Source: Paracoccus sp. MKU1
Lineage (GTDB): Bacteria > Pseudomonadota > Alphaproteobacteria > Rhodobacterales > Rhodobacteraceae
Reading direction: 5' to 3'
Assembly: GCF_001447385.1 (NCBI RefSeq)
Contig: NZ_LLWQ01000064.1
Coordinates: forward strand, 1-64,000
DNA: 64,000 nucleotides
Shown here: positions 1-64,000 of the stretch, piece by piece
Layout of the letters: every line of letters begins with the position of its first letter
Numbering within the stretch: position 1 is the stretch's first letter
Made by a program: the position numbers and the translations under genes
Notes under the pieces: generated by a model
Database searches by the model: none
What the model was told of the DNA's origin: nothing
The model's input: the letters and a program-made list of their open reading frames with translations, nothing else

Positions 1-231
1 AAAGGTCAGGGCAGGCTCATTTCCGAGAAGGCCCTCGCGATAGTCCTTCCGCCAGCGCGTCAGCAACGCGCGAGAGATATCGTGACGCCGCGCCGTCAGC
101 GCCACGCTGCGCGGGCGCGACAGGCTTTCCTCGACGATACGGATCTTCTCGGCAGCCGACCAGCGACGCCGCCGACCACTATCGGTCACCGAGAGAACCT
201 CGACTTGGGAACTGAAGCTATGGGTGTCCAT
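1..231 (-). CDS. IS66-family TnpA/OrfA-like transposase accessory protein, partial
   Basis: A frame open to the window edge begins with ATG at 231 and is preceded by a strong AGGAGG site six bases upstream. The 77 visible residues contain a basic RRRRW stretch, then a helix-turn-helix of the IS3/IS66 OrfA type (AEKIRIVEESL, followed by ARRHDISRALLTRWRKDYREG). In IS66 elements this small protein is the first gene and is needed with TnpB and the TnpC transposase. The C-terminal half is beyond position 1. IS3/IS911 OrfA is the alternative assignment, but the GTAAG tip upstream favours IS66. Confidence 0.7.
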   Translation of the reverse strand, partial: MDTHSFSSQVEVLSVTDSGRRRRWSAAEKIRIVEESLSRPRSVALTARRHDISRALLTRWRKDYREGLLGNEPALTF

Positions 232-292
232 AGCTTCAGCCTCCTACATCCATCCCACCTTCAGCGTCAGACGGTCCTCACCGGGAGCTTAC
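1..292 (-). mobile_element. IS66-like insertion sequence, one end (truncated by window edge)
   Basis: A partial transposase gene (1-231) runs leftward off the window. About 60 bp upstream of its start, the minus strand reads GTAAGCTCCCGG from position 292. IS66-family elements typically begin with GTAAG and their first gene starts shortly inside that end. IS66 elements usually make 8-bp target duplications, so bases 293-300 (GAGAGGCA) would be the candidate duplication. The other end lies outside the window, so neither the inverted repeat nor the duplication can be confirmed. The boundary is inferred from the GTAAG tip and the position of the reading frame. Confidence 0.55.
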
Positions 293-528
293 GAGAGGCA
301 TCGACGCGATGGCCGAGCTTCGATGGCGCACGCTCCTGCACGACCGAACATGAGCGCGCGCAAGTGGCCAGGGAAGTATCAATCTTCAGGCGTAGGGAAC
401 GCGGCTAGTCAGGGATATAAATAGGCGGGAAACTGCACGACGCCGACTGGGATGATCAGGCCGCGTGAGGGGCTGCTTGTCCCGCATGAACAGGATGGAC
501 GAGCCGGGAGCGCCGAATGGCAAGCCCG
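293..528. other. Non-coding gap between the IS end and the helicase gene
   Basis: This is 236 bases between the inferred IS66-like tip and the stop codon of the helicase gene. Short frames here lack ribosome-binding sites and recognisable motifs. I see no convincing terminator hairpin for the leftward operon that ends at 529. It may hold remnants of the pre-insertion sequence, but nothing can be named. Confidence 0.5.
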
Positions 529-3500
529 CTATTTATCGAGGTTCTTCTGTCGTGAAAATGCGGACAGATCGAGGGTCAATGCTTGCAGTGATCGCGTCGT
601 TTCCACGTCGTGATGCGTCAGGAGATCGACAAGATCCTCTTGGTTCGGCTGTCCCAAAGCAAGGCGATAGAGCAGCCTCTGCGTCCTCAATTTCGCAAAT
701 CGATCAATGTCGCGACTTTGGGGAAGCGCGAACAAATGTCGCTTTAGATCTGCGCCTTCCATCGCCCACCACGGGCTGAGGCCGGTTTTATCATTCGCGA
801 ATGCCTTGTCGGCGTCGCGTGCGATGATGTCCCACGGCGACGATGCTTGGCCTCGTGCTTGCGCAAGCGCTTGTTCACCTAGTTTTCGGGCGAGCGGTTG
901 TCGGACAGTCAGTCCGCCGAAGCGCTGAACGCGGCCTTCTCGTTGCTCCAGGTCAACCGGGCTGGAACAAAGATCCCAGTGGCCGAGCCTGTCGCACCAA
1001 CTATGAAAGTCGAGACCTTCCTGTCCGACAGAGGTTGTTGCCAGGACGTGGGGCCAGAACGGCGTGTTGAACGCGCTGCGGATTTCCTCAGAGCGCGCCG
1101 GTGGCGGTTCATTGACATCATGGTCCTGTCGATGCGCCTCTGTCTCGGCGCCCCCAAACGGCACCGCAGCGTGACAACGGATACGAATTTTGTCCTTCTT
1201 CTTCGCCCCCTTGAACCCGAAGGTGCCGACGTTCGCTGCGAGCGCCGTCGACAGATCCTCAATCAGCCCATCAGGGTTGACCTTGGATTTGCGCAGCCAA
1301 AAATGTTCGTCGAGGACGGCCTCCAGGCAGCCATCAACGCACGCATTCTGATATTTCTGCGTGGCGTCCTCGCCGGGCAAGACCGACCAGAAAACAGGGC
1401 GATCCAGATAGGTGCGCAGCCGTGTCCAGCAGAAGCGTACGAGCCGCGCGAAATGCTGCTCCTGGAAATCGAAAAGGTCCGGAAGGTGGCGATAGAGTGC
1501 TCGGCCAGTCACGACGCCAGGGGCGCCGAGAGCCATATCCACCAAGGCGTCCAACTCCCACCGGCTTAGCCAGGTGATCGCCTCTGCCTCTTGGCGCTGT
1601 TTGAGCAATGTTTGAAGTGTCGCATCCTTCTGTGCGACCCGGCCCCAGTTCTTCTGGACCACCGCGAACTCCCGCGCCAGCGGGGCCTTCTGCGCGTGCT
1701 CGATGGCAGCGAGGATCGCCCATGCTGGTTTGCGGCGTCGGTTGCTACGCGCATTCGGAGCATCCGGCGCGATCGTCGGGGGCAACGCCTGAATAATCTG
1801 CTGCCGTGCCCTGTCCCTGATCTGCTTCATCGCCGCCTTTCCCTTCACATCGAGCGGATCGACAGCGCGGATCAGGAAGGGGCTCGGGTGAAACAGGGCG
1901 AGCGTGGGCCCTTGGTTGGGCTTCGGATTTAGGTGGCGTTTCTTCCACGCGGCGGCGTAGGGAAGACTGCTTTTCCCAACGTATTTGCGCTCGACCTCTA
2001 GGCTGACAAGGGCTGCCAGGCTTTGCGGCGTGGCCCTGAACCGGCTGAAGATCAGCATCTTGGGTGATTGCGTCACCTTCGCCCATGGGCCGGAAGGCGC
2101 CCACCAAGTCAGCGATGGCAACACCCATGGGAGCGCAAGGGCCTCCGTCGGCACAAGGTCGTTGAGGGCGCGGAGCTTGGCGCTTCCCCAACCGTCTTTG
2201 GGCGGCTTGAAGCAATTGGTGACTCCAAGCCGGGGGACGCTGCGCGTGGCTGGAAAATCTATGTCGCGAGAAATCAGGTATCGGTCCCCCAACGCTTGCG
2301 CAGGGAGAGGCACTGAAAGCCAGTAGCCGATCGCGCTGCCCGCGAGCTTGGGCGGCACATGGTCGGTGAAATGGCGATAGACGTCGAGATCGTGGGGCTC
2401 GATCCTTACGGACGGCGGCGCAGGCTCTCCGGCATGGTCGGAAGCCGGACGCTCGGTCCGCGACATGAGCGGTGTGAGGAGCGCCTCGAGATGATGCTTG
2501 AGCGTTTGCGCCTCTTCGATCGCCGCCGTTCGGCTATCGGGTGGCAGGTGGCCGATCAAATGCAGGAGATCGCCAAAACGACGAAATTGGGTTTCAGCCT
2601 CAGCGCGTACAGCCGACCCGCCCAGAAATTCGATAATCTCGAAAAATTCGACATGAGGAGCAGCCCCAGCGCCGCTTTCCCAGCGCTCGGCATAGAAGCG
2701 ATAGGGCGTGGCGGACAGGAGGAGGATCGGCGGCGGCGTCCCTCCATCTATTCCTGCCAGCAATTGACGCGCCAAGGGATTATCGGCGCCTGCGTCGAGC
2801 AGCTCGCGATAGCATTGGAACTCGTCGAAAATGACGAGATCGGGCGGGGCGGAATCCAAAGCGGCTTGAGCGAGCGCCTTCCGCATCCGGCCCAAGCTCT
2901 GGCCATGTTTGCTCGTATCGATCGCGTGCAGAATGTTTTCGCGGGCCGGCTTGCCAAATTCCGCGCGTAACGCTCGGCCATAAGCCGTCTTGAAGAGGGC
3001 GGAGACATTGTCGAACTTGCCTTGAGCTTCCTCGCACGCCCATGGCCAGCCGGACGTTGCGCCATATTCGATATAGCCTTCCGGAAAGGCCGCGGTCAGG
3101 CCCGGGTATAGTTCGTCCAACAGGAGCTTGATAAACGCGCGCTCGACAGCCTTTCCGCCGTAGAGGCGCTGCGAGCTGGAGAACGATGTGGTGGGTGTAA
3201 AGGCGTAGAGCCGCAGCTTTCCCTTCCGTTTTTCCTCGAACGGAATGAGACCGACCCGGTCGATGATGGAGAGTGCGTCCTTGGCGTCGTCCTTGTCGAG
3301 GAAGCGCAGCAGTTCGACCTTGTTCTGGTCCGCGACTTTGAGCCCGCTCGTAATATAATAGACCGTGAACTTACGCGCTTTGCCCGCCAACGCCGCAAGC
3401 GTATCTCGGGCGACGACGGTTTTTCCGAGGCCGACTTCGTCCGCAACAAGAAACCGGCGCAGTGGGTTGCATCCCGATAGGGCGGCAGTTGCAGCCTTGA

Positions 3501-3537
3501 CCGTCGCGGCCTGGAAGGGTTTCGATCTTGCGCTCAT
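529..3537 (-). CDS. Large SF2/SNF2-like helicase of the PLD-DUF6361 gene trio
   Basis: The 1002-residue protein is an ATP-dependent helicase or translocase. Motif I (ADEVGLGKT) is at residues 32-40, a DEFQ motif II at 238-241, SATP motif III near 275, and a C-terminal helicase motif VI (QREGRVQRFGG) from about 865. The ADEVGLGKT form is typical of SNF2-like enzymes that move on duplex DNA. The roughly 585 residues between motifs III and VI form a long unassigned insert. The start ATG overlaps the TGA of the PLD gene (ATGA), so the two are probably translationally coupled. It is the last gene of the six-gene leftward operon. A defence role is inferred from neighbours; the helicase assignment itself is firm. 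Confidence 0.85.
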   Translation of the reverse strand: MSARSKPFQAATVKAATAALSGCNPLRRFLVADEVGLGKTVVARDTLAALAGKARKFTVYYITSGLKVADQNKVELLRFLDKDDAKDALSIIDRVGLIPFEEKRKGKLRLYAFTPTTSFSSSQRLYGGKAVERAFIKLLLDELYPGLTAAFPEGYIEYGATSGWPWACEEAQGKFDNVSALFKTAYGRALRAEFGKPARENILHAIDTSKHGQSLGRMRKALAQAALDSAPPDLVIFDEFQCYRELLDAGADNPLARQLLAGIDGGTPPPILLLSATPYRFYAERWESGAGAAPHVEFFEIIEFLGGSAVRAEAETQFRRFGDLLHLIGHLPPDSRTAAIEEAQTLKHHLEALLTPLMSRTERPASDHAGEPAPPSVRIEPHDLDVYRHFTDHVPPKLAGSAIGYWLSVPLPAQALGDRYLISRDIDFPATRSVPRLGVTNCFKPPKDGWGSAKLRALNDLVPTEALALPWVLPSLTWWAPSGPWAKVTQSPKMLIFSRFRATPQSLAALVSLEVERKYVGKSSLPYAAAWKKRHLNPKPNQGPTLALFHPSPFLIRAVDPLDVKGKAAMKQIRDRARQQIIQALPPTIAPDAPNARSNRRRKPAWAILAAIEHAQKAPLAREFAVVQKNWGRVAQKDATLQTLLKQRQEAEAITWLSRWELDALVDMALGAPGVVTGRALYRHLPDLFDFQEQHFARLVRFCWTRLRTYLDRPVFWSVLPGEDATQKYQNACVDGCLEAVLDEHFWLRKSKVNPDGLIEDLSTALAANVGTFGFKGAKKKDKIRIRCHAAVPFGGAETEAHRQDHDVNEPPPARSEEIRSAFNTPFWPHVLATTSVGQEGLDFHSWCDRLGHWDLCSSPVDLEQREGRVQRFGGLTVRQPLARKLGEQALAQARGQASSPWDIIARDADKAFANDKTGLSPWWAMEGADLKRHLFALPQSRDIDRFAKLRTQRLLYRLALGQPNQEDLVDLLTHHDVETTRSLQALTLDLSAFSRQKNLDK

Positions 3538-5342
3538 GAGGCAAGCTGGGTCCGCGCGATAGCCCAGATCTGAGCGAGTTCGTTTAAGTCAGCTCTCTCC
3601 GTTTCGCTCAGGTTTTCGCCGTGGGCGAGAAGCGCATCCACATAGGGCGCAAAATGGCGATCGACCCGGCCGAAGGCTTTGCGATCGCGTGCCCAAGCCG
3701 TGAGAATATCCTCCAACGTAAGGCGGTCATAACCCAGGCCTTGGGAGCGGTTGCCCCGCGATCCGGCATCGTCATCCCATGCGCCGCCGCCGACCGGAAG
3801 CGCGTCGCCGTCGAGCATCGCACGCATCCAGTCATGAAATGCGCGAAGCCCCATGTGGCTGGCCAGCGCGGCTAGATCCCGCTGCTCTTCGAGAGGCGGA
3901 TCGACAGTGACCCGCTGCATCCACCGCAAATCGCCGTCTGGGCTGCTTATCCTGACCTGAATGAAGGCAGATTGAAGTGACAAGGGGATCGGTCCAAGAC
4001 CGAGGCGGACGGCGTCGGTCGGCCAAGTCAGCAGGTCGCCATTTGCAGGTCCGGCGTGCAGCACATGGTCAGGGTAGGCGAGCGAAGGAACCGCCCGGGC
4101 ATCGATCGAGAAGCATTCCCCGTCGCGGCGCAGAACCGGGTCCCAGGAGGCCATGAGCACCTTGCGCGACTCTTCCAGCGCATCGGCTGCACTCACGCTG
4201 CCCAGGTCTGCGGCGGCGAGTTCCTCTATGGTGACAGGCGTCGCTTTGCCGACTAGGAACGCCAGGCCGGAAGAGAACGCTTCGCCCGCCTCGAGTTCGA
4301 CCATGATTTCCGAGTTGCGCCCGGACCATGCCCTTTCGGTCGCATTGGCGCTTCCGACCCTCAAGATGGTCTTCTCGCCCGAGTGGAAGCAGAAGATCTT
4401 CGCATGGAGAGCAAGGGGCGCCGGCTCCACATCATCTTCGGCCACGGGTTCGTTGCCGCCGGGCAGAGCGAGCGTAGACTCGTCAGCGAGCACGTCTGGC
4501 GCCGCATAGGCCAGGATTTTCGAGAAGCCGGTCAGCGATGTCCTGGACAGGCTGGCGATATCGGCAAGAGCCGGCATCGACGAAATCAGCGTTCTGGATT
4601 CAGCGGGCCCCCACTTGCCGGCCCTTTTTAGAAAGTCGGACGATAAGAACGGGCTGATGACCGTTATGCCGTTGATCGCGCCGGATGGCGGCTCCACTGG
4701 CAAGGGAACGCCTTGGTCCAGCCCATTGAGGAGGCCGCGTAAGCGAAAGCCGTCGGGCGCATCCCACCAGATCGTCTCCAGCTGCTTCGAGATGTCATCG
4801 GCATCCTCGCGCGATGCGGAGCGTGCGAGAGTGCCTCCGAGCGCGCCGACGCCAGGGAGCCGAACCCGTCCCTTCGCGCGCTTTTCGCTGCCATCCAGCA
4901 AAACGCCAGCGTCGAGATCCTGAGATCGGGTGAGGTTCCGGCTGCCAATCCAGAGCTTCCAGCGCGTTTCCGCTTTGGGGCAGTTATAGGCGACCAGAGC
5001 AATCTTCGGATGCCAGCTGCGCTCTCGTTCATCGTAGGGTTGCTCGACGATGAACTGATCGAGGATGCCTGCGATACGGGGAAGCGCCACCGGGCGCGCG
5101 ATCCTCCCGCGCTGGATGATGATCCTGACGTGATCGCGCAGCCTGTCTATCGCTTCGGCAAAATCGACCGCTGTTCCGCTGCCCTTGTCATTGTTGCGAC
5201 CAATCAGGGCGAGCAACACTGCCGCGACCGCAGACAGGTCGACCGAGTAGGTCGCGAACAATGCGAGCTTGACCGTCTCCAATCGTCCAGGCCGCAGTTC
5301 GTCGAGGTATGGCTGGCCGTCCCAAGCCTGCCGATCGCTCAT
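3534..5342 (-). CDS. Phospholipase D-fold protein with two HxK motifs, probable nuclease
   Basis: The 602-residue protein has two PLD-type half-sites. The first is HPK at 111-113 followed by GSRNLT at 133-138; the second is LHAK at 312-315 followed by GSANAT at 330-335. This HxK(x)nN/S arrangement is that of PLD-superfamily phosphodiesterases, including the nucleases and DISARM DrmC. The C-terminal 250 residues are unassigned. The start at 5342 was chosen over an upstream ATG because it forms an ATGA overlap with the DUF6361 stop. DrmC is much shorter, so this is a distinct PLD family placed between DUF6361 and a helicase. DNA cleavage is an inference. Confidence 0.83.
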   Translation of the reverse strand: MSDRQAWDGQPYLDELRPGRLETVKLALFATYSVDLSAVAAVLLALIGRNNDKGSGTAVDFAEAIDRLRDHVRIIIQRGRIARPVALPRIAGILDQFIVEQPYDERERSWHPKIALVAYNCPKAETRWKLWIGSRNLTRSQDLDAGVLLDGSEKRAKGRVRLPGVGALGGTLARSASREDADDISKQLETIWWDAPDGFRLRGLLNGLDQGVPLPVEPPSGAINGITVISPFLSSDFLKRAGKWGPAESRTLISSMPALADIASLSRTSLTGFSKILAYAAPDVLADESTLALPGGNEPVAEDDVEPAPLALHAKIFCFHSGEKTILRVGSANATERAWSGRNSEIMVELEAGEAFSSGLAFLVGKATPVTIEELAAADLGSVSAADALEESRKVLMASWDPVLRRDGECFSIDARAVPSLAYPDHVLHAGPANGDLLTWPTDAVRLGLGPIPLSLQSAFIQVRISSPDGDLRWMQRVTVDPPLEEQRDLAALASHMGLRAFHDWMRAMLDGDALPVGGGAWDDDAGSRGNRSQGLGYDRLTLEDILTAWARDRKAFGRVDRHFAPYVDALLAHGENLSETERADLNELAQIWAIARTQLAS

Positions 5343-6556
5343 ACGACATCCTCCAGATCTCGCAGGAGCCGCTTCACATTTCCCCAGCGATAATGCAGCG
5401 GCTCGGCGCGACCATGTCGCTCGCCCTGCCATTCCATGCGCCGATCGACGCCGAATTGGTTGTTGGCGAGACGCGCACGATCATCCTTCCTGCTGACCTC
5501 CGCCCGCGCGTACACGTCGAGCAACGGCATCGGATCCTTGCCATTCGCCCGAACCCAGGCCGAAGTCTCCTTCAGAACCCCTTCAACCGCGGGCGGGAGG
5601 TGGCCGATTTCGGCGAGAAACAGGTTCATATCCAGCCGAGCGGCCGGTCCGCCCCATTGCTCGACCGCGTCTTTCAGCGCGGCGCGATGTAAATTTGGCT
5701 GCGGCCGCTTGTCGCGCGTTTCCTTGAGTATCTCGACCTGGGCCGCATAAATCGCCCTGCCAATGGCCGACAGCGCCGCCGCCTGGCCGGTCCGCTTCAG
5801 CATGGCGGCTTCCTTGTCGGCGAGCGCGAGAATTTCGCCGTCCCAGCAGTGATCTGCCTCGTCGAGCGGCTTTCCAACCAGTTTCGACAAGAGCGAGGGC
5901 TCCCCTGGATCTGTCGGTGAGCGAACGGCGCGCAGTTTGGTCGCGAGATAGATCTGCTCCGGCGGTGAAAGCTCGAGCGTGAGTTTCCCTCCGCCATCCC
6001 AGTCGCCGGGGGCATCGATCAAGCCTGAGATGGGCCAGGCAACCGTCTCGAAGGGCTTCCCGTCATCGTCATGAAGCGTGCGCTTGCCGACCGCCGCCAA
6101 GAGCTTCGCCATATCCGGGCGGCTCCACGGCCGGCCATCCGGGCGGGTGCCGATCAGTCCCCACTTGGCGAGGGCTGTCCAATAGACATAGGCTGGCGGC
6201 TGGCTGATCGCTCGGGGGAAGACGTCCCCGCCGATCACCCCATCTTTCTCTCCGCCCACGCCATCGACATATTTGAGACGGCCGGTCAGCTCGTGTTCGA
6301 GATCGGAAAAGGCTTGGCCAAAATCCTTGGGGACAGGGCGCTTCGTCCGCAGGCTTTGGTAAAGCCAGGGGATGAGAAGCGCGTAGCGCAGCCGTGTGTG
6401 CAGAACCGATGTGCCGGGGAAGAAGTGATCGGCATAGCGCTGGTGGACGATGAGGAACCCGACCTCATCGCGCACCCCCGCTGCGCCGCCGAACATCATC
6501 TGTTCGGCCTGGCCCAGCGCTTTGCGCGACAAAAAGGTGAACCCAAAAGATGACAC
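5339..6556 (-). CDS. DUF6361-family protein of unknown function
   Basis: The 405-residue protein resembles what I know as DUF6361: an N-terminal MSSFGFTFLS, then HTRLRYALLIPWLYQ, and a conserved region near residues 140-180. No enzymatic motif can be seen. It starts with GTG, supported by a GGGGAGG site five bases upstream. It is the fourth gene of the leftward operon, 61 bases after the SF2 helicase gene, and overlaps the PLD gene by an ATGA junction. From memory, DUF6361 genes often sit beside PLD and helicase genes; this locus shows the same trio. It may be an adaptor or sensor, but the function is unknown. Confidence 0.7.
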   Translation of the reverse strand: MSSFGFTFLSRKALGQAEQMMFGGAAGVRDEVGFLIVHQRYADHFFPGTSVLHTRLRYALLIPWLYQSLRTKRPVPKDFGQAFSDLEHELTGRLKYVDGVGGEKDGVIGGDVFPRAISQPPAYVYWTALAKWGLIGTRPDGRPWSRPDMAKLLAAVGKRTLHDDDGKPFETVAWPISGLIDAPGDWDGGGKLTLELSPPEQIYLATKLRAVRSPTDPGEPSLLSKLVGKPLDEADHCWDGEILALADKEAAMLKRTGQAAALSAIGRAIYAAQVEILKETRDKRPQPNLHRAALKDAVEQWGGPAARLDMNLFLAEIGHLPPAVEGVLKETSAWVRANGKDPMPLLDVYARAEVSRKDDRARLANNQFGVDRRMEWQGERHGRAEPLHYRWGNVKRLLRDLEDVV

Positions 6557-6617
6557 GAAGCCTCCCCCAAGGCGTGATTAAACCTGCAGCTTAAGAATAT
6601 TTCAGAGTCGAAAGACA

Positions 6618-9600
6618 TCATTCGCTACCAATAATTTTCAACCTCATAGCGCGGGTTTCGAGTAAATAGGTTTCAACCCCGGCAAGGAGATGCAAGCCTT
6701 CTTCGCCGATTGCTTGCCGCGATAGCCCGGGTTGCACGATGCGGACGTCGAACTCGAAGCGGTGATCTTGCCACCCGACCTTGAGTTTCTTGATGGCGGC
6801 GGCCGAGCCTTGCTCAATCCGAGAACTGAGGCCGCGGTCCCGGCGCATCTTTTCGCGCCTCAGCATATGTTGAAGCATACGGCCTGGCCGGTCGCGCCAC
6901 CGAGCGGATTTCTGAGCCTGGCCGCAAACCTCGTAGAGGTCGCTGAGACGCGCACCTGGCGTATCCGTCCCGGAATACTTGCAGTGATACAGGGTCACGG
7001 AAACGACGCTGTCGGTGATGCGCAGCGCCACGACATCAGCGATCTCGCCTTTGCCATCATCGTCGAAGATCACATCATAGGGATCGGGGGCCGCCAGCAG
7101 CGTGTCGATGACGAGACGCTGGACTGAGTCTGCGCGCTTACTCGTGCCTTGAGACTCGACGCGGATATTGGCCTTCGACCAATCCCAGGCTTCGATCTTG
7201 TCGGATGGGTAGGGCTCGATCGTTTCGCCTTCGGGCAGAGTGTAGAGATGGCTGTAGATGAGCAGCGAGCCATCGCCGAAGTCGATTTGTGGCGAATCCT
7301 CGCCGAAGGATTCGGACAGCGTCTGCATCTTGCTGCCGACCTTGATCGTCGCCTTGGGACCGGCGCGCTGGGGGTAGCGGGCATGCCCATCGCTGAAGAC
7401 GATCTCGAACTCGGCCGTGTGGTCATCGCTCCGCACGGCGAAGCGCAACGGTCCGGAACGAGCGTTATCGAGCAACTCGATATCGCATTCCGCGAAGGTT
7501 ACGGGCTCATCGCCGAACGAGATCTCGATCCGCTCCTCAAACTGCGTGATCAAAGATTCAGGCCAATGGATCGCCACGGGTGGAACAGCCGGGCGCTGGC
7601 TGATCTGGTGGGGGCGCATCGCGCTCTTGAAGACGCCGTCGGTCGTGATGCTGGGATCGTTCACCGTGCGACCGACATCCTGGCACCAGTCCACCCAGTC
7701 GGTCAGGTCATGGACCTTGGCGCTGGACCAGAACTTGCCCTTCGCCGAGCATCCGCGTGAGGCCGGCACGCCGTCGAGAAAACCAGTGGCGAAGATGTTG
7801 TTCTTGATCCGCGACTGGGATTTCGCGCTGTCGAGGCCGTCGGCGACGTCCACGCCCATATACATGGAATAGCGGACGCCGCGCCCCTGATGGTGGGTGA
7901 GGCCGAGGTTCCGCAGGATGAGCCGCTTGAACCCGTGGAGGCTGCGGAACACTTCCTCGCCTTCTACGCGGCGGGTCGTATCGCCGCAAACCGCCTTTGC
8001 CAGGCGGTCGAACGGCCCCTTGGCGGAACTGCTGATGTAGAGCAGGCCACTTGCCTGATCCCAGTGGAGCATGTGCAGATCCCAGGTGACGTTTACCGCC
8101 TGCTGCGCCGAGGTCCAGCGCGCCTGTTCCTCCGCCCGAGTCACGAAGATCGCGACCCGTTGATGCGGGTTCAGTTTCATGCCGAGATAGACGCCGGGAT
8201 TGTAGAGTTCCTCCGCGCGAAACGGATCCCAAGCATCACAGGACGTCCGGTAAAGGACCGCGTTCATTTTCGGCTCGAGGGTCTGGAGCGGAATGTCGAT
8301 CAGATCCCCCGAAAAGCCCTTGAACATCTCGGCGCGGCGAACCTGGCGTTCGATCTTGGCCGAACTGAGCGCCTCTACCAGCGCGTTCCAGTCGGCGTCC
8401 TCGGCGTAGAGCTTGGCCAGCGAACGATCAACATCGTCGATGCCGGTATTGGCGATCACCGTCGCATCACCCAGGGTTGGGTCCTGGCGGGTAAAGCGGC
8501 CGACGAACTGGATCGTCACCGCCACGCTCTTGTGATGATCGTGCAATGCAGCGATCTTCAGCTCGGGCAGGTCAAAGCCCTCGCCGAGCATGTCGACACA
8601 TACGATAATCCGGCTCTCAAAGCGGCGTAGCGCTGCCAGATTTTCACGCCGCTCCTTCAGCGATTGCTGGCTGTGGACGATGACAGGCCGGTAGTCCGGA
8701 TAGGCCGTCGCATAGAGGCTATGCAGGTGTTTGGCGCGTTCGATGGTGCTGCAACGGGCCATCGCCAGATGGTTGAGGCCGGCGTCCAGGTCCGAGGCGA
8801 GCACTTCGCCGAGCTTGTCGATGATCGCCTGGTCGGCGTCGGCTTGATCCAGCCCGAATACGGCCTCGAAGCGGATCGGCTTGAAATAGCCTTCCTGCTG
8901 CGCCTTTTTCAGCGGGTAGGTGTAGATGAACTCCCCATCGACGCGTCCACCATCCTCACGAAACGGGGTGGCGGTGAACTGGATCACCGGAATGGGCGGC
9001 TCGTGCTCGGCGAAGAGCCCGCGAAAGGATTTCCACGTCCGTGCCCCGATGTGATGTGCCTCGTCGATAAAGAGTGCGGAGGCACGGGCCGCCATCCGTT
9101 CCTGCACCGGCGCCTCGGCGCGACCCGCGATCTGCATCGTGGTGACGACGACATTGGCGCTGTCGAAGATTTCATCGACTTCGGCTTCGCTCGCCGGAAT
9201 GTGCGAGAGCCGCATGACCAAAGGGAAGGCTGCGGTCTCATCGAGACATTTCTGCTGTTTCAGGACGCCGAAGGTCTCGAATTTGCCCGCGATCTGCTCA
9301 CGCAGAGCGTCGGTGGGGACCACCACCAGCAGGCGCTCGAACCGCCGTTTGGCATTGAGCGCCAGCATTGTCTCGGTCTTGCCCGTGCCCGTCGGCATGA
9401 CGATGGTGGCCGGGTCCGTCGATCGTGTCGCATGGGCAAGCGCGGCGTGAAGCGCGCCGATCTGGGGACGCCGCAAGCCAGGCTGCGCCGGCTGACCGTC
9501 CGCCGCGGCTCGTCCCTCGCGCAGATGTATCGCGTCGATCCAGGACGCGGAGACCGCCTTCAGACGCTCGGCGCGTGCGGAACGATCCAGCGTGTCGATG

Positions 9601-9959
9601 CTGGTCGGCGGTGCATTCATCCACCGGCCTTCACCCAGTTCGAGCGCATCGGCGATCCGTTCCGGATCCGTTGCGCCGGGCACAAGGAGAACGAGATCGG
9701 CTTCCAATGGCGTCGCCGTCTTCGCACTGATGATCTTCAGAATCTCGCCGGAGTCCAGGGTCGTCTCGTGACCATTGACGCGGCGGATGGCGAAGGGCCG
9801 CAGCCGGCATCGCACCCTCAGCGTCGGAACCACCAACTGGCGCACGGGGCTTCCCAGCACTTTGCCATCAATGGCAAGCCGAGCCGGCAGCAGGAGTTCG
9901 ACCTCGGGATTGAAGAGATCGTCCTGATTGGGGCCGGCGGGGCGCTTGCGGGAGGCCAT
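6618..9959 (-). CDS. SF2 DEAD/DEAH helicase with C-terminal nuclease-like domain
   Basis: The 1113-residue protein has motif I PTGTGKT at 189-195, DEAH at 299-302, a TATPFRED motif III near 330, and a C-terminal RecA lobe with DMLGEGFDLP and QFVGRFTR. It therefore looks like a type III/I-restriction-like SF2 translocase. Near the C terminus, residues 966-994 contain a GEIADVVAL strand followed by LYHCKYS, which fits the D-(x)n-xxK spacing of a PD-(D/E)XK fold with an atypical third position. The start at 9959 has GGAGGGAG seven bases upstream. It lies 14 bases after the AddA-like gene. The helicase call is firm; the nuclease tail is a hypothesis. Confidence 0.83.
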   Translation of the reverse strand: MASRKRPAGPNQDDLFNPEVELLLPARLAIDGKVLGSPVRQLVVPTLRVRCRLRPFAIRRVNGHETTLDSGEILKIISAKTATPLEADLVLLVPGATDPERIADALELGEGRWMNAPPTSIDTLDRSARAERLKAVSASWIDAIHLREGRAAADGQPAQPGLRRPQIGALHAALAHATRSTDPATIVMPTGTGKTETMLALNAKRRFERLLVVVPTDALREQIAGKFETFGVLKQQKCLDETAAFPLVMRLSHIPASEAEVDEIFDSANVVVTTMQIAGRAEAPVQERMAARASALFIDEAHHIGARTWKSFRGLFAEHEPPIPVIQFTATPFREDGGRVDGEFIYTYPLKKAQQEGYFKPIRFEAVFGLDQADADQAIIDKLGEVLASDLDAGLNHLAMARCSTIERAKHLHSLYATAYPDYRPVIVHSQQSLKERRENLAALRRFESRIIVCVDMLGEGFDLPELKIAALHDHHKSVAVTIQFVGRFTRQDPTLGDATVIANTGIDDVDRSLAKLYAEDADWNALVEALSSAKIERQVRRAEMFKGFSGDLIDIPLQTLEPKMNAVLYRTSCDAWDPFRAEELYNPGVYLGMKLNPHQRVAIFVTRAEEQARWTSAQQAVNVTWDLHMLHWDQASGLLYISSSAKGPFDRLAKAVCGDTTRRVEGEEVFRSLHGFKRLILRNLGLTHHQGRGVRYSMYMGVDVADGLDSAKSQSRIKNNIFATGFLDGVPASRGCSAKGKFWSSAKVHDLTDWVDWCQDVGRTVNDPSITTDGVFKSAMRPHQISQRPAVPPVAIHWPESLITQFEERIEISFGDEPVTFAECDIELLDNARSGPLRFAVRSDDHTAEFEIVFSDGHARYPQRAGPKATIKVGSKMQTLSESFGEDSPQIDFGDGSLLIYSHLYTLPEGETIEPYPSDKIEAWDWSKANIRVESQGTSKRADSVQRLVIDTLLAAPDPYDVIFDDDGKGEIADVVALRITDSVVSVTLYHCKYSGTDTPGARLSDLYEVCGQAQKSARWRDRPGRMLQHMLRREKMRRDRGLSSRIEQGSAAAIKKLKVGWQDHRFEFDVRIVQPGLSRQAIGEEGLHLLAGVETYLLETRAMRLKIIGSE

Positions 9960-9973
9960 CGTGTCTCCCTCCG

Positions 9974-12900
9974 TTAGGTCGCCACCGTCTGTGGCGAGGG
10001 CGAGACGGCAATCACCATTCCCCTCGTCATCAGAACGATGAGCCCGCGCTCGGCGCCGGTCATATCGAGATAGGCGCGGACCTGAGCCCGATAGTGGTCG
10101 AGCGTTTGAGCCTCGGGATTCACGTCGCTCTTCCAGTCGACAACCACGACGGGCCGGCCATCCTCGCCAATAGTCAGAGCGTCTGTGATCCCGGCCGTTG
10201 CGGTTTCTACGCCATCGGACGCCTGTGCGGCATAGACGGGAAATTCGGCCAGAAGGTCCGGCCGCAGGATCGCAATGTCGGGTAGGGCGAGGGTTTGCAC
10301 GACACAGGCGGCCAGTTCTTCAGCCGACAGCCCCGTCGCCGGGGCGGAGACCGGAGACCGGCCGAGGGCGTGGATGAGGTCGGCCGCCCGGTCGGTCAGG
10401 GCGGCTTCCGCCTCCGAGGTTTCGCCGGTCAGCACCTCTTCCATGAGCTTGTGGAGGATCAGCCCGCGCTCCCGGCCGCCTTGCACGAGGGCAGCGGCTT
10501 CCAGCTCGGGAGGCTGGTCGTCGGCCAACCCGGTCCAGATTGCGGCTTCTTCCTCCCGCAGCACGATCCCGGCGGCGTTTTCGTCGCGGCTGGGAGCAAG
10601 CCAGGTCAGCCGCGTCTGCGCGGCTGTGATGGTTTCGGCCTCGGCGGCGAAGGTCGCGCGCGTCTGGGTATTGTCCGTGCCCGCTCCTGCGGCCGTGAGG
10701 CCGGCAGGCAGATGGGAGGCGTCCAAGCCGGGCAGGTCGGCGAGCGACAGATCGACGAGACCGATCCAGGCGGATTTCGACGGCGTGGTGTCGAGCCGGG
10801 GGAGGACGAGAAGTTCGCGGGCGCGAGTGGCCGCGACATACCAGAGCCGGATGCGTTCGCGGTCCAGCTCTTCCTTTTCCGCTTGGCGCGCGGTTTCGTA
10901 GCCTTCGGGTGCGACGCCCAGGACCGGGCAATAGAAAGTCTCGGTCTGGCGGTCGATGACGGCGCTTTCGGGCGCCATGACGCCGGTCATGGTATTCACC
11001 GGAATGACGATCGGCCATTCCAGCCCCTTGGCCGCGTGCATGGTGAAGAGCGCGACCGCTTCCTCCTGCGCGTCGGGCCGTCCCTCGACGGCGCGCGCCT
11101 CGTCGGACCACGCTGCTGTCATCGCCTCGGCGAAGGCGCGCAGGCCGCGCACGGCGTAGCCGGTCGACAGGCTGAGATAGAGGTCGATGTTGGCGAGCGC
11201 GCGCTCGGCCTGGCCGCGATGGCGCTCGAGGAGGAGCGGGCGGACGCGCATCACGTCCACGGCCTGCGAGAGCAGTTCGTGCGGGGTCGTGCTGTTGCCG
11301 CGCCGGGAGAGCGATTGCAGCCGCTCGATGACCGCGCGCGCGAGTGAGTGCGTGATGACGGCCGGGTCGATGCTGAGATCCAGGCGCGGAATCCGATCCG
11401 GCTGTTCCTTCGAGCGCGGAAGTCCCCAGACGATGTCCAGCAGGTCTTCTTCGGTGAGGCCGACCAGAGGTCCGCGCAGCAGCGCGCCGAGCGCCAGCGT
11501 GTCGCGGCGATCGGCCAGGACGCGGGTCAGCGCAATTAGGTCCTGGATTTCCTGGCGGCGGAACAGCCCCTTGCCGGCTTGGGTCGCCACAGGGATGCCC
11601 CGGCGCTCCAGGGCTTCCTCATAGCGCCACAGCTCCGCGCCGGTCGGCGCCAGCAAGGCGATGTCGCCCGGCTGGCAGGGACGCTCCGCGCCGCTGCGAC
11701 GATCGATGATTGGGTGGCTTTCGATCAGTCGGGCGCACAGCTCGGCGATGGCGTCGGCTTCGGCGTCGCGCTGCTGTTCGGCGCTGGCCTTGCCGTTTTC
11801 GTCCGCTACCGCGATGTCGAGGGCCGCCACGCACAGGCCGCCTCGGTCGCTATGGAACGGGTCGAGAGCGGTGAAGCCCGGCTGCCCATCGGCCGAGAGC
11901 ACGGCCTCGAAGCGTTCGTTGACGAAGGTGAGGATCGAGGCGCAGGAGCGGAAATTGGTGGAGATCGACAGGAGACTGTCGGGGTCTTGGACGCGAAAGG
12001 CGTCGCGCGCCTGCACATAGGCGCCGACATCGGCGCCACGGAAGCGGTAGATTGCCTGCTTGGGATCGCCGACCAGGAAGAGCGCTCCCGGCCGGATCCG
12101 GAAGCGGGTCCAGTCGTCATTGCCTTCGACCGGCTCGCCGCAGAGCCGCCAGAAGATCTCGGTTTGCAGGGGATCTGTGTCCTGGAACTCATCGACGAGG
12201 ACATGAGCGAAACGCTGTCCCAGCGCGCGGCGAACCTCGTCATGGTCGCGCAGCATATCGCGCGCGGCGAAAATCAGATCGTCGAAGTCGAGCTGGGCGC
12301 TTGCGCGCTTGTGGTCGCGGTAGCGTTGCAGGACAGGACGCGCTTCTTCGATCAGCGCCGCCAGGGCCTGGCTGGCCGCAGCCTGAAGAAGCGAAATCCA
12401 GGCATCGCAGCAAGCGGTGTAATGAGCATCGGCGTCGTCGTTCAGCCGATCACCATCGGCTTTCGAGAGGCCAGCCTGTTTTGCAGCGGCGGCCCATTTG
12501 CCCTTCTTGCGATAGGAAGCGAAGGTGCCGGATTTGGTGCAAAGGTCGGGATGCGGCCGTGACGTCAGGAGTTGGACGAGGCCGGCGGGGGTTGCGGGAT
12601 CGGAGCCATTTGCCAACGCGGTCGCCATCTCGACCAGCCGTTCGACGATCACAACCGTTTCCGGCTCGGTCGTCCCTGTCCCATGCATGAAGCCCGCGAA
12701 ATCCGCCGCGGCCTGCCGGAACGCCGTCAGGCGGCCGTCAAGCGGGGATATGGGCGGCGCGGCGAGGGTACGGCGGCGGCGCAGATTTTCGGCAATCTTG
12801 TGAACGAGCGCCACGGTTTCGCCGGGGCTGTGCAACACCATCTCTGCGAGGATGCCGCCCTGGCCGCCGGACAGGCGCTCGCGCAACCAGCCATCAACAA

Positions 12901-13369
12901 TTTCGAGGAAGGTGAGATCGGCCTGATTGCGATCCATGACGCCGGCGCCGGGATCGATGTCGGCCTCCGCCGGATAGGGCTTGATCAGGCGCTGACAGAA
13001 GCCGTGGATGGTTGAACAGGTGATTTCGTCGATCGCGGTGCTTGCGGCGGCGAGATTATCGCGATGGGCCTGGGACAGGCCGTGGGGCAGCGCGACGCGC
13101 AGCTCGGTCGCGATCTTGCCGTCCGAGAGGTCGGCGACGAATTCGCGGACACGGGACAGCAGCTCGCTCGCGGCGAGTTCGGTAAAGGTGACGGCGGCAA
13201 TGGCGCGCGGCGAGACCCCTTCGGCAAGCATCGCGGCGATGCGCCCTGCCATGACGGCGGTCTTGCCCGAACCCGCGCCGGCCTCAACGAGGATCGACCG
13301 ATCATGGAGGCTGATCGCGTCGCGGCGCGCGCCGTCATCCTTCAGCACTGTGGACACTCTGCTCATCAT
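9974..13369 (-). CDS. AddA-like UvrD helicase with PD-(D/E)XK nuclease domain
   Basis: The 1131-residue protein has the SF1A architecture of AddA/RecB: Walker A AGAGSGKT at about 30-37, a DEFQDTDPLQ motif II near 400, VGDPKQAIYRFRGAD (motif III), and a C-terminal nuclease block at about 1060-1100 with GITDAL, VVVDWKSD and a QxxxY element. AddA homologues resect double-strand ends in the chromosome. This copy lies in a mobile-element operon with PLD and DUF6361 genes, so a role in degrading foreign DNA is plausible. The annotated start at 13369 (or the adjacent ATG at 13366) forms an ATGATGA overlap with the AddB-like stop; the upstream extension of the frame only overlaps that gene. Confidence 0.85.
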   Translation of the reverse strand: MMSRVSTVLKDDGARRDAISLHDRSILVEAGAGSGKTAVMAGRIAAMLAEGVSPRAIAAVTFTELAASELLSRVREFVADLSDGKIATELRVALPHGLSQAHRDNLAAASTAIDEITCSTIHGFCQRLIKPYPAEADIDPGAGVMDRNQADLTFLEIVDGWLRERLSGGQGGILAEMVLHSPGETVALVHKIAENLRRRRTLAAPPISPLDGRLTAFRQAAADFAGFMHGTGTTEPETVVIVERLVEMATALANGSDPATPAGLVQLLTSRPHPDLCTKSGTFASYRKKGKWAAAAKQAGLSKADGDRLNDDADAHYTACCDAWISLLQAAASQALAALIEEARPVLQRYRDHKRASAQLDFDDLIFAARDMLRDHDEVRRALGQRFAHVLVDEFQDTDPLQTEIFWRLCGEPVEGNDDWTRFRIRPGALFLVGDPKQAIYRFRGADVGAYVQARDAFRVQDPDSLLSISTNFRSCASILTFVNERFEAVLSADGQPGFTALDPFHSDRGGLCVAALDIAVADENGKASAEQQRDAEADAIAELCARLIESHPIIDRRSGAERPCQPGDIALLAPTGAELWRYEEALERRGIPVATQAGKGLFRRQEIQDLIALTRVLADRRDTLALGALLRGPLVGLTEEDLLDIVWGLPRSKEQPDRIPRLDLSIDPAVITHSLARAVIERLQSLSRRGNSTTPHELLSQAVDVMRVRPLLLERHRGQAERALANIDLYLSLSTGYAVRGLRAFAEAMTAAWSDEARAVEGRPDAQEEAVALFTMHAAKGLEWPIVIPVNTMTGVMAPESAVIDRQTETFYCPVLGVAPEGYETARQAEKEELDRERIRLWYVAATRARELLVLPRLDTTPSKSAWIGLVDLSLADLPGLDASHLPAGLTAAGAGTDNTQTRATFAAEAETITAAQTRLTWLAPSRDENAAGIVLREEEAAIWTGLADDQPPELEAAALVQGGRERGLILHKLMEEVLTGETSEAEAALTDRAADLIHALGRSPVSAPATGLSAEELAACVVQTLALPDIAILRPDLLAEFPVYAAQASDGVETATAGITDALTIGEDGRPVVVVDWKSDVNPEAQTLDHYRAQVRAYLDMTGAERGLIVLMTRGMVIAVSPSPQTVAT

Positions 13370-16020
13370 TCCGCCTCCCAGATCTGAGCGACTTCGCCCA
13401 GCCGCTCCGTCGCGGCCGGGAGTTTGCGTTTGCAATAGGTGGCGCTGGCGTTGGCCGGCAGGGCGAAGGCGAGGTCGTCATAGTCGCCGCCAGTGTCCGG
13501 CCCAGGCAGCGCCGCGCCGCTGGCGAGGCTGGCCCTCGCCGCGCGGAGATAGCCCGTGATTTCCGTGAGCACCGCCTCGGGATCATCGAGCTGGAGATCG
13601 ACCGGATCTCGCGGGTAGAGCAGCGAGGCGCTGATGGCGACGTCATCGCCAAGGAGCGCTTTCACCGCAAAGGCATAGAGGCAGCGCTGAAGCTCGCGCC
13701 CGCCGTTCAGCCGGATGTTTCCCTGCGGCGTCCGGCCCGTTTTGTAGTCGCGAACCAGCGCACGCTTGCCGTCGCCCGAAATGTCGAGCCGGTCGATATA
13801 GCCGGCGATATTGAAGCCGGTATCGGGAATCGTGACCGGCGCGGTCGCATCCCATGGGGCCTCCGCTTCGGATTTCGGTTCTGAGCCGCCGAACGGCACC
13901 TCGCCATAGGCGCGTGCGCCCGGCAAGGCGTCGTCCCCATAGGACAGGGCGCGGCCCGCCAGCGCGCGGGCGTCGTCGAGGGTGCGGCCCCAGATAACCG
14001 CCGGCGGAACAGGGCGTTCGCTTTCCCAATCGGCGGCGACGGTCTGCGCGGCTCGGGCCACTGCGATTTCGATCATGTCCGTGTCGGCAGATGCGAGCCC
14101 ACCCCCGATCTCGAGGTCGCGCAAGGCGCGGTCGAGAACCAAGTGGACGAGATCGCCGATTCCGAGCGCGTCGAGCACCAGCGGCTCGGCGCTGCTTTGC
14201 GGTTCGCGCCATCCGAACGCATAGATCCACACGAAAGTGAGCGGATTGCGTAGCAGACGGCGAAGCGAACTGGCCGACTGGGTGCGATCGAGAATGGCGA
14301 GAACGAGCGGATGGTCCGCGCGGACGAGCCCGTCATGGGGCGTGATCTCAGTCTGCCGCCAGTCGCGCCAGCAACCTTGCGCGCCGATCGCTTGCGGATC
14401 AGCGGCGAATTCCTGTGGCCGCGCCATAAGACGGTCGGTTTCGCTGAAGGCGTGGGCCGGCGTCGCGTTGCGGCGGAGGTAGGTTTCGGCGCCATGCCCG
14501 GCAAGCAATGGGCTGCGTCCCAGGAGACGGCCGTCGCTGTCGCGCCGGGCGCGCGAGAGAACGACAGCGCCAGCCGTCGTGGCGAGGATCGTCTTGAAAT
14601 CTCGGCGGTCGGCGAGGTTCACCGGAAGCGGATCGAGGACCGGGGTCGGGATGATGTGATCCGGGATCAAACGGTCCTCGGCGATCCCGCGTGGCCAGCG
14701 CGAGGAATTGAGGCCCAGCAGCCGCACGAAACGGCGGGGGGATGCCGCGAGCGCGCTGGCCGGCATCCAGGCGACGGAGACGCAGGCTTCCAGTCCGTCG
14801 TCCTGTTTCAAGATTTCCAGCGTTGCGTCGATCGAGGCGGCAGGCCCGGCGAGCAGTGCCTTGCGCCAGATTGCGTGCGCTCGGCCCTTGAGGAAGGCTT
14901 CACCGATCTCCGCCGCTGCGTCCGATCCTTTCGCCAGAATCTCAACCGCCGAGCGCAGTGTCGGCGCGTGGTTTGCGCCATCGGGCCAGTCGTCTGGCGT
15001 CAGCCTGGCCAGTAGGCGGTTCCAGGCGCTCGGCGTAGAGAGAGGAGCGTCTGTCGGCAGGACGCGCAACCAGCCTTCGGGCAGGGCCTCGAAAGGCCCG
15101 CCGTCCCGGCACAGCGCCGCGAGGCGGCGCAGGCGCGATTGCGACAGGCCGCGAACGACGATGTCGGCCAGCGCTGCGGCCGCCTGGCCCTCGCGCGTGG
15201 CGACGGTTCGGACGCCATGAACGAAGTGCAGGTCGATATTGGCGTCGGCGCGCAGGGCGAGGAAGTGATCATCATAATCTGCGGGCGACGCGGTCGCGAG
15301 GGCGATTTCCGAAGGCGATACGCCCGAGGCGAGGAGGCTTCGCACCCAGCGCATCGCCTCGATGGCCTCGTGATAGGCCGTTGCGGCGCTCACGGCGCGA
15401 ATTTCCGGCGTGTGTGCCGGCGAGCGCGATATGGTGACGCCCGTGCTTTCGAGCCATGTGGGGACGCTCCTTGGGCCGGCCGTCCACTGCACGGGGATAT
15501 GTGCGGTGAGGGCTGCGAGCAGCGGCCTCCAGCAGGGCGAGAGTTCGGTAAGGCCGACGATCTCAATCGGGCCGAGGACGGTCGGTGCGTGACCGATGCG
15601 GGCGATCGCGGCAGTGACGATGTCGAGAGGCCGCATCATGCCGGGCGGAAGCTGATCGAGGACGGCCGTTTCGAGGCGCGCAATCGCGGCGAGTCGGGGA
15701 TGAGCGGCCGCGTGTGCGGCAAGGTTGATGCCCGCGCGCCAGGCTTTGCGGAGCGTATCGACTGCCGCGTCGATCATGCCGGGGAGGATTTTGATGCTCT
15801 CCAGTTCTCCCATCTGGGTCGCCGGCAAGGCCGCCTGAATGGCCGCGCGCAGGTTCTCGTCGTCAATCGGTCGGGCGAAGCCGCCGGCCAGCCGGACGAC
15901 CGCCTGCTCGAAGGACATGACCTGCAGTCCGTGACGCGCGTTCCGGGCCGCCGCCAGCCGGCTTTCCCGCATGGCGAGGCGGCCATGAATGACCAGCGTG
16001 GATCGACTCGGGATGGTCAT
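13366..16020 (-). CDS. AddB-like subunit with PD-(D/E)XK nuclease domain
   Basis: The 884-residue protein is paired with the AddA-like gene as in AddAB nucleases. A C-terminal nuclease block at about 740-790 shows GYIDRLD, LVRDYKTG and a QxxLYAF element (RecB-type nuclease). The N terminus (TLVIHGRLAMRESRLAA) corresponds to the helicase lobe but has no GxGKT loop, as in RecC-like inactivated helicases. The start at 16020 was chosen because AAGGAGAG precedes it; the longer frame to 16152 would enter the divergent promoter. It is the first gene of the leftward operon, facing the WYL regulator. Some AddB proteins bind an iron-sulphur cluster; I cannot identify a convincing four-cysteine set here. 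Confidence 0.8.
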   Translation of the reverse strand: MTIPSRSTLVIHGRLAMRESRLAAARNARHGLQVMSFEQAVVRLAGGFARPIDDENLRAAIQAALPATQMGELESIKILPGMIDAAVDTLRKAWRAGINLAAHAAAHPRLAAIARLETAVLDQLPPGMMRPLDIVTAAIARIGHAPTVLGPIEIVGLTELSPCWRPLLAALTAHIPVQWTAGPRSVPTWLESTGVTISRSPAHTPEIRAVSAATAYHEAIEAMRWVRSLLASGVSPSEIALATASPADYDDHFLALRADANIDLHFVHGVRTVATREGQAAAALADIVVRGLSQSRLRRLAALCRDGGPFEALPEGWLRVLPTDAPLSTPSAWNRLLARLTPDDWPDGANHAPTLRSAVEILAKGSDAAAEIGEAFLKGRAHAIWRKALLAGPAASIDATLEILKQDDGLEACVSVAWMPASALAASPRRFVRLLGLNSSRWPRGIAEDRLIPDHIIPTPVLDPLPVNLADRRDFKTILATTAGAVVLSRARRDSDGRLLGRSPLLAGHGAETYLRRNATPAHAFSETDRLMARPQEFAADPQAIGAQGCWRDWRQTEITPHDGLVRADHPLVLAILDRTQSASSLRRLLRNPLTFVWIYAFGWREPQSSAEPLVLDALGIGDLVHLVLDRALRDLEIGGGLASADTDMIEIAVARAAQTVAADWESERPVPPAVIWGRTLDDARALAGRALSYGDDALPGARAYGEVPFGGSEPKSEAEAPWDATAPVTIPDTGFNIAGYIDRLDISGDGKRALVRDYKTGRTPQGNIRLNGGRELQRCLYAFAVKALLGDDVAISASLLYPRDPVDLQLDDPEAVLTEITGYLRAARASLASGAALPGPDTGGDYDDLAFALPANASATYCKRKLPAATERLGEVAQIWEAE

Positions 16021-16147
16021 GGCCGCTCTCCTTCCGGTTGCTGTATTGCCCGGGCGCGGAGTTATCGCTGGGACCACTGTCGGTTGGCCGGTCATCTCGC
16101 GTTTCGAGTTGTGCCGCTGCATGACTTGCCCCGCCCATGTCCAATCG

Positions 16148-16206
16148 CCCATTGACGGGCGCCCTTAATGGGAATAATAATTACACGCACTTCATCGTGG
16201 TGTCCA
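16148..16206. promoter_or_regulatory. Divergent promoter with inverted-repeat operator between the two defence operons
   Basis: The 221-base gap between the AddB-like and WYL genes contains an AT-rich island. On the plus strand TTGACG (16152-16157) and TAATAA (16175-16180) are separated by 17 bases, a good sigma-70 pair for the WYL gene 62 bases downstream. An inverted repeat CCCATT (16148-16153) / AATGGG (16167-16172) overlaps the -35 and spacer, where a repressor would block polymerase. On the minus strand TGGACA (16206-16201) is a possible -35 for the leftward operon, but I find no good -10 at normal spacing. WYL/BrxR-type regulators of defence loci commonly repress their own promoter through such repeats. 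Confidence 0.5.
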
Positions 16207-16241
16207 TATAGTTTTTATCCTCACTTACGAAACGGGAAGCA

Positions 16242-17126
16242 ATGGCAGAGGCTGCAACGGCGCTGAAATGGGGGGTGGAGCGCCGACTCGAATTCATCGA
16301 GTTCCGGCTGTTCTGGGAGGGCTCGATCAACCGCGCCGACCTCGTGGAGGTGTTTGGTGTGTCGGTTCCGCAGGCGTCGAAGGATCTGACGCTCTACCAA
16401 GAGCGGGCGCCAGGGAACATGGAATATGACACGCGCGCCAAGCGCTACGTCGCGGCCGAGAAGTTCATGCTGCGCTTTCTCGATCCCGACCCTTACGTCT
16501 ATCTCGCGCAGCTTCGTTCGGTCGCTGAAGGCGCTGTGCCATCTCATGATTCCTGGATCGCCGCGCTCCCCAGCGCCGACGTCGCACTGACTCCCAGGCG
16601 AGACATCGACATAGAGGTTCTGCGCAAGATGCTCGACGCGAGCCGTGAGGGGCACTCCGTCGAGATCTTCTATCAGTCGATGAACAAGGCGCGGCCGGAC
16701 CCTATCTGGCGGCGCATCACCCCTCATGCCTTCGGCTACGATGGCTTCCGTTGGCATGTCCGGGCCTATTGCCACCTCGAACACAAGTTCAAGGATTTCC
16801 TGCTGCCGCGCATTCTGGAGGTAGGTGCGAAGGGTGAGCCGGGCGAGCCCGGCGAGCGGGATTGGCTCTGGAACAACTATTTCGACGTTATCATAGGTCC
16901 GCATCCAGCGCTCACCGCAAGCCAGAAGAAGGTCGTCGCCAAGGATTATGGGCTCGATTACGGTAACGGCGTGCTGACGGTTCGTTATGCAATGCTCTTC
17001 TATGTTTTGAAGCGTCTTGGTTTGCTTGGTGACGCTGCAAAGCAGAGCGCCCATACCCAGCATATTGTGACAATAAACCGCAAGGAAACTGAAGCCGCAC
17101 TTGAGAAGGCGGAGTTTCAGCTATGA
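16242..17126 (+). CDS. WYL-domain (BrxR/CapW-like) transcriptional regulator
   Basis: The 294-residue protein has an N-terminal winged helix-turn-helix (about 13-60, with VFGVSVPQASKDLTLYQ as recognition region), a WYL-like domain at about 140-200 (FYQSMNKARPDPIWRRITPHAFGY... RWHVRAYC) and a C-terminal WCX-like dimerisation region. This layout is that of the BrxR/CapW family, which regulate BREX, CBASS and other defence loci and may sense nucleic-acid ligands. It lies between two divergent defence-like operons and is followed 22 bases later by the SNF2 gene, so it could control both. Autorepression is an inference from the inverted repeat upstream. Confidence 0.85.
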   Translation: MAEAATALKWGVERRLEFIEFRLFWEGSINRADLVEVFGVSVPQASKDLTLYQERAPGNMEYDTRAKRYVAAEKFMLRFLDPDPYVYLAQLRSVAEGAVPSHDSWIAALPSADVALTPRRDIDIEVLRKMLDASREGHSVEIFYQSMNKARPDPIWRRITPHAFGYDGFRWHVRAYCHLEHKFKDFLLPRILEVGAKGEPGEPGERDWLWNNYFDVIIGPHPALTASQKKVVAKDYGLDYGNGVLTVRYAMLFYVLKRLGLLGDAAKQSAHTQHIVTINRKETEAALEKAEFQL

Positions 17127-17148
17127 ACGAATCGGGAGGCGCTGACTG

Positions 17149-20100
17149 ATGGGGGCAAGGCTTGAAGAGATAAAGAACGGCGCATCCGTGCGAGGCGTTG
17201 CCTCGGCACAGGCCGTGCATGTCATTTCGGTCGATTGGATCGGCGATCAGGCGGTCAGCGTCGTCTTCCGCGATCACAACGGCGCGGTGGCGGAGGCGGT
17301 TCTTTATCGCGACGACGAGCACCGTCTGGAGATCGAACAGAACGGCCGGCCCTGGTCGTTCGACGCGGACGGTGCGTTGCTGCGTCTGGTGACGGAAGCC
17401 AACCGCATCAAGTTGGCGCACTATTTCGATCCGTATCTCGCCATCCACACCAGCCTGGTCGACCCGCTGCCGCACCAGATCTCTGCCGTTTATGGCGAGA
17501 TGCTGCCGCGGCAGCCGCTTCGCTTCCTCCTTGCCGACGATCCCGGCGCCGGCAAGACGATTATGGCCGGGCTATTGATGAAGGAACTGATCGCCCGTAG
17601 CGATCTGGAGCGATGCCTCGTTGTCGCGCCGGGCGGCCTGGTCGAGCAGTGGCAGGACGAACTCGGCCAGAAGTTCAATCTTGAATTCGATATCCTCTCC
17701 CGCGACATGATCGAGAACTCGCGGTCGGGCAATCCGTTCAGCGACCGGGATCGGCTGATCGTCCGTCTCGACGTGCTGGCGCGCAACGAGGAGCTTCAGG
17801 AGAAGCTCATGAGCGCGCGCGAATGGGACCTGATCATCTGCGACGAGGCGCATCGCATGTCGGCCACCTATTTTGGTGGCGAGGTCAAATATACGCGCCG
17901 CTATCAGGTCGGTCAGAAGCTCGGCCAAGTCTGCCGGCATCTGCTGCTGATGTCGGCGACGCCGCACAATGGCAAGGAAGAGGATTTCCAGCTTTTCATG
18001 GCGTTGCTCGACGGTGATCGGTTTGAGGGCCGGTTCCGGGATGGCGTCCACTATGCCGATACCGAAGACATGATGAGGCGGCTGACCAAGGAGGAACTGC
18101 TGAAGTTCGATGGCCGGCCGCTCTTCCCGGAACGGCGGGCGCGCACCGTCAAATATCAGCTCTCGGAAGGGGAGGCCGCGCTCTACACCGCCGTCACCGA
18201 ATATGTGCGCACTGAGATGAACCGCGTGCAGCGGTTCGCCGAAGGCGATGGGAAGAAGCGCAATAATGTCGGCTTCGCCTTGCAGATTCTCCAGCGGCGT
18301 CTCGCATCGTCGCCGGCCGCCATTTACCAGTCCCTCAAGCGACGGCGCGAACGGCTAGAAAACGAGCTGGGTGAGGCGCGCCTTGCCGCCAAGGGCCGCC
18401 GGGCGGGCATGGGTGAGCCGGCGATCAACGCCGATATGCTGCGCAATATCGAGGAATATGGCCAGGAGGAGATCGACGAGCTTGAGGATCTGATCTCGAC
18501 GGGCGCGACGACGGCCGAGACGGTTGAGCAGCTCGCGTTGGAAGTTGAGACGCTGAAGGGCCTGGAGACGATGGCGCTCGGCGTGCTGCGCTCCGGCGTG
18601 GATACGAAGTGGAGCCAGCTCAATCGTATCCTCGACGACGATCTCATGATTGATTCCGCCGGCAATCGCCGCAAGCTGATCATCTTCACCGAACCCAAGG
18701 ACACGTTGCACTACCTGCTCGACAAGGTGCGGGCGCGGCTTGGAAATCCCGAGGCCGTGGAAGTGATCCACGGCGGGGTGTCGCGCGAAGAGCGACGCAA
18801 GGTCGTCGAGCGCTTCATGCAGGATAAGGACATGCTGGTCCTCATCGCCAACGACGCGGCGGGCGAGGGCGTGAACCTTCAGCGCGGCCACCTCATGGTC
18901 AATTACGACTTGCCGTGGAATCCCAACAAGATCGAGCAGCGGTTCGGCCGTATCCACCGCATCGGCCAGACCGAGGTTTGTCATCTTTGGAATCTGGTCG
19001 CGGCCGACACGCGCGAGGGTGAGGTTTATGCCCGTCTGCTTGAGAAGCTGGAGGCAGCACGCGAGGCGCTGGGCGGCCGTGTCTATGACGTGCTCGGCGA
19101 ATTGTTCGACGGCGTGGCGCTCAAGGATCTGCTGTTTGAGGCGATCCAGTATGGCGAGAAGGAAGAGGTAAAGGCGCGTCTGTTCCAGCAAGTCGATGGC
19201 GCGGTCGATCAGGCACATCTGCTCGAATTGTTGCGTCGCCGCGCTCTGACCAACGACACCATGCCGGAGGGCAGGGTCGAGGAGTTGCGGCTTGAAATGG
19301 AACGCGCCGACGCACTGCGTCTCCAGCCGCACCACGTCCAGAGCTTCTTCGTCGAGGCGTTCCAGCATCTGGGCGGTCGCATCAAGCGCCGCGAGGAGGG
19401 GCGCTGGGAGATCGCCCATGTGCCTGTGCGCATCCGCGAGCGGGATCGTCAGATCGGGACCGGCGCGCCGATCCAGACGCAATATGAGCGGATCTGCTTC
19501 GAGAAGGACAAGATCAACCAGCAGCCGGTCGCTGCCTTCGTTTGCCCCGGCCATCCACTGCTCGAAGCTGTCATCAGTCTGATACGCGAACAGTATGAGC
19601 AGATCATGCGCCAAGGCGCGATTCTGGTGGATGATACCGATGCCGGCGATGCGCTGTCGGCGATCTTTCTGCTGGAGCACATCGTCCAGGATGGCCGCGT
19701 CACCAGCGCCGGCAAGCCGCATGTGATTTCGCAGCGGCTCCAGTTTGCCGCGATCGACAAGGCCGGAAGCACCGTCAACGCCGGTATCGCTCCGCACTTG
19801 AACCTGCGCCCTGCCACGGCGGAGGAGGTCGACAGCGTGCGCGACCTTCTGGACGAGAGCTGGCTGAGCACCGACCTGGAGAAGGCCGCGATCCGGTTTG
19901 CGACGGTCGAATTGGCCCAAGGCCATGTCGCCGAGGTCAAGGCACGGCGGCTACCGGAGATCGAAAAGGTCGAGCAGGAAGTTCGCGCGCGGCTGAAAAA
20001 GGAGATCAATTACTGGGACTCGCGCGCCTTCGAGCTGAAGGAGGAGGAGCGCGCCGGCAAGAAGACGCGGGTGAACTGGCAGAACGCGCAGCGCAGGGCC

Positions 20101-20664
20101 GAAGACCTTGCGGAACGTCAGAAGCGCCGCATGGACCAGCTTGAGCGGGAGCGTTTCATTTCATCGCAGCCGCCGCGCGTGCGGGGCGGCATGGTAGTCG
20201 TCCCGCGCGGCCTGCTGGAGGCACGCCAATCGCCTGCCGCGTCGCAGGGCGTTCCGAACCACTTCGCCGCGGACTCCGCTGCGCGCCGTGTGATCGAGCT
20301 GGCGGCGATGGAAGCCGTCATGGCGGCTGAGCGTGCGTTGGGGAATCAGCCGGCAGACGTTTCCGCCCAAAAGATCGGCTACGACATCGCTTCGCTCGAT
20401 CCGAAGTCCGGCCATCTGCGCTTCATCGAGGTCAAGGGCCGCATAGACGGCGCGGACAGCGTGATGATCACGCGGCAGGAGGTCATCACCTCCCTGCACG
20501 AGCCGGAGAAGTTCATCCTGGCGGTCGTGTCGGTCAGCGGCGGGTTCGCCCATGAACCGCGCTATGTGCGCGGCGCCCTGGTCGATCGCGAGCCGTCCTT
20601 CCTTGAAACCGCGATCCAGTTTGATCTGCGCCGCTTGCTGGAGCGTGCCGAGGTTCCGCTATGA
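17149..20664 (+). CDS. SNF2-family helicase with C-terminal DUF3883 domain
   Basis: The 1171-residue protein has motif I ADDPGAGKT at 129-137, DEAH at 232-235, LLMSATPHNG for motif III and QRFGRIHRIGQ at about 596-606, the hallmark of SNF2 translocases such as DISARM DrmD. Residues about 840-1000 are charged and probably helical. The C-terminal region from about 1045 has the DUF3883 pattern (GYDIAS... RFIEVKGR), which resembles a nuclease-like fold and is common in defence genes. It is preceded by GGGAGG and overlaps the next gene by ATGA. A DNA-translocating sensor or motor is the likely role. The DrmA/DrmB partners expected for DISARM were not found here. Confidence 0.87.
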   Translation: MGARLEEIKNGASVRGVASAQAVHVISVDWIGDQAVSVVFRDHNGAVAEAVLYRDDEHRLEIEQNGRPWSFDADGALLRLVTEANRIKLAHYFDPYLAIHTSLVDPLPHQISAVYGEMLPRQPLRFLLADDPGAGKTIMAGLLMKELIARSDLERCLVVAPGGLVEQWQDELGQKFNLEFDILSRDMIENSRSGNPFSDRDRLIVRLDVLARNEELQEKLMSAREWDLIICDEAHRMSATYFGGEVKYTRRYQVGQKLGQVCRHLLLMSATPHNGKEEDFQLFMALLDGDRFEGRFRDGVHYADTEDMMRRLTKEELLKFDGRPLFPERRARTVKYQLSEGEAALYTAVTEYVRTEMNRVQRFAEGDGKKRNNVGFALQILQRRLASSPAAIYQSLKRRRERLENELGEARLAAKGRRAGMGEPAINADMLRNIEEYGQEEIDELEDLISTGATTAETVEQLALEVETLKGLETMALGVLRSGVDTKWSQLNRILDDDLMIDSAGNRRKLIIFTEPKDTLHYLLDKVRARLGNPEAVEVIHGGVSREERRKVVERFMQDKDMLVLIANDAAGEGVNLQRGHLMVNYDLPWNPNKIEQRFGRIHRIGQTEVCHLWNLVAADTREGEVYARLLEKLEAAREALGGRVYDVLGELFDGVALKDLLFEAIQYGEKEEVKARLFQQVDGAVDQAHLLELLRRRALTNDTMPEGRVEELRLEMERADALRLQPHHVQSFFVEAFQHLGGRIKRREEGRWEIAHVPVRIRERDRQIGTGAPIQTQYERICFEKDKINQQPVAAFVCPGHPLLEAVISLIREQYEQIMRQGAILVDDTDAGDALSAIFLLEHIVQDGRVTSAGKPHVISQRLQFAAIDKAGSTVNAGIAPHLNLRPATAEEVDSVRDLLDESWLSTDLEKAAIRFATVELAQGHVAEVKARRLPEIEKVEQEVRARLKKEINYWDSRAFELKEEERAGKKTRVNWQNAQRRAEDLAERQKRRMDQLERERFISSQPPRVRGGMVVVPRGLLEARQSPAASQGVPNHFAADSAARRVIELAAMEAVMAAERALGNQPADVSAQKIGYDIASLDPKSGHLRFIEVKGRIDGADSVMITRQEVITSLHEPEKFILAVVSVSGGFAHEPRYVRGALVDREPSFLETAIQFDLRRLLERAEVPL

Positions 20665-23600
20665 CGGCGGCTCTTCATGTGGCGGCAACCTCGGTGGGTT
20701 GGCCTGATTACTTCGAGCAAATCCAGGAGCGTGCCAGCAAGCGATGGGATCAGCTTGAGGCCGACCCGGAGCTTGCCGGCCCTTGGCACCAGCTCTTCAA
20801 GCAGGTGCAGAGCCCGCGGCATATCCTATCCGAGTTGCTCCAGAACGCCGACGACGCCGGCGCCAGTGAAGCGCGTGTGTCGATCGAGAACGACCGCTTT
20901 GTGTTCGAACATAACGGCGAGGACTTCGTCGAGGCTCACTTCGCGTCGATTTGCCGCTTCGGCTATTCCAACAAGCGCGCGCTTCACACGATCGGGTTTC
21001 GGGGAATCGGGTTTAAGAGCACGTTCAGCCTGGGTGATCGTGTCGAGCTTTTCACGCCGACGCTGGCGGTCGCCTTCGAGCGCGCGCGATTCACGCAGCC
21101 GCATTGGATCGACAGCCATGATCTGACGTCGGGGACGACGCGCGTCGAAGTGGCGATTGCCGACGCGCTGCTGCGTCGTGAGGTGGAGAAAAACCTTGAA
21201 GAATGGCTGAAGAGCCCTGTTTCACTCCTCTTTTTCAAGAAAATCCGCCGCCTTCGGGTCGGCGACAATGAAGTGCATTGGCAGAGCCTCGGTCCCGGCC
21301 CCATCGCCGAGAGCGAGTGGATGGCCTTGGATGAGAAAGCGGACAGCCCCTTTCTGTTGGTGCGGTCGGGCGAGGAAGCCTTCCCGGCCGAAGCGCTCGA
21401 TGAGATCCGCAATGAACGGATGCTGGGGGCCGAGGATAGTGGTGATTTCCCGCCCTGCCGGGTGGAGATCGTGCTGGGCGCGAAGGGCCGACTCTATGTC
21501 GTGCTGCCGACCGGCGTTGAAACAACGCTGCCTTTCGCCTGCAACGCACCTTTCATCCAGGACCCGGCGCGTCTCAAGATCAAAGACCCGGAGACCTCGC
21601 CGACCAATCGCTGGCTCTTGAACCGGGCCGGCGAGTTAGCCGCCAGCGCTATGATGGAATGGCTGGGGCAGACCAAGACCGGCCCGCAAGATCGGGCGGC
21701 CGCCTATGGCCTACTGCCGGATGTCGATCGAGAAGCGGCCACGCTCGAAGGAGCGTGCGGCGCGATCGTCGAACTGGCGTTTGACGCGGCCGTCGAAGGC
21801 AGGTTGATCCTCCTGACCGAGGAGGGGCGACTGGTCGAGGTGAAGGCTGCGATCACCGTCCCCCGGCCGATTTTCGACATCTGGCCGGCTGACCAGGCCA
21901 TGGCATTGCTCGACGCCAACTCCCGGCCGGCGCTGTGCCAGCATGTATCGGCCAAGAACCGGACCAAGCTCGTTCACTGGGGTCTGGTCGAGGAGTTCTC
22001 CAAGTCCGATTTGCTTGAGCGTTTGCGCAGCAATCATCTGCCGCGACCCGCGACCTGGCGACACCTATTGAACTTGTGGGTCTATATCGCGCCCGAGGTT
22101 ACGGGCTGGCAGTGTCACGATGCGGACGCCCTCCGGATCGTGCCGGTGCAGGGTAAGGAGGTGCTCTACGCGGCATCGGAGATCGTGCGGCTAGGCGAGA
22201 AGAAGCTGCTTCAGTCGGAAGCGGATTGGGAGTTTCTCGCCAGCCATCTGATCGTCCTCAATCAGAACTGGCCCCGGTTTCTTGCCGAGCAGCGCCGCGA
22301 CAAGGTGGAGAGCGAAAGCCACAACGATCCCGTTGAGGCGGCCTTCGCGGTGCTGGAGGAGATCGGCCTCGACGGGACGAGCGACGTCAACGCCGTGATC
22401 GAGCGGGTCGCCGCCGATTATTTCAGCTCCGGTCAGCCGAAGCTCGCCGAGTGTGTCCAGCTTGCCCAAATCGCGGCCAAGCTGGGCGTCACGATCGGCG
22501 ACGCCTTCCGGTATGCCTGCGCCGACCTGAAGCTGCGGCCGATCGGCAAGGACGTGTTGTTCGACGAGAATGGCGCGCTGGAGGAGTTGCTGCCGGAGTC
22601 CGTCCGAAAGACGCAGCTCCTGCACGGCGACTATGTGGCGAGCTTCAATTCCTGCACCAGGGAGGATTGGCTTCGCTGGGTGTCGTCTGGCCGTTCGGGG
22701 CTTCAGACGATGGCGCCGCTGGCGCAGAAGCGGCAGAGCCTTTACGGGCGACAGCAACTTACAGCGGAGGCGCAAGCGCGTGGAGCGCGCAGCGCGCTCT
22801 ATTATCCTTATGTCACCAACCAGTTCGTCATTGAGGACTGGGACTTTCCCTCGGACTATTGGCGGCATTGGGAGAGTCTGTCGAAGACTGACGCAGGTAT
22901 CTGGGCGAAGATCGTCGGCAAGATCCTGGATCAACGTGATACTTATTGGTCGCGGGCCGTCAGCGCTCGCCTTTCGCAGGTGGCGACCACGGGGTCCACG
23001 CGATCGGTCTCATCAGAACGGCTGCTCCCAGACTGGCTGCTGAAGCTGCGGGCCAAACCCTGCCTTCCCGACACACGCAACATGATGCAGCTCCCGGCGG
23101 ATCTGGTGCGCAGGACGCCGGAGACGGAGGCGTTGATCGACGTCGAGCCCTTTGTGCATGGGCTGCTCGATCGCGAAACCACCCGCCCGTTGCTCGACCT
23201 TCTTGGGGTTCGCAGCACGCCGAGCGGTCCCGGACGTTTGCTCGACCGGCTGCGCGCCCTGGCGAAATCGGACAAGGCTCCGGCCCATGAGGTCGAGAAG
23301 TGGTATCGTCGCCTGGATCAGATGCTCGACGGATGCTCGACCGCCGCCGCGCAGGACATCAGAAACGCCTTCAAGGCGGAGAAATTGATCCTCGCCCAGG
23401 ACGGGACGTGGTTGACGTCCGGCGGCGTGTTCCTGGCGGGGGACGAGGAGGATGTTCCCGGCGCGGCGGTCGTGCGCGCGTCAGTGCTCGATCTCAGCCT
23501 CTGGCATCGTATCGGTGTTGCGGATCGCCCTTCTGCGGACCTGGCGTTGCAATGGCTGGGCACTCTGGTTTCGGGGAAAGCGCTGTCGGCCGACGACGCC

Positions 23601-24890
23601 CGGCGTGTTCGCACCTTGCTGGTCCGGTACCCGGTCCGCATCTGGGAGGAGCGCGGACACTGGCTGAACCTCGTGGGCGAGTGGGCGCCGGTCGAGACGC
23701 TTGCCTATGGCCTGAGCATGCAGACTCTGTTCCGGTGGAGCCATCTGCACGAATGGGTCAAGCGCAAGACCGCCGATTTTCAGCGGCTGTCGGGGGAGAC
23801 AGTGCAGGCGCCGCCATTCTCAGCGTTGCCGGCCTTATCGGACCTCGTCGAGGAACACTTCAACCAGCCGTCGCTACTGGCCGGCATGGAAGATCGCCGC
23901 GCCTGGCTCACGGCGTTCGGAACCCAACTCGGACGGATTGAGCTTGCCGATGCCGCCGAGACCGAGCGTGTGCGGGCGCTGGCGGAAGCGATCGCGGCGA
24001 CGAGCTGGGTCCAGACCCACAAGCTGGAGGCGGTTCCCTATCTCGATGGCGTCCCCGCAGGTACGGCGCGGCTCACCGACATCTTGTGGCTCGAGCGCAA
24101 GCTGTTCGTCAGTCCGCTGTCAAAGGCCAAGCTCGCCAAGCGGGTCCCGGAAGAGATCGGCAGGAACCTGAGTGCGGACATTCGTGCGGCGCTGGCCTAT
24201 GCGTTCGAGCGGCCGCCCGAGGACATTAGGGAATATCTCGAGGAAAACTTCACGCTCGCCCCTGAGCAACTCGTCGCCGCGTCGACCGCCGAGGCCCAGC
24301 CCGACACCGCTCTCAGCGATGACGATGGCATCGACGGGGTTGCCAAAGACGCGCGTAGCGACGCCGAGCCCGGCGATGTAGATGATCTCCACCTGACCAA
24401 GGACGACGAACCTGCGGCACAGCCCGAACCCGCGCCGCAGACGGGGGAGTTGGATCGAGAGCTGATCGAAACGGAGGTGGCGATCAGGTCCAGTGCCGCG
24501 CCAAAGCCTCCCCGTCCGAGCGTCATGGCGCGGTTTGCGTTGGGCCAGGGCTACAAGGCCGACGGCGAAGACCGCTTCTATCACGCGGACGGTAGCTGGA
24601 TCGGCCGCGCGAACGGCACGCGCTTTCCGTGGGAGCGCCGTTCGGCCAACGGTGAGATTCTGCGCCACTATTACCCGAAGGAACATTGCCTGGAGCATGA
24701 ACCGCTCCAGCTTGAAGCCGATGTCTGGGGGCTGCTGGATCAGAAGCCGGACATCTATTCCTTCATTCTCATCAACCCCGAGGGTGAGACCGTCGAGATG
24801 ACGGGTGTCCGGCTGCGCGCACTGCGCGACGACGGCGAGCTTACCATCCACCCCGCAACGTACAGGCTTGTTTATGACCTCGACGACTAA
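20661..24890 (+). CDS. Giant GHKL/sacsin-like ATPase
   Basis: The 1409-residue protein begins with a histidine-kinase-like (GHKL) ATP-binding domain: N-box ELLQNADDAGA at 58-68 and glycine box IGFRGIGFKS at 111-120, the pattern of the sacsin/NO VEIN group. No kinase histidine or response-regulator partner is visible. The middle 1000 residues are unassigned. Residues about 1225-1290 are acidic and proline-rich, probably a linker, and are followed by a compact C-terminal domain (about 1290-1409). The start overlaps the SNF2 stop by ATGA, and the end overlaps the methyltransferase start by 17 bases. Such ATPases recur in defence islands beside SNF2/DUF3883 genes, but their mechanism is unclear to me. 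Confidence 0.83.
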   Translation: MTAALHVAATSVGWPDYFEQIQERASKRWDQLEADPELAGPWHQLFKQVQSPRHILSELLQNADDAGASEARVSIENDRFVFEHNGEDFVEAHFASICRFGYSNKRALHTIGFRGIGFKSTFSLGDRVELFTPTLAVAFERARFTQPHWIDSHDLTSGTTRVEVAIADALLRREVEKNLEEWLKSPVSLLFFKKIRRLRVGDNEVHWQSLGPGPIAESEWMALDEKADSPFLLVRSGEEAFPAEALDEIRNERMLGAEDSGDFPPCRVEIVLGAKGRLYVVLPTGVETTLPFACNAPFIQDPARLKIKDPETSPTNRWLLNRAGELAASAMMEWLGQTKTGPQDRAAAYGLLPDVDREAATLEGACGAIVELAFDAAVEGRLILLTEEGRLVEVKAAITVPRPIFDIWPADQAMALLDANSRPALCQHVSAKNRTKLVHWGLVEEFSKSDLLERLRSNHLPRPATWRHLLNLWVYIAPEVTGWQCHDADALRIVPVQGKEVLYAASEIVRLGEKKLLQSEADWEFLASHLIVLNQNWPRFLAEQRRDKVESESHNDPVEAAFAVLEEIGLDGTSDVNAVIERVAADYFSSGQPKLAECVQLAQIAAKLGVTIGDAFRYACADLKLRPIGKDVLFDENGALEELLPESVRKTQLLHGDYVASFNSCTREDWLRWVSSGRSGLQTMAPLAQKRQSLYGRQQLTAEAQARGARSALYYPYVTNQFVIEDWDFPSDYWRHWESLSKTDAGIWAKIVGKILDQRDTYWSRAVSARLSQVATTGSTRSVSSERLLPDWLLKLRAKPCLPDTRNMMQLPADLVRRTPETEALIDVEPFVHGLLDRETTRPLLDLLGVRSTPSGPGRLLDRLRALAKSDKAPAHEVEKWYRRLDQMLDGCSTAAAQDIRNAFKAEKLILAQDGTWLTSGGVFLAGDEEDVPGAAVVRASVLDLSLWHRIGVADRPSADLALQWLGTLVSGKALSADDARRVRTLLVRYPVRIWEERGHWLNLVGEWAPVETLAYGLSMQTLFRWSHLHEWVKRKTADFQRLSGETVQAPPFSALPALSDLVEEHFNQPSLLAGMEDRRAWLTAFGTQLGRIELADAAETERVRALAEAIAATSWVQTHKLEAVPYLDGVPAGTARLTDILWLERKLFVSPLSKAKLAKRVPEEIGRNLSADIRAALAYAFERPPEDIREYLEENFTLAPEQLVAASTAEAQPDTALSDDDGIDGVAKDARSDAEPGDVDDLHLTKDDEPAAQPEPAPQTGELDRELIETEVAIRSSAAPKPPRPSVMARFALGQGYKADGEDRFYHADGSWIGRANGTRFPWERRSANGEILRHYYPKEHCLEHEPLQLEADVWGLLDQKPDIYSFILINPEGETVEMTGVRLRALRDDGELTIHPATYRLVYDLDD

Positions 24891-27816
24891 CACGAAGAAG
24901 AAACTGATCGAGGTTGCGATCCCGCTCGAAGCGATCAACGCTGCCTCCGCACGCGAAAAGTCGATCCGGCATGGGCACCCGTCCACGCTGCATCTCTGGT
25001 GGGCGCGGCGACCGCTGGCGGCGTGCCGGGCGGTGCTGTTCGCGCAGTTGGTCGATGATCCCTCGGGCTATGCAGACACGCTGCTGAAGGATGCGAAAAT
25101 CCGTAAGCAGGCCGAGACGGACCTAACTCTGCGTCTCAAGGTATGGCGCGACCGCAAGGCCGACGCGCAGGGGAATGTGCCCGATACGCCAGAGCCGACA
25201 CTGGAGGATTGCGCGGCCGACATCGAGCGCAAGCGGCTGTTCGGAATCATTGAGGAGCTGGTGATCTGGGAGAACTCGACCAACGAGGAGGTGCTGGAGC
25301 GCGCCCGCGCCGAAATTCGCAAGAGCTGCGGCGGGGAGTTGCCGCCAGTCTACGATCCATTCTCCGGCGGCGGTTCGATTCCGCTCGAGGCGCAACGCCT
25401 CGGCCTGCCCGCCTATGGGTCGGACCTGAACCCGGTGGCGGTGATGATCGGCAAGGCGATGATCGAGATCCCGCCGAAGTTCAAGGACAAGAAACCCGTC
25501 CATCCCGGCGTCATGGACCGGCAATTCTATCGCAACGCCGAGGGACTGGCCGAGGACGTCAAATTCTATGGCGAATGGATGCGCGAGAAGGCGTGGGAGC
25601 GCATCGGGCATCTCTACCCGCTGGTCGATTTGCCGAAGGAAAGGGGTGGCGGCAAGGCAACCGTTATCGCCTGGATTTGGACAAGGACGGTGCCCAGCCC
25701 GGACCCTGCGTTCTCGGACGTTCAGGTGCCGATCGCATCGACCTTCCTCGTGAGTTCGAAAGCCGGGAAAGAGGCGTGGGTCGAGCCCATAGTCGACCGA
25801 CAAGCCAAGACAATTACGTATCGGGTCAGGTACGGCGGCACGAAGGCGGAAATAGCCAAGGCAAAAGATGGCACCAAGGCTGGGCGCGCCGTGTTTCGCT
25901 GCCTTCTCTCTGAGACGCCGATCTCTGGATCCTACGTGGACAAGCAGGCCGCTGCGGGAAAGGTGGGGCAGAAACTCCTGGCAATTGTTGCGGAAGGTAA
26001 AGGCGGGAGAATCTACGTAGATGCCAATGCTCACGAGCAGTCAGAGGCTGTTAGAAATGCAGCAAATTTGGTGCAGGAATTTGATGTCAGCCATTTACAA
26101 GTTCCATGCCGAGGCACCTTCGCCAGCAACGCGCAAGGGCGGCGCTACGGGTTCAATACCTTCGCAGACTATTTCACTAACCGTCAAAGGGTTGCGCTTC
26201 TTACATTTAGCGAATTACTCAAAGAGGTCAGGAATGAAATTCAAAGTGCAGGTGAGAGAAGCGGATTAGCGCCAGGAGCGGAACAACTTGTGAGCGGCGC
26301 AAGAGGGGCCTTCGCATATGCCGAGGCCGTAAGTGTCTATCTCGCTTTTGCCATCTCCAAATTAACAAATCTGGGATCAAGCGTAACCAGTTGGATGAGT
26401 GATCGGGGCGCGCTGCGAGAGACTTTCGCGCGTCAAGGCATTCCGATGGCTTGGGATTTCGCTGAAGTGAACTTCTTTTCCGATTCGGCGGGAAATTGGC
26501 TTACGCCGATCGACAAGATTTCTAAAGTCGTTTCTGAGCTTCCGGCAGAAAGAATCGGAAGCATATGTCAGTCATCCGCAACAGAAGCACCTTATCCGAC
26601 TGGCGTAGTAATTTCCACTGACCCGCCATATTACGATAATATTGAATATGCCGACCTATCAGACTTTTTCTTTGTCTGGCTGCGGCGAGCGCTTATGGGT
26701 GTTGATCCATCGCTTTTTAGTATTCTATCCACGCCAAAAGCTGAAGAGCTTGTTGCAACTCGAAATAGATATGGCACCCAAGAGGCGGCTGACTCGTTTT
26801 TCTTAGAAGGTATGAGTTCTGCCGTGGGGCGCATGGCAAGTCATGCTTCTTTAGCATTTCCAACAACCATATACTATGCATTCAAGCAAAGTGAAGTTGA
26901 GCAAGAAGGCATCAGCTCAACTGGCTGGGCAACCTTTTTGCAGGCGGTAATAAACGCGGGGTTCTCAGTTGTTGGCACCTGGCCTGTGCGAACTGAAAGC
27001 CCTGGTAGGATTGTTGCCACTGGCACCAACGCATTAGCCAACTCGGTCGTCCTCGTTTGCCGGAAGAAGGAAGCAACGGCCGAGATCATCACTCGTGCCG
27101 AATTTATTCGCGGGTTGAAACGCGAATTGCCACCCGCTATTGCCGAGCTTCAGGCCGCCAACATTGCGCCTGCAGACATGCCCCAATCGGCCATCGGACC
27201 CGGCATGGGCGTGTTCTCCCGCTACAAGGCGGTGCTGGAATCCGATGACAGCCCGATGAGTGTGAAAACGGCTCTTCAGCTCATTAACAAGGAGCTGGAC
27301 GAGTACCTTGGTGGAATCCAGGGCGAGTTCGATGGCGACACGCGCTTTGCGATCACGTGGTTTGAACAGCACGGCATGGCCAAGGGCGACTATGGAACCG
27401 CTGACAGCCTCGCCCGCGCGCGCGGGATTTCGGTCGAAAGCGTCAAACATGCAGGCATCGTCGAAAGCGCCGCCGGCAAGGTCCGAATCCTGTCGCGCGA
27501 CGAACTGGACGACGATTGGAACCCGGAGGAGGACCGCCACCTGACGGTGTGGGAGTGCCTCCAACATCTGGTCCGACAGCACGAGAAGGACGGCATCTCC
27601 AACGACACCGCCGTCCTACTGAAGAAGATCAACACCCAGGCCGAGGCCGTGAAGGATCTCGCTTACTGCCTCTATGACATCAGCGCCAACAAGCGGAAGG
27701 ATGCGAAGGAGGCCACAGCCTACAACGCCCTGATCGCCGATTGGACGGAACTGACCAAGGCGGCGGCGGCCATCCACGACACGAGCGGGGATCGTCAGAT
27801 CCGGCTGGATATTTGA
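24874..27816 (+). CDS. DUF1156 adenine-type DNA methyltransferase
   Basis: The 980-residue protein opens with the DUF1156 signature (IEVAIPLEAINAASAREKS, then HPSTLHLWWARRPL). SAM-binding motif I is DPFSGGGS at 161-168 and catalytic motif IV is DPPYYDNI at 583-590, typical of N6-adenine (or N4-cytosine) methylases. The 400 residues between them probably contain the target-recognition region. The start at 24874 was chosen at the first residue of the conserved block; upstream sequence only overlaps the GHKL gene. Bases about 25700-27060 are visibly more AT-rich than both flanks, suggesting exchange of the specificity segment. It would mark host DNA in a self/non-self scheme; its target site cannot be read from sequence. 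Confidence 0.87.
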   Translation: MTSTTNTKKKLIEVAIPLEAINAASAREKSIRHGHPSTLHLWWARRPLAACRAVLFAQLVDDPSGYADTLLKDAKIRKQAETDLTLRLKVWRDRKADAQGNVPDTPEPTLEDCAADIERKRLFGIIEELVIWENSTNEEVLERARAEIRKSCGGELPPVYDPFSGGGSIPLEAQRLGLPAYGSDLNPVAVMIGKAMIEIPPKFKDKKPVHPGVMDRQFYRNAEGLAEDVKFYGEWMREKAWERIGHLYPLVDLPKERGGGKATVIAWIWTRTVPSPDPAFSDVQVPIASTFLVSSKAGKEAWVEPIVDRQAKTITYRVRYGGTKAEIAKAKDGTKAGRAVFRCLLSETPISGSYVDKQAAAGKVGQKLLAIVAEGKGGRIYVDANAHEQSEAVRNAANLVQEFDVSHLQVPCRGTFASNAQGRRYGFNTFADYFTNRQRVALLTFSELLKEVRNEIQSAGERSGLAPGAEQLVSGARGAFAYAEAVSVYLAFAISKLTNLGSSVTSWMSDRGALRETFARQGIPMAWDFAEVNFFSDSAGNWLTPIDKISKVVSELPAERIGSICQSSATEAPYPTGVVISTDPPYYDNIEYADLSDFFFVWLRRALMGVDPSLFSILSTPKAEELVATRNRYGTQEAADSFFLEGMSSAVGRMASHASLAFPTTIYYAFKQSEVEQEGISSTGWATFLQAVINAGFSVVGTWPVRTESPGRIVATGTNALANSVVLVCRKKEATAEIITRAEFIRGLKRELPPAIAELQAANIAPADMPQSAIGPGMGVFSRYKAVLESDDSPMSVKTALQLINKELDEYLGGIQGEFDGDTRFAITWFEQHGMAKGDYGTADSLARARGISVESVKHAGIVESAAGKVRILSRDELDDDWNPEEDRHLTVWECLQHLVRQHEKDGISNDTAVLLKKINTQAEAVKDLAYCLYDISANKRKDAKEATAYNALIADWTELTKAAAAIHDTSGDRQIRLDI

Positions 27817-27829
27817 AGGGGTATAGAAC

Positions 27830-30800
27830 GTGGCAAAAAGTACGCGCCAATATGTGTTCGAGGGTATGGAACTGCTGCCGTCGGCGCTGATCCCCTTCGT
27901 CGAAAAGCGGCTCGAAACCTCTCTCAAGGGGCACTGGCAGGTCCAGGTTCTGGAGAAGCTGCCGAACCTGCGCCCCAACAGCAACGGCGAAGTCGGCTGG
28001 GATCAGGCCGCGCTGTTCAACGCAATGGACCGTTTCTGGTCCGAAGCGTTCAAGGCCGTCCTTGGTCGTGCCGAACGATCGCTGGTGAATGAGCTGGGCG
28101 ATGTGCGCAACAAGCTCTCGCACAATGAGAACTTCACCTACGATGATGCCGAGCGCGCCCTCGATACGATGCGCCGTCTCATGGAGGCGATCAGCGCTGG
28201 CGAGACCGCCGAACAGCTCTCGAAAATGCGCGACACCATCCTGCGCACGAAGTTCAGCGAGTTGGCACGAAATGAGGAGCGGCGGAAGACTCAGCGCCTC
28301 GACATCTCGGTCGAGACGGTCGCGGGCCTGCTGCCGTGGCGCGAGGTGGTCGAGCCGCACCAGGACGTCGCCACCGGCGAGTTTCAGCAAGCCGAGTTCG
28401 CCGCCGACCTCGCCAAAGTCCACTCCGGCAGCGCGCCCCCGGAGTACCGCGATCCTAAGCAGTTCTTCAGCCGCACTTATCTGACGGAAGGGTTGAGCGC
28501 ACTGCTGATCGGCGCCGCCAAGCGGCTGTCCGGCAGCGGCGGCGATCCGGTCGTCGAACTGCAAACCAATTTCGGCGGCGGCAAGACCCACTCGATGCTG
28601 GCGCTCTATCACATGGCCGGCCCGACGCCGGTGCAGGACCTGTCGGGACTCGACCAGTTGCTCGACAAGCAGGGGCTGACCGTTCCCAAGGGCGTCAACC
28701 GGGCGGTGCTGGTTGGCACGTCGCGCGGACCGCAGGACGTCCTCAATGCCGATGGCGGCCTGAAGATCCGCACAACGTGGGGGGAACTGGCTTGGCAGCT
28801 CGGTGGCGCCGAGGGCTTCGCCATGGTGGCGGAGAATGACGCCAGCGGCATCGCGCCGGGCTCGCATCTGCTTGAAACCCTCTTCAACAAATACGCGCCG
28901 TGCCTGATCCTGATCGACGAGTGGGTCGCCTATCTGCGGCAAATCTACAAGGTCGAGGGGCTGCCGTCGGGGTCGTTCGACGCCAATCTCTCCTTCGTCC
29001 AGTCGCTGACCGAGGCGGTCAAGGCCAGTCCCGGCACCTTGTTGGTCGCCTCCTTGCCGGCGTCGCAGATCGAGGTCGGCGGCGAAGGCGGCCAGGAAGC
29101 GCTCGCGCGTCTGAAGCAGACGTTCAGCCGTGTGGAGTCCTCATGGCGTCCGGCAAGCCAGGAAGAGAGCTACGAGATCGTCCGGCGGCGGCTGTTCAAG
29201 GAAATCCCCGGCGACAAGTTCCATCACCGTGACAATACGCTCAAGCAATTCGCCAAGCTCTATCGCGAGAACGCCAACGATTTCCCGCAGGGCTGCGCCG
29301 ATGAGGACTACCGGCGCAAGCTGGAGAAGGCCTATCCGATCCATCCCGAGCTGTTCGACCGGCTCTATACGAGCTGGGGCTCGCTCGAAAAGTTCCAGCG
29401 CACACGTGGCGTTCTGCGCCTGATGGCGCAAGCGATCCACGAGCTTTGGATGAACGCCGATCCGTCGGTGATGATCATGCCAGGCAGCGTGGCGGTGAGT
29501 TCGCCGCGCGTGGAACCGGAACTGCTCCACTATCTCGACGTCAGCTGGCAATCGATCATCGCCGGCGATGTCGATGGCACGGCGTCCACCCCCTACAAGG
29601 TTGATCAATCCGCGCCCAACCTGAACCGCTACTCGGCGACGAGGCGGGTCGCGCGTGCGATCTTCATGGGCACAGCGCCGACGCACCAGCAGCAAAACAC
29701 CGGCCTCGATGACAAGCAGATCAATCTCGGCGTCGTGCAGCCCGGCGAGCGTCCGGCGATCTTCGGCGATGCGCTGCGCCGGCTGACCAATCAGGCCAAA
29801 TTCATGCACGCCGATCTCGGCCGCTACTGGTACTCGATGTCGGCGAGTCTCAACCGTATCGCGGCGGACAAGGCGGCGCAGATCGAGGCGGCGCTGGTCG
29901 ATGTGACCATCGACGCCGAACTCGGCAAATATGTGAATAGCCTCACCGATCGCGGGCATTTCGACGCCGTTCAGGTGGCGCCTGCGTCCTCGGCCGAAGT
30001 TCCCGATGAAGCCGGCGGCGTGCGCGCCGTGGTGCTCGGCGTCAAATATCCGCACAGCGGACGTGATGGGTCCGATGCGCTGGTCGAAGCGAAGGACATC
30101 CTCATGCAGCGCGGCAGCACACCGCGCGTCTATCGCAACATGCTGGTGTTCATCGCTGCGGAAACCCGCCAGCTCGATCATCTGAAAGACGCCGTGCGCG
30201 CCTCGCTGGCCTGGACAGAGATCGTTCGCGATACAGAGCGGCTCAACCTGACCCAGAGCGACAGCGCGCTGGCCAAAGCCAAGCTGGCTGAGGCGAACGA
30301 GACGATGAAGACGCGTCTGAAGGAGGCGTGGTGTTATCTGCACTACCCAGTGCAGGAGAGCGCCCAGGCCGATTGGGAATGGGTGTCAGGCAAGATTCCC
30401 GCCCAGGACGGGTTGCTGGCGAGAGCCAGCAAGAAGCTGGTGGCCGAAGAAGGCTTGCTTATCGAACTGGGGCCGTCGCGTCTCGACCGCGATCTTCAGA
30501 AGTATATTTGGAATGACAAACCGCACCTGTCGCTGAAGGACCTGCGGGAATATCTCAACCGCTATATCTACCTGCCACGCCTCAAGGGACAGGACGTGCT
30601 GGTCAAGGCCGTGCAGGCCGCCGTGAGCGGGATGCTGCCAGGGCCGTTCTCCTATGCCGAGCGATGGGACGAGAAGTCGGATACCTATCTGGGGCTGGCG
30701 ATCGAACGGGCCGGCCACGCGCCGGTGGTCATCGACAGCGACAGCGTCATCGTCAAACCCGATGTCGCCGAAGCGCATCGTCCAGCGCCGGCGCAGCCCG

Positions 30801-31126
30801 GATCTGGTGACGCGCCTGTGGTGCCTGGCGACAGCCCAGCACTCCCCAGCGGTCAATCCACGGACAGCCCCACTGCCGGGTCGCCCGTCGAAAGAAGGCC
30901 GACGCGGTTCATCGGCGCGGTAATGATCTCACCGGAGAGGCCTGCGCGGGACATCCATCAGATCGTCGAAGCGATCGTCGAACAGCTCACGACGCTGCCC
31001 GGTAGTCAGGTCAAGCTCAGACTCGAGATCGAAGCGGATGTGCCCGGCGGTCTTGACCGAGCCAAGGTGCGGACGCTTGTCGAGAACGCCAATACCCTCG
31101 GCTTCATAGAAAAGTCGGTGGAATAA
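27830..31126 (+). CDS. DUF499 ATPase with N-terminal Swt1-type HEPN domain
   Basis: The 1098-residue protein carries an N-terminal helical domain (about 1-120) with RNKLSH at 93-98, an R-x4-H motif as in HEPN ribonucleases (Swt1 type). A P-loop ATPase follows, with TNFGGGKTH at 246-254 and Walker B LILIDEW at 359-365, the DUF499 family (COG1483). A proline-rich linker near 985-1025 leads to a small C-terminal domain. The start is GTG, 14 bases after the methyltransferase stop. DUF499 and DUF1156 genes are known neighbours in defence islands. The HEPN domain could be an RNA-cleaving effector or only a structural element; this is an inference. Confidence 0.85.
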   Translation: MAKSTRQYVFEGMELLPSALIPFVEKRLETSLKGHWQVQVLEKLPNLRPNSNGEVGWDQAALFNAMDRFWSEAFKAVLGRAERSLVNELGDVRNKLSHNENFTYDDAERALDTMRRLMEAISAGETAEQLSKMRDTILRTKFSELARNEERRKTQRLDISVETVAGLLPWREVVEPHQDVATGEFQQAEFAADLAKVHSGSAPPEYRDPKQFFSRTYLTEGLSALLIGAAKRLSGSGGDPVVELQTNFGGGKTHSMLALYHMAGPTPVQDLSGLDQLLDKQGLTVPKGVNRAVLVGTSRGPQDVLNADGGLKIRTTWGELAWQLGGAEGFAMVAENDASGIAPGSHLLETLFNKYAPCLILIDEWVAYLRQIYKVEGLPSGSFDANLSFVQSLTEAVKASPGTLLVASLPASQIEVGGEGGQEALARLKQTFSRVESSWRPASQEESYEIVRRRLFKEIPGDKFHHRDNTLKQFAKLYRENANDFPQGCADEDYRRKLEKAYPIHPELFDRLYTSWGSLEKFQRTRGVLRLMAQAIHELWMNADPSVMIMPGSVAVSSPRVEPELLHYLDVSWQSIIAGDVDGTASTPYKVDQSAPNLNRYSATRRVARAIFMGTAPTHQQQNTGLDDKQINLGVVQPGERPAIFGDALRRLTNQAKFMHADLGRYWYSMSASLNRIAADKAAQIEAALVDVTIDAELGKYVNSLTDRGHFDAVQVAPASSAEVPDEAGGVRAVVLGVKYPHSGRDGSDALVEAKDILMQRGSTPRVYRNMLVFIAAETRQLDHLKDAVRASLAWTEIVRDTERLNLTQSDSALAKAKLAEANETMKTRLKEAWCYLHYPVQESAQADWEWVSGKIPAQDGLLARASKKLVAEEGLLIELGPSRLDRDLQKYIWNDKPHLSLKDLREYLNRYIYLPRLKGQDVLVKAVQAAVSGMLPGPFSYAERWDEKSDTYLGLAIERAGHAPVVIDSDSVIVKPDVAEAHRPAPAQPGSGDAPVVPGDSPALPSGQSTDSPTAGSPVERRPTRFIGAVMISPERPARDIHQIVEAIVEQLTTLPGSQVKLRLEIEADVPGGLDRAKVRTLVENANTLGFIEKSVE

Positions 31127-31163
31127 CGCCCGATTGGCGTTCTCTGCGCGTCAGGGAACGCCA
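31125..31163 (+). terminator. Hairpins after the rightward defence operon
   Basis: Immediately after the DUF499 stop, AACGCC (31125-31130) pairs with GGCGTT (31136-31141) over a five-base loop. The second arm can alternatively pair further on: TGGCGTTC (31135-31142) with GAACGCCA (31156-31163). The two structures are mutually exclusive. No strong T-tract follows (only ATTTCGG), so this is a plausible but weak terminator separating the defence operon from the LysR gene. Confidence 0.4.
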
Positions 31164-31268
31164 TTTCGGACTTTGTAACGGCGTTAGAATTTCGTGTTAG
31201 CGGGTTTCCCAGCGATTCCCTCAAGCAATCAGGAAAAGGATCTAGCAGGACGAACTTCAGGTGAGTGT

Positions 31269-32162
31269 ATGAACTTTCGACATCTGCGTTACTTCGTTGC
31301 CGCTTCAGATCATGGAAGCTTTCGAAAGGCGGGTGCGGCGCTTGGTGTGCAGGAGTCTACGATCAGTCGCCGGATTCGCGACATGGAAGACGGGCTCGGC
31401 TCGGCGTTGTTCCACCGTCATAGTGGGGGTGTGTGCCTAACGGTGGCAGGGCAGCGGTTGTTATCCAGAGCTCGAAAGGTTCTTCGCTATATCAACGAAG
31501 GTGCCGAGATCGTGGATGCGGTGGGCCGTGCCAAAGAAGGTCATCTCCGCATAGGCATTTTCTCGTCGCTCGCGTCCGGTTTTCTCCCCGATCTGCTGCG
31601 GCGCTTCGCCGAAGAGCATGCGGGCGTCCATCTTGAGGTCGCGGACGGCAATCCGGCAGAGCATGTCGCGGCGATCCGGCAGTTCCGATTGGACATCGCC
31701 TTTCTGACCGGCACCTCAGAATGGCCGCGATGCGAAACAGCGCATTTTTGGTCCGAGCGCGTTTTCGTGGTGCTGCCCGAAGCGCATGCGCTAGTTCAAA
31801 GGGACGAAGTGAGCTGGCACGATCTCGCAAACGAGACGTTCATCGTGAGCGACGCGCCTCCGGGGCAGGAGGTCCATGACTATCTCGTGCAGCGGGTCGC
31901 TGACCTCGGCCACCACCCGAAGATTCAATCGCAGTTTGTCGGGCGCGATAATCTGCTGACGCTTGTCGCAATAGGTAGCGGGCTTACCGTGACCAGCGAG
32001 GCAACGACGGCGGCCTATGTGCCGGGTATCTGTTACAGGCCGATCACCGGAGAGGTTCTTCCCTTCAGTGGCGTGTGGTCGCCGAAGAACGATAACCCGG
32101 CGCTCAGGCGCTTTGTCAGCATGGCGAAGATGATGGCGCGTCGTCAGGGTGCAGCATTATGA
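31269..32162 (+). CDS. LysR-family transcriptional regulator at the end of the trb cluster
   Basis: The 297-residue protein has the LysR winged HTH in its first 60 residues (FRHLRYFVAASDHGSFRKAGAALGVQESTISRRIRDME) and a periplasmic-binding-like effector domain (LRIGIFSSLASGFLPDLL from about 92). The ATG at 31269 begins the conserved HTH. LysR genes at this position beside trbI are usual in related conjugative elements, where they may control the trb operon. The gene converges on DUF2274, and their 3' ends overlap by six bases. The ligand is unknown. Confidence 0.87.
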   Translation: MNFRHLRYFVAASDHGSFRKAGAALGVQESTISRRIRDMEDGLGSALFHRHSGGVCLTVAGQRLLSRARKVLRYINEGAEIVDAVGRAKEGHLRIGIFSSLASGFLPDLLRRFAEEHAGVHLEVADGNPAEHVAAIRQFRLDIAFLTGTSEWPRCETAHFWSERVFVVLPEAHALVQRDEVSWHDLANETFIVSDAPPGQEVHDYLVQRVADLGHHPKIQSQFVGRDNLLTLVAIGSGLTVTSEATTAAYVPGICYRPITGEVLPFSGVWSPKNDNPALRRFVSMAKMMARRQGAAL

Positions 32163-32396
32163 GCCAGCATCGCCGCCGGGTTTCGTTCGGCGGGCTTTGG
32201 CGAATCCGCGATCGGTCGCAATGAAACGTTCCAGCATCGGTACGATGAGCTGTACAGGATCGCGCACCGGCTGCCCAGTCTGTCGTCCCAGCACCTCAGC
32301 ATAGGCCATGAGATCGCGATGCAGCGCCGCCGGTAGCTCCAGCGTGGCCTTGACCGGCTTTTCCTCCATGATCGGGCCGAGCTTCAACTTCGTCAT
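32157..32396 (-). CDS. DUF2274 small protein at the end of the trb operon
   Basis: The 79-residue protein contains a ribbon-helix-helix-like core (KPVKATLELPAALHRDLMAYAEVLGRQTG... LIVPMLERFIATDRGF). DUF2274 proteins are the customary last gene of trb operons in alphaproteobacterial conjugative elements. It starts three bases after the trbI stop region on the same strand. A DNA-binding or regulatory role is likely from the fold but not demonstrated. Confidence 0.82.
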   Translation of the reverse strand: MTKLKLGPIMEEKPVKATLELPAALHRDLMAYAEVLGRQTGQPVRDPVQLIVPMLERFIATDRGFAKARRTKPGGDAGS

Positions 32397-32398
32397 GG

Positions 32399-33535
32399 TC
32401 AGCTCCTGTAGGGTTCGAGCACCAGGTCGCGCGTGACGATGACGCGGACCGGGAAGCCGGGCCGGATGGTCAGGGTCGGCGCGACCTGCAACTGGCGCTG
32501 GACGATCTGCTGACCAGCTTGATTGATGGTCTCCTGCGCGCCGTCGCGGATGGCGCGGATCAGTCTGTCATTGTCGTCGGTGGCGAGTTCCGCGCCGACG
32601 CCGAGCAACGTCGAGAGCGCCGCGGCCTTGGCGAGATCCCACCAGTGATAATCGACGCCATCCTCCAGACCGGCATAGCCCTGCGTGTCCGCGCCCGGCT
32701 GGCGCTCAAGAACAATGGAGCGGCCATTCGGCATGATGAGGCGGTTCCAGACAAGCAGCACGCGGCGCTGCCCGAACTGCACGCTGTTGTCATACTGGCC
32801 GATGAGCCGCGTTCCCTGCGGCACGAGCAGGATGCTTCCGGTCGGGCTGTCATAGATGTTCTCCGTGACCTGCGCGGTGATCTGACCGGGAAGATCGGAG
32901 CGGATGCCGGTAATCAACGCCGCCGAGATGACAGCCCCGGCCTGAAGCACGAAGGGCGACGCCGGCGGCGTGACGCGATCCGGCGTCACGGTGCGCCGGT
33001 CGGCCGCCGCATTGAGGAAGGCAAGCTGCCGGTCCTGTGCGGTCGCTGGCTGTCCGGCCACGCCGCCGAGATCGAGGCCCGGCATTGCGCCCGGTGTTGC
33101 TGCGGCCGTCGATCCCTGTCGTGACTGGAAAAAGACGGTGCTGAGGCGCGCGGCCTCTTCCTCGGCGCGGCGGCGCTGTTCGGCTTCGTCGACGCCGGGC
33201 GTTGGCACGACGGGCGGCACGACAGGCTGGCCGGCATTCTGCGCGGAAAGGATCGGCCCGCCGAGATCGCCGGGCAGCGGCGGCCCAAGGACCGGGCCGG
33301 TGTAGTCGCGCGGCAGGCCGGCGAGACCATCGGCGGTCTGCCGGTTGGCGGTGGAATAGAGTTCTTCTCCGCCATCGCCTGGGCCACGGGTCTGAAGAGC
33401 GTAGATCAGCGCCCCGCCGATGCCGACCAGGGCGACGGCGGCGACGCTGGCGAGCATCTTGCGCGACAGGCGGGTGACGCGGGGGGCTTCGGCGCGCAGG
33501 CGCATCGGCGCGGCGTTGGTATCGGTCTCGGTCAT
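32399..33535 (-). CDS. trbI: TrbI, VirB10-like conjugation channel protein
   Basis: The 378-residue protein has one membrane segment near residues 24-48 (MLASVAAVALVGIGGALIYAL), a proline-rich periplasmic stretch, and a C-terminal VirB10/TrbI beta-barrel domain (GSILLVPQGTRLIGQYDN, then the VLLVWNRLIMPNG block). VirB10 proteins span the envelope and link the inner-membrane ATPases to the outer-membrane core. The ATG overlaps the trbG stop by ATGA. The order trbG-trbI matches Tn4371/IncP-type operons. Confidence 0.94.
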   Translation of the reverse strand: MTETDTNAAPMRLRAEAPRVTRLSRKMLASVAAVALVGIGGALIYALQTRGPGDGGEELYSTANRQTADGLAGLPRDYTGPVLGPPLPGDLGGPILSAQNAGQPVVPPVVPTPGVDEAEQRRRAEEEAARLSTVFFQSRQGSTAAATPGAMPGLDLGGVAGQPATAQDRQLAFLNAAADRRTVTPDRVTPPASPFVLQAGAVISAALITGIRSDLPGQITAQVTENIYDSPTGSILLVPQGTRLIGQYDNSVQFGQRRVLLVWNRLIMPNGRSIVLERQPGADTQGYAGLEDGVDYHWWDLAKAAALSTLLGVGAELATDDNDRLIRAIRDGAQETINQAGQQIVQRQLQVAPTLTIRPGFPVRVIVTRDLVLEPYRS

Positions 33536-34491
33536 GATTGCGGCCTCCCGTCGGTTCGGACGATCCTGACGGTCTGCTGACGGTCGCCGCCGCCAAGGCG
33601 CAGCTCTGCCGCGCCGAACAGGCGATCGACGATCAGGATGTGTTGATGGATGCGGCTGTTGGCGATCTGGGCTTCGCCTTCCGGGCCGATGACGAAGATC
33701 GGCGGCATCTCGCCCTGTACGATCCCGCGCGGAAACTCGACATAGACCCGGCGGCCGTCGTCATAGACGGCGACAGGCTTCCATGGCGGATTGCTGCTGC
33801 CGGTCAGGCCATAGCGGTAGTTGCGCGCGGCGACGACCGGAATGACCGGCGTTGCCGGAACGGCCTGACGCCCCCCGCCTACGGGCTGCGGATAAGACCA
33901 GGAGACGGCGGGCATATAGGGTTTCTCGCCCGAACGCAGCTCGACCATGTAGGTGCGCCGGTCGGTGGTGATGACGAGATTGGTGGTGATGTCGGCGCGT
34001 GTGGGCTTCACCAGCACATGCACGCGGCGGGCGACGCCGGAGCCGGATTCGGTGTCGCCGATGATCCAGCGGGCAGTGTCGCCGGCCGCGATCGGTCCCG
34101 CGCCGGTCAGATTTTCGCCCGGCTCAAGCGCGATATTGGTGATCTGCCCCGGTGCGGCATAGACCTGATAGAGCGCGCCTTCCGACCACGGATAGACCTG
34201 AATGGCGTTGAAGTAGCCTTCGCGGCGCGGCTGGACGCGGGCCGCCGCATTGGCGTTCTCGACACGGCCGGTCGCTGTGCTGGCGGTCTGGCCGCCACGC
34301 GCCACGGTCCAGGCCGGAGGAACATGCAGCGGCTTCAGCCGCTCGTCCGTCACGGCTGCGGGAATGGCCGGAAGCGGCGGGACGCTATTGTCATAGCTGA
34401 TCTGCGGCGGCTTGGTCGAAGCGCAGCCGGCGAGCATGGTCGCGGAGAGCAATACGGCGGCGATTGCGGATTTGCGGGGCGCAAGCTTCAT
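33532..34491 (-). CDS. trbG: TrbG, VirB9-like conjugation protein with lipoprotein-type signal
   Basis: The 319-residue protein has a signal peptide ending in a lipobox (MLAGCAS, cysteine at about 23), so it is probably lipidated and exported. The rest is VirB9/CagX-like: a beta-rich N domain and a C domain with RYGLTG... WKPVAVYDDGRRVYVEFP. VirB9 homologues form the outer-membrane core complex with VirB10. It overlaps trbF and trbI by ATGA junctions at both ends. Confidence 0.94.
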   Translation of the reverse strand: MKLAPRKSAIAAVLLSATMLAGCASTKPPQISYDNSVPPLPAIPAAVTDERLKPLHVPPAWTVARGGQTASTATGRVENANAAARVQPRREGYFNAIQVYPWSEGALYQVYAAPGQITNIALEPGENLTGAGPIAAGDTARWIIGDTESGSGVARRVHVLVKPTRADITTNLVITTDRRTYMVELRSGEKPYMPAVSWSYPQPVGGGRQAVPATPVIPVVAARNYRYGLTGSSNPPWKPVAVYDDGRRVYVEFPRGIVQGEMPPIFVIGPEGEAQIANSRIHQHILIVDRLFGAAELRLGGGDRQQTVRIVRTDGRPQS

Positions 34492-35177
34492 TGGCCCATC
34501 TCTCGCGACCAGTTGATGGCGTTGACGTAGATTCCGAGCGGATTGGCTTTCAGCCGTTCGGCATCACGTGGCGGCTGCACGGCGATGGTGAGGATCGCGG
34601 TCCATCGCTGCGTGCCGGAGAGCTGGCCGTTCTCAAAATGCCGTTCCGTCCACGCGACACGGAAGCTGTCGGGGGAAGCCCGGATGACGCTCGAAACGTC
34701 CACGGCGATCTGCTGCTTGCCGACCTTGGTGAACGGGTCGTTGGTGCGGGCATAGTCGTTGAGCGCGCCCGCGCCGCGATCGGTGGTCCATTCATAGGCG
34801 CGAAGCCAGTTCTGCCGGACAATGATCGGATCAGCGGGGATGCTGCGCACCTGCTCGATGAAGCGGCCGAGATGCCAGGCGATCTGCGGATCGGTCGGGC
34901 GGAAGTCGGCGGTGGCAGGCGCGACGGTTTGCGCCTGGCCGAGATTGTCGACCTGTACCACCCACGGAACGACGGTCCCCTGGACCGACTGCCAGACGAG
35001 CGCGGCGGCAAAGCCGGCGGAGAGAACCAGCGAGCCGAAGGCCATATGGCGCCAGTTCTTCGCCTGAACGCGCGCCGAGCCGATACGCTCGTCCCAGACC
35101 TGTGCGGCCTTCTGATAGGGGGTCTCGGGTTGGGGTGTTTTGCCGTAGTGCGCGGCGGGACGCTTGAAGAGATTCAT
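34488..35177 (-). CDS. trbF: TrbF, VirB8-like conjugation protein
   Basis: The 229-residue protein has a short cytoplasmic N terminus, one membrane helix at about 45-65 (MAFGSLVLSAGFAAALVW) and a periplasmic VirB8-like domain ending in KANPLGIYVNAINWSREMG. VirB8 proteins nucleate assembly of the inner-membrane platform of type IV secretion systems. The start overlaps the trbL stop (ATGA), showing tight coupling in the operon. Confidence 0.94.
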   Translation of the reverse strand: MNLFKRPAAHYGKTPQPETPYQKAAQVWDERIGSARVQAKNWRHMAFGSLVLSAGFAAALVWQSVQGTVVPWVVQVDNLGQAQTVAPATADFRPTDPQIAWHLGRFIEQVRSIPADPIIVRQNWLRAYEWTTDRGAGALNDYARTNDPFTKVGKQQIAVDVSSVIRASPDSFRVAWTERHFENGQLSGTQRWTAILTIAVQPPRDAERLKANPLGIYVNAINWSREMGQ

Positions 35178-36511
35178 GAGCGGTCACTTTCAGAGAGGTT
35201 GACGGAAGAACCGGAGCCGTGGCTGTCGCCGGAGCGGACGGCGTGGGCGGTTGTCTGGATGGTGTGGCCGGACTGGCGCATCCGCTGTGCCCAGCCCGGC
35301 GTCGCACTGGCGGGCCGAGCCGATGCAGGCGGGGCTTCCGCCGCGCCGCCGACCGTTCCCATGGTCGAGGTGCCACCGGTCGCACTGAGCCCGGATTTGA
35401 CGCCATCGGAGAAGCTGGATTTTACGCTGGCGCTCGCACGACGAAGCGGCGACATAGCCGCGCTGCCCGCCGCCCGTCCGACGCCGCCCATGCCAGATGC
35501 GACGCCCGCCGCGCCGGACTGGCCGAGTGAACCGAGGCTAAAGGCGGCGGAAGCTGCGCCCGCCGAGGTCGCGCCGCCACGCACGGCGGCAGCACCTGTG
35601 GAAAGTGCGGCTGCGCCGCCTTTCGCGGCGAGGCCAGCCGCGCCGGCGCCGGCCAGGACCATGCCGCCAGCAGCAAGGCCGGTTCCAACGGCAGCGCCCG
35701 CGCCGAGCTGCGGGCCACCGCTAACGAGGCCGGAAGCGATGCCGGGACCGAAAATGCCGAGGCCGAGCAGCGACAAAGCGGCGAGGACGACGGCCATGGC
35801 GTCGTCGATGCTCGGGGTCGAGCCGCCGAAGCCGGCCGTAAACTGACTGAACAGCGTCGAACCGATGCCGATGATGACGGCGAGCACCAACACCTTGATG
35901 CCGCTGGAAATCACGTTGCCAAGCACGCGCTCGGCCATGAAGGCGGTTTTGCCAAACAACCCGAACGGGATCAGCACAAAGCCGGCCAGCGTCGACAGCT
36001 TGAACTCGATCAGCGTCACGAAAAGCTGAATGGCGAGGATGAAGAAGGCGAGGATCACCAGCGCCCAGGCGAAGAGCAGGCACGCGATCTGGATGAAGTT
36101 CTCGAAGAATGCGATCCAGCCCATCAGGTCGGAAATGGATTCGAGCAGCGGCCGGGCGGCATCGAGGCCGGTCTGTGCGACCTTGCCGGGGCGCATCAGG
36201 TCAGCGGTCGAAAAGCTGGTGCCGCTTGCCTTGAGCCCAAGGCCCGCGAAGCTGTCGAAGACGATCTTCGCGAGGTTGTTCCAGTTGCCGATGAGATAGG
36301 CGAAGACGCCGACGAACAGCGTCTTCTTCACCAGCCGCGCCATGATGTCGTCATCCGCGCCCCACGACCAGAACAGCGCGGCCAGCGTCACGTCGATGAC
36401 GATGAGCGTGGTCGCCACGAAAGCGACCTCGCCGGACAGAAGCCCGAAGCCGGAGTCGATATAGCGGGTGAAGACCCCAAGAAAGTTGTCGATGACGCCA
36501 GCGCCGCCCAT
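35174..36511 (-). CDS. trbL: TrbL, VirB6-like polytopic membrane protein
   Basis: The 445-residue protein begins MGGAGVIDNFLGVFTRYIDSGF, typical of TrbL, and has about six hydrophobic segments between residues 25 and 265. The C-terminal third is an alanine/glycine/serine-rich low-complexity tail, also usual for TrbL. VirB6-type proteins form part of the inner-membrane translocation platform. The gene lies three bases after trbK and overlaps trbF. Confidence 0.93.
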   Translation of the reverse strand: MGGAGVIDNFLGVFTRYIDSGFGLLSGEVAFVATTLIVIDVTLAALFWSWGADDDIMARLVKKTLFVGVFAYLIGNWNNLAKIVFDSFAGLGLKASGTSFSTADLMRPGKVAQTGLDAARPLLESISDLMGWIAFFENFIQIACLLFAWALVILAFFILAIQLFVTLIEFKLSTLAGFVLIPFGLFGKTAFMAERVLGNVISSGIKVLVLAVIIGIGSTLFSQFTAGFGGSTPSIDDAMAVVLAALSLLGLGIFGPGIASGLVSGGPQLGAGAAVGTGLAAGGMVLAGAGAAGLAAKGGAAALSTGAAAVRGGATSAGAASAAFSLGSLGQSGAAGVASGMGGVGRAAGSAAMSPLRRASASVKSSFSDGVKSGLSATGGTSTMGTVGGAAEAPPASARPASATPGWAQRMRQSGHTIQTTAHAVRSGDSHGSGSSVNLSESDRS

Positions 36512-36514
36512 GGA

Positions 36515-36802
36515 TCAGCGCCCTTCGATCGGAGTGGGCGACGACGGTGCGGACGTGCGGCCGAGAAAACGGTCGCGCGTCTCCGCCCAGACGCGCAGGC
36601 ATTCACTATCCTCGGCCGCCTTCTGGCCGAGCTGCTGGCACCGGCGTTGGCCCTCGCGCAGCGGATCGCGCGAGGGCTCATGAAGGCTGACCGGCGAGGA
36701 TGCCGGAGCCTCTTCCTTGCGGGTCATCTCGATCGCGGTCGCCGTGATGGCGACCGCGACGAATATGATTGCGCCCAGCCGGGCCAGCATCTTGCCGTCC
36801 AT
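36515..36802 (-). CDS. trbK: TrbK-alt putative entry-exclusion protein
   Basis: The 95-residue protein has an N-terminal membrane anchor (LGAIIFVAVAITATAIEM) and a conserved cysteine-containing motif near residues 53-81 (RCQQLGQKAAEDSECLRVWAETRDRFLG) that marks the alternative TrbK family of alphaproteobacterial elements. TrbK proteins reduce transfer into cells already carrying a related element. It sits between trbJ and trbL, as expected. Unlike plasmid RP4 TrbK there is no classical lipobox. Confidence 0.88.
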   Translation of the reverse strand: MDGKMLARLGAIIFVAVAITATAIEMTRKEEAPASSPVSLHEPSRDPLREGQRRCQQLGQKAAEDSECLRVWAETRDRFLGRTSAPSSPTPIEGR

Positions 36803-36824
36803 GACAGTGCTCCCCTTCTGGCTC

Positions 36825-37592
36825 TCAGTTGCCGTTGTTGAACATCTGCGCGTTGCCCGGCTGATAACCGGAGCCAGGCGTCAGGAAGCGGCGGCGCTGT
36901 TCGCGCCCCTGTTCGGCGGCGGTGGCGCGCTCGGCCTCGGTGAGCGAACCGGCGCGGCCGTTGGCGGCGAGAAGAGCGATCAGGTCGGAAAGCTGCTGCG
37001 ACTGGAGGGCGAGAAGCTGGTTGCCAGCCTGTGTTGCCTGCAACGCGCCGGTCGCGCCCTGGCTCTGGCCGACAAGCGCCGACATTTGCGTGCGGTTAGC
37101 GTCGATGTTGCCAACGACACCGGCCTGAACACGCATCGCGTCCTGCAAGCCGCCAACCGTGTTCTTCCAGCGGTCACGCGCCCCCGCCACCAGTTGCGCG
37201 TCGGTGGCCGACAGCGAGACATTTCCGTATTGGCTCTGGAACGCCTGATCGACCTGACCGACGTTGAACGCGATATTCTGCGCCTGCCCAAGAAGCTGCT
37301 GGGTGCGCTGCACATTCTGCTGCAACGTCTGAAGCGCCGAGTATGGCAAGCTCGCCAGGTTCTTCGCCTGATTGATGAGCATGGTCGCCTCGTTCTGAAG
37401 CGAGGTGATCTGGTGGTTGATCTGCTCCAGCGTGCGCGCGGCGGTAAGAAGGTTCTGCGCGTAGTTCGTCGGGTCATAGACGATCCGGCCGAAGCCGAAT
37501 TGCGCATGGGCCTGCGTCGCCAGCATAGGCGAGACGGCAAGCATGGTTGCGGCAAGCACGATGGCGCGCGAGCGGAAACGACGGGTATTCAT
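36825..37592 (-). CDS. trbJ: TrbJ, VirB5-like secreted conjugation protein
   Basis: The 255-residue protein starts at 37592 after a strong AAAGGAG site, then has a signal peptide ending at AHAQ (about residue 31). The mature part is a long, glutamine-rich helical coiled coil (LTAARTLEQINHQITSLQNEA... QTLQQNVQRTQQLLGQAQ), as in VirB5/TrbJ minor pilus or adhesion proteins. The longer frame to 37670 only overlaps trbE. It lies just downstream of trbE in the standard order E-J-K-L. Confidence 0.92.
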   Translation of the reverse strand: MNTRRFRSRAIVLAATMLAVSPMLATQAHAQFGFGRIVYDPTNYAQNLLTAARTLEQINHQITSLQNEATMLINQAKNLASLPYSALQTLQQNVQRTQQLLGQAQNIAFNVGQVDQAFQSQYGNVSLSATDAQLVAGARDRWKNTVGGLQDAMRVQAGVVGNIDANRTQMSALVGQSQGATGALQATQAGNQLLALQSQQLSDLIALLAANGRAGSLTEAERATAAEQGREQRRRFLTPGSGYQPGNAQMFNNGN

Positions 37593-37594
37593 GG

Positions 37595-40033
37595 TCAGGA
37601 CTCCTTTTCGGCTTGGGGGAAGTTCGGAATGAGATCGGCGGCCCATCCGGCATCGCGGGCGCGAAGCCACGCGGCGAGAAAGCCGTCGCGGCCGTGCTCG
37701 GCGATCAGGTTCGCAATGAGGGTCTGGTCGGATTTCGAAGATGCGGCGCAGAGCGCGAGCCCGACTTCGGACAGGCCCAGCTCGAACAGGCGGTTGCCCC
37801 TGCGGCTTTGGCAGTAGTAATCCCGCTTGGGCGTCGCGCGGGCGATTAGCTCGATCTGGCGGTCATTGAGGCCGAAGCGGCGATAGATCGCCGTAATCTG
37901 CGGTTCGATGGCGCGTTCGTTCGGCAGGAGCAACCGCGTCGGGCAGCTCTCGATAATCGCCGGCGCGATGTTGCTGCCGTCAATGTCGGACAGGCTCTGC
38001 GTAGCGAAGATGACGCTGGCGTTCTTCTTGCGCAGCGTTTTGAGCCATTCGCGAAGCTGGCCAGCGAATCCCTCATCGTCCAGCGCCAGCCAGCCTTCGT
38101 CGATGATGAGCAGCGTCGCCCGCCCATCCAGCCTGTCGCCGATGCGGTGAAACAGATAGGCAAGCACGGCTGGGGCCGCGCCGGTCCCGACCAAGCCTTC
38201 GATTTCAAATGCCTGCACGTCGGCCGAACCGAGGTGTTCAGCCTCGGCGTCGAGCAGCCGGCCGTAGGGACCGCCGACGCAATATGGGCGAAGGGCTTGT
38301 TTAAGATCGTTGGATTGCAGCAGCACCGCGAGGCCGGTGATGGTGCGTTCCTCGGCGGGCGCGGAGGCCAGCGAGGTCAGCGCCGTCCAGATGTGTTCCT
38401 TCACCTCCGGCGTGATCGCGATGCCTTCGCGCATCAGGATTGCCACGATCCAGTCGGCGGCCCAGGCGCGTTCGTAAGTGTCGTGGATGCGCGCGAGCGG
38501 CTGGAGCGATACGGAAGCGTCAGAACCTTCGGTCAGCCCGCCGCCAAGGTCGTGCCAGTCGCCGCCCATGGCGAGCGCGGCAGCGCGGATGCTGCCGCCG
38601 AAATCGAACGCAAAGACTTGGGCACGGTCGTAGCGGCGGAACTGCAAGGCCATGAGCGCGAGCAGGACGGACTTCCCCGCGCCGGTCGGACCGACGACGA
38701 GAGTGTGGCCGACGTCGCCGACGTGAAGGGATAACCGGAACGGGGTCGAGCCTTCGGTCTTGCCGTAAAGCAAGGGGGGCGCACCGAAATGCTCGTCCCG
38801 TTCCGGCCCCGCCCACACCGCTGAAAGCGGGATCATGTGGGCGAGATTCAAAGTGCTGATGGGCGGCTGACGGACGTTGGCATAGGCATGGCCGGGCAAG
38901 CTGCCGAGCCAGGCGTCCACGGCGTTGACGGTCTCGACCATGGCCGTGAAGTCGCGGCCCTGAATGACCTTCTCGACAAGGCGCAATTTCTCGTCGGCAA
39001 GACGCGGATCGGCGTCCCATACCGCGATTGTGGCCGTCACATGGGCCATGCCCGCCACGTCGGCCCCAAGCTCCTGCAAGGCCATATCGGCGTCGAGCGC
39101 CTTGTTCGCGGCGTCGGTATCGACAAGCGCCGACGCCTCGTTGGTCATCACTTCCTTGAGGATGGCCGCGATGCTCTTGCGCTTCGCGAACCATTGCCGC
39201 CGGATTTTGGTCAGCAGCTTAGTCGCATCCACCTTGTCGAGCAGGATCGCGCGGGTGCTCCACCTGTAGGGAAAGGCCAGGCGGTTAAGGTCGTCCAGCA
39301 GGCCGGGCGTCGTCGCGGTCGGAAAGCCGGTGACGGTGAGGACGCGCAGATGCTCGTTGCCAAGGCGCGGCTCCAGTCCACCGATGAGCGGTTGGTCAGC
39401 CAGAAGCGCGTCGAGATAGATGGGCGTTTCCGGCACGCGAACGCGATGGCGCTTCGTGGAAACGCAGGAATGCAGATAGGTCAGCGTCTCGCTATCATCG
39501 AGCCACGCGCATTCCGGCATGAATCCATCGAGCAATGCCAACACGCGGTCGGTGCGATCGGTGAAGGTGCGCAGGATCTCATGCGGATCGACGCCGGAGC
39601 GCTCGCGGCCCTCGTAAAGCCATGTCTCGGCGCGTGCCGCTTCCCCGGCTGGCGGGAGGAACAGGAAGGTGAGGAAGTAGGACGACACGAAATGCGCGCC
39701 GGCTTCCTCGAAATCGGCCTTGCGCTCGGCGTCGACCAGGCCGGAGGCCGGATCGGGAAACTGGCTCGCGGGATAGGTCGCAGCTTCGGAGCGCTGCGCC
39801 TCCACGAAAATGCTCCAGCCGGAACCGAGACGGCGGAAGGCGTTGTTGATGCGTCCGGCGACGGCGACCAGCTCGGCCGCGACGGCGGAATCGAGATCGG
39901 GACCGCGAAAGCGCGCCGTGCGCTGGAACGAGCCGTCCTTGTTCAGCACGACGCCTTCGGCGACGAGCGCGACCCATGGCAGGAAGTCGGCCAGGCGGCT
40001 GGCGGTGCGGCGATATTCGGCAAGGTTCATCAT
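37595..40033 (-). CDS. trbE: TrbE, VirB4-family conjugation ATPase
   Basis: The 812-residue protein (start at 40033, or the next codon at 40030) is the VirB4 ATPase that powers pilus assembly and substrate transfer. The N domain begins MNLAEYRRTASRLADFLPWVAL. The C-terminal RecA-like domain has Walker A GPTGAGKS near residue 445 and Walker B LLIIDEGWLAL near 632. It lacks an upstream frame of its own: residues before the chosen start read through trbD. It is followed directly by trbJ, whose ribosome-binding site overlaps its stop. Confidence 0.94.
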   Translation of the reverse strand: MMNLAEYRRTASRLADFLPWVALVAEGVVLNKDGSFQRTARFRGPDLDSAVAAELVAVAGRINNAFRRLGSGWSIFVEAQRSEAATYPASQFPDPASGLVDAERKADFEEAGAHFVSSYFLTFLFLPPAGEAARAETWLYEGRERSGVDPHEILRTFTDRTDRVLALLDGFMPECAWLDDSETLTYLHSCVSTKRHRVRVPETPIYLDALLADQPLIGGLEPRLGNEHLRVLTVTGFPTATTPGLLDDLNRLAFPYRWSTRAILLDKVDATKLLTKIRRQWFAKRKSIAAILKEVMTNEASALVDTDAANKALDADMALQELGADVAGMAHVTATIAVWDADPRLADEKLRLVEKVIQGRDFTAMVETVNAVDAWLGSLPGHAYANVRQPPISTLNLAHMIPLSAVWAGPERDEHFGAPPLLYGKTEGSTPFRLSLHVGDVGHTLVVGPTGAGKSVLLALMALQFRRYDRAQVFAFDFGGSIRAAALAMGGDWHDLGGGLTEGSDASVSLQPLARIHDTYERAWAADWIVAILMREGIAITPEVKEHIWTALTSLASAPAEERTITGLAVLLQSNDLKQALRPYCVGGPYGRLLDAEAEHLGSADVQAFEIEGLVGTGAAPAVLAYLFHRIGDRLDGRATLLIIDEGWLALDDEGFAGQLREWLKTLRKKNASVIFATQSLSDIDGSNIAPAIIESCPTRLLLPNERAIEPQITAIYRRFGLNDRQIELIARATPKRDYYCQSRRGNRLFELGLSEVGLALCAASSKSDQTLIANLIAEHGRDGFLAAWLRARDAGWAADLIPNFPQAEKES

Positions 40034-40046
40034 GATTGTGCCTCCC

Positions 40047-40322
40047 TCAGACCGACAGCTGACCGGGGATGCGCAGATGGCGGCGGCCGACCTCGACGAA
40101 GAGCGGATCGCGCTTGGCGGCCCAGACCGCCGCGAAATGCCCGACAGCCCAGATGAGCAGTCCAACCAGCCAGAGGCGCAGGCCGAGGCCCACGGCCCCG
40201 GCCAGCGTCCCATTCAAGATCGCAATGGAACGCGGAGCGCCGCCGAGCAAAATGTGCTCGGTCAGCGCGCGGTGGACCGGGACGGTGAAGCCCGGCACGT
40301 CGAGTTGCTCGAAGCCCGCCAT
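40047..40322 (-). CDS. trbD: TrbD, VirB3-like inner-membrane protein
   Basis: The 91-residue protein has the TrbD pattern: a short N terminus (FEQLDVPGFTVPVHRALTEHILLGGAPR), two adjacent hydrophobic segments at about 34-66, and a C-terminal RRHLRIPGQL. VirB3 homologues associate with the VirB4 ATPase at the inner membrane. The start codon overlaps the trbC stop and the stop is 14 bases before trbE. The frame continues upstream as an artefact inside trbC/trbB, so the start at 40322 was chosen by homology and coupling. Confidence 0.92.
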   Translation of the reverse strand: MAGFEQLDVPGFTVPVHRALTEHILLGGAPRSIAILNGTLAGAVGLGLRLWLVGLLIWAVGHFAAVWAAKRDPLFVEVGRRHLRIPGQLSV

Positions 40323-40654
40323 CAGACAAGCGCCCCGCCGCCGAACGAGAAGAAGGACAGGAAGAACGAGCTGGCCGCGAAGGCGATCGACAGGCCGAAG
40401 ACGATCTGGATCAACTTGCGGAAGCCGCCCGAGGTATCGCCGAAAGCGAGCGCCAGGCCGGTCGCGATGATGATGATGACGGCGACGATCTTGGCCACTG
40501 GCCCTTCGATCGACTGGAGGATTTTCTGAAGCGGCGCTTCCCACGGCATCGACGAACCGGACGCGTGGGCGGCCGGGATGAGGATCAGGTTGACGTAGGT
40601 GAAGGCGGCGGCGGTCGCGATCATGCGACGCACGCGCATGGTGGTGTGGATCAT
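40322..40654 (-). CDS. trbC: TrbC, VirB2-like pilin precursor
   Basis: The 110-residue protein has a long signal peptide cleaved probably after AHA (about residue 31) and two hydrophobic helices (about 54-72 and 83-103) separated by a short GDTSGGFRK loop. This is the VirB2/TrbC pilin design. RP4 TrbC is cyclised by the TraF peptidase; a TraF-like gene lies at 47461-48006, so the same maturation is likely here. The start overlaps the trbB stop by ATGA. Confidence 0.92.
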   Translation of the reverse strand: MIHTTMRVRRMIATAAAFTYVNLILIPAAHASGSSMPWEAPLQKILQSIEGPVAKIVAVIIIIATGLALAFGDTSGGFRKLIQIVFGLSIAFAASSFFLSFFSFGGGALV

Positions 40655-41646
40655 GCGGATTCTCCTGTGCTGGTGGGGATGGCCAAAGGGATGGCTTGGG
40701 TGATGCGGTAGTCGCCGTCGGCGCCGAGCCCTTCGACGCGGGCGAGTTCGACGAGCCGGCGCGCGGAGCCGCGGCCGGAAAGGACGGCGACAAGGTCGAT
40801 GGTCTCGGCGATCAGGGCGCGCGGCACGGTGACGACGGCTTCCTGGATGAGCTGTTCGAGCCGGCGCAGAGCCCCGATGCCGGTGCCTGCGTGGATGGTG
40901 CCTATGCCGCCTGGGTGGCCGGTGCCCCAGGCTTTGAGCAGATCGAGCGCTTCGGCCCCGCGTACTTCGCCGATCGGGATGCGGTCGGGCCGCAGGCGCA
41001 GTGAGGACCGGACGAGATCGGAGAGTGTGGCGACGCCGTCCTTGGTGCGCATGGAGACAAGGTTCGGGGCGGTGCATTGCAGTTCGCGGGTGTCTTCGAT
41101 GATGACGACGCGATCGGTGCCCTTCGCCACTTCCGCCAGCAGCGCATTGGTCAGCGTGGTCTTGCCGGTCGAGGTGCCGCCAGCGACGAGGATGTTGGCG
41201 CGGGAGGTGACAGCCGAGCGCAACGCTTCCGCCTGATCGCCGGACATGATGCCGGCGGCCACATAGTCGTCGAGAGTGAAGACGGCGACGGCGGGCTTGC
41301 GGATGGCGAAGGCCGGGGCAGTGACCACAGGCGGCAACAGCCCCTCGAAGCGTTCGCCGGTCTCGGGCAGTTCAGCCGAGACACGAGGGCTTCGGGCGTG
41401 GACTTCCGCGCCGACATGATGGGCGACCAGGCGCACGATGCGTTCGCCATCGGCGGGTGACATCGTCTCGCCGGTATCGGCTAGACCTTCGGACAGCCGA
41501 TCGACCCAGATACGGCCATCCGGGTTCAGCATCACCTCGACGACGGCGGGCTCTTCAAGAAACCGGGCGATGGCCGGACCAAGCGCCGTGCGCAGCATCC
41601 GCGCGCCGCGTGCAATGGCTTCTGGTTTTTGGTGGTTGGCAGTCAT
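40651..41646 (-). CDS. trbB: TrbB, VirB11-family conjugation ATPase
   Basis: The 331-residue protein is a hexameric VirB11-type traffic ATPase. Walker [10 protein letters not shown] is at about 157-165, followed by [10 protein letters not shown] (Asp box) and [13 protein letters not shown] (Walker B-like) and a GGIGTIHAG motif. It is the first gene of the trb operon, preceded by 188 bases that contain a terminator for the upstream traG-copG unit. The start has only a modest GGGG site upstream. Confidence 0.94.
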
Positions 41647-41694
41647 GTCGGCCCCGTTCGTTCACGAGGCGCGACAGACAGTCCCCGGAATGGG

Positions 41695-41721
41695 GTCAAT
41701 TAAAAGAGCCCGAAATCGGGC
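41695..41721 (-). terminator. Intrinsic terminator between copG and trbB
   Basis: On the minus strand, a GCCCGATTTCGGGC hairpin (41721-41708) is followed directly by TCTTTTAATT. A compact GC stem plus a T-rich tract is a classic rho-independent terminator. It lies 114 bases after the CopG-like stop and 49 bases before the trbB start, so it would separate the traG-copG transcript from the trb operon. I see no convincing promoter in the short stretch left for trbB. Confidence 0.7.
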
Positions 41722-41834
41722 GGGTTCAACAAGTATCGGTCGTAGTAGTAGCGTGGCGTGCAAATACAGGAGAACGGCGGTGGAGCCCTGATCTTGATGC
41801 CGTCGCCGGGCTCACCAGATGACGCGCGAGATCG

Positions 41835-42263
41835 TCAGGGGTCCGACTCGGAGACGTCTTCGGGGATCTCCTGTCGCAGCTTCGGCCCTTTGACGAGGCG
41901 CCGGCCGAGCGCGGTGATGAAAGCCTCATACCGCTCGGCTGACTTGGCGCGTGCCGCCTGCGCCGCAGGCTCCGGCAAGGCCGGCGTGGTCGTGATCCAG
42001 AACCGGATGAACACCGCCAGCGTTTCGACAGCGATGCCGACGTCCCGCTCCAAGCGGGTCATGCGGCGGTCGATCTGGTCGAGGCGCTTGGCGACGACCG
42101 CCTCGCGCCGCTCGGCATCGTCCGGCGACAGGAAGGATGCAATGGCGGCCTCGGCGATCATGGATTGCGATTGATCCCGGCGCGCCGCGAAATCCGCCAG
42201 CGCCTGCGTCACGTCGGGGTCCAGATAGACCGTGAACTTCGACTTTTTCCGATGGCTGGTCAT
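41835..42263 (-). CDS. CopG/ribbon-helix-helix protein between traG and trbB
   Basis: The 142-residue protein starts with an RHH-like fold (KKSKFTVYLDPDVTQALADFAARRDQSQSMIAEAAIASFL), followed by a helical region (QIDRRMTRLERDVGIAVETLAVFIRFWITT). Proteins of this type routinely sit between traG and trbB in related elements and are annotated as CopG family regulators. It begins six bases after traG. Binding of a transfer-gene operator is likely but unproven. Confidence 0.85.
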   Translation of the reverse strand: MTSHRKKSKFTVYLDPDVTQALADFAARRDQSQSMIAEAAIASFLSPDDAERREAVVAKRLDQIDRRMTRLERDVGIAVETLAVFIRFWITTTPALPEPAAQAARAKSAERYEAFITALGRRLVKGPKLRQEIPEDVSESDP

Positions 42264-42268
42264 GGCGC

Positions 42269-44254
42269 TTACAGGTCCATGCCGTCATCGGGGTCGAGCG
42301 ACACCTGGCGCGCGACACCCTGAACCTGACTGATCATCCGCCGATTGCGCATGGCGTCCTCATCGGTGTCGTCGGGAAGCTCGATTTCGAACTCGTTGGC
42401 GATGGGTTCTTTCTTTTCCGCCGGCTTGGCGCGGCTGAGTTCGGGTTGCAGCCGGCGTTCGGAATCGGTGGTGTCTTCGTCGTCGGACAGGTCGGCAGGC
42501 TTCCCGTCCAGCGCCTCCGGCCTCGCCGGGATCGGCAGGCTGCTCCAGTCGTCGGGGCGAGGCTTGTCGGGACGTTTCAGTTCGGGGGGCGACAGCAGGC
42601 GCTCGCGGAAACGGGCATCCTCATAGTAGCGCGCCTTCTTCGCCCGGATCGGCGGCGTGCCGGCGACCATGACGATTTCGTCGCTCGGCGGAAGCTGCAT
42701 GATCTCGCCGGGCGTCAGCAACTGGCGGGCGGTCTCCGATCGCGAGACCATCAGATGGCCGAGCCATGGCGAGAGCCGATGCCCAGCATAGTTCTTCATC
42801 GCCTTCATTTCGGTCGCGGTGCCCAGCGCGTCGGACACGCGCTTGGCGGTGCGCTCGTCGTTCGTGGCGAAGGAAACGCGCACATGGCAGTTGTCGAGAA
42901 TGGAGTTGTTGGGGCCGTATGCCTTTTCGATCTGGTTGAGTGATTGGGCGATCAGGAAGGCTTTGAGACCGTAACCCGCCATGAAGGCCAACGCACTCTC
43001 GAAGAAGTCGAGCCGCCCCAGCGCCGGAAACTCATCCAGCATCAAGAGCAGGCGGTGACGGTCGCCCTTCGCCTGCAGATCCTCGGTCAGACGACGGCCG
43101 ATCTGGTTCAGCAGCAACCGGATCAGCGGCTTTGTTCTGTTGATGTCGGACGGCGGCACGACGAGGTAGAGCGTCGTCGGCCGCGCGCCGCCTACGACGT
43201 CGCTGATGCGCCAGTCGCAGCGCCGCGTCACCTCGGCGACGACGGGATCGCGGTAGAGGCCGAGGAACGACATGGCCGTGGACAGGACGCCGGAGCGCTC
43301 GTTGTCGGATTTGTTCAGCAGCTCGCGCGCCGCGCTGGCGACGACGGGATGCGGCCCGTCCTCGCCGAGATGGGCGGTCTTCATCATGGCGCGCAGCGTG
43401 GATTCGACGGGGCGCTTCGGATCGGAGAGGAAGTTGGCGACACCGGCGAGCGTCTTTTCCGGCTCGGCGTAGAGGACGTGGAGGATTGCGCCGACGAGCA
43501 GCGAATGGGAGGTCTTTTCCCAGTGATTTCTCTTGTCGAGGCTCCCTTCGGGATCGACCAGAATATCGGCGATGTTTTGCACGTCGCGCACTTCCCATTC
43601 GCCGCGCCGCACCTCGAGCAAGGGATTGTAGGCCGAGGATTTCGGATTGGTCGGATCGAAGAGGAGCACGCGGCCGTGGTGTGAGCGGAAACCGGATGTC
43701 AGCGTCCAGTTCTCTCCCTTGATGTCGTGGACGATGGCCGAGCCGGGCCAGGTCAGGAGCGAGGGCACGACAAGGCCGACGCCTTTGCCCGATCGCGTCG
43801 GGGCGAAGCACAGCACATGCTCCGGCCCGTCATGGCGCAGATACTCACGCTCGTAGCGGCCAAGTATGACGCCATCGGGATCGAGCAGCCCCGCAGCCTT
43901 CACCTCTTCCTTCTCGGCCCACCGTGCCGAGCCATAGGTCGCGGCGTCCTTGGCTTCGCGCGCCCGCCAGACCGACATGCCGATGGCGACGGCGATGGCG
44001 ATGAAGCCGCCGGACGCGGCGATGAACGCGCCCTGGGTGAAGATCTCCGGCGCATAGGCATCATAGGAGAACCACCACCAGAAGAAGGCGGGTGGATGGT
44101 AGAACGGCCAGCCGAACAGGACGAACCAGGGCGGCCCGAGCTGCGCCTGAAACCCGAGGCTCCAGGCGACATATTCGGTCGTGCCCCAGGTGGTGGAGAG
44201 GACGATGAGGAGGACGATCAGAATCTGTCCCCAGAGGATTTTGGTCGCGGACAT
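42269..44254 (-). CDS. traG: TraG/VirD4-type conjugation coupling protein
   Basis: The 661-residue protein has N-terminal membrane helices (about 8-30 and 73-95) and a cytoplasmic VirD4/TraG ATPase domain. Walker A is PTRSGKGVG near 151-159, and Walker B is LLMLDEFPALGRL near 405-417. The coupling protein recruits the relaxase-DNA complex to the secretion channel. The C-terminal 100 residues are acidic and probably contact substrate. AGGAAC precedes the start. It lies 24 bases downstream of the relaxase gene, the usual pairing. Confidence 0.94.
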   Translation of the reverse strand: MSATKILWGQILIVLLIVLSTTWGTTEYVAWSLGFQAQLGPPWFVLFGWPFYHPPAFFWWWFSYDAYAPEIFTQGAFIAASGGFIAIAVAIGMSVWRAREAKDAATYGSARWAEKEEVKAAGLLDPDGVILGRYEREYLRHDGPEHVLCFAPTRSGKGVGLVVPSLLTWPGSAIVHDIKGENWTLTSGFRSHHGRVLLFDPTNPKSSAYNPLLEVRRGEWEVRDVQNIADILVDPEGSLDKRNHWEKTSHSLLVGAILHVLYAEPEKTLAGVANFLSDPKRPVESTLRAMMKTAHLGEDGPHPVVASAARELLNKSDNERSGVLSTAMSFLGLYRDPVVAEVTRRCDWRISDVVGGARPTTLYLVVPPSDINRTKPLIRLLLNQIGRRLTEDLQAKGDRHRLLLMLDEFPALGRLDFFESALAFMAGYGLKAFLIAQSLNQIEKAYGPNNSILDNCHVRVSFATNDERTAKRVSDALGTATEMKAMKNYAGHRLSPWLGHLMVSRSETARQLLTPGEIMQLPPSDEIVMVAGTPPIRAKKARYYEDARFRERLLSPPELKRPDKPRPDDWSSLPIPARPEALDGKPADLSDDEDTTDSERRLQPELSRAKPAEKKEPIANEFEIELPDDTDEDAMRNRRMISQVQGVARQVSLDPDDGMDL

Positions 44255-44278
44255 TGCGATGTTCCTTTCTGGTTGAGG

Positions 44279-46018
44279 CTAGAGGCCGAGCCCGCGCTTG
44301 CGGCCGAAATCCCAATCGACGCCGCCGCCGTCGCGGGCGACGCCGGAGACGTGGCGGCCGAGCTGCTTGTCGAGGGATGGCGACCAGGGCACGAGCTGGA
44401 AGCCGAGGCCGTCGTCGATCATGGCGAAGCGGCCGGAGGCGAGCGTCAGGCGCTGGCGATAGGTGCCGGCGACATATTCGCCGCTTTCGGCCGGCTTGAA
44501 TGGCTGGCCGGTCTCCTTCGCCAATCTGCTGGCCACGGCATCGACTTCGCGGCGGCGGAGCGTATCGATCAGGTTGCGGTTGAAGATGACGCGGCGCCCC
44601 TGCTGCTCGGCGAGACCTTCGCCGACCAGATGCTCCGTGCGTTGCCGCATCGCGTCCCGCACTTCGGCGCCGAAACCGCCGTCCGACATGGCGACGGGTT
44701 CGCGGGCGATGGATTGCCGGTCGAGCCAGGTTGCGCCGGTGGCGCTCACCTGATGCTGGAGATCGAGATCGGAGCGGACGGCGAGCGCGACACGGTGCTC
44801 GCCTTTCGCGTCCTCGTAGGCGCGCAGCTCGACGATCGATCCCGGCGGGCTGTCGCCGGTGGCGTCGAGATGCGGCAGCCTGATGTGATGGGTGCGGCCG
44901 TCCACACCGTCGACCACGGCGTAGGCCGTTCCCTTCAGCTCGTCGTCAAGGCCGCGTTCGACCAGGCGGCCGATAACGGGAACATCGAGGCTCTCCCCGG
45001 CGAGGACATAGCTGGCCGAGCCGCGTTCGATGCCGCGTTCGGTGAGCGCCCGGTGCATCCGCTTGATGATGTCGGCGCGCTCGCCGAGTTCGCGAAGTGT
45101 GGATTCGGCCTCGGCCTTGATGAACCATTGCTGGTGTCCGACCTGTCCGGCCAGCCCACGGATTTCGAGGGTGCGCAGCCTGCCGACCTTCAGCGCGTGA
45201 AATTCGTCTGGCTGCTGGCCGGGCTGCGGAGCGAGGTCGATGATGCCCGACTTGCCGGCGTCGCGGACAAGCTGCCGGTCGAGCTGCGTCCAGCGTTCGG
45301 CTTCGACCTGCCGCTCCAGATTGCGGTTGATCTCCAGATCGGTGCGAGGCCCAAGTTCCTGGGTGACGAGATCCTGCGCGCGGGCGCGCATTCCCTCCTT
45401 GATATAGTCGCGGGAGATCACGAGATCCTGGCCGTCGTCGGTGCGGCCGCGCAGGATGATATGGATGTGGGGATTGTCGGTGTTCCAATGATCGACGCCG
45501 ACCCAATCGAGCTTCGTGCCGAGATCCTTTTCCATCTGCCCCATCAGCTCGCGGGCGTGGTCCTTGAGGTCGGCCATATCCACGGCGTCCTCGGACGAGA
45601 CGATGAAGCGGAAATGGTGCCGGTCATCCTCGCAGCGCGCCGCGAAGTCGCGGGCGTCCACGTTATCGCCTTCAGGGCCGAACAGCCGCGCTTTCTCCCC
45701 GTCTCGGGTCACGCCGTCGCGGCGCAGATAGGTCAGGTGCGCAGCCAGCGGCGCGGCGCGCGCGCTATGGCGCACCACGCGGGTCTTGATGACGACGATG
45801 CGCGAGCGGCCGGTCAGCAGGCGATTGGCCTGGATGCTGGCGCGCTGGCCGCGCCCGAAGCGCGAACGGTTGCCGGGCGTGATCTTGCCGGAACGGGAGA
45901 CGCGGCCCCCGGCCTTCTGCGCGGCGGCGAGCGCCTGCGAAATGAAAGGCCGGGCCTGCTGTGCGCGGGTCGAGCGGATGCGCCCAGGCCGGACGCGAAT
46001 TTCGCTGTCATCGGCCAT
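44279..46018 (-). CDS. Relaxase/mobilisation nuclease with DUF3363
   Basis: The 579-residue protein (start at 46018; a GTG at 46033 is an alternative) is a relaxase that would nick oriT and pilot the strand. The N domain contains a conserved VVRHSARAAPLAAHLTYLRRDG region and the metal-binding histidine motif NPHIHIILRG near residue 175. The C-terminal half matches DUF3363. A tyrosine in LAAHLTYLRRDG is a candidate nucleophile. The candidate oriT repeats lie immediately upstream, and one palindromic motif abuts the start, suggesting autoregulation. Confidence 0.91.
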   Translation of the reverse strand: MADDSEIRVRPGRIRSTRAQQARPFISQALAAAQKAGGRVSRSGKITPGNRSRFGRGQRASIQANRLLTGRSRIVVIKTRVVRHSARAAPLAAHLTYLRRDGVTRDGEKARLFGPEGDNVDARDFAARCEDDRHHFRFIVSSEDAVDMADLKDHARELMGQMEKDLGTKLDWVGVDHWNTDNPHIHIILRGRTDDGQDLVISRDYIKEGMRARAQDLVTQELGPRTDLEINRNLERQVEAERWTQLDRQLVRDAGKSGIIDLAPQPGQQPDEFHALKVGRLRTLEIRGLAGQVGHQQWFIKAEAESTLRELGERADIIKRMHRALTERGIERGSASYVLAGESLDVPVIGRLVERGLDDELKGTAYAVVDGVDGRTHHIRLPHLDATGDSPPGSIVELRAYEDAKGEHRVALAVRSDLDLQHQVSATGATWLDRQSIAREPVAMSDGGFGAEVRDAMRQRTEHLVGEGLAEQQGRRVIFNRNLIDTLRRREVDAVASRLAKETGQPFKPAESGEYVAGTYRQRLTLASGRFAMIDDGLGFQLVPWSPSLDKQLGRHVSGVARDGGGVDWDFGRKRGLGL

Positions 46019-46029
46019 GGCGGAGCCCC

Positions 46030-46190
46030 GCACGGTGCAAAAGGAACAAGAAAATCAGTAAGATGGGCGCGCGGCGCACGGTGCGCGAAAGCGCGGCACG
46101 GTGCGAAACGCGCCGAAAACCCAAGCAAAAACAACCGACCGACCGAAGCGCACCGTGCGCCTTTTTATCTCGCCATCGTCCGGTTGTTGT
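46030..46190. other. Candidate oriT/operator region upstream of the relaxase gene
   Basis: The 243-base gap between the relaxase and the transglycosylase genes contains four copies of a palindromic motif GCGCACSGTGCGC or its core: 46030-46038, 46074-46086 (full), 46096-46105 and 46148-46160 (full, inverted centre). Around the last copy, AAAACAACCG (46128-46137) forms an inverted repeat with CGGTTGTTGT (46181-46190), nine of ten matching. Inverted repeats next to a relaxase gene are the usual signature of oriT and of relaxase-gene operators. No nic site can be assigned. Confidence 0.55.
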
Positions 46191-46261
46191 GCCTGCCTCT
46201 GCCCCTTGCCCCCTCCCTGACACGCCGGAACACGATTGCGTGCGAATGGCGGCCCGCACGC

Positions 46262-47041
46262 TCATGGGCGCTCTCCTGGGGTGGAGCGTGCGACGACAAG
46301 GGGCGAATCCGATGTTGCGGCCGGACCGGATGGCCTCGCCGTGACGGAGGATCGGCTCTCGTCCGAACGCTCATTGGCCGACCGCGGCGCTGCGGAGTGA
46401 GCATCGGCGGAACGCACGACGAAGATCGCCGCCTCACGCCAATCGGGTGGCGGATCGGATCGCCGGACTGACGTTTCGGGTGCAGCCGCGCCGCCGAGAG
46501 CCGGCACGAGCGCGGCGACGTAGGCCCGCGTTTCGGCCGGCAGCGCGCGGCCGGTCGAGCGATGGTCGTCGTAGCGGCCGGGACCGGCGTTGTAGGCCGC
46601 GAGCATCGCGCCGACATCGCCATAGCGGTCCCACATTTCGCGCAGATAGGCCGTGCCCGCCATGATGTTGTCGTGCGGGTCATAAGGGTCGCGGCCGAGA
46701 CGGTAGCGGGCGCGCAAGCCCGCCCACGTATCGGGCATGACCTGCATCAGCCCCAACGCGCCCGCCGACGAGATCGCGTGCACGTCGCCCGCGCTCTCGG
46801 CGCGCAGCACGGCGCGAATCCAGCGTTCGGGGATGCCGAACCGCTGCGCCGCCTCGGTGATGTGGGCAGCGTGCGGATCGACCGGGGCGATGCGTGTAGC
46901 CGGTGCCGACTGTGCAAGAACAGCGCCGGTTGCGCTCGCCGCGAGGATCAGGCCGGAAAGGAGAAAGAGAGCCATGCGACGGGTGGCGTTATGCCGCCCG
47001 CGCGCACTCCGATGGCTCGTCGATGGACGGCGAGCAGGCAT
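46262..47041 (-). CDS. Lytic transglycosylase (VirB1-like)
   Basis: The 259-residue protein has a basic N terminus, a hydrophobic signal segment at about 24-43, and an SLT/goose-lysozyme-like domain. The catalytic glutamate lies in LRAESAGDVHAISSAGALGLMQVMPDTW, and a second motif is MLAAYNAGPGRYDD. Such enzymes open peptidoglycan for the conjugation channel. The start at 47041 has GAAGGA upstream within the DUF736 gene end and lies three bases after its stop; an internal ATG at 46975 is the alternative. The C-terminal 80 residues are low-complexity. Confidence 0.88.
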   Translation of the reverse strand: MPARRPSTSHRSARGRHNATRRMALFLLSGLILAASATGAVLAQSAPATRIAPVDPHAAHITEAAQRFGIPERWIRAVLRAESAGDVHAISSAGALGLMQVMPDTWAGLRARYRLGRDPYDPHDNIMAGTAYLREMWDRYGDVGAMLAAYNAGPGRYDDHRSTGRALPAETRAYVAALVPALGGAAAPETSVRRSDPPPDWREAAIFVVRSADAHSAAPRSANERSDESRSSVTARPSGPAATSDSPLVVARSTPGERP

Positions 47042-47044
47042 CGG

Positions 47045-47392
47045 TCAGTCCTTCTCGGCTCGGTCGCGCGGACGCGACCAGTGCAGCGACCAGGCGCTCC
47101 CGGAATCGTCGTCGCGGAACAGGTTGGCGCGGATCGGCTGCGGAAAAGTCGGATCGTCGATCAGCAACGCGACATATTCACCGGCCTTCTCGCCGGTGCG
47201 CTTCCAGCCCGCGCCGATCTCCGCGCCTGTTTCGTTGTTCGTGGCATCGAAGACGTGAACGCGATAGTCGGGTGCGTTTTCGGCGTCGGACGGCTCGGCC
47301 GGAACGATGATGACGTCCTGGACGAGCAACAGCGTTTGAAGGTTGCCGGTGAAGCCGGTCTCTTCGCGCGCGAATTCACCAATCTGAGGCAT
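47045..47392 (-). CDS. DUF736 protein (first paralogue)
   Basis: The 115-residue protein starts at 47392 after AAAGGAAG. It has the DUF736 pattern: MPQIGEFAREETGFTG at the N terminus, IGAGWKRTGEKAGEYVALLIDDPTFPQPIRANLF, and WSLHWSRPRDR at the end. DUF736 proteins are very common small element-encoded proteins of alphaproteobacterial plasmids and ICEs, with unknown function. A second, more typical paralogue occurs at 52855-53181. It lies between traF and the transglycosylase, suggesting co-expression with transfer genes. Confidence 0.86.
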   Translation of the reverse strand: MPQIGEFAREETGFTGNLQTLLLVQDVIIVPAEPSDAENAPDYRVHVFDATNNETGAEIGAGWKRTGEKAGEYVALLIDDPTFPQPIRANLFRDDDSGSAWSLHWSRPRDRAEKD

Positions 47393-47460
47393 GATTGCTT
47401 CCTTTGCGGTGGCGTTGAAAAAGCATCGGCGAGCACCGCTCCCGCCGATGGGGGAAGCCG

Positions 47461-48006
47461 TCAGCGCGTCGGCGCGCGCCACTCGAAGCGGCCATTGCCG
47501 TCTTCGTCGGTCCACAGCGGGACCGCGTGGCCGATGATCTGGTCGGTGGACGTCAGGCCGAAGTAGCGGCCGTCGAGGCTGTCGCGGACCTGCCAGTTCA
47601 TGAGGAAGACTTCGCCGGTCTGGATGCGGCGGCAGCCCTGCCAGGCCGGCAGATCGCGCCCCACGCGATCACGCTGCAGCGCCTTGCCCATCTCGACGCC
47701 ATCGACCGTGATGGTCAGGTTCGAGCGGCATACGGTCTGCCCGGAAACGCCGAGAACGCGCTTGAGCAGCGGCACGCCCTTGGGCAGATAGCCGCGCTCG
47801 GCCATGAAGGTGGCGAGCGGTTCGGGTGCGTCGACCGCGACAAGATCGGTGACGTCGAACGGCCCGTCGAAGTTGATCGTGTAGAAGCCGATGGGCGCAC
47901 TGGCCGAGGCGTTCCACATGAGCTTGATCGGCATCGGCGTGAGCGCCGGATAGCCGACGCCCATCGTGGCGAGCGCCGTGACGAGGACGAGGCTGGCGCG
48001 CGTCAT
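47461..48006 (-). CDS. traF: TraF, S26-family signal peptidase for pilin maturation
   Basis: The 181-residue protein has an N-terminal membrane segment, the S26 serine motif in NASASAPIGFY (about 32-42) and the general-base lysine in PLLKRVLGVSG (about 79-89), followed by box D/E-like DSLDGRYFG. In RP4 the TraF peptidase trims and cyclises TrbC. The start overlaps the DUF2840 stop by ATGA; the longer frame reads through DUF2840. Confidence 0.91.
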   Translation of the reverse strand: MTRASLVLVTALATMGVGYPALTPMPIKLMWNASASAPIGFYTINFDGPFDVTDLVAVDAPEPLATFMAERGYLPKGVPLLKRVLGVSGQTVCRSNLTITVDGVEMGKALQRDRVGRDLPAWQGCRRIQTGEVFLMNWQVRDSLDGRYFGLTSTDQIIGHAVPLWTDEDGNGRFEWRAPTR

Positions 48007-48524
48007 GGCTGGACCTTCCTGCGCAGGAGGAAGGCTCGGTGCTGTTCGAGCGTATAGGCGCGCGGCTGATGGGCGGCGGCCATCCGGTTGTGGACGTGCC
48101 GCCAGTGCTCCGGCGAAACGGCGTCCGCATCGATGCCGATCGCCTCGATCGCATCGACGTGGCGCAGCACGTCCTCGACCTTCGGCCAGCCCTCGATCTT
48201 CAGCAGGATTTCGCCGCCCGGCCGCACGAAAGGCAGCGTCTGGTAAGCCTCGCCCGGTTCGACCGCACGCACGATGTCGATGCGCGAGATGATCGTGCCG
48301 AAGTCGTTCGCCGCCCATCGCACGAAGGCGAAGACGGTGTTCGGCCGGAAAGAGAGAACGCGCTGGCGACGGTCGAGGATTTGTTCGTTCGCCGCCTGGC
48401 CGAACCTGATCCAGTATTCGATCTTCTTCTCGATCCACGTCAGTTCGACGCGGGTCATGCGATCATGGATGAGCGCGAACGGCATCGGGCCGCCGCGCTC
48501 GCGGGGGGCCGCGGTGCCGGTCAT
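48003..48524 (-). CDS. DUF2840 protein
   Basis: The 173-residue protein matches DUF2840: TRVELTWIEKKIEYWIRFGQ, the FAFVRWAANDFGT block and a C-terminal PRAYTLEQHRAFLLRRKVQP. DUF2840 is routinely the gene before traF in Tn4371-like and alphaproteobacterial elements; its function is unknown. Both ends overlap neighbours by ATGA, so it is translated with the ribbon-helix-helix protein and traF. Confidence 0.86.
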   Translation of the reverse strand: MTGTAAPRERGGPMPFALIHDRMTRVELTWIEKKIEYWIRFGQAANEQILDRRQRVLSFRPNTVFAFVRWAANDFGTIISRIDIVRAVEPGEAYQTLPFVRPGGEILLKIEGWPKVEDVLRHVDAIEAIGIDADAVSPEHWRHVHNRMAAAHQPRAYTLEQHRAFLLRRKVQP

Positions 48525-48772
48525 GTGCGGTCTCCTGGGGTCGGGGGAAATTCGCGAGAGAGCAGCTCGCGCAGCATGTCGGCGACGGTGACGCCGCGCC
48601 CGAAGGCCGCGATCTTGATCCGACCGCGCAGCGCGGGCGTCACGTCGATGGTGAGCCGCGCCGTGTAGGCGGTCGCCTCGGATGCGCGCGGCGGGCTCTC
48701 GGCCGTCTTGATCCATTGCTCGGGATCGGCGGGGCGCGTAGCGAAGCCGCGCTTTTCGACGCGGACCGTCAT
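48521..48772 (-). CDS. Small ribbon-helix-helix protein next to ParA
   Basis: The 83-residue protein has a C-terminal RHH fold: YTARLTIDVTPALRGRIKIAAFGRGVTVADMLRELLSREFP. Its position directly after parA with an ATGA overlap suggests a ParG/CopG-like partition partner or operon regulator. A full ParB is encoded separately at the right edge of the window, so the division of labour is unclear. Confidence 0.78.
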   Translation of the reverse strand: MTVRVEKRGFATRPADPEQWIKTAESPPRASEATAYTARLTIDVTPALRGRIKIAAFGRGVTVADMLRELLSREFPPTPGDRT

Positions 48773-49425
48773 GACGCGCCTCCGTCGCCGATGCGCAGCC
48801 GCGCGATCTCGGATGCGAGCGCGGCGATTTCGCGGGCGGCGGGCGAGCGGCTGTCGATCTCCGAGGCGAGCCGCCCGGACTGCGCGGCGTCGGCGAAGAC
48901 GACGCGCTGGCCGATGGTGCTGGCGAGCACCGGCGGATCGTGATCGGCCAGCGTCTCGGCCGTCTCGCGAGCGATGACGGTGCGCGCGGCGCAGCGGTTG
49001 AGAACGAAACGGGCGACGAGCTGTGGCCGGTAGATGCGCGCTTCCGACAGGAGCGAAAGCATCTCGGCCGAGGCCCAGCCGTCGAGCGGTGACGGCTGCA
49101 CCGGGATCAGCACGAGGTCGGCGGCGAGCAATGCCGACCGCATGAGGCCGGCGACGCGCGGCGGGCCGTCGATGACGATGTGATCGACATCGCGCGCCAG
49201 CTCGGGCGCTTCGCTGTGGAGCGTATCGCGCGCCAGGCCGACGACGCCGAACGAGCGTGGCAGGCCCTCATGGCTGCGCTGCTCGGACCAGTCGAGCGCC
49301 GAGCCTTGCGGGTCCGCGTCGATCAGCGTGACACGCCGGCCGCGCCCGGCGAGTTCACCGGCGAGGTGGAGCGCGAGCGTCGTCTTCCCGACCCCGCCTT
49401 TCTGATTGAGAAGCGCGACGATCAT
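48769..49425 (-). CDS. parA: ParA-family partition ATPase
   Basis: The 218-residue protein has the deviant Walker A KGGVGKTT at 10-17, LIDADPQGSALDW for the A' motif and VIDGPPR for Walker B. This is the short ParA/MinD type common on mobile elements, lacking the N-terminal HTH of plasmid P1 ParA. It overlaps repA and the RHH gene by ATGA junctions, forming a replication-partition unit. Confidence 0.91.
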   Translation of the reverse strand: MIVALLNQKGGVGKTTLALHLAGELAGRGRRVTLIDADPQGSALDWSEQRSHEGLPRSFGVVGLARDTLHSEAPELARDVDHIVIDGPPRVAGLMRSALLAADLVLIPVQPSPLDGWASAEMLSLLSEARIYRPQLVARFVLNRCAARTVIARETAETLADHDPPVLASTIGQRVVFADAAQSGRLASEIDSRSPAAREIAALASEIARLRIGDGGAS

Positions 49426-50597
49426 CGGCGTTCCCCCGGTGGATCGAGGGGAAGCCGGGGCGTTTCGGGATCGCCGACGTTGGATGACAGGATGTTGCCG
49501 GAAGCCCTTTGCGGGCCGGACTGTGCGGTCGGGACGCTCTTTTTGGCCGCTACACTGAGGCTTCTGGCAGCGTCGCGGATGAGGTTTTCCACATCGCGCG
49601 CGCGCTCTTCAAGGTTAGATTCTTGGTTAGACTCTAAGTTAAGGGCGCGAATCCGCCTGCGATTTCCAGACGTTAAGGCCGGTTTGGGTTCCTGATAGCA
49701 CGAGCCTCGGGTTCCCGATGGCACGATAGTCCGGGTTCCCGATAGCACGAGCCCGTCCACAGGTTTTCCACAGGCCGCGAGCGGCTCGAAAGCGAGCAGC
49801 GTTCGCCCGCCCATTTCCACCTCCAGCGACAGGACGTAGCCGGGTAGCGGCTGGCGCCGCACGATGTCGCGCAGCTCGAACGCGAAGCGTTTGAACGGCG
49901 ACAGACTGCCGGATTTGACGTGGAGGTGGCGCAGGTCGAAACGCCAGCCGTCGCGCTGGCGGCCGCCGTGTTTGCGCACGATGCGGTAGAGCCAGCGGTC
50001 GAGGCCGCCGGTGAGATGGAAATAGGCCGGGTCGATGGTGAGGATGAGCGCGTCATCGAGGACGGCTTTGTAGAACCAGTCGGGGACGATCAGTTCGATG
50101 CCGTCCGGCCGTCCATTGCGTTCGGTGCGCTCCTGCCATTCGTTGATCCATGAAAAACGGTGGCGGCGGCCCTCGGTGGGCTGGCGGATCGATGTCGAGA
50201 TGGTGGTCGATTGCAGCCGGTCCAGCGCGGCCTTGAGCCGCTGATAGTCGCGCATGGATGTGCCGCGACCGACATAGGTGAGGATCTCATACGGTGTCGC
50301 CGCCATCAGCCGGGAGGTGCGGAGCCCGGCGTCGCGGGCCTCAACGATCTGGCTGGCCGCCCAGATCAGGATGTCGGCGTCCCAGATCGTTGCCATGCCA
50401 TGATCGGGAACGGCCTCGACCCGGATAGAGACGCCGCCCGCCGAAAAATCGATCGGCGCTATGCGGTGCGATTTCGAGAGGGAGAAGAAGGGATAGGCCA
50501 TGAGATCCTGCGCGTCTCGTGGGGCGAAGTCGCCGGGGAGCGCGCGAAACAGGTCGAGCTGCCCGCGCTCCGAAGGGTCACGACGCCGCACCACCAT
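49422..50597 (-). CDS. repA: Replication initiator protein RepA
   Basis: The 391-residue protein is a replication initiator A of the alphaproteobacterial plasmid/ICE type. Landmarks are ERGQLDLFRALPGDFAPRDAQDLMAYPFFSLSK near the N terminus, the TPYEILTYVGRGTSMRDYQRLKAALDRLQSTTIST block (about 100-135), DWFYKAVLDD and GGLDRWLYRIVRKHGG. The last 130 residues are encoded by DNA that also carries three direct repeats and two DnaA boxes (49585-49772), so the gene probably contains its own origin. The C terminus is low-complexity and translation there appears secondary to the DNA signals. Confidence 0.9.
   Translation of the reverse strand: MVVRRRDPSERGQLDLFRALPGDFAPRDAQDLMAYPFFSLSKSHRIAPIDFSAGGVSIRVEAVPDHGMATIWDADILIWAASQIVEARDAGLRTSRLMAATPYEILTYVGRGTSMRDYQRLKAALDRLQSTTISTSIRQPTEGRRHRFSWINEWQERTERNGRPDGIELIVPDWFYKAVLDDALILTIDPAYFHLTGGLDRWLYRIVRKHGGRQRDGWRFDLRHLHVKSGSLSPFKRFAFELRDIVRRQPLPGYVLSLEVEMGGRTLLAFEPLAACGKPVDGLVLSGTRTIVPSGTRGSCYQEPKPALTSGNRRRIRALNLESNQESNLEERARDVENLIRDAARSLSVAAKKSVPTAQSGPQRASGNILSSNVGDPETPRLPLDPPGERR
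49585..49772. repeat. Iteron-like direct repeats and DnaA boxes inside repA (candidate oriV)
   Basis: Three 18-base direct repeats with consensus GGGTTCCYGATRGCACGA occur at 49686-49703, 49709-49726 and 49733-49750. Their start-to-start spacing is 23 and 24 bases, about two helical turns. Perfect TTTTCCACA DnaA-box matches lie beside them at 49764-49772 and 49585-49593. A degenerate pair GGTTAGATTCT/GGTTAGACTCT is at about 49612-49635. This is the layout of an iteron-type origin, here within the 3' part of the initiator gene. Which protein binds is an inference. Confidence 0.65.
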
Positions 50598-50615
50598 GAA
50601 AGGGACCAGCCGCGA

Positions 50616-50897
50616 TCAGCGTGCGTATCGGCCGGCGATCTGGCCGGTCGGTAGCGTCTGGCGCTTTGCGGGAAGCACGGAGCCGCGCGGATCGGACGTC
50701 GAGGTCACTGCCCCGCGTTCGGCCCAGGTTTCGAGATCGTCGACGGAATAAACGACGCGCCCACCGAGTTTGCGGTAGGCCGGGCCAGTGCCGTAGGTGC
50801 GGTGCTTTTCGAGGGTACGGGCGGACAGGCTGAGAAATTCAGCGGCTTCCTTGGTCCGCAGGTAACGTGGCGGGAGCGCGGCGGTATCGGGTCGCAT
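50616..50897 (-). CDS. Excisionase/AlpA-type helix-turn-helix protein
   Basis: The 93-residue protein has a MerR/AlpA-like HTH: YLRTKEAAEFLSLSARTLEKHRTYGTGPAYRKLGGRVVYSVDDLETWAERG. Such proteins regulate repA or act as recombination directionality factors. It lies 18 bases before repA in the same direction. With no integrase visible in the window, regulation of repA is the simpler reading. Confidence 0.86.
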   Translation of the reverse strand: MRPDTAALPPRYLRTKEAAEFLSLSARTLEKHRTYGTGPAYRKLGGRVVYSVDDLETWAERGAVTSTSDPRGSVLPAKRQTLPTGQIAGRYAR

Positions 50898-51033
50898 GGG
50901 GCGGGCCTCCGTGGGGTTGCTGGGGGCCGCTGGCGATCAGCGGCTGACAGCGACCACGGTGGCGGAGAACGGTCGGCGGGAAGGATGGGGGACTTGGGTT
51001 GGCTAAATTACCCACCCCGGTCGCTCGCACAGG

Positions 51034-51796
51034 TTAGGTGCGACGGCGATGCCGAAGCAGGTGCAAATAGCCGCCATTGATGAGCGCCATTCCGGCTTCG
51101 ACGAAGGCGATCACGGCATCACGCAGGGGCGAGGTCTTCCAGGGTTCGGTATCGATACGCGCCGCGCCATAGATTGCGATGGCGATTTCGCGATAGGTCG
51201 CGCCATTCATGCGGCCATCTGCGGCGCGGAGTTTGAGGCGAAAGCGACGGCGCTGCTCGACAGTCATGCGCGTGTCGCGCAACGGTGGACGTTGGAGCGA
51301 GGCGCGGGAGAGGCGTGTCAGTGCATCGATACGATCAAGGATGTCGTCATCTATGGGAATGACCACCGCAAGCTGATCGTTTGGGGATGTGCCGGGAAGA
51401 AAGAGAATCTGGAGGTCATGGTCGGGAAGACCGGAATATGATCCTTCAGGGCCGTCACGCCCCGCGACGAACCTGTCGGTGAGGCTGTTTGAAGCGAAAG
51501 GCAGAAAATTCGGCCGGGTTGTCAGAAAGAGGACGGCGGGGTCGTTCGACGGCGACCACACCACCTGTTGCTGCATGGCAGAACGACTTGGTCTTGCGGG
51601 GAAATCGCAACCCCCAGCGCTGCTGCATGTCGTCAGGCAACGGATGTGTCTCGACGCCGGCATCGACCAGGCCGGCGTAATCGTCCTGATACGGCTGGTA
51701 TCTACGAAGGCATTCCCAGGCGAGACCTTCGATCGGCAGAGTATCGAAGAAGTCGTAGCTGCGGTCGTCTCGCCAGTCTGATGTATCGTGCCTCAT
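51034..51796 (-). pseudogene. DUF6499-DUF2285 transcriptional regulator, broken by a +1 frameshift
   Basis: Two frames together make one regulator of a kind common beside repA. The N part starts at 51796 after GGGGAG and encodes DTSDWRDDRSYDFFDTLPIEGLAWECLRRYQ up to WGLRFP; its own frame then stops after nonsense. The C part, one frame over, continues ARPSRSAMQQQVVWSPSNDPAV and ends with a DUF2285 domain (RLKLRAADGRMNGATYREIA... LRDAVIAFVEAGMALINGGYLHLLRHRR). The frames switch at a run of four Gs on the plus strand (51598-51601); three would restore one frame. It is either a real inactivation, a sequencing error or a slippage site. Confidence 0.75.
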
Positions 51797-51832
51797 CGCA
51801 TCAACTCCCCCGCGTGGTGCGCGTAAGTCGAG

Positions 51833-51911
51833 CGTGTGATTTTTCGCTGCGCGAAGAGGATGTTGGAAGCCCGGAGGAGGGCATTGCGTGATGTCGAAAA
51901 GGCATCACACG
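51833..51911. promoter_or_regulatory. Inverted repeat upstream of the regulator gene
   Basis: CGTGTGATTTTTCG (51833-51846) is matched in reverse by CGAAAAGGCATCACACG (51895-51911), giving arms of 8 plus 6 bases with a three-base bulge and a 48-base spacer. It lies in the 129-base gap just upstream of the frameshifted regulator, where an operator bound by two dimers with DNA looping would fit. No clear -10/-35 pair was found. Confidence 0.35.
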
Positions 51912-51925
51912 GGGTTGCGAACCTG

Positions 51926-52186
51926 TCAGCCGTGTGCCGGTCGCAGGAGGTGACGATAGCCGGTATGTGTCATCCAGCGGGCGCGATCGAGATGGCTGTC
52001 GTGGATGCGTCGGCAGCGTTCGGGCTCACGGGCGGGATCGAGGCCGAACAGCACCCGCACGGCTTCTTCCCAATGCGCGCCGTCAGCGGCTGCGTCCAGC
52101 AAGCGCATGTAGAGTTTGACGTGCGACTTGTCGTAGTCGGTGAGATCTTGCCCCGACGGCGCGATGTCCTGGAATGATTCGATCAT
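51926..52186 (-). CDS. Small DUF2285-like protein
   Basis: The 86-residue protein reads LTDYDKSHVKLYMRLLDAAADGAHWEEAVRVLFGLDPAREPERCRRIHDSHLDRARWMTHTGYRHLLR, a pattern seen in DUF2285-type DNA-binding proteins of alphaproteobacterial elements. The ATG at 52186 was chosen because homologous sequence starts there; its ribosome-binding site is weak. It lies between an XRE-type HTH gene and the frameshifted regulator, so the three probably form a control module for element genes. Confidence 0.72.
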   Translation of the reverse strand: MIESFQDIAPSGQDLTDYDKSHVKLYMRLLDAAADGAHWEEAVRVLFGLDPAREPERCRRIHDSHLDRARWMTHTGYRHLLRPAHG

Positions 52187-52282
52187 GGTGTAGATTCGGC
52201 GGATACGTGACGCCTGTCCATTAACCAAGTTTGGTCCGAAATGGCGACCGTGCGAATGACGAGGGGCCTGGCGGCCCACGGG

Positions 52283-52549
52283 TCAGCGTAAACCGGTAGA
52301 TCGGTTCGGCTTGTTTCTGCGATCATCGACCAGCAGCACTCCTTGCCCTCGGTCGGTCGACAGAAAGACGATGCCGGCGCCTTCCAAGGCCCTGCGTGCC
52401 TGATCGCGTGTCGTCTCGTACACATCGAGTCCGCTTTCGGATTCGAGGCGTTTGAGCGCTGTCAGCGATATGCGGGCCTTGTCAGCGAGCGTCTCCTGCG
52501 TCCAACCCAGCAACGCGCGTGCGGCCCGTGATTGTCGGGCGGTGATCAT
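52283..52549 (-). CDS. XRE-family helix-turn-helix regulator
   Basis: The 88-residue protein has a Cro/CI-type HTH (RAARALLGWTQETLADKARISLTALKRLES) followed by a short DQARRALEGAGIVFLSTDRGQGVLL tail that is common in small alphaproteobacterial XRE regulators. An exceptionally good ribosome-binding site, GGGAGGTGATC, precedes the start, implying strong translation. It may repress its own promoter and those of nearby regulators. Confidence 0.85.
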   Translation of the reverse strand: MITARQSRAARALLGWTQETLADKARISLTALKRLESESGLDVYETTRDQARRALEGAGIVFLSTDRGQGVLLVDDRRNKPNRSTGLR

Positions 52550-52854
52550 GCATGATCACCTCCCATCGCAACCGGCGCGCGCTCCAGAACTACGGCTATT
52601 TTAGTCGCATTAGACCGCTTCGGCCAGATCAAAGACATCGCCGGAGGGCCGTGTTGCGCTGGCGCCGACTTGCTGATTCGGGCAATCGAGCCGTTGTCGC
52701 TGACGAAACGAAGGTTCTGCGGGCTGGCTTTTGCAGTAAAGCCGGAGGGCGCGACTTCGGTGTGGCCCGACTATTTGGGGCACGCATCTGCGACTGGGTG
52801 CGATTTGAGCAGGAAGGCGACCCCGGCCTTTCGGCCGGGGCCTCGTACGCCGCC
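52550..52854. other. Intergenic region upstream of the XRE regulator
   Basis: These 305 bases separate the DUF736 gene from the XRE gene. They contain the XRE ribosome-binding site at the left, an AT-richer patch (52595-52612, CTATTTTAGTCGCATTAG) suitable for a promoter, and the terminator hairpin of DUF736 at the right. A 14-base stretch CTTCGGCCAGATCA (52618-52631) recurs at 53398-53411. No coding sequence is supported. Confidence 0.5.
52821..52840 (-). terminator. GC-rich hairpin downstream of the second DUF736 gene
   Basis: CCCCGGCC (52821-52828) pairs perfectly with GGCCGGGG (52833-52840) across a four-base loop, 14 bases after the DUF736 stop on the minus strand. There is no T-tract beyond it, so it may act as a pause or mRNA-stabilising hairpin rather than a full intrinsic terminator. 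Confidence 0.55.
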
Positions 52855-53181
52855 TCAGTCTCCGCGGCGGCCGTTGGGGCGGGACCAGATCAGCGAGTAG
52901 CCCTCGCCGTCTTCGTCATCGAAGAGGTTGGCGTAGATCGGAGCATTGAAGCTCGGATCGTCGAGCTTGAGGCCCAGATAATCGCGGCCCTCGTTGGAGC
53001 GCTTGGACCAGGCGGCGCCGATCTCGGCGCGGCCGACCAGGACCCGGTGGCTGGGGGCGTTCTCGCCGTTGGCGCGCAGGTCGGGGACGATGCGCACGCC
53101 CTTGGCCTGGACGCTGAGGGTGACGATGTCGCCGGTGAATTCGTTCGAGCCGGTCTTCTTGAAGGTGCCGATGGTCGCCAT
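52855..53181 (-). CDS. DUF736 protein (second paralogue)
   Basis: The 108-residue protein is a textbook DUF736: MATIGTFKKTGSNEFTGDIVTLSVQAKGVRIVPDLR, then IGAAWSKRSNEGRDYLGLKLDDPSF and the end IYANLFDDEDGEGYSLIWSRPNGR. The start at 53181 follows GGAG at a suitable distance. It stands alone with its own hairpin terminator and a 572-base upstream region, suggesting independent, perhaps strong, expression. Function is unknown; the family is a marker of alphaproteobacterial mobile elements. Confidence 0.9.
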   Translation of the reverse strand: MATIGTFKKTGSNEFTGDIVTLSVQAKGVRIVPDLRANGENAPSHRVLVGRAEIGAAWSKRSNEGRDYLGLKLDDPSFNAPIYANLFDDEDGEGYSLIWSRPNGRRGD

Positions 53182-53753
53182 TGTAAGTCTCCGTTTTCCG
53201 TTTCGAGCCCGCACCATTGCGGCCTCGATGGCGATCGACCGGACGGAGGCGAGCGACGACACATCGCTTGCGACCGCAGCGCAGCGGAGGATGGCGCAGG
53301 CGCGACTTTGTTGTTTCGCGAGGAATGACGGCGCAGCCGGCAGGGGAAGAAAGTCGAGACCAGCCGTTGTGGCTTAGGCGCTCGAGGCGAAGCCGTCCTT
53401 CGGCCAGATCAGGCCATTGAAGAGGCCGTTTTGAGCGGGCGCCGGACGGACAGATGACGGAGATGGTGGTGGTCCTGGCATTGGTCATAGAGACCTGACC
53501 GGCGACCACAGGCGGATACAGCCATTGAACCGGCCAGCGGGCTGCGCATTTCGCCGCTCCGCCAGCCCTGACGAAACGCTTCGAGACCGAGGTTCCTCTG
53601 GCCGTGATGCCGGTGCCGATCCCGACAAGCTCCACCGTTCCGTGACAGGCGGCACGATCGATGCTCTGTAACTCCGTTCCCTATCGGGCCAACTGGATGA
53701 CGCGGGCGACAATGGTGTTCGCTGCCTGGTCTTGCTCCGATGGATGTCGCGGG
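53182..53753. other. 572-base region without a supported gene
   Basis: The stretch between DUF736 and the small membrane protein contains several short frames on both strands, none with recognisable domains or good start sites. It may hold the DUF736 promoter and leader near 53182-53260. The 14-base repeat CTTCGGCCAGATCA is at 53398-53411. I see nothing else that can be named. Confidence 0.45.
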
Positions 53754-54194
53754 TCAGGCGTGGGATGTATGCCCGATCGCAGGGCCGGACGCCGCCATCC
53801 CAGTGATGCGCGTGAAGGCGACGATGCCGACCGCGACGGCTCCGATGACCGAAAAGACGACCTGCCATGTCTCCGACGGCATGGTGTGCTTCACGATGCC
53901 ATGGGTGGCATGGAAGCCGGCAACCACGGCCGGGGCAACGAACGCTGCGGCTACGAGCAGACGTGCCCAGGTTGGGCGGACGGTGGCGAGCAGGAGTTGG
54001 CCGATGCCGAAGGTCAGGCCAGTGGCGACAAAGCCGACGACAAGAGCACCGAGCCAGCCGGCGCCGGTGCCATAGGCCCATGTGCCCGCAGTCACGCCTG
54101 CGAAGAATGGCAGGGCGAACACTGCAAGCGTGAAGAGGAGCCAGCAGAGGAATCCGATGGCGGCTATGCTGAGAAGAATGCCGACGAAGATCAT
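53754..54194 (-). CDS. Small multi-spanning membrane protein of unknown function
   Basis: The 146-residue protein has about four hydrophobic helices: 2-22, 24-42, 47-68 and 110-130, with a conserved-looking GTWAYGTGAGWLGALVVGF. No named domain is recognised. It begins with ATG after GGAGACACCACC. It may be a membrane cargo or exclusion-like protein of the element; nothing in its neighbours decides. Confidence 0.65.
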   Translation of the reverse strand: MIFVGILLSIAAIGFLCWLLFTLAVFALPFFAGVTAGTWAYGTGAGWLGALVVGFVATGLTFGIGQLLLATVRPTWARLLVAAAFVAPAVVAGFHATHGIVKHTMPSETWQVVFSVIGAVAVGIVAFTRITGMAASGPAIGHTSHA

Positions 54195-54326
54195 GGTGGT
54201 GTCTCCGTAAAATGTTGGACGGATGCGCCTCCACCACCACCACGGCGCGTCCGCGAGAATAACAGAATTCGAGTCGCCGGGGAGCGGAAACGCGAAGCGT
54301 CCGCCGATTGTGCGACCCGGTTCGCC

Positions 54327-54494
54327 TCATGAGGCGAAGGGGTCGATTTCGCCGACGATGGCGGTTTCGTCGCCGTCGTATTCCGACGCCGGGGTGACGG
54401 AGAGCGTCCCGTCGCCGGCGCGATAGATGACGATGGCGGCCATCAGGGTGGTGGCGAGGCTGAAGGCGAAGGCGTGAGCGGTTTGGAAGGACAT
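54327..54494 (-). CDS. Short membrane-anchored hypothetical protein
   Basis: This 55-residue frame starts MSFQTAHAFAFSLATTLMAAIVIYRAGDG, one hydrophobic helix, and ends in an acidic tail (SEYDGDETAIVGEIDPFAS). The upstream sequence AGGAGCC is a fair ribosome-binding site. The composition and single-helix design are plausible for a real small protein, but I do not recognise the family. Confidence 0.5.
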   Translation of the reverse strand: MSFQTAHAFAFSLATTLMAAIVIYRAGDGTLSVTPASEYDGDETAIVGEIDPFAS

Positions 54495-54773
54495 CGACCT
54501 GGCTCCTGTTTGAGCGGAGGTCCATCCCCCGCTGACAGGCACCCGAAGAGTTCGGCCGTTGGCCGCAATCACCGCGCAGGCGAAGCCGGAGCGGCGGCAC
54601 GCTATGCGTAGTCCGACCCTTTACGGGTTGATGGCGTCAGGCCATCGGCTGAACCAAGGATCAGCGTCTTGAAGCGGGGGTGGTCGTCCGATCTGGAGAC
54701 CGTGATGTCTGTTTGCCGCCAGGGCCGTTTTTGCCCGATTGCCCGTTCCAACCCCGTTGCCTGTGGCAGGTGG
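54495..54773. other. Gap between the small ORF and the toxin gene
   Basis: These 279 bases hold no supported gene. A small hairpin, GATGGC (54630-54635) with GCCATC (54641-54646) and flanking GGTT/AACC, lies downstream of the toxin gene and may end its transcript. No T-tract follows in the minus direction. Confidence 0.4.
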
Positions 54774-55196
54774 TCAGCGTTCGGTCTTCCAGGGGTCGAT
54801 GACCTCGACATTGGCGGCGTCGAATGCACTGGTGTCGCGTGTGGCGACAACGAAGCCCTTGGCGGCCGCGATCGCCGCGATGTAGCCGTCGGGCGTCGGA
54901 AAGCCTTTCCCGGCCGTTCGGGCTTTGACGGCGAGATCCGCGTAATGCCGTGCGGCATCGATGTCGAACGGCAGGATGCGATCCGCGAACAGCTCGATTA
55001 CCCCGTCCAGAGCGTCGGTGAGCCTGTCCTTGCGCTTGCCGTCAGGGAGCGTGCCGACGCCGAACATCAACTCGGCGATGGTGACGCTGGAGAGAAAGAG
55101 CGTTTCCGCCGCCTGCTCGTCGAGCCATGCACGCACGGTCTCGTCGGGAGCGGGCTTCATCGCCTCCGACACGACATTGGTGTCGAGCAGGATCAT
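54774..55196 (-). CDS. vapC: VapC/FitB-type PIN-domain toxin
   Basis: The 140-residue protein is a PIN-domain ribonuclease: MILLDTNVVSEAMKP with the first acidic residue, SSVTIAELMFGV with the second, and FPTPDGYIAAIAAAKGFVVATRDTSAFD with the last pair. These four acidic positions form the metal site. VapC/FitB toxins cleave RNA such as tRNA and are held by an RHH-type antitoxin, encoded just upstream with an ATGA overlap. The pair may stabilise the element in the population. Confidence 0.91.
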   Translation of the reverse strand: MILLDTNVVSEAMKPAPDETVRAWLDEQAAETLFLSSVTIAELMFGVGTLPDGKRKDRLTDALDGVIELFADRILPFDIDAARHYADLAVKARTAGKGFPTPDGYIAAIAAAKGFVVATRDTSAFDAANVEVIDPWKTER

Positions 55197-55447
55197 TCGA
55201 AGCTCATGGGCTCGGCGGGCGTATTGTCGACGGTCCGCTCAAGTGCTTCGACATCCTCGTTGGTGAGGCCGATGCGACGGCTGGCCTCGGCGAGCACCGT
55301 ACCGAGACGCAGCCGGGTTTCGGGCCGGACGGCCGTTTCGAGGATGTCGCGCATCTCGGCCTCGGCGCTGCGGCCGTGCTGCGCCGCCCGCACCTTGAGG
55401 GCGCGGTGCGTCGCGTCGGACAGATTTCTGATCGTGACTGCGGGCAT
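55193..55447 (-). CDS. FitA-like ribbon-helix-helix antitoxin
   Basis: The 84-residue protein starts MPAVTIRNLSDATHRALKVRAAQHGRSAEAEMRDILETAV, the FitA/Arc-type RHH fold, with a C-terminal tail expected to wrap the toxin. It precedes the PIN toxin in the transcript, the usual order for stoichiometric control. The 87-base upstream gap is AT-richer (ATAGCAAAATAGCGAAATTG, 55480-55499) and probably contains the autoregulated promoter. Confidence 0.9.
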   Translation of the reverse strand: MPAVTIRNLSDATHRALKVRAAQHGRSAEAEMRDILETAVRPETRLRLGTVLAEASRRIGLTNEDVEALERTVDNTPAEPMSFE

Positions 55448-55534
55448 GATAGCGCCTCCGTCGAAGCTGATGGCAATGATAGCAAAATAGCGAAATTGCC
55501 ATCATTTTTCAAGATGGCGGGGGGCCGGCAGCGC

Positions 55535-56461
55535 TTACGCGCCGCCGGAGCCGAACCGATAGACCGGGATGCCCATCTTGCGGGCCTTGTCCGCGAGATT
55601 GTCCTGAATGCCGGTGCCGGGGAAGATCACGACCCCGATCGGCACGACGTTCAGCATCTGGTCGTTGCGTTTGAAGGGAGCTGCTTTGGCGTGCTTCGTC
55701 CAGTCGGGCTTGAAGGCGACCTGCGGCACCTTGCGGGTGCCGGCCCAGCGTGAAGCGATCTTCTCGGCGCCCTTCGGCGAGCCGCCGTGCAGCAACACCA
55801 TGTCCGGGTGTTTGGCGTGGATCTGATCGAGCTTGGCCCAGATTTGCTTGTGGTCGGCGCTGTCTCCACCCGAGAAGGCGATCTTTGGTCCCGTGGGAAC
55901 GAGCACCTCGGTATCAGCGCGCCTCTTGGCGGCGAGGAAATCCCGGCTGTCGATCAGCGATGCGGTGAGATTGCGATGGTTGACCCGTGATCCGGTTCGT
56001 TGCGACCAGGGCGAGCCGGTGGCGACGAGGTAGCGTTCGGCGGCCGCTTCGCGGAAGGTTTCCATGCCGTCGCGGCGCTCGATCAGGTTGCGCCCGATGT
56101 CAATATGACGCTCAAGCTGGAGGGACTTTACCTCGGAGCCGTCTTGTTCGCGCTGAAGCTGCTTTTGCGCACGCTCGTTGTCGTCCAGCTTCTGTTCGAT
56201 CCGGTCTACGGCGCGGTGGAACATATTGACGGTCGACCAGAGGAGATCGGGCAGATCGAAGTCGAGGCCCGTGTCGGTGATCGTAGCGACCAGGGCGTCG
56301 AAGATGTCGGCGACGGCTCCTTCGATGATGTGGTCTTCCGGTGGCGGACGCTGGTCGAGTTCGTCTTCGGAGGGGCGATAGCCGTGGAGCTGCAACTCCT
56401 GGATCAGGTGCTCGGTCGGGGATGACTGATGGTGCGGTTCGTAGTCGTCATGCTCGCTCAT
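55535..56461 (-). CDS. DUF2493/SLOG-domain protein
   Basis: The 308-residue protein has a variable acidic N-terminal half (YEPHHQSSPTEHLIQELQLHGY...) and a C-terminal DUF2493 domain: KIAFSGGDSADHKQIWAKLDQIHAKHPDMVLLHGGSPKGAEKIASRWA, then FKPDW and VVIFPGTGIQDNLADKARKMGIPVYRF. This Rossmann-like SLOG fold suggests binding of a nucleotide or a related ligand. The start at 56461 was chosen because GGAG lies eight bases upstream. DUF2493, toprim and strawberry-notch genes occur together on many such elements. Confidence 0.85.
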   Translation of the reverse strand: MSEHDDYEPHHQSSPTEHLIQELQLHGYRPSEDELDQRPPPEDHIIEGAVADIFDALVATITDTGLDFDLPDLLWSTVNMFHRAVDRIEQKLDDNERAQKQLQREQDGSEVKSLQLERHIDIGRNLIERRDGMETFREAAAERYLVATGSPWSQRTGSRVNHRNLTASLIDSRDFLAAKRRADTEVLVPTGPKIAFSGGDSADHKQIWAKLDQIHAKHPDMVLLHGGSPKGAEKIASRWAGTRKVPQVAFKPDWTKHAKAAPFKRNDQMLNVVPIGVVIFPGTGIQDNLADKARKMGIPVYRFGSGGA

Positions 56462-56567
56462 GGGATGCTCCGTCGGTTGGACCGCGACCGTCGCGGCCTT
56501 CATGGCGACGAAGCCCACCGGTGGGACGGACCTGCACTCGGAGCGAAGCGCAGGGCTTGATGGCTAA

Positions 56568-56626
56568 GGCCGACTATTTTGTCTCGCGATGGAAAGGCCC
56601 GCAGGGCCGCCGGAAAATAGTCGGCC
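56568..56626. repeat. 59-bp nested inverted repeat between DUF2493 and toprim genes
   Basis: GGCCGACTATTTT (56568-56580) is perfectly complementary to AAAATAGTCGGCC (56614-56626). Inside the 33-base spacer a second hairpin, GGCCC-GCA-GGGCC, occupies 56596-56608. The whole can fold as a cruciform or a strong RNA stem. It lies in the 291-base gap upstream of the DUF2493 gene and downstream of the toprim gene, where it might terminate transcription or serve as a protein-binding site. Confidence 0.75.
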
Positions 56627-56752
56627 GCCGCCATTGCCGGACCGGACCGACTGTGGGCCGATCGCCCTCTCGAAGGCCGAGGCGCGGTCCTCTTCCGATG
56701 GCTGGCGCATCCTTGCGGCATGTGGCTACGCGCTGCCCTTCAGCCCTTTCCG

Positions 56753-57787
56753 CTACGCTGCCAGTTTCATGAAGCGTGTGACGTCCTCCGGAGCGAGTTG
56801 CACTCGGACGCCGGCTCGGAGTGCATCGATGCCGAGCCGCCGGAGATCTTCGTTGAAGTCCCCAAGTGCCGGCGACAATGGAATGGCCTCGATTCCCTCG
56901 GCGTTCGCCCGTTCGATCAGCATGTCGCGCGCGCCGTCACCAGCGGGATCGTCATCCCGAACGATATAGAGCCGCCGCAGATTCAGCGGGAACAGGATCG
57001 CGGCCAAGTGTGCCGCCGAGAGCGCCGGCGCCATCGCCATGTGGGGCAAGACCTGCCGGAGCGACAGCATGGTCTCGATACCTTCGCCTGCCGCCATGAC
57101 ATTGCCGGACGCCCCGATGCGGACGGCATGACCGAGCAGATCGCCCATCGCCTTGCGCGGCGTGTCGATCGGGGCTTTGTCCGAGCCGTCGGGCGCGAGC
57201 CAGGTGCGGTGCGCGCCGGTGATCTTGCCGGTGAGGTCGGTGACGGCGGCGATCATGGCGGGCCATGTTTCGGTCGGACCGTCGTCGGGCTTGTAGTAGC
57301 AGCGGGGGTGGAAGCGCAGGTTTCCGGTTCCGTGCAGAAGCGTAATGCCGCGTCCGCGCAAATACGTCTGCACGATGGTCCCGACTATCGGCTGCGTCAT
57401 GGCGATGAGCCGACGTGCCGCCTCGGCCGATCCCGATGGCGCTGGCGCCAGTCCGCGGCGTGATGCCGGCTCCGGCTCGGGATGTGGCAGACTGAGGAAG
57501 GTGCGGGCCTCGTCGGCAACGTCGGCGAAGTCGATGAGGCCGAGCGATTCACGGATGACGTCGAGCAGGTCGCCATGTTCGCCGGTGGCGGCATCGGTCC
57601 ATTTGCCTGCTGGCCCCTTGGGCGTATCGCGCAAGCGCACGAACATGGAGCGACCGACGGCATTGCGAGCATCGCCAACCTGCCAGTAGTTGCCATGGCG
57701 CTGGCCGTTCGAGAGATAGTGACGGCAAACCGCCTCGGCCTGACGGCCAAGACGGTGTGCCAGATCGGAAGCGGCCCGCCGCGCCAT
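56753..57787 (-). CDS. Toprim-domain protein (primase-like)
   Basis: The 344-residue protein has an N-terminal region with SMFVRLRDTPKGPAGKWTDAATGEHGDLLDVIRESLGL, resembling primase-associated domains, and a C-terminal toprim fold: VMAAGEGIETMLSLRQ (catalytic glutamate) and YIVRDDDPAGDGARD (acidic cluster). Plasmid and phage primases of this type make primers on transferred single strands. The start at 57787 overlaps the end of the upstream methylase-helicase gene by one base (TGATG). Confidence 0.87.
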   Translation of the reverse strand: MARRAASDLAHRLGRQAEAVCRHYLSNGQRHGNYWQVGDARNAVGRSMFVRLRDTPKGPAGKWTDAATGEHGDLLDVIRESLGLIDFADVADEARTFLSLPHPEPEPASRRGLAPAPSGSAEAARRLIAMTQPIVGTIVQTYLRGRGITLLHGTGNLRFHPRCYYKPDDGPTETWPAMIAAVTDLTGKITGAHRTWLAPDGSDKAPIDTPRKAMGDLLGHAVRIGASGNVMAAGEGIETMLSLRQVLPHMAMAPALSAAHLAAILFPLNLRRLYIVRDDDPAGDGARDMLIERANAEGIEAIPLSPALGDFNEDLRRLGIDALRAGVRVQLAPEDVTRFMKLAA

Positions 57788-60700
57788 CACGCTGCCTCGC
57801 GCTCGCTGATCCGCTCGACCGGATAGGTGTCGAGCAGCTTGCCCAGGATGGCGGGACCGGAGGCATCGACCGGAACGAAGAAGCGCAGCTTCCACGAGAT
57901 GATCTCGCTGAAGAGGCCATAGGCGCGCAGGCGATCCCGCATGGCCTCGGTGAAGCCCGACAGTTCGATCCGGTTCGCGCCCATGACGCGCGCGCGGCGA
58001 AGCTGGAGTCCGTCGGCCAGGTCGAGGATGGTGCGGCCATCCAACAGAGCGGCATAGGCGTCGTCGCTGGTGAGATTGGCCGTGCCGGTAGAGGCGGCGT
58101 TCGCGGCCCAGGCGGGCGAAACCCGCCGCCCGATGATGCGTTCGCCGTCATCGGTCTGGAGCCGATAGACGCGCGTCGACTCATTCGGCAGGCGCTTCCA
58201 CACGGGCAGGAGCAAGCCGCTGACCATGTGGATCGTGCCCTCTGTGTAGGCCGGCACCTCGGCGACTTCACGTTGCCAAACGGCGGCGAAGGTGTCGCGG
58301 TCGGTCTCCTGCCAGTGGCTGTCCGCCATCATGGCGATGGTTGCATGATGCTGTTCCATCGGCCGGATCAGCCTGACGCGGCGTTCGATCTCGCCGTCGT
58401 CGAGCATGATGGACGGCGCGGGCACCTGGACGGCGGCCCGGCGCGAACGCTCGTTGACGAGCAACCGGGCATGCGAATCGTCGAGCCAACCGAACGCCGC
58501 ATCGAGCGTGATCGGGCGATTCCGACGACGCTCTGCGATGGTGAGCAGCCGCGTCTGTGCAGCCGTGGCGGGGTGGGTATAGATGGTCGTGCGCTCGGTG
58601 ACGACGAAGCTCTCCGCCGTCAGCGTCTCCAGCCCGATGTCATAGACGCCGCTGGCGATGGCGCCGGCCACCTTGGCGTCGAGCAGTTGCTCGAACGCCG
58701 TGAAGAGGATGCCCTGAAGTTCGATGGTGAGCGCCAGCAACCTGTTCAGGAAGGTAGTGATCGGCGGCAACTCGTCCTTGATGCCGCCCGCGTCCATCAG
58801 CTTCAGACCGGTCGCGGACTCGAAGCGTTGGAGCGAGCAACCCTCCACCTTGCCGCGCACGATCAGGAGATAGAGTTGGCGCAACGCATCGCGGGCGTAG
58901 CTCGATTCCAGGTTGTCCTCGGGCCGGAACAGGCCTTGGCCGCCGGTCTGGCGCTGGCCGCGGGTGATCGCGCCGAGCGTATCGAGCCGGCGAGCGATCG
59001 TGGACAGGAAGCGCTTCTCGGCTTTGACGTTCGTGGCGATCGGTCGGAACAGCGGCGGCTGCGCCTGGTTGGTGCGATTGGTGCGGCCCAAGCCCTGGAT
59101 GGCGGCGTCGGCCTTCCATCCGGGCTCTAGGAGATAGTGGATACGGAGCCGCTGGTTCTTCGCCGACAGTTCGGCGTGATAGCTGCGGCCGGTGCCGCCG
59201 GCGTCGCTGAACACGAGGATGCGCTTCAGGTCGTCCATGAAGGCGGCGGTTTCGGCGAGGTTGGCAGACGGCGCCCGGTTCTCGGCGGCGAAGCGTTCGC
59301 CCTTGCGGACGATGCGCCGGGAGCGGCCCGTCACCTCGGCCACCATGTCGGTGCCGAAGCGCTGCACGATCTGGTCGAGCGAGCCCGGAACCGGAGGCAG
59401 GCACGCGAGATGTTCAATCATTTCGTCGCGGCGTGCGACGGCTTCGCGGCTCTCGACGGGTTGGCCATCACGATAGACCGGGCGCGAGGACAGATTGCCG
59501 TCTCCATCCGTGAACGGCTCGTAGAGCTGGACCGGAAAGGAGTGGGCCAGATAGTCGAGGACATATTCGCGCGGCGTGATGTCGACGCGAACATCGTTCC
59601 ATTCCTCGGTCGGGATCTCGGCCAGACGGCGTTCCATCAGGGCTTCGCCGGTCGAGACGATCTGGATGACGGCAGCGTGGCCATCGTTCAGGTCGCGTTC
59701 GATGGACCGGATCAGGGTCGGGGTCTTCATCGACGTGAGCAGATGGCCGAAGAAGCGCTGCTTCGCGCTCTCGAATGCCGAGCGGGCGGCGGATTTGGCC
59801 TGCCGGTTCAACGTGCCGTCGCTGCCGGTAATGTTGGCGGCCCGCATCGCGGCGTCGAGGTGGTTGTGGATGACGGCGAAGGCGCCAGCGTAGGCATCAT
59901 AGATGCGGCGCTGCTCGTTGGTCAGGGCGTGTTCGACCAGCTCGTATTCGACGCCATCATAGGAAAGCGAACGGGCGGTATAGAGGCCGAGCGCGCGAAG
60001 GTCGCGGGCCAAAACCTCCATCGCCGCGACGCCACCGTCCTCGATCGCCTCCACGAATTCGGCGCGGGTGGCGAAGGGGAAGTCGTCGCCGCCCCACAGG
60101 CCGAGCCGCTGGGCATAGGCGAGGTTATCGACGGTGGTCGCGCCGGTGGCGGAGACATAGACGACGCGCGCGTTCGGCAGGGCGTGCTGGAGGCGAAGCC
60201 CCGCGCGGCCCTGCTGCGAAGCGGCAATGTCGCCGCGTTCTCCCTTGCCGCCTGCGGCATTGGCCATGGCGTGGCTCTCGTCGAAAATGATCACTCCGTC
60301 GAAATCGGAACCCAACCAATCGACGATCTGCCGGACGCGCGAAACCTTCTCGCCGCGGTCGTCGGAACGCAGCGTGGCATAGGTTGCAAATAGGACGCCG
60401 TCCGACAGCATGATCGGCTTGCCCTGGGCAAAGCGCGATAGCGGCGTGACCAGCAGGCGCTCCATGCCAAGGGCTGACCAGTCGCGTTGCGCGTCCTCGA
60501 TCAGCTTGTCGGATTTAGAAATCCAGACCGCCTTGCGGCGACCGCGTAGCCAGTTGTCCAGGATAATGCCCGCAGACTGACGGCCTTTGCCGGCTCCGGT
60601 GCCATCGCCGAGCATGAAGCCACGGCGGAACCGCACGGCGTTCTCGGCCTCGGCCGGCGCTGCCTGGACGAGGTCGAAGGTCGCATCGACCGTCCACGAT

Positions 60701-62094
60701 CCTGCGAGAAAATCCGAATGGGCTTCGCCGGCATAGATGACGGTTTCGAGCTGGGCGTCCGACAGCAGATCGGTGATGCCCGCCGGCAGCATCGGCCGAT
60801 AGGCGGGTTTGGGCGGCGCAATGCTCGCCATGGCTGCCGATTGCACGAGTTTTGTCGGGTGCGCCTGCGAGCCGGAAATGCGGATCGACTGCAATCCGTA
60901 TTCTTCATAGATCGCATCCGTGAGGTTCGCGCCCTCAGGTGGCGTCCAGTCCACCGTGTCATAGGCGAGTTCGACGCCCTCCGGGTCGATGGACGAGCAA
61001 GCGGCCGGGCGCGCGGTTGCGGCCCGTGCGAGATAGCCGCGCACGGTGCGGGGCGCTGAGCCCGACACAAGTGGCGTGATGTCGGGCAGAGAAACCGGCA
61101 GGCGTGGTGGAACCTGTGCCGCGATCCATGCGAGCAGTGTGGCGACGTCGGGCGCGAGACCGGCGGATGGCGAGAACATGGCCGGGTCTTCGGCCGGCAG
61201 CTTGTCGATGACGGTGAGCCGCGTCTCGATGGTCGTGCCGTGCTTGGCATAGACCGAGCCGTCGATCGTCGCCGTGAAGACGACGCGACCGCGCTCCTGA
61301 AGCCGCACGAAGGCATCGCGCCAGGCGGGTTGCTCGGGACCGAAGTTCGCGCCGGTGATCGTTACCAAACGCCCACCGTCGGCGAGCCGCGCCAGAGCCG
61401 AGGCGACATGGCGGGCGGCGGCGTCGGCCACGCGGCCGGAGACGTTCGCCATTGCCGAGAACGGCGGATTCATCAGGACAACGGAGGGAATGGCGCTCGC
61501 GGGGAGGTGATCGTCGATCTGGGCGGCGTCGACGCGCGTGATAGCAAGGGCCGGAAAGAGCTGGCCAAGCAGATCGGCGCGGGTTTCCGCCAACTCGTTG
61601 ATGAGCAGCGAACCGCCGCTGATCTCGGCAAGGATGGCGAGCAGTCCCGTGCCGGCCGAAGGTTCCAGCACGATGTCGCGCGGCGTGATGGCGGCAGCGG
61701 CAATGGCGGCAAGGCCGAGCGGGATCGGGGTCGAGAATTGCTGAAGCGCTTGGCTCTCTTCGGAGCGACGGGTGTGCGTCGGCAGGAGGCCGGTGATTTT
61801 CGACAAAGCGGAAAGCCGTGCAGCCGGGCTGTCGGCTTTACGGAAAAGCGCGCGTCCGTATTTGTGCAGGAACAGGACGGTCGCGCATTCGCAGGCTTCA
61901 TAGGCCGTCTTCCAGTCCCAGACGCCGGTCACGTCGGAAGCGTCGAAGGCGGTCTCCATGCCGGTGCGAAGAGCGGCGCTGTCGATCCGCTGCCCGCGTT
62001 CGAGCAAGGCGAGAAGACGATGCGCAGCGGCTATGATGGCGGACGCACGGACGATGGGCGCGGCCGGAACGGCTACGGGTGACATGATGTTCAT
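57787..62094 (-). CDS. Strawberry-notch-type methylase-helicase giant protein
   Basis: The 1435-residue protein combines an N-terminal N6-methylase fold (QQFSTP at 118-123, EPSAGTG at 144-150, NPPF at 209-212) with a strawberry-notch SF2 helicase: GDGTGAGKGRQ at 496-506 and DESH at 605-608, plus a C-terminal lobe with VFSDAGGTGRSYHAE and LGRTNRTNQ. This methylase-plus-helicase pairing resembles phage P1 DarB, an antirestriction protein. A role in protecting the element from host restriction is therefore possible. The start at 62094 was chosen after GAGG at suitable distance; the frame to 62163 lacks one. Confidence 0.86.
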   Translation of the reverse strand: MNIMSPVAVPAAPIVRASAIIAAAHRLLALLERGQRIDSAALRTGMETAFDASDVTGVWDWKTAYEACECATVLFLHKYGRALFRKADSPAARLSALSKITGLLPTHTRRSEESQALQQFSTPIPLGLAAIAAAAITPRDIVLEPSAGTGLLAILAEISGGSLLINELAETRADLLGQLFPALAITRVDAAQIDDHLPASAIPSVVLMNPPFSAMANVSGRVADAAARHVASALARLADGGRLVTITGANFGPEQPAWRDAFVRLQERGRVVFTATIDGSVYAKHGTTIETRLTVIDKLPAEDPAMFSPSAGLAPDVATLLAWIAAQVPPRLPVSLPDITPLVSGSAPRTVRGYLARAATARPAACSSIDPEGVELAYDTVDWTPPEGANLTDAIYEEYGLQSIRISGSQAHPTKLVQSAAMASIAPPKPAYRPMLPAGITDLLSDAQLETVIYAGEAHSDFLAGSWTVDATFDLVQAAPAEAENAVRFRRGFMLGDGTGAGKGRQSAGIILDNWLRGRRKAVWISKSDKLIEDAQRDWSALGMERLLVTPLSRFAQGKPIMLSDGVLFATYATLRSDDRGEKVSRVRQIVDWLGSDFDGVIIFDESHAMANAAGGKGERGDIAASQQGRAGLRLQHALPNARVVYVSATGATTVDNLAYAQRLGLWGGDDFPFATRAEFVEAIEDGGVAAMEVLARDLRALGLYTARSLSYDGVEYELVEHALTNEQRRIYDAYAGAFAVIHNHLDAAMRAANITGSDGTLNRQAKSAARSAFESAKQRFFGHLLTSMKTPTLIRSIERDLNDGHAAVIQIVSTGEALMERRLAEIPTEEWNDVRVDITPREYVLDYLAHSFPVQLYEPFTDGDGNLSSRPVYRDGQPVESREAVARRDEMIEHLACLPPVPGSLDQIVQRFGTDMVAEVTGRSRRIVRKGERFAAENRAPSANLAETAAFMDDLKRILVFSDAGGTGRSYHAELSAKNQRLRIHYLLEPGWKADAAIQGLGRTNRTNQAQPPLFRPIATNVKAEKRFLSTIARRLDTLGAITRGQRQTGGQGLFRPEDNLESSYARDALRQLYLLIVRGKVEGCSLQRFESATGLKLMDAGGIKDELPPITTFLNRLLALTIELQGILFTAFEQLLDAKVAGAIASGVYDIGLETLTAESFVVTERTTIYTHPATAAQTRLLTIAERRRNRPITLDAAFGWLDDSHARLLVNERSRRAAVQVPAPSIMLDDGEIERRVRLIRPMEQHHATIAMMADSHWQETDRDTFAAVWQREVAEVPAYTEGTIHMVSGLLLPVWKRLPNESTRVYRLQTDDGERIIGRRVSPAWAANAASTGTANLTSDDAYAALLDGRTILDLADGLQLRRARVMGANRIELSGFTEAMRDRLRAYGLFSEIISWKLRFFVPVDASGPAILGKLLDTYPVERISEREAA

Positions 62095-62216
62095 GGACTG
62101 GAACCTCGGGAGAGCGGGAACGGGAAGCCCGAACGACGCTCTCTCTCGACCGCCCGGACTCACCTCGTCCCGGCGGCCCTCTCACTCTCGAAACGCTTTT
62201 CGCGGCCGGCATGAGA

Positions 62217-62247
62217 AAAGCGCCTCGGCCGATCGGCGGGGCGCTTT
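62217..62247 (-). terminator. Intrinsic terminator before the methylase-helicase gene
   Basis: On the minus strand AAAGCGCC (62247-62240 complement) pairs with GGCGCTTT (62224-62217 complement) and is followed by TCTC. The 15-base loop itself contains a palindromic CGGCCGATCGGC-like core. It lies just after the stop of the 98-residue gene, so it would end the small-gene transcript. A second hairpin (CGCTTTTC 62194-62201 / GAAAAGCG 62215-62222) shares one arm. Confidence 0.55.
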
Positions 62248-62253
62248 GAGGCG

Positions 62254-62550
62254 TCAGGTCCAGTATCCGTCGGCGATCTCACTGGCGATGAGCATGCGCG
62301 CCTTGCGGATCAGGTCATCGCCGCTGGTGTCGATGTGCTCGAAGAACCTGGCGCGCGCGCCGTTCGTGGTCCAATCGGCATAGGCGCAATATTCACGGGC
62401 CTCGGCCCGGAATGCCCTCATGTCGCTGGCCCAATGAGGCTTGGGCTCTATGACGACGGTGATGCCGTCCCTGATCTCTGGCCAGGGGAACGACCGTTCG
62501 GTGGGCGGCCGCTCGTGATCGGCGGCGAAGATGGCGTCGATGTCCATCAT
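62254..62550 (-). CDS. Small element-encoded protein of unknown function (98 aa)
   Basis: The protein reads MMDIDAIFAADHERPPTERSF at the start and contains WPEIRDGITVVIEPKPHWASDMRAFRAEAREYCAYADW. No domain is recognised. The start (62550 or 62547) overlaps the DUF6117 stop in an ATGATGA arrangement. It ends the three-gene set downstream of parB that is typical of the right side of these elements. Confidence 0.7.
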   Translation of the reverse strand: MMDIDAIFAADHERPPTERSFPWPEIRDGITVVIEPKPHWASDMRAFRAEAREYCAYADWTTNGARARFFEHIDTSGDDLIRKARMLIASEIADGYWT

Positions 62551-62813
62551 GGCGCCTCTCCCGGTGTGTCGGGATGTATGAAACGGTCAGGATCGCCGGG
62601 GTCGGGCGGCAGATAGGCGTCATAAGGATTGCCGTCGGCGAGATGGCCGAAGGGCGTGAAGACGAAATCCCCATCGTCTCGTCCCACTGCGCAGATGACG
62701 TAACGCGGAGCGCCGGTCACGGCGTCGAGGCACTCCATGAGCGCGAGGTTGCCGTCACCTGCGGCGCGCAGAAGGGTCTGAAAATTGGTCTGGGCGAAGG
62801 AGGGGATGCTCAT
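62547..62813 (-). CDS. DUF6117 family small protein
   Basis: The 88-residue protein has the features I associate with DUF6117: MSIPSFAQTNFQTLLRAAGDGNLALMECLD, then RYVICAVGRDDGDFVFTPFGHLADGNPYDAYLPP. Its function is unknown. The start at 62813 gives an overlap with the preceding gene's stop at 62810; the longer frame only crosses that gene. Confidence 0.75.
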   Translation of the reverse strand: MSIPSFAQTNFQTLLRAAGDGNLALMECLDAVTGAPRYVICAVGRDDGDFVFTPFGHLADGNPYDAYLPPDPGDPDRFIHPDTPGEAP

Positions 62814-63226
62814 ATCCGGTCTCCTGAGTCGGAGATGGTCTCGGCGAGCCAGCCATCGGTGTAGATCCAGTCCACCGTCTCCCCGGTGGCGAGATCGAGG
62901 ACATGCGCGCCACCGCCGAAGCCGTCGAGCCGGGGCTTGGAGCAGGTGTTGGCATATTGGAAACCCCAGCGGCCGGTCAGGCCGAACTCCGCGGCGCAGC
63001 GCTTCACGAACTGGATCAGCCGCTCGGGATCGCCGGTGATGTCGTCGCGCATCCAGAGCTGGGCGCCGCCATGCTCGGGCTGGATCGAGAGGAGAAAACC
63101 CTCGGAAGGCGGTTCTTCCGACGCGCCAGCCTCGGACAGGCGGTTGTATAGGTCGAGCGCGCGGGCGGCGTTCTCCGGCGTGACGACGTCGAGCAGGCAC
63201 GAGAAATGGGTGAAATAGTCGGCCAT
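62810..63226 (-). CDS. Small element-encoded protein of unknown function (138 aa)
   Basis: The 138-residue protein starts MADYFTHFSCLLDVVTPENAARALDLYNRL and contains GGAQLWMRDDITGDPERLIQFVKRCAAEFGLTGRWGFQYANTCSKPRLDGFGGGAHVLDL. I recognise it only as a frequent neighbour of DUF6117 on such elements. A GGAG site (CAGGAGCCTGTC) precedes the start. It is the first gene of a three-gene unit insulated from parB by a terminator. Confidence 0.72.
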   Translation of the reverse strand: MADYFTHFSCLLDVVTPENAARALDLYNRLSEAGASEEPPSEGFLLSIQPEHGGAQLWMRDDITGDPERLIQFVKRCAAEFGLTGRWGFQYANTCSKPRLDGFGGGAHVLDLATGETVDWIYTDGWLAETISDSGDRI

Positions 63227-63237
63227 GACAGGCTCCT

Positions 63238-63269
63238 GAAACGAAAATGCCCGGTGCGATGACCGGGCA
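63238..63269 (-). terminator. Intrinsic terminator downstream of parB
   Basis: On the minus strand TGCCCGGT pairs with ACCGGGCA (63269-63248) over a six-base loop and is followed immediately by TTTTCGTTTC. An eight-base GC-rich stem with a T-tract is a classic rho-independent terminator. It separates parB from the three small genes. Confidence 0.75.
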
Positions 63270-63325
63270 GATGGAAGATCGGGGTGGGACGCGCGGGACG
63301 AACGGAGCCGCCCCGCGCTGTTGCG

Positions 63326-64000
63326 TTATTCAGCCGCTATGGCGTGCTGGACTTCGTCCTCGTCGTCGCTGGCCGCTTCGTCCTCGCTCTCATCGGTGAG
63401 GAAGTCCGGCAGCGCGGTGTTGTCGCCAGCGTCGGCCTGATCGTCCGGGCTGGGCTGATCGCCGTCGAGGGACGCCAGGCGCAGCGGTTCCGGCAGCCAG
63501 CCGGTTTCCGCAAGAAGGCGTTCGGCTTCCTTGGCCATGTCGCTCTTCTTCAGGTGATCGATGAGCTGGGCGGCCCGCTCGCCGGCGCCCTCACGGACGG
63601 CTTCGAGAATACGGGGCTTGGTCACGCGGCCGAGATAGTTGCCGACCGTGGGCTTCCAGCCAACGGCCACCATGTCGAGACCGGTCGCGCGCGAGAGCCG
63701 GTCGGCCTGGGCCAGGCGCACGTCGAGACCGTGCTGACTGACGCCCGAGCCCGAATAGGGGTTCGGACGCTCGAACAGCGCATTGACGCCATAGCTGACG
63801 CAAAGCGCCAGCAGCTCCATGCGCGTGCCGTCATCGAGATCGGTCAGCCAGTCCCACAGCGCCTGATCGTCGGCGGGGATGTGATCCCCCCAGCGTTCGT
63901 GGCGATCGTTGACCGCCCGCGCCGATGGGCTGTCCTTCAATTCCTCGGACTGTCCCGGGAAGAAGATGTGGCGGACATTGGTCTCGAGGCAGCCGGTCGC
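63326..64000 (-). CDS. parB: ParB-family partition protein, C-terminal part (5' end beyond window)
   Basis: The frame is open to the right edge, giving 224 residues of a longer protein. Visible sequence includes ETNVRHIFFPGQSEELKD, a conserved WDWLTDLDDGTRMELLALCVSYGVNAL block, LDMVAVGWKPTVGNYLGRVTKPRILEAVREGAGERAAQLIDHLKKSDMAKEAERLL and an acidic tail. This is the C-terminal region of the large ParB/RepB-like proteins of alphaproteobacterial elements; the DNA-binding ParB domain must lie beyond 64000. It probably works with ParA at 48769-49425, though not in the same operon. Confidence 0.8.
   Translation of the reverse strand, partial: ATGCLETNVRHIFFPGQSEELKDSPSARAVNDRHERWGDHIPADDQALWDWLTDLDDGTRMELLALCVSYGVNALFERPNPYSGSGVSQHGLDVRLAQADRLSRATGLDMVAVGWKPTVGNYLGRVTKPRILEAVREGAGERAAQLIDHLKKSDMAKEAERLLAETGWLPEPLRLASLDGDQPSPDDQADAGDNTALPDFLTDESEDEAASDDEDEVQHAIAAE

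Follow-up and report, generated by a model that had tools for sequence, protein, structure and literature searches.

Enzymes of the AddAB type act at double-strand ends, from which they unwind and degrade DNA. The question raised by the locus described here is what an AddB- and AddA-like pair does at the head of a six-gene operon on a mobile element of Paracoccus sp. MKU1, and whether the six genes form one dedicated DNA-degrading machine, as a preliminary description had proposed. "The window" denotes the whole stretch of DNA that was analysed, 64,000 nucleotides of contig NZ_LLWQ01000064.1.

Gene organization of the locus

Six co-directional open reading frames, all read leftward, occupy positions 529 to 16020 of the window, in agreement with the preliminary description and at the coordinates it gave (Table 1). 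Transcription proceeds in the order AddB-like, AddA-like, SF2 helicase, ZacA, ZacB and ZacC. ATGA coupling, previously claimed for three junctions, was confirmed at AddB/AddA, ZacA/ZacB and ZacB/ZacC, and the remaining spacings are 14 nt (AddA/SF2) and 61 nt (SF2/ZacA). The earlier labels of an AddB/AddA-like pair and an SF2 helicase were retained, and the genes described as DUF6361, PLD and last helicase were recognized by PADLOC as the trio of Azaca, an anti-phage system already named. Genes for TrbI, CagX-type, TrbL and TrbE-type proteins, a type II/IV secretion ATPase, a coupling protein and an RPA replication initiator were found at 32.4-50.6 kb of the same contig. As these conjugation genes and the replication initiator lie to its right, the locus was placed on a conjugative element or plasmid, which bears out the suggested mobile setting.

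Table 1. Features of the six-gene operon and of the divergent region and module beside it.
Feature	Position	Strand	Basis or remark
AddB-type protein, 884 aa, C-terminal RecB-type PD-(D/E)XK nuclease	13366..16020	-	operon's first gene; Pfam, Foldseek, motifs
AddA-type SF1 (UvrD) helicase, C-terminal PD-(D/E)XK nuclease, 1131 aa from 13369	9974..13369	-	Pfam, TIGR02784, motifs
Final 52 nt of addA including stop; limit of similarity in loci with another downstream module	9974..10025	-	blastn
SF2 helicase, 1113 aa, C-terminal D-x16-HCK, candidate nuclease domain	6618..9959	-	Pfam, pattern
ZacA (DUF6361), Azaca	5339..6556	-	PADLOC, Pfam
ZacB, PLD family, Azaca	3534..5342	-	PADLOC, Pfam
ZacC helicase, Azaca	529..3537	-	PADLOC
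Divergent region, operon to WYL gene; upstream exchange boundary near addB start	16021..16241	.	DNA comparison
WYL-domain regulator, divergent	16242..17126	+	Pfam WYL E 1.4e-8
Hma-type module	17149..31126	+	PADLOC
HmaA	17149-20664	+	PADLOC E 0
TmtA-like (Tiamat-like) ATPase gene inside Hma module	20661-24890	+	PADLOC TmtA E 1.2e-57
HmaB	about 24805-27816	+	PADLOC E 0
HmaC	27830-31126	+	PADLOC E 4.4e-287

Domains, motifs and fold of the AddB-AddA pair

The AddA protein, scanned as an open reading frame from an upstream TTG, matched the Pfam families UvrD-helicase (E 2.3e-54) and PDDEXK_1 (E 3.3e-5). Its motifs were well preserved among 69 full-length relatives, with a Walker A motif in 68, DExQDTD in all 69, the strict nuclease pattern in 60 and DxK...QxxxY in all 69. 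For AddB, of which a longer open reading frame was scanned, PDDEXK_1 was matched with E 3.1e-16, and the DRLD...DYKTG and QxxxY patterns were present in 92 of 95 homologues, being missing in L118 (which is cut), L151 and L154. A search of the AddB sequence against the PDB found nothing. A Foldseek search with a predicted structure returned the AddB chains of AddAB crystal structures as its top four matches (E 4e-10 to 2e-9; best 4ceh_B), the model being of low confidence (mean pLDDT 60.5, pTM 0.33) and the Foldseek TM about 0.25 over the whole chain. By the fold of this low-confidence model, the protein resembles first of all the AddB of AddAB. Taken broadly, the features are those of an AddAB-type enzyme, AddA having the SF1 motifs and a RecB-type nuclease and AddB the fold (as modelled with low confidence) and a nuclease domain; family and motifs suggest a corresponding enzyme activity, presumably exerted by a heterodimer. 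With PADLOC 2.0, the AddB-like protein was without a match, and AddA and the SF2 helicase gave only generic helicase matches. The pairing itself was constant, AddA following AddB in 78 of the 78 loci with at least 100 bases visible.

Loss of the Walker A motif or of Fe-S cysteines from AddB was also considered as a mark of the mobile type and was ruled out, since none of 21 chromosomal AddB proteins shows these patterns. A Walker A pattern was found in 0 of 95 mobile and 0 of 21 chromosomal proteins, and CxxC in 3 of 95 mobile ones and, near the C-terminus, in 0 of 21 chromosomal ones.

Separation from the host chromosomal AddAB

The chromosomal pair of the same genome, located on another contig, scored 713 bits (AddB) and 1157 bits (AddA) against the alphaproteobacterial models. 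The window pair reached 18.5 bits for AddB (TIGR02786, cut-off 486.5) and 308.6-309.5 bits for AddA (TIGR02784, cut-off 860.75), so that both proteins lie far below the curated cut-offs and outside these families. The window AddB and its chromosomal counterpart aligned at 27% over 202 aa (E 1.5e-4). In a tree of 49 AddA proteins (the window protein and 28 chosen from its 69 relatives, 15 chromosomal proteins and 5 ImmA-UvrD proteins), the 29 mobile (support 99), the 15 chromosomal (support 100) and the 5 ImmA-UvrD rows (support 100) each fell on one side of a branch. The phylogenetic comparison suggested beforehand was therefore answered by both the model scores and the AddA tree: the pair does not group with the host's chromosomal AddAB, and relocation of the latter onto a plasmid was ruled out on the same grounds. 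Among the members of the mobile AddA group are Bryocella, an isolate of the Acidobacteriota, and two bins with the labels Planctomycetota and Poribacteria; if these taxonomic labels are correct, the group has crossed phyla. An AddB relative of 45% was also seen on a Desulfosarcina plasmid.

The Azaca genes and the SF2 helicase

ZacA, ZacB and ZacC gave nearly full-length PADLOC matches (E 2.5e-88, 7.5e-116 and 7.1e-266, respectively) and are adjacent in the right order, which identifies positions 529-6556 as an Azaca system. ZacA matched Pfam DUF6361 (E 7.7e-14) and ZacB matched PLDc_2 (E 1.6e-6), with a loose pattern for its two HxK...N motifs in 25 of 25 relatives and a stricter one in 5 of 25. 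Walker A and QRxGR patterns were found in 21 of 21 relatives of ZacC. In the SF2 helicase, ResIII (E 8e-21) and Helicase_C (E 3e-10) were recognized by Pfam; its C-terminal D-x16-HCK was invariant in 21 aligned rows, and an IADVV...HCK-S pattern was present in 20 of 20 relatives, indicating that the tail is probably a nuclease. An AlphaFold model of the tail (pLDDT 40) was unusable and gives no structural support for that reading. The earlier claim of at least three nuclease-type sites is borne out in so far as the predicted AddA, AddB and PLD sites are conserved, the SF2 tail being a candidate fourth.

Azaca and the pair co-occur. Among genomes of the class, ZacA was present in 5 of 190 and the AddB-like protein in 6 of 190, with both in 4 (the two 190-genome sets being taken as identical). 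When the window genome, which had been chosen for having both, was left out, 3 genomes had both where 4 and 5 of 189 have them (p 3.6e-5; with the window genome, p 1.4e-6). In genome G025, which has ZacA, zacA directly adjoins an AddA-like gene where the contig ends, and in G065 Azaca and AddAB are on separate contigs. Window-like ZacA was found in 10 plasmid records, 6 of them also with AddB and 4 absent among the 60 of 63 AddB records listed; a search of this kind misses the second Azaca type described below, for example that of Rhizobium phaseoli pRetBra5b. Close plasmid relatives of the SF2 helicase (80-82% identical) were found in 7 of 63 records, every one of which also bears AddB. The remaining 56 of the 63 matches were less than 60% identical, and in the one that was inspected SF2 was present without adjoining AddAB.

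Distribution of the pair and gene order

An alignment search with AddB across 84,980 species gave 238 relatives, and the neighbourhoods of the best 80 of these 238 loci, a sample leaning towards close relatives, were surveyed. Within the class, AddB-like proteins were present in 9 of 385 genomes, and in 3 of the 101 nearest relatives, window genome included. No AddB match was found in phage records. Matches were found in 63 of 72,556 plasmid records, mainly alphaproteobacterial, of which 39 were typed as conjugative, 12 as mobilizable and 12 as non-mobilizable.

Such a distribution raises the alternative that the pair serves plasmid housekeeping or counter-defence, by recombination or repair of the element or by replacing the host AddAB. 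That 51 of the 63 plasmid records are conjugative or mobilizable would fit this, as would the position of some plasmid copies 5-14 kb from repABC and the presence of ArdC anti-restriction genes downstream in G066 and, by cluster, also in L075, L085 and L124. However, a match to the AddB model was found in 26 of 26 genomes of the host family (in 25 of them above the cut-off), the pair occurs in so small a part of the plasmid records, and 51 of 66 loci have a PADLOC-named module beside it, as described below; we consider this alternative improbable.

A check for recurrence of the gene order showed AddB-AddA-SF2-ZacA-ZacB and the beginning of ZacC in 8 of the 80 surveyed loci (the best 80 of 238), a recurrence that argues against chance. 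Two Azaca types were involved: 5 loci have that of the window and 3 a second one, AddB being identical in two of these 3. Between the types, ZacA aligns over about a quarter of its length (some 107 of 400 residues), where the two are about 40% alike.

Neighbouring modules

Neighbour labels were assigned by rule from similarity hits and clusters of open reading frames, frequent clusters being named through Pfam and PADLOC from one representative each. Downstream of AddA (68 loci), Azaca followed directly in 18, SF2 then Azaca in 8, SF2 alone in 7, SF2 then a convergent ZacC in 6, SIR2-HerA in 4, the unnamed gene c34 in 4, a convergent Shango in 3, the UvrD-like gene c55 then Azaca in 2, and an SF2 gene cut by the contig end in 2; no module was recognized in 14. 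In the closest relatives the addA stop lies 14 nt from SF2 or 4 nt from zacA.

These compositions bear directly on whether the six genes are one obligate machine. The identical order in 8 other loci would be expected of such a machine, and among the 21 uncut SF2 loci the helicase was followed by co-directional Azaca in 8 and by convergent ZacC in 6, with ZacA present in the genome in all 6 of the latter. Yet AddAB was found with Azaca and no SF2 in 18 loci and with SF2 and no Azaca at the locus in 7, and for 5 of these 7 no ZacA match was found in the genome (L101 and L093 lay outside this check). In total, ZacA matches were absent from the 12 genomes with SF2 alone (5), SIR2-HerA (4) or c34 (3). 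As AddAB also occurs with SIR2-HerA or Shango, and as Azaca and distant SF2 proteins occur without adjoining AddAB, the proposal of one dedicated six-gene machine was not supported and, on the gene composition of relatives, is ruled out; we regard an obligate assembly of this kind as very improbable indeed. The locus is instead put together from exchangeable units, with the AddB-AddA pair as its constant centre.

Upstream of AddB (72 loci), Hma with WYL was most frequent (27 loci, three by weak matches, L056, L102 and L110), followed by a ubiquitin-like/ImmA-UvrD operon (12, three through an open reading frame antisense to the E1 gene), BREX with WYL (9), type III RM with WYL (5), WYL with nothing recognized (4), Shango (4) and SIR2-HerA (1), with none in 10. 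A divergent WYL gene lay less than 600 bp away in 45 of the 72 loci, and WYL control of the neighbouring module would be consistent with this arrangement. Where Shango was directly upstream, the gap between SngC and AddB was 2 nt in 5 of 5 surveyed loci. A TerB/ATPase/helicase trio was observed 272 nt from AddB in Methylorubrum.

For the 66 loci with both sides visible, a strict count of PADLOC-named modules (Azaca, SIR2-HerA, Shango, strong Hma, BREX and type III RM) gave at least one side in 51, both sides in 26 and neither in 15, as a raw count. When SF2, the ubiquitin-like operon and the weak Hma matches (L056, L102, L110) were added, at least one side was occupied in 60 of 66 and both in 40 of 66. 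When 9 neighbours from loci negative in the strict count were scanned, L092 gave matches to Zorya ZorA and Wadjet JetA, and L094 one to DRT1a, with weaker matches elsewhere and nothing at L120, L110 and L102.

Annotated plasmids gave a similar range. On a Mesorhizobium plasmid (MesoLj113b2), BREX-1 genes and WYL precede AddB-AddA-SF2, and on Rhizobium phaseoli pRetBra5b a co-directional row of genes runs from Shedu-domain, AbiEii, UvrD and multiubiquitin/ThiF genes through AddB-AddA-DUF6361-PLD-helicase to an endonuclease/UvrD pair. Some of the 13 annotated plasmid AddB regions inspected had little defence context, among them that of a Bosea plasmid, whose record ends soon past AddB with AddA beyond the visible range, and that of a Bradyrhizobium elkanii plasmid, where AddB adjoins HipA and a DNA methyltransferase. 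Several distant homologues adjoin toxin-antitoxin, partition or unannotated genes.

Exchange of flanks at sharp boundaries

When mapped on the AddB tree, the labels took 9 states on either side. Those downstream required at least 26 changes over 66 rows, against a mean of 42.4 and a minimum of 37 in 200 shuffles, and those upstream 29 changes over 72 rows, where shuffling gave a mean of 41.8 and again a minimum of 37. The changes are fewer than in shuffled data and yet many, so the flanks appear to be partly inherited and often replaced.

The points of replacement were located by blastn in 19 loci chosen from the 80. In 11, which carry Zac, SIR2-HerA or c55 and Zac modules, similarity to the window stops at one and the same base (position 10026), so that the final 52 nt of addA, stop included, lie outside it; it continues through SF2 in 6, those having SF2, and in L076 and L067 ends 2 and 8 nt past the addA stop, respectively. 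The common boundary may go back to few events, as the AddA tails of the 11 loci are similar. Across 26 loci, the last residues of AddA vary with the downstream module. On the other side, 6 loci in which BREX or type III RM precedes the pair were compared: similarity is unbroken in L063, and in the other 5 it picks up again 17-22 bp ahead of the addB start. Remnants of earlier modules were sought in the 29 loci where AddA is followed by neither a Zac nor an SF2 start, and 3 scored well above background: L112 (zacA, 28), where the first 24 nt of zacA persist ahead of the SIR2-HerA module, and L090 and L093, with broken SF2 genes (47 and 70). In 60 control draws the zacA maximum was 13, and one SF2 draw scored 47, the same as the L090 remnant, so that this very stretch had probably been drawn.

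Larger units also move. In loci chosen from the 18 with Azaca after AddA, the stretch from AddB to ZacC of a Niveispirillum plasmid matched that of Pigmentiphaga at 95.5% over 12,138 nt, starting one base from the addB start, and was 86-97% alike in six other loci, with Hma, type III RM or DRT upstream. Judged from these DNA comparisons, AddB-AddA-ZacABC travels as a 12-kb block.

Frequent flank changes on the AddB tree and a break in similarity at a fixed place, much as in a hot spot, also suit another explanation, in which AddB-AddA would be a two-gene system of its own, for defence or end degradation, situated at a recombination hot spot within plasmid defence islands and surrounded by functionally unlinked passengers. 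The neighbours are very varied, and for some of them a DNA-end nuclease has no evident use (multiubiquitin/E1, AbiE, SIR2-HerA); the 14 loci without a recognized module after AddA agree with it as well. Passengers, however, would not be expected to recur at such tight junctions (2 nt for SngC-AddB, 14 nt for addA-SF2 and 4 nt for addA-zacA), to enter new contexts as a unit, as the AddB-AddA-ZacABC block does, or to show the six-gene order with two diverged Azaca types. An independent pair is accordingly a possibility to which we give rather low weight.

Proposed role of the pair

The explanation that we favour, with somewhat more confidence than doubt, is that the mobile AddB-AddA pair forms a heterodimeric helicase-nuclease of the AddAB type, which interchangeable defence modules would share as the partner that degrades DNA ends. 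It draws on the constant pairing, the distinction from the host enzyme, the AddB fold, the defence context, the exchange of flanks, the 12-kb block and the co-occurrence with ZacA. Since its helicase and nuclease motifs are conserved, the pair would most likely degrade invading DNA that is linear or has been cut, with the neighbouring system as sensor or cutter. In the window, the pair shares one operon with ZacABC and the SF2 helicase with its probable nuclease tail, opposite a putatively WYL-controlled Hma module. Partner systems would recognize incoming DNA and then cut or nick it, through the PLD of ZacB, the SF2 tail or a neighbouring system; the AddAB-like enzyme would load on double-strand ends made in this way, or on phage genomes that are linear, and degrade them. 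It would so provide an anti-phage second enzyme beside the host AddAB, which phages may inhibit.

Several observations weaken the shared-partner explanation: the 14 loci without a recognized module after AddA (of which L092 later gave JetA); the distant homologues beside toxin-antitoxin, partition or unannotated genes; Azaca being reportedly a system of three genes without AddAB, its separation from AddAB in G065, and the 4 of 10 ZacA plasmid records not among the AddB ones listed; and the common boundary perhaps reflecting few events, together with the very low identity of AddB to its chromosomal counterpart, the empty PDB search and the low-confidence AddB model.

A bolder form, offered tentatively and in our view not the probable one, is that the pair is a plug-in exonuclease hub for unrelated front-ends (Azaca, SF2, SIR2-HerA, Shango, BREX, type III RM, Hma), in which roughly the final 16 codons of AddA, which vary with the module, might be the docking point.

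If the shared-partner explanation is true, some defence systems, mostly catalogued separately, would share one degradation engine, and Azaca would gain a testable partner. A second AddAB on conjugative elements would also be explained, for example as a reserve when phages block the host's own. Further modules could be found directly by reading the sequence past the boundary that lies near the end of addA.

Comparison with known systems

A literature search, with most subscription papers outside its scope, found no AddAB-like anti-phage defence system and did not find DUF6361; searches on AddAB homologues or an extra AddAB gave matches that were judged by title to be on other topics, and one pairing the names ZacA, ZacB and ZacC gave nothing relevant, the sole match being unrelated. 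No mechanism for Azaca was met in the literature passages covered. Azaca was reportedly named by Millman et al. in 2022 and is said to have been described as three genes without AddAB; here, by contrast, AddB, AddA and the SF2 helicase precede ZacABC in the operon.

GajA of Gabija is an OLD/TOPRIM-type nuclease (compare PMC10952713). Gabija resembles the window pair in joining a UvrD-type helicase to a nuclease partner, and AddA gave partial GajB matches, but the AddB of the window is a RecB-type PD-(D/E)XK protein with a predicted AddB fold. Among the families listed for the six proteins, which in the case of AddA were the best 25 of 49, there was no GajA match, and the locus was not assigned to Gabija. 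Near two related AddAB loci, an ATP-dependent endonuclease or AAA ATPase is paired with a helicase, and these pairs were read as putatively GajAB-like.

Related helicase systems are treated in PMC12458937, in whose main text AddA, AddB and Azaca do not appear. UvrD-Cas4-like fusions, according to PMC5704561, adjoin type III RM, WYL and other defence genes and were proposed to have an ancillary role in several defence pathways. As described there, they share with the window pair an SF1 helicase and a RecB-family nuclease but are a single fused protein, whereas the AddAB-type pair of the window has two subunits and is flanked on either side by exchangeable modules. At the Pfam level, AddA carries UvrD and PDDEXK_1 domains.

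Chromosomal AddAB of Alphaproteobacteria and B. subtilis is like the window pair in its AddB-AddA order, in the SF1 motifs and nuclease of AddA and in the fold (modelled here) and RecB-type motif of AddB. It differs in that the host's own AddB open frame has 1002 aa against 884 aa in the mobile protein, and the window pair is unlike it in being mobile, adjoining defence genes and forming its own group in the tree. The locus joins the known Azaca system to a mobile AddAB-type pair whose AddB has no match in PADLOC 2.0.

Genes upstream of addB in related loci

In ten of the related loci (L067, L070, L074, L076, L077, L083, L084, L089, L106 and L114), addB was preceded by a gene for a UvrD helicase with two further domains, an ImmA/IrrE peptidase and a nuclease of the RecB type, an architecture for which the scan covered the protein of L084 only. 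In most of these loci, this gene was accompanied by a multiubiquitin/E1 operon. A Shango defence module occupied the upstream position in L087, L090, L091, L118 and L123, where only 2 nt lay between the end of its SngC gene and addB. From this spacing, Shango and AddB-AddA look as if they formed one operon.

The Hma-type module, and helicase genes elsewhere

The interval between HmaA and HmaB constituted a variable slot, which held a Tiamat-like ATPase in the window and other ORFs, or nothing recognised, in the relatives L049, L053, L055 and L101.

Features of the window outside the AddAB-Azaca operon
Feature	Position	Remark
Hma-type module	17149-31126	variable slot between HmaA and HmaB
strawberry-notch-type helicase, 1458 aa	57790-62163	farther along same element as AddAB-Azaca operon

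A 12.6 kb contig from a Xanthobacteraceae MAG bin (L045) encoded AddB, WYL, HmaA, TmtA and HmaB proteins that were 100% identical to those of the window over the matched parts, so either the element is common to different organisms or L045 was mis-binned. On the Roseovarius sp. THAF9 plasmid (L189), AddAB was absent from the 21 kb region viewed around a distant SF2 helicase relative (44%), which was followed 12 nt downstream by a DUF2235 gene and had CBASS and AbiEii genes nearby.
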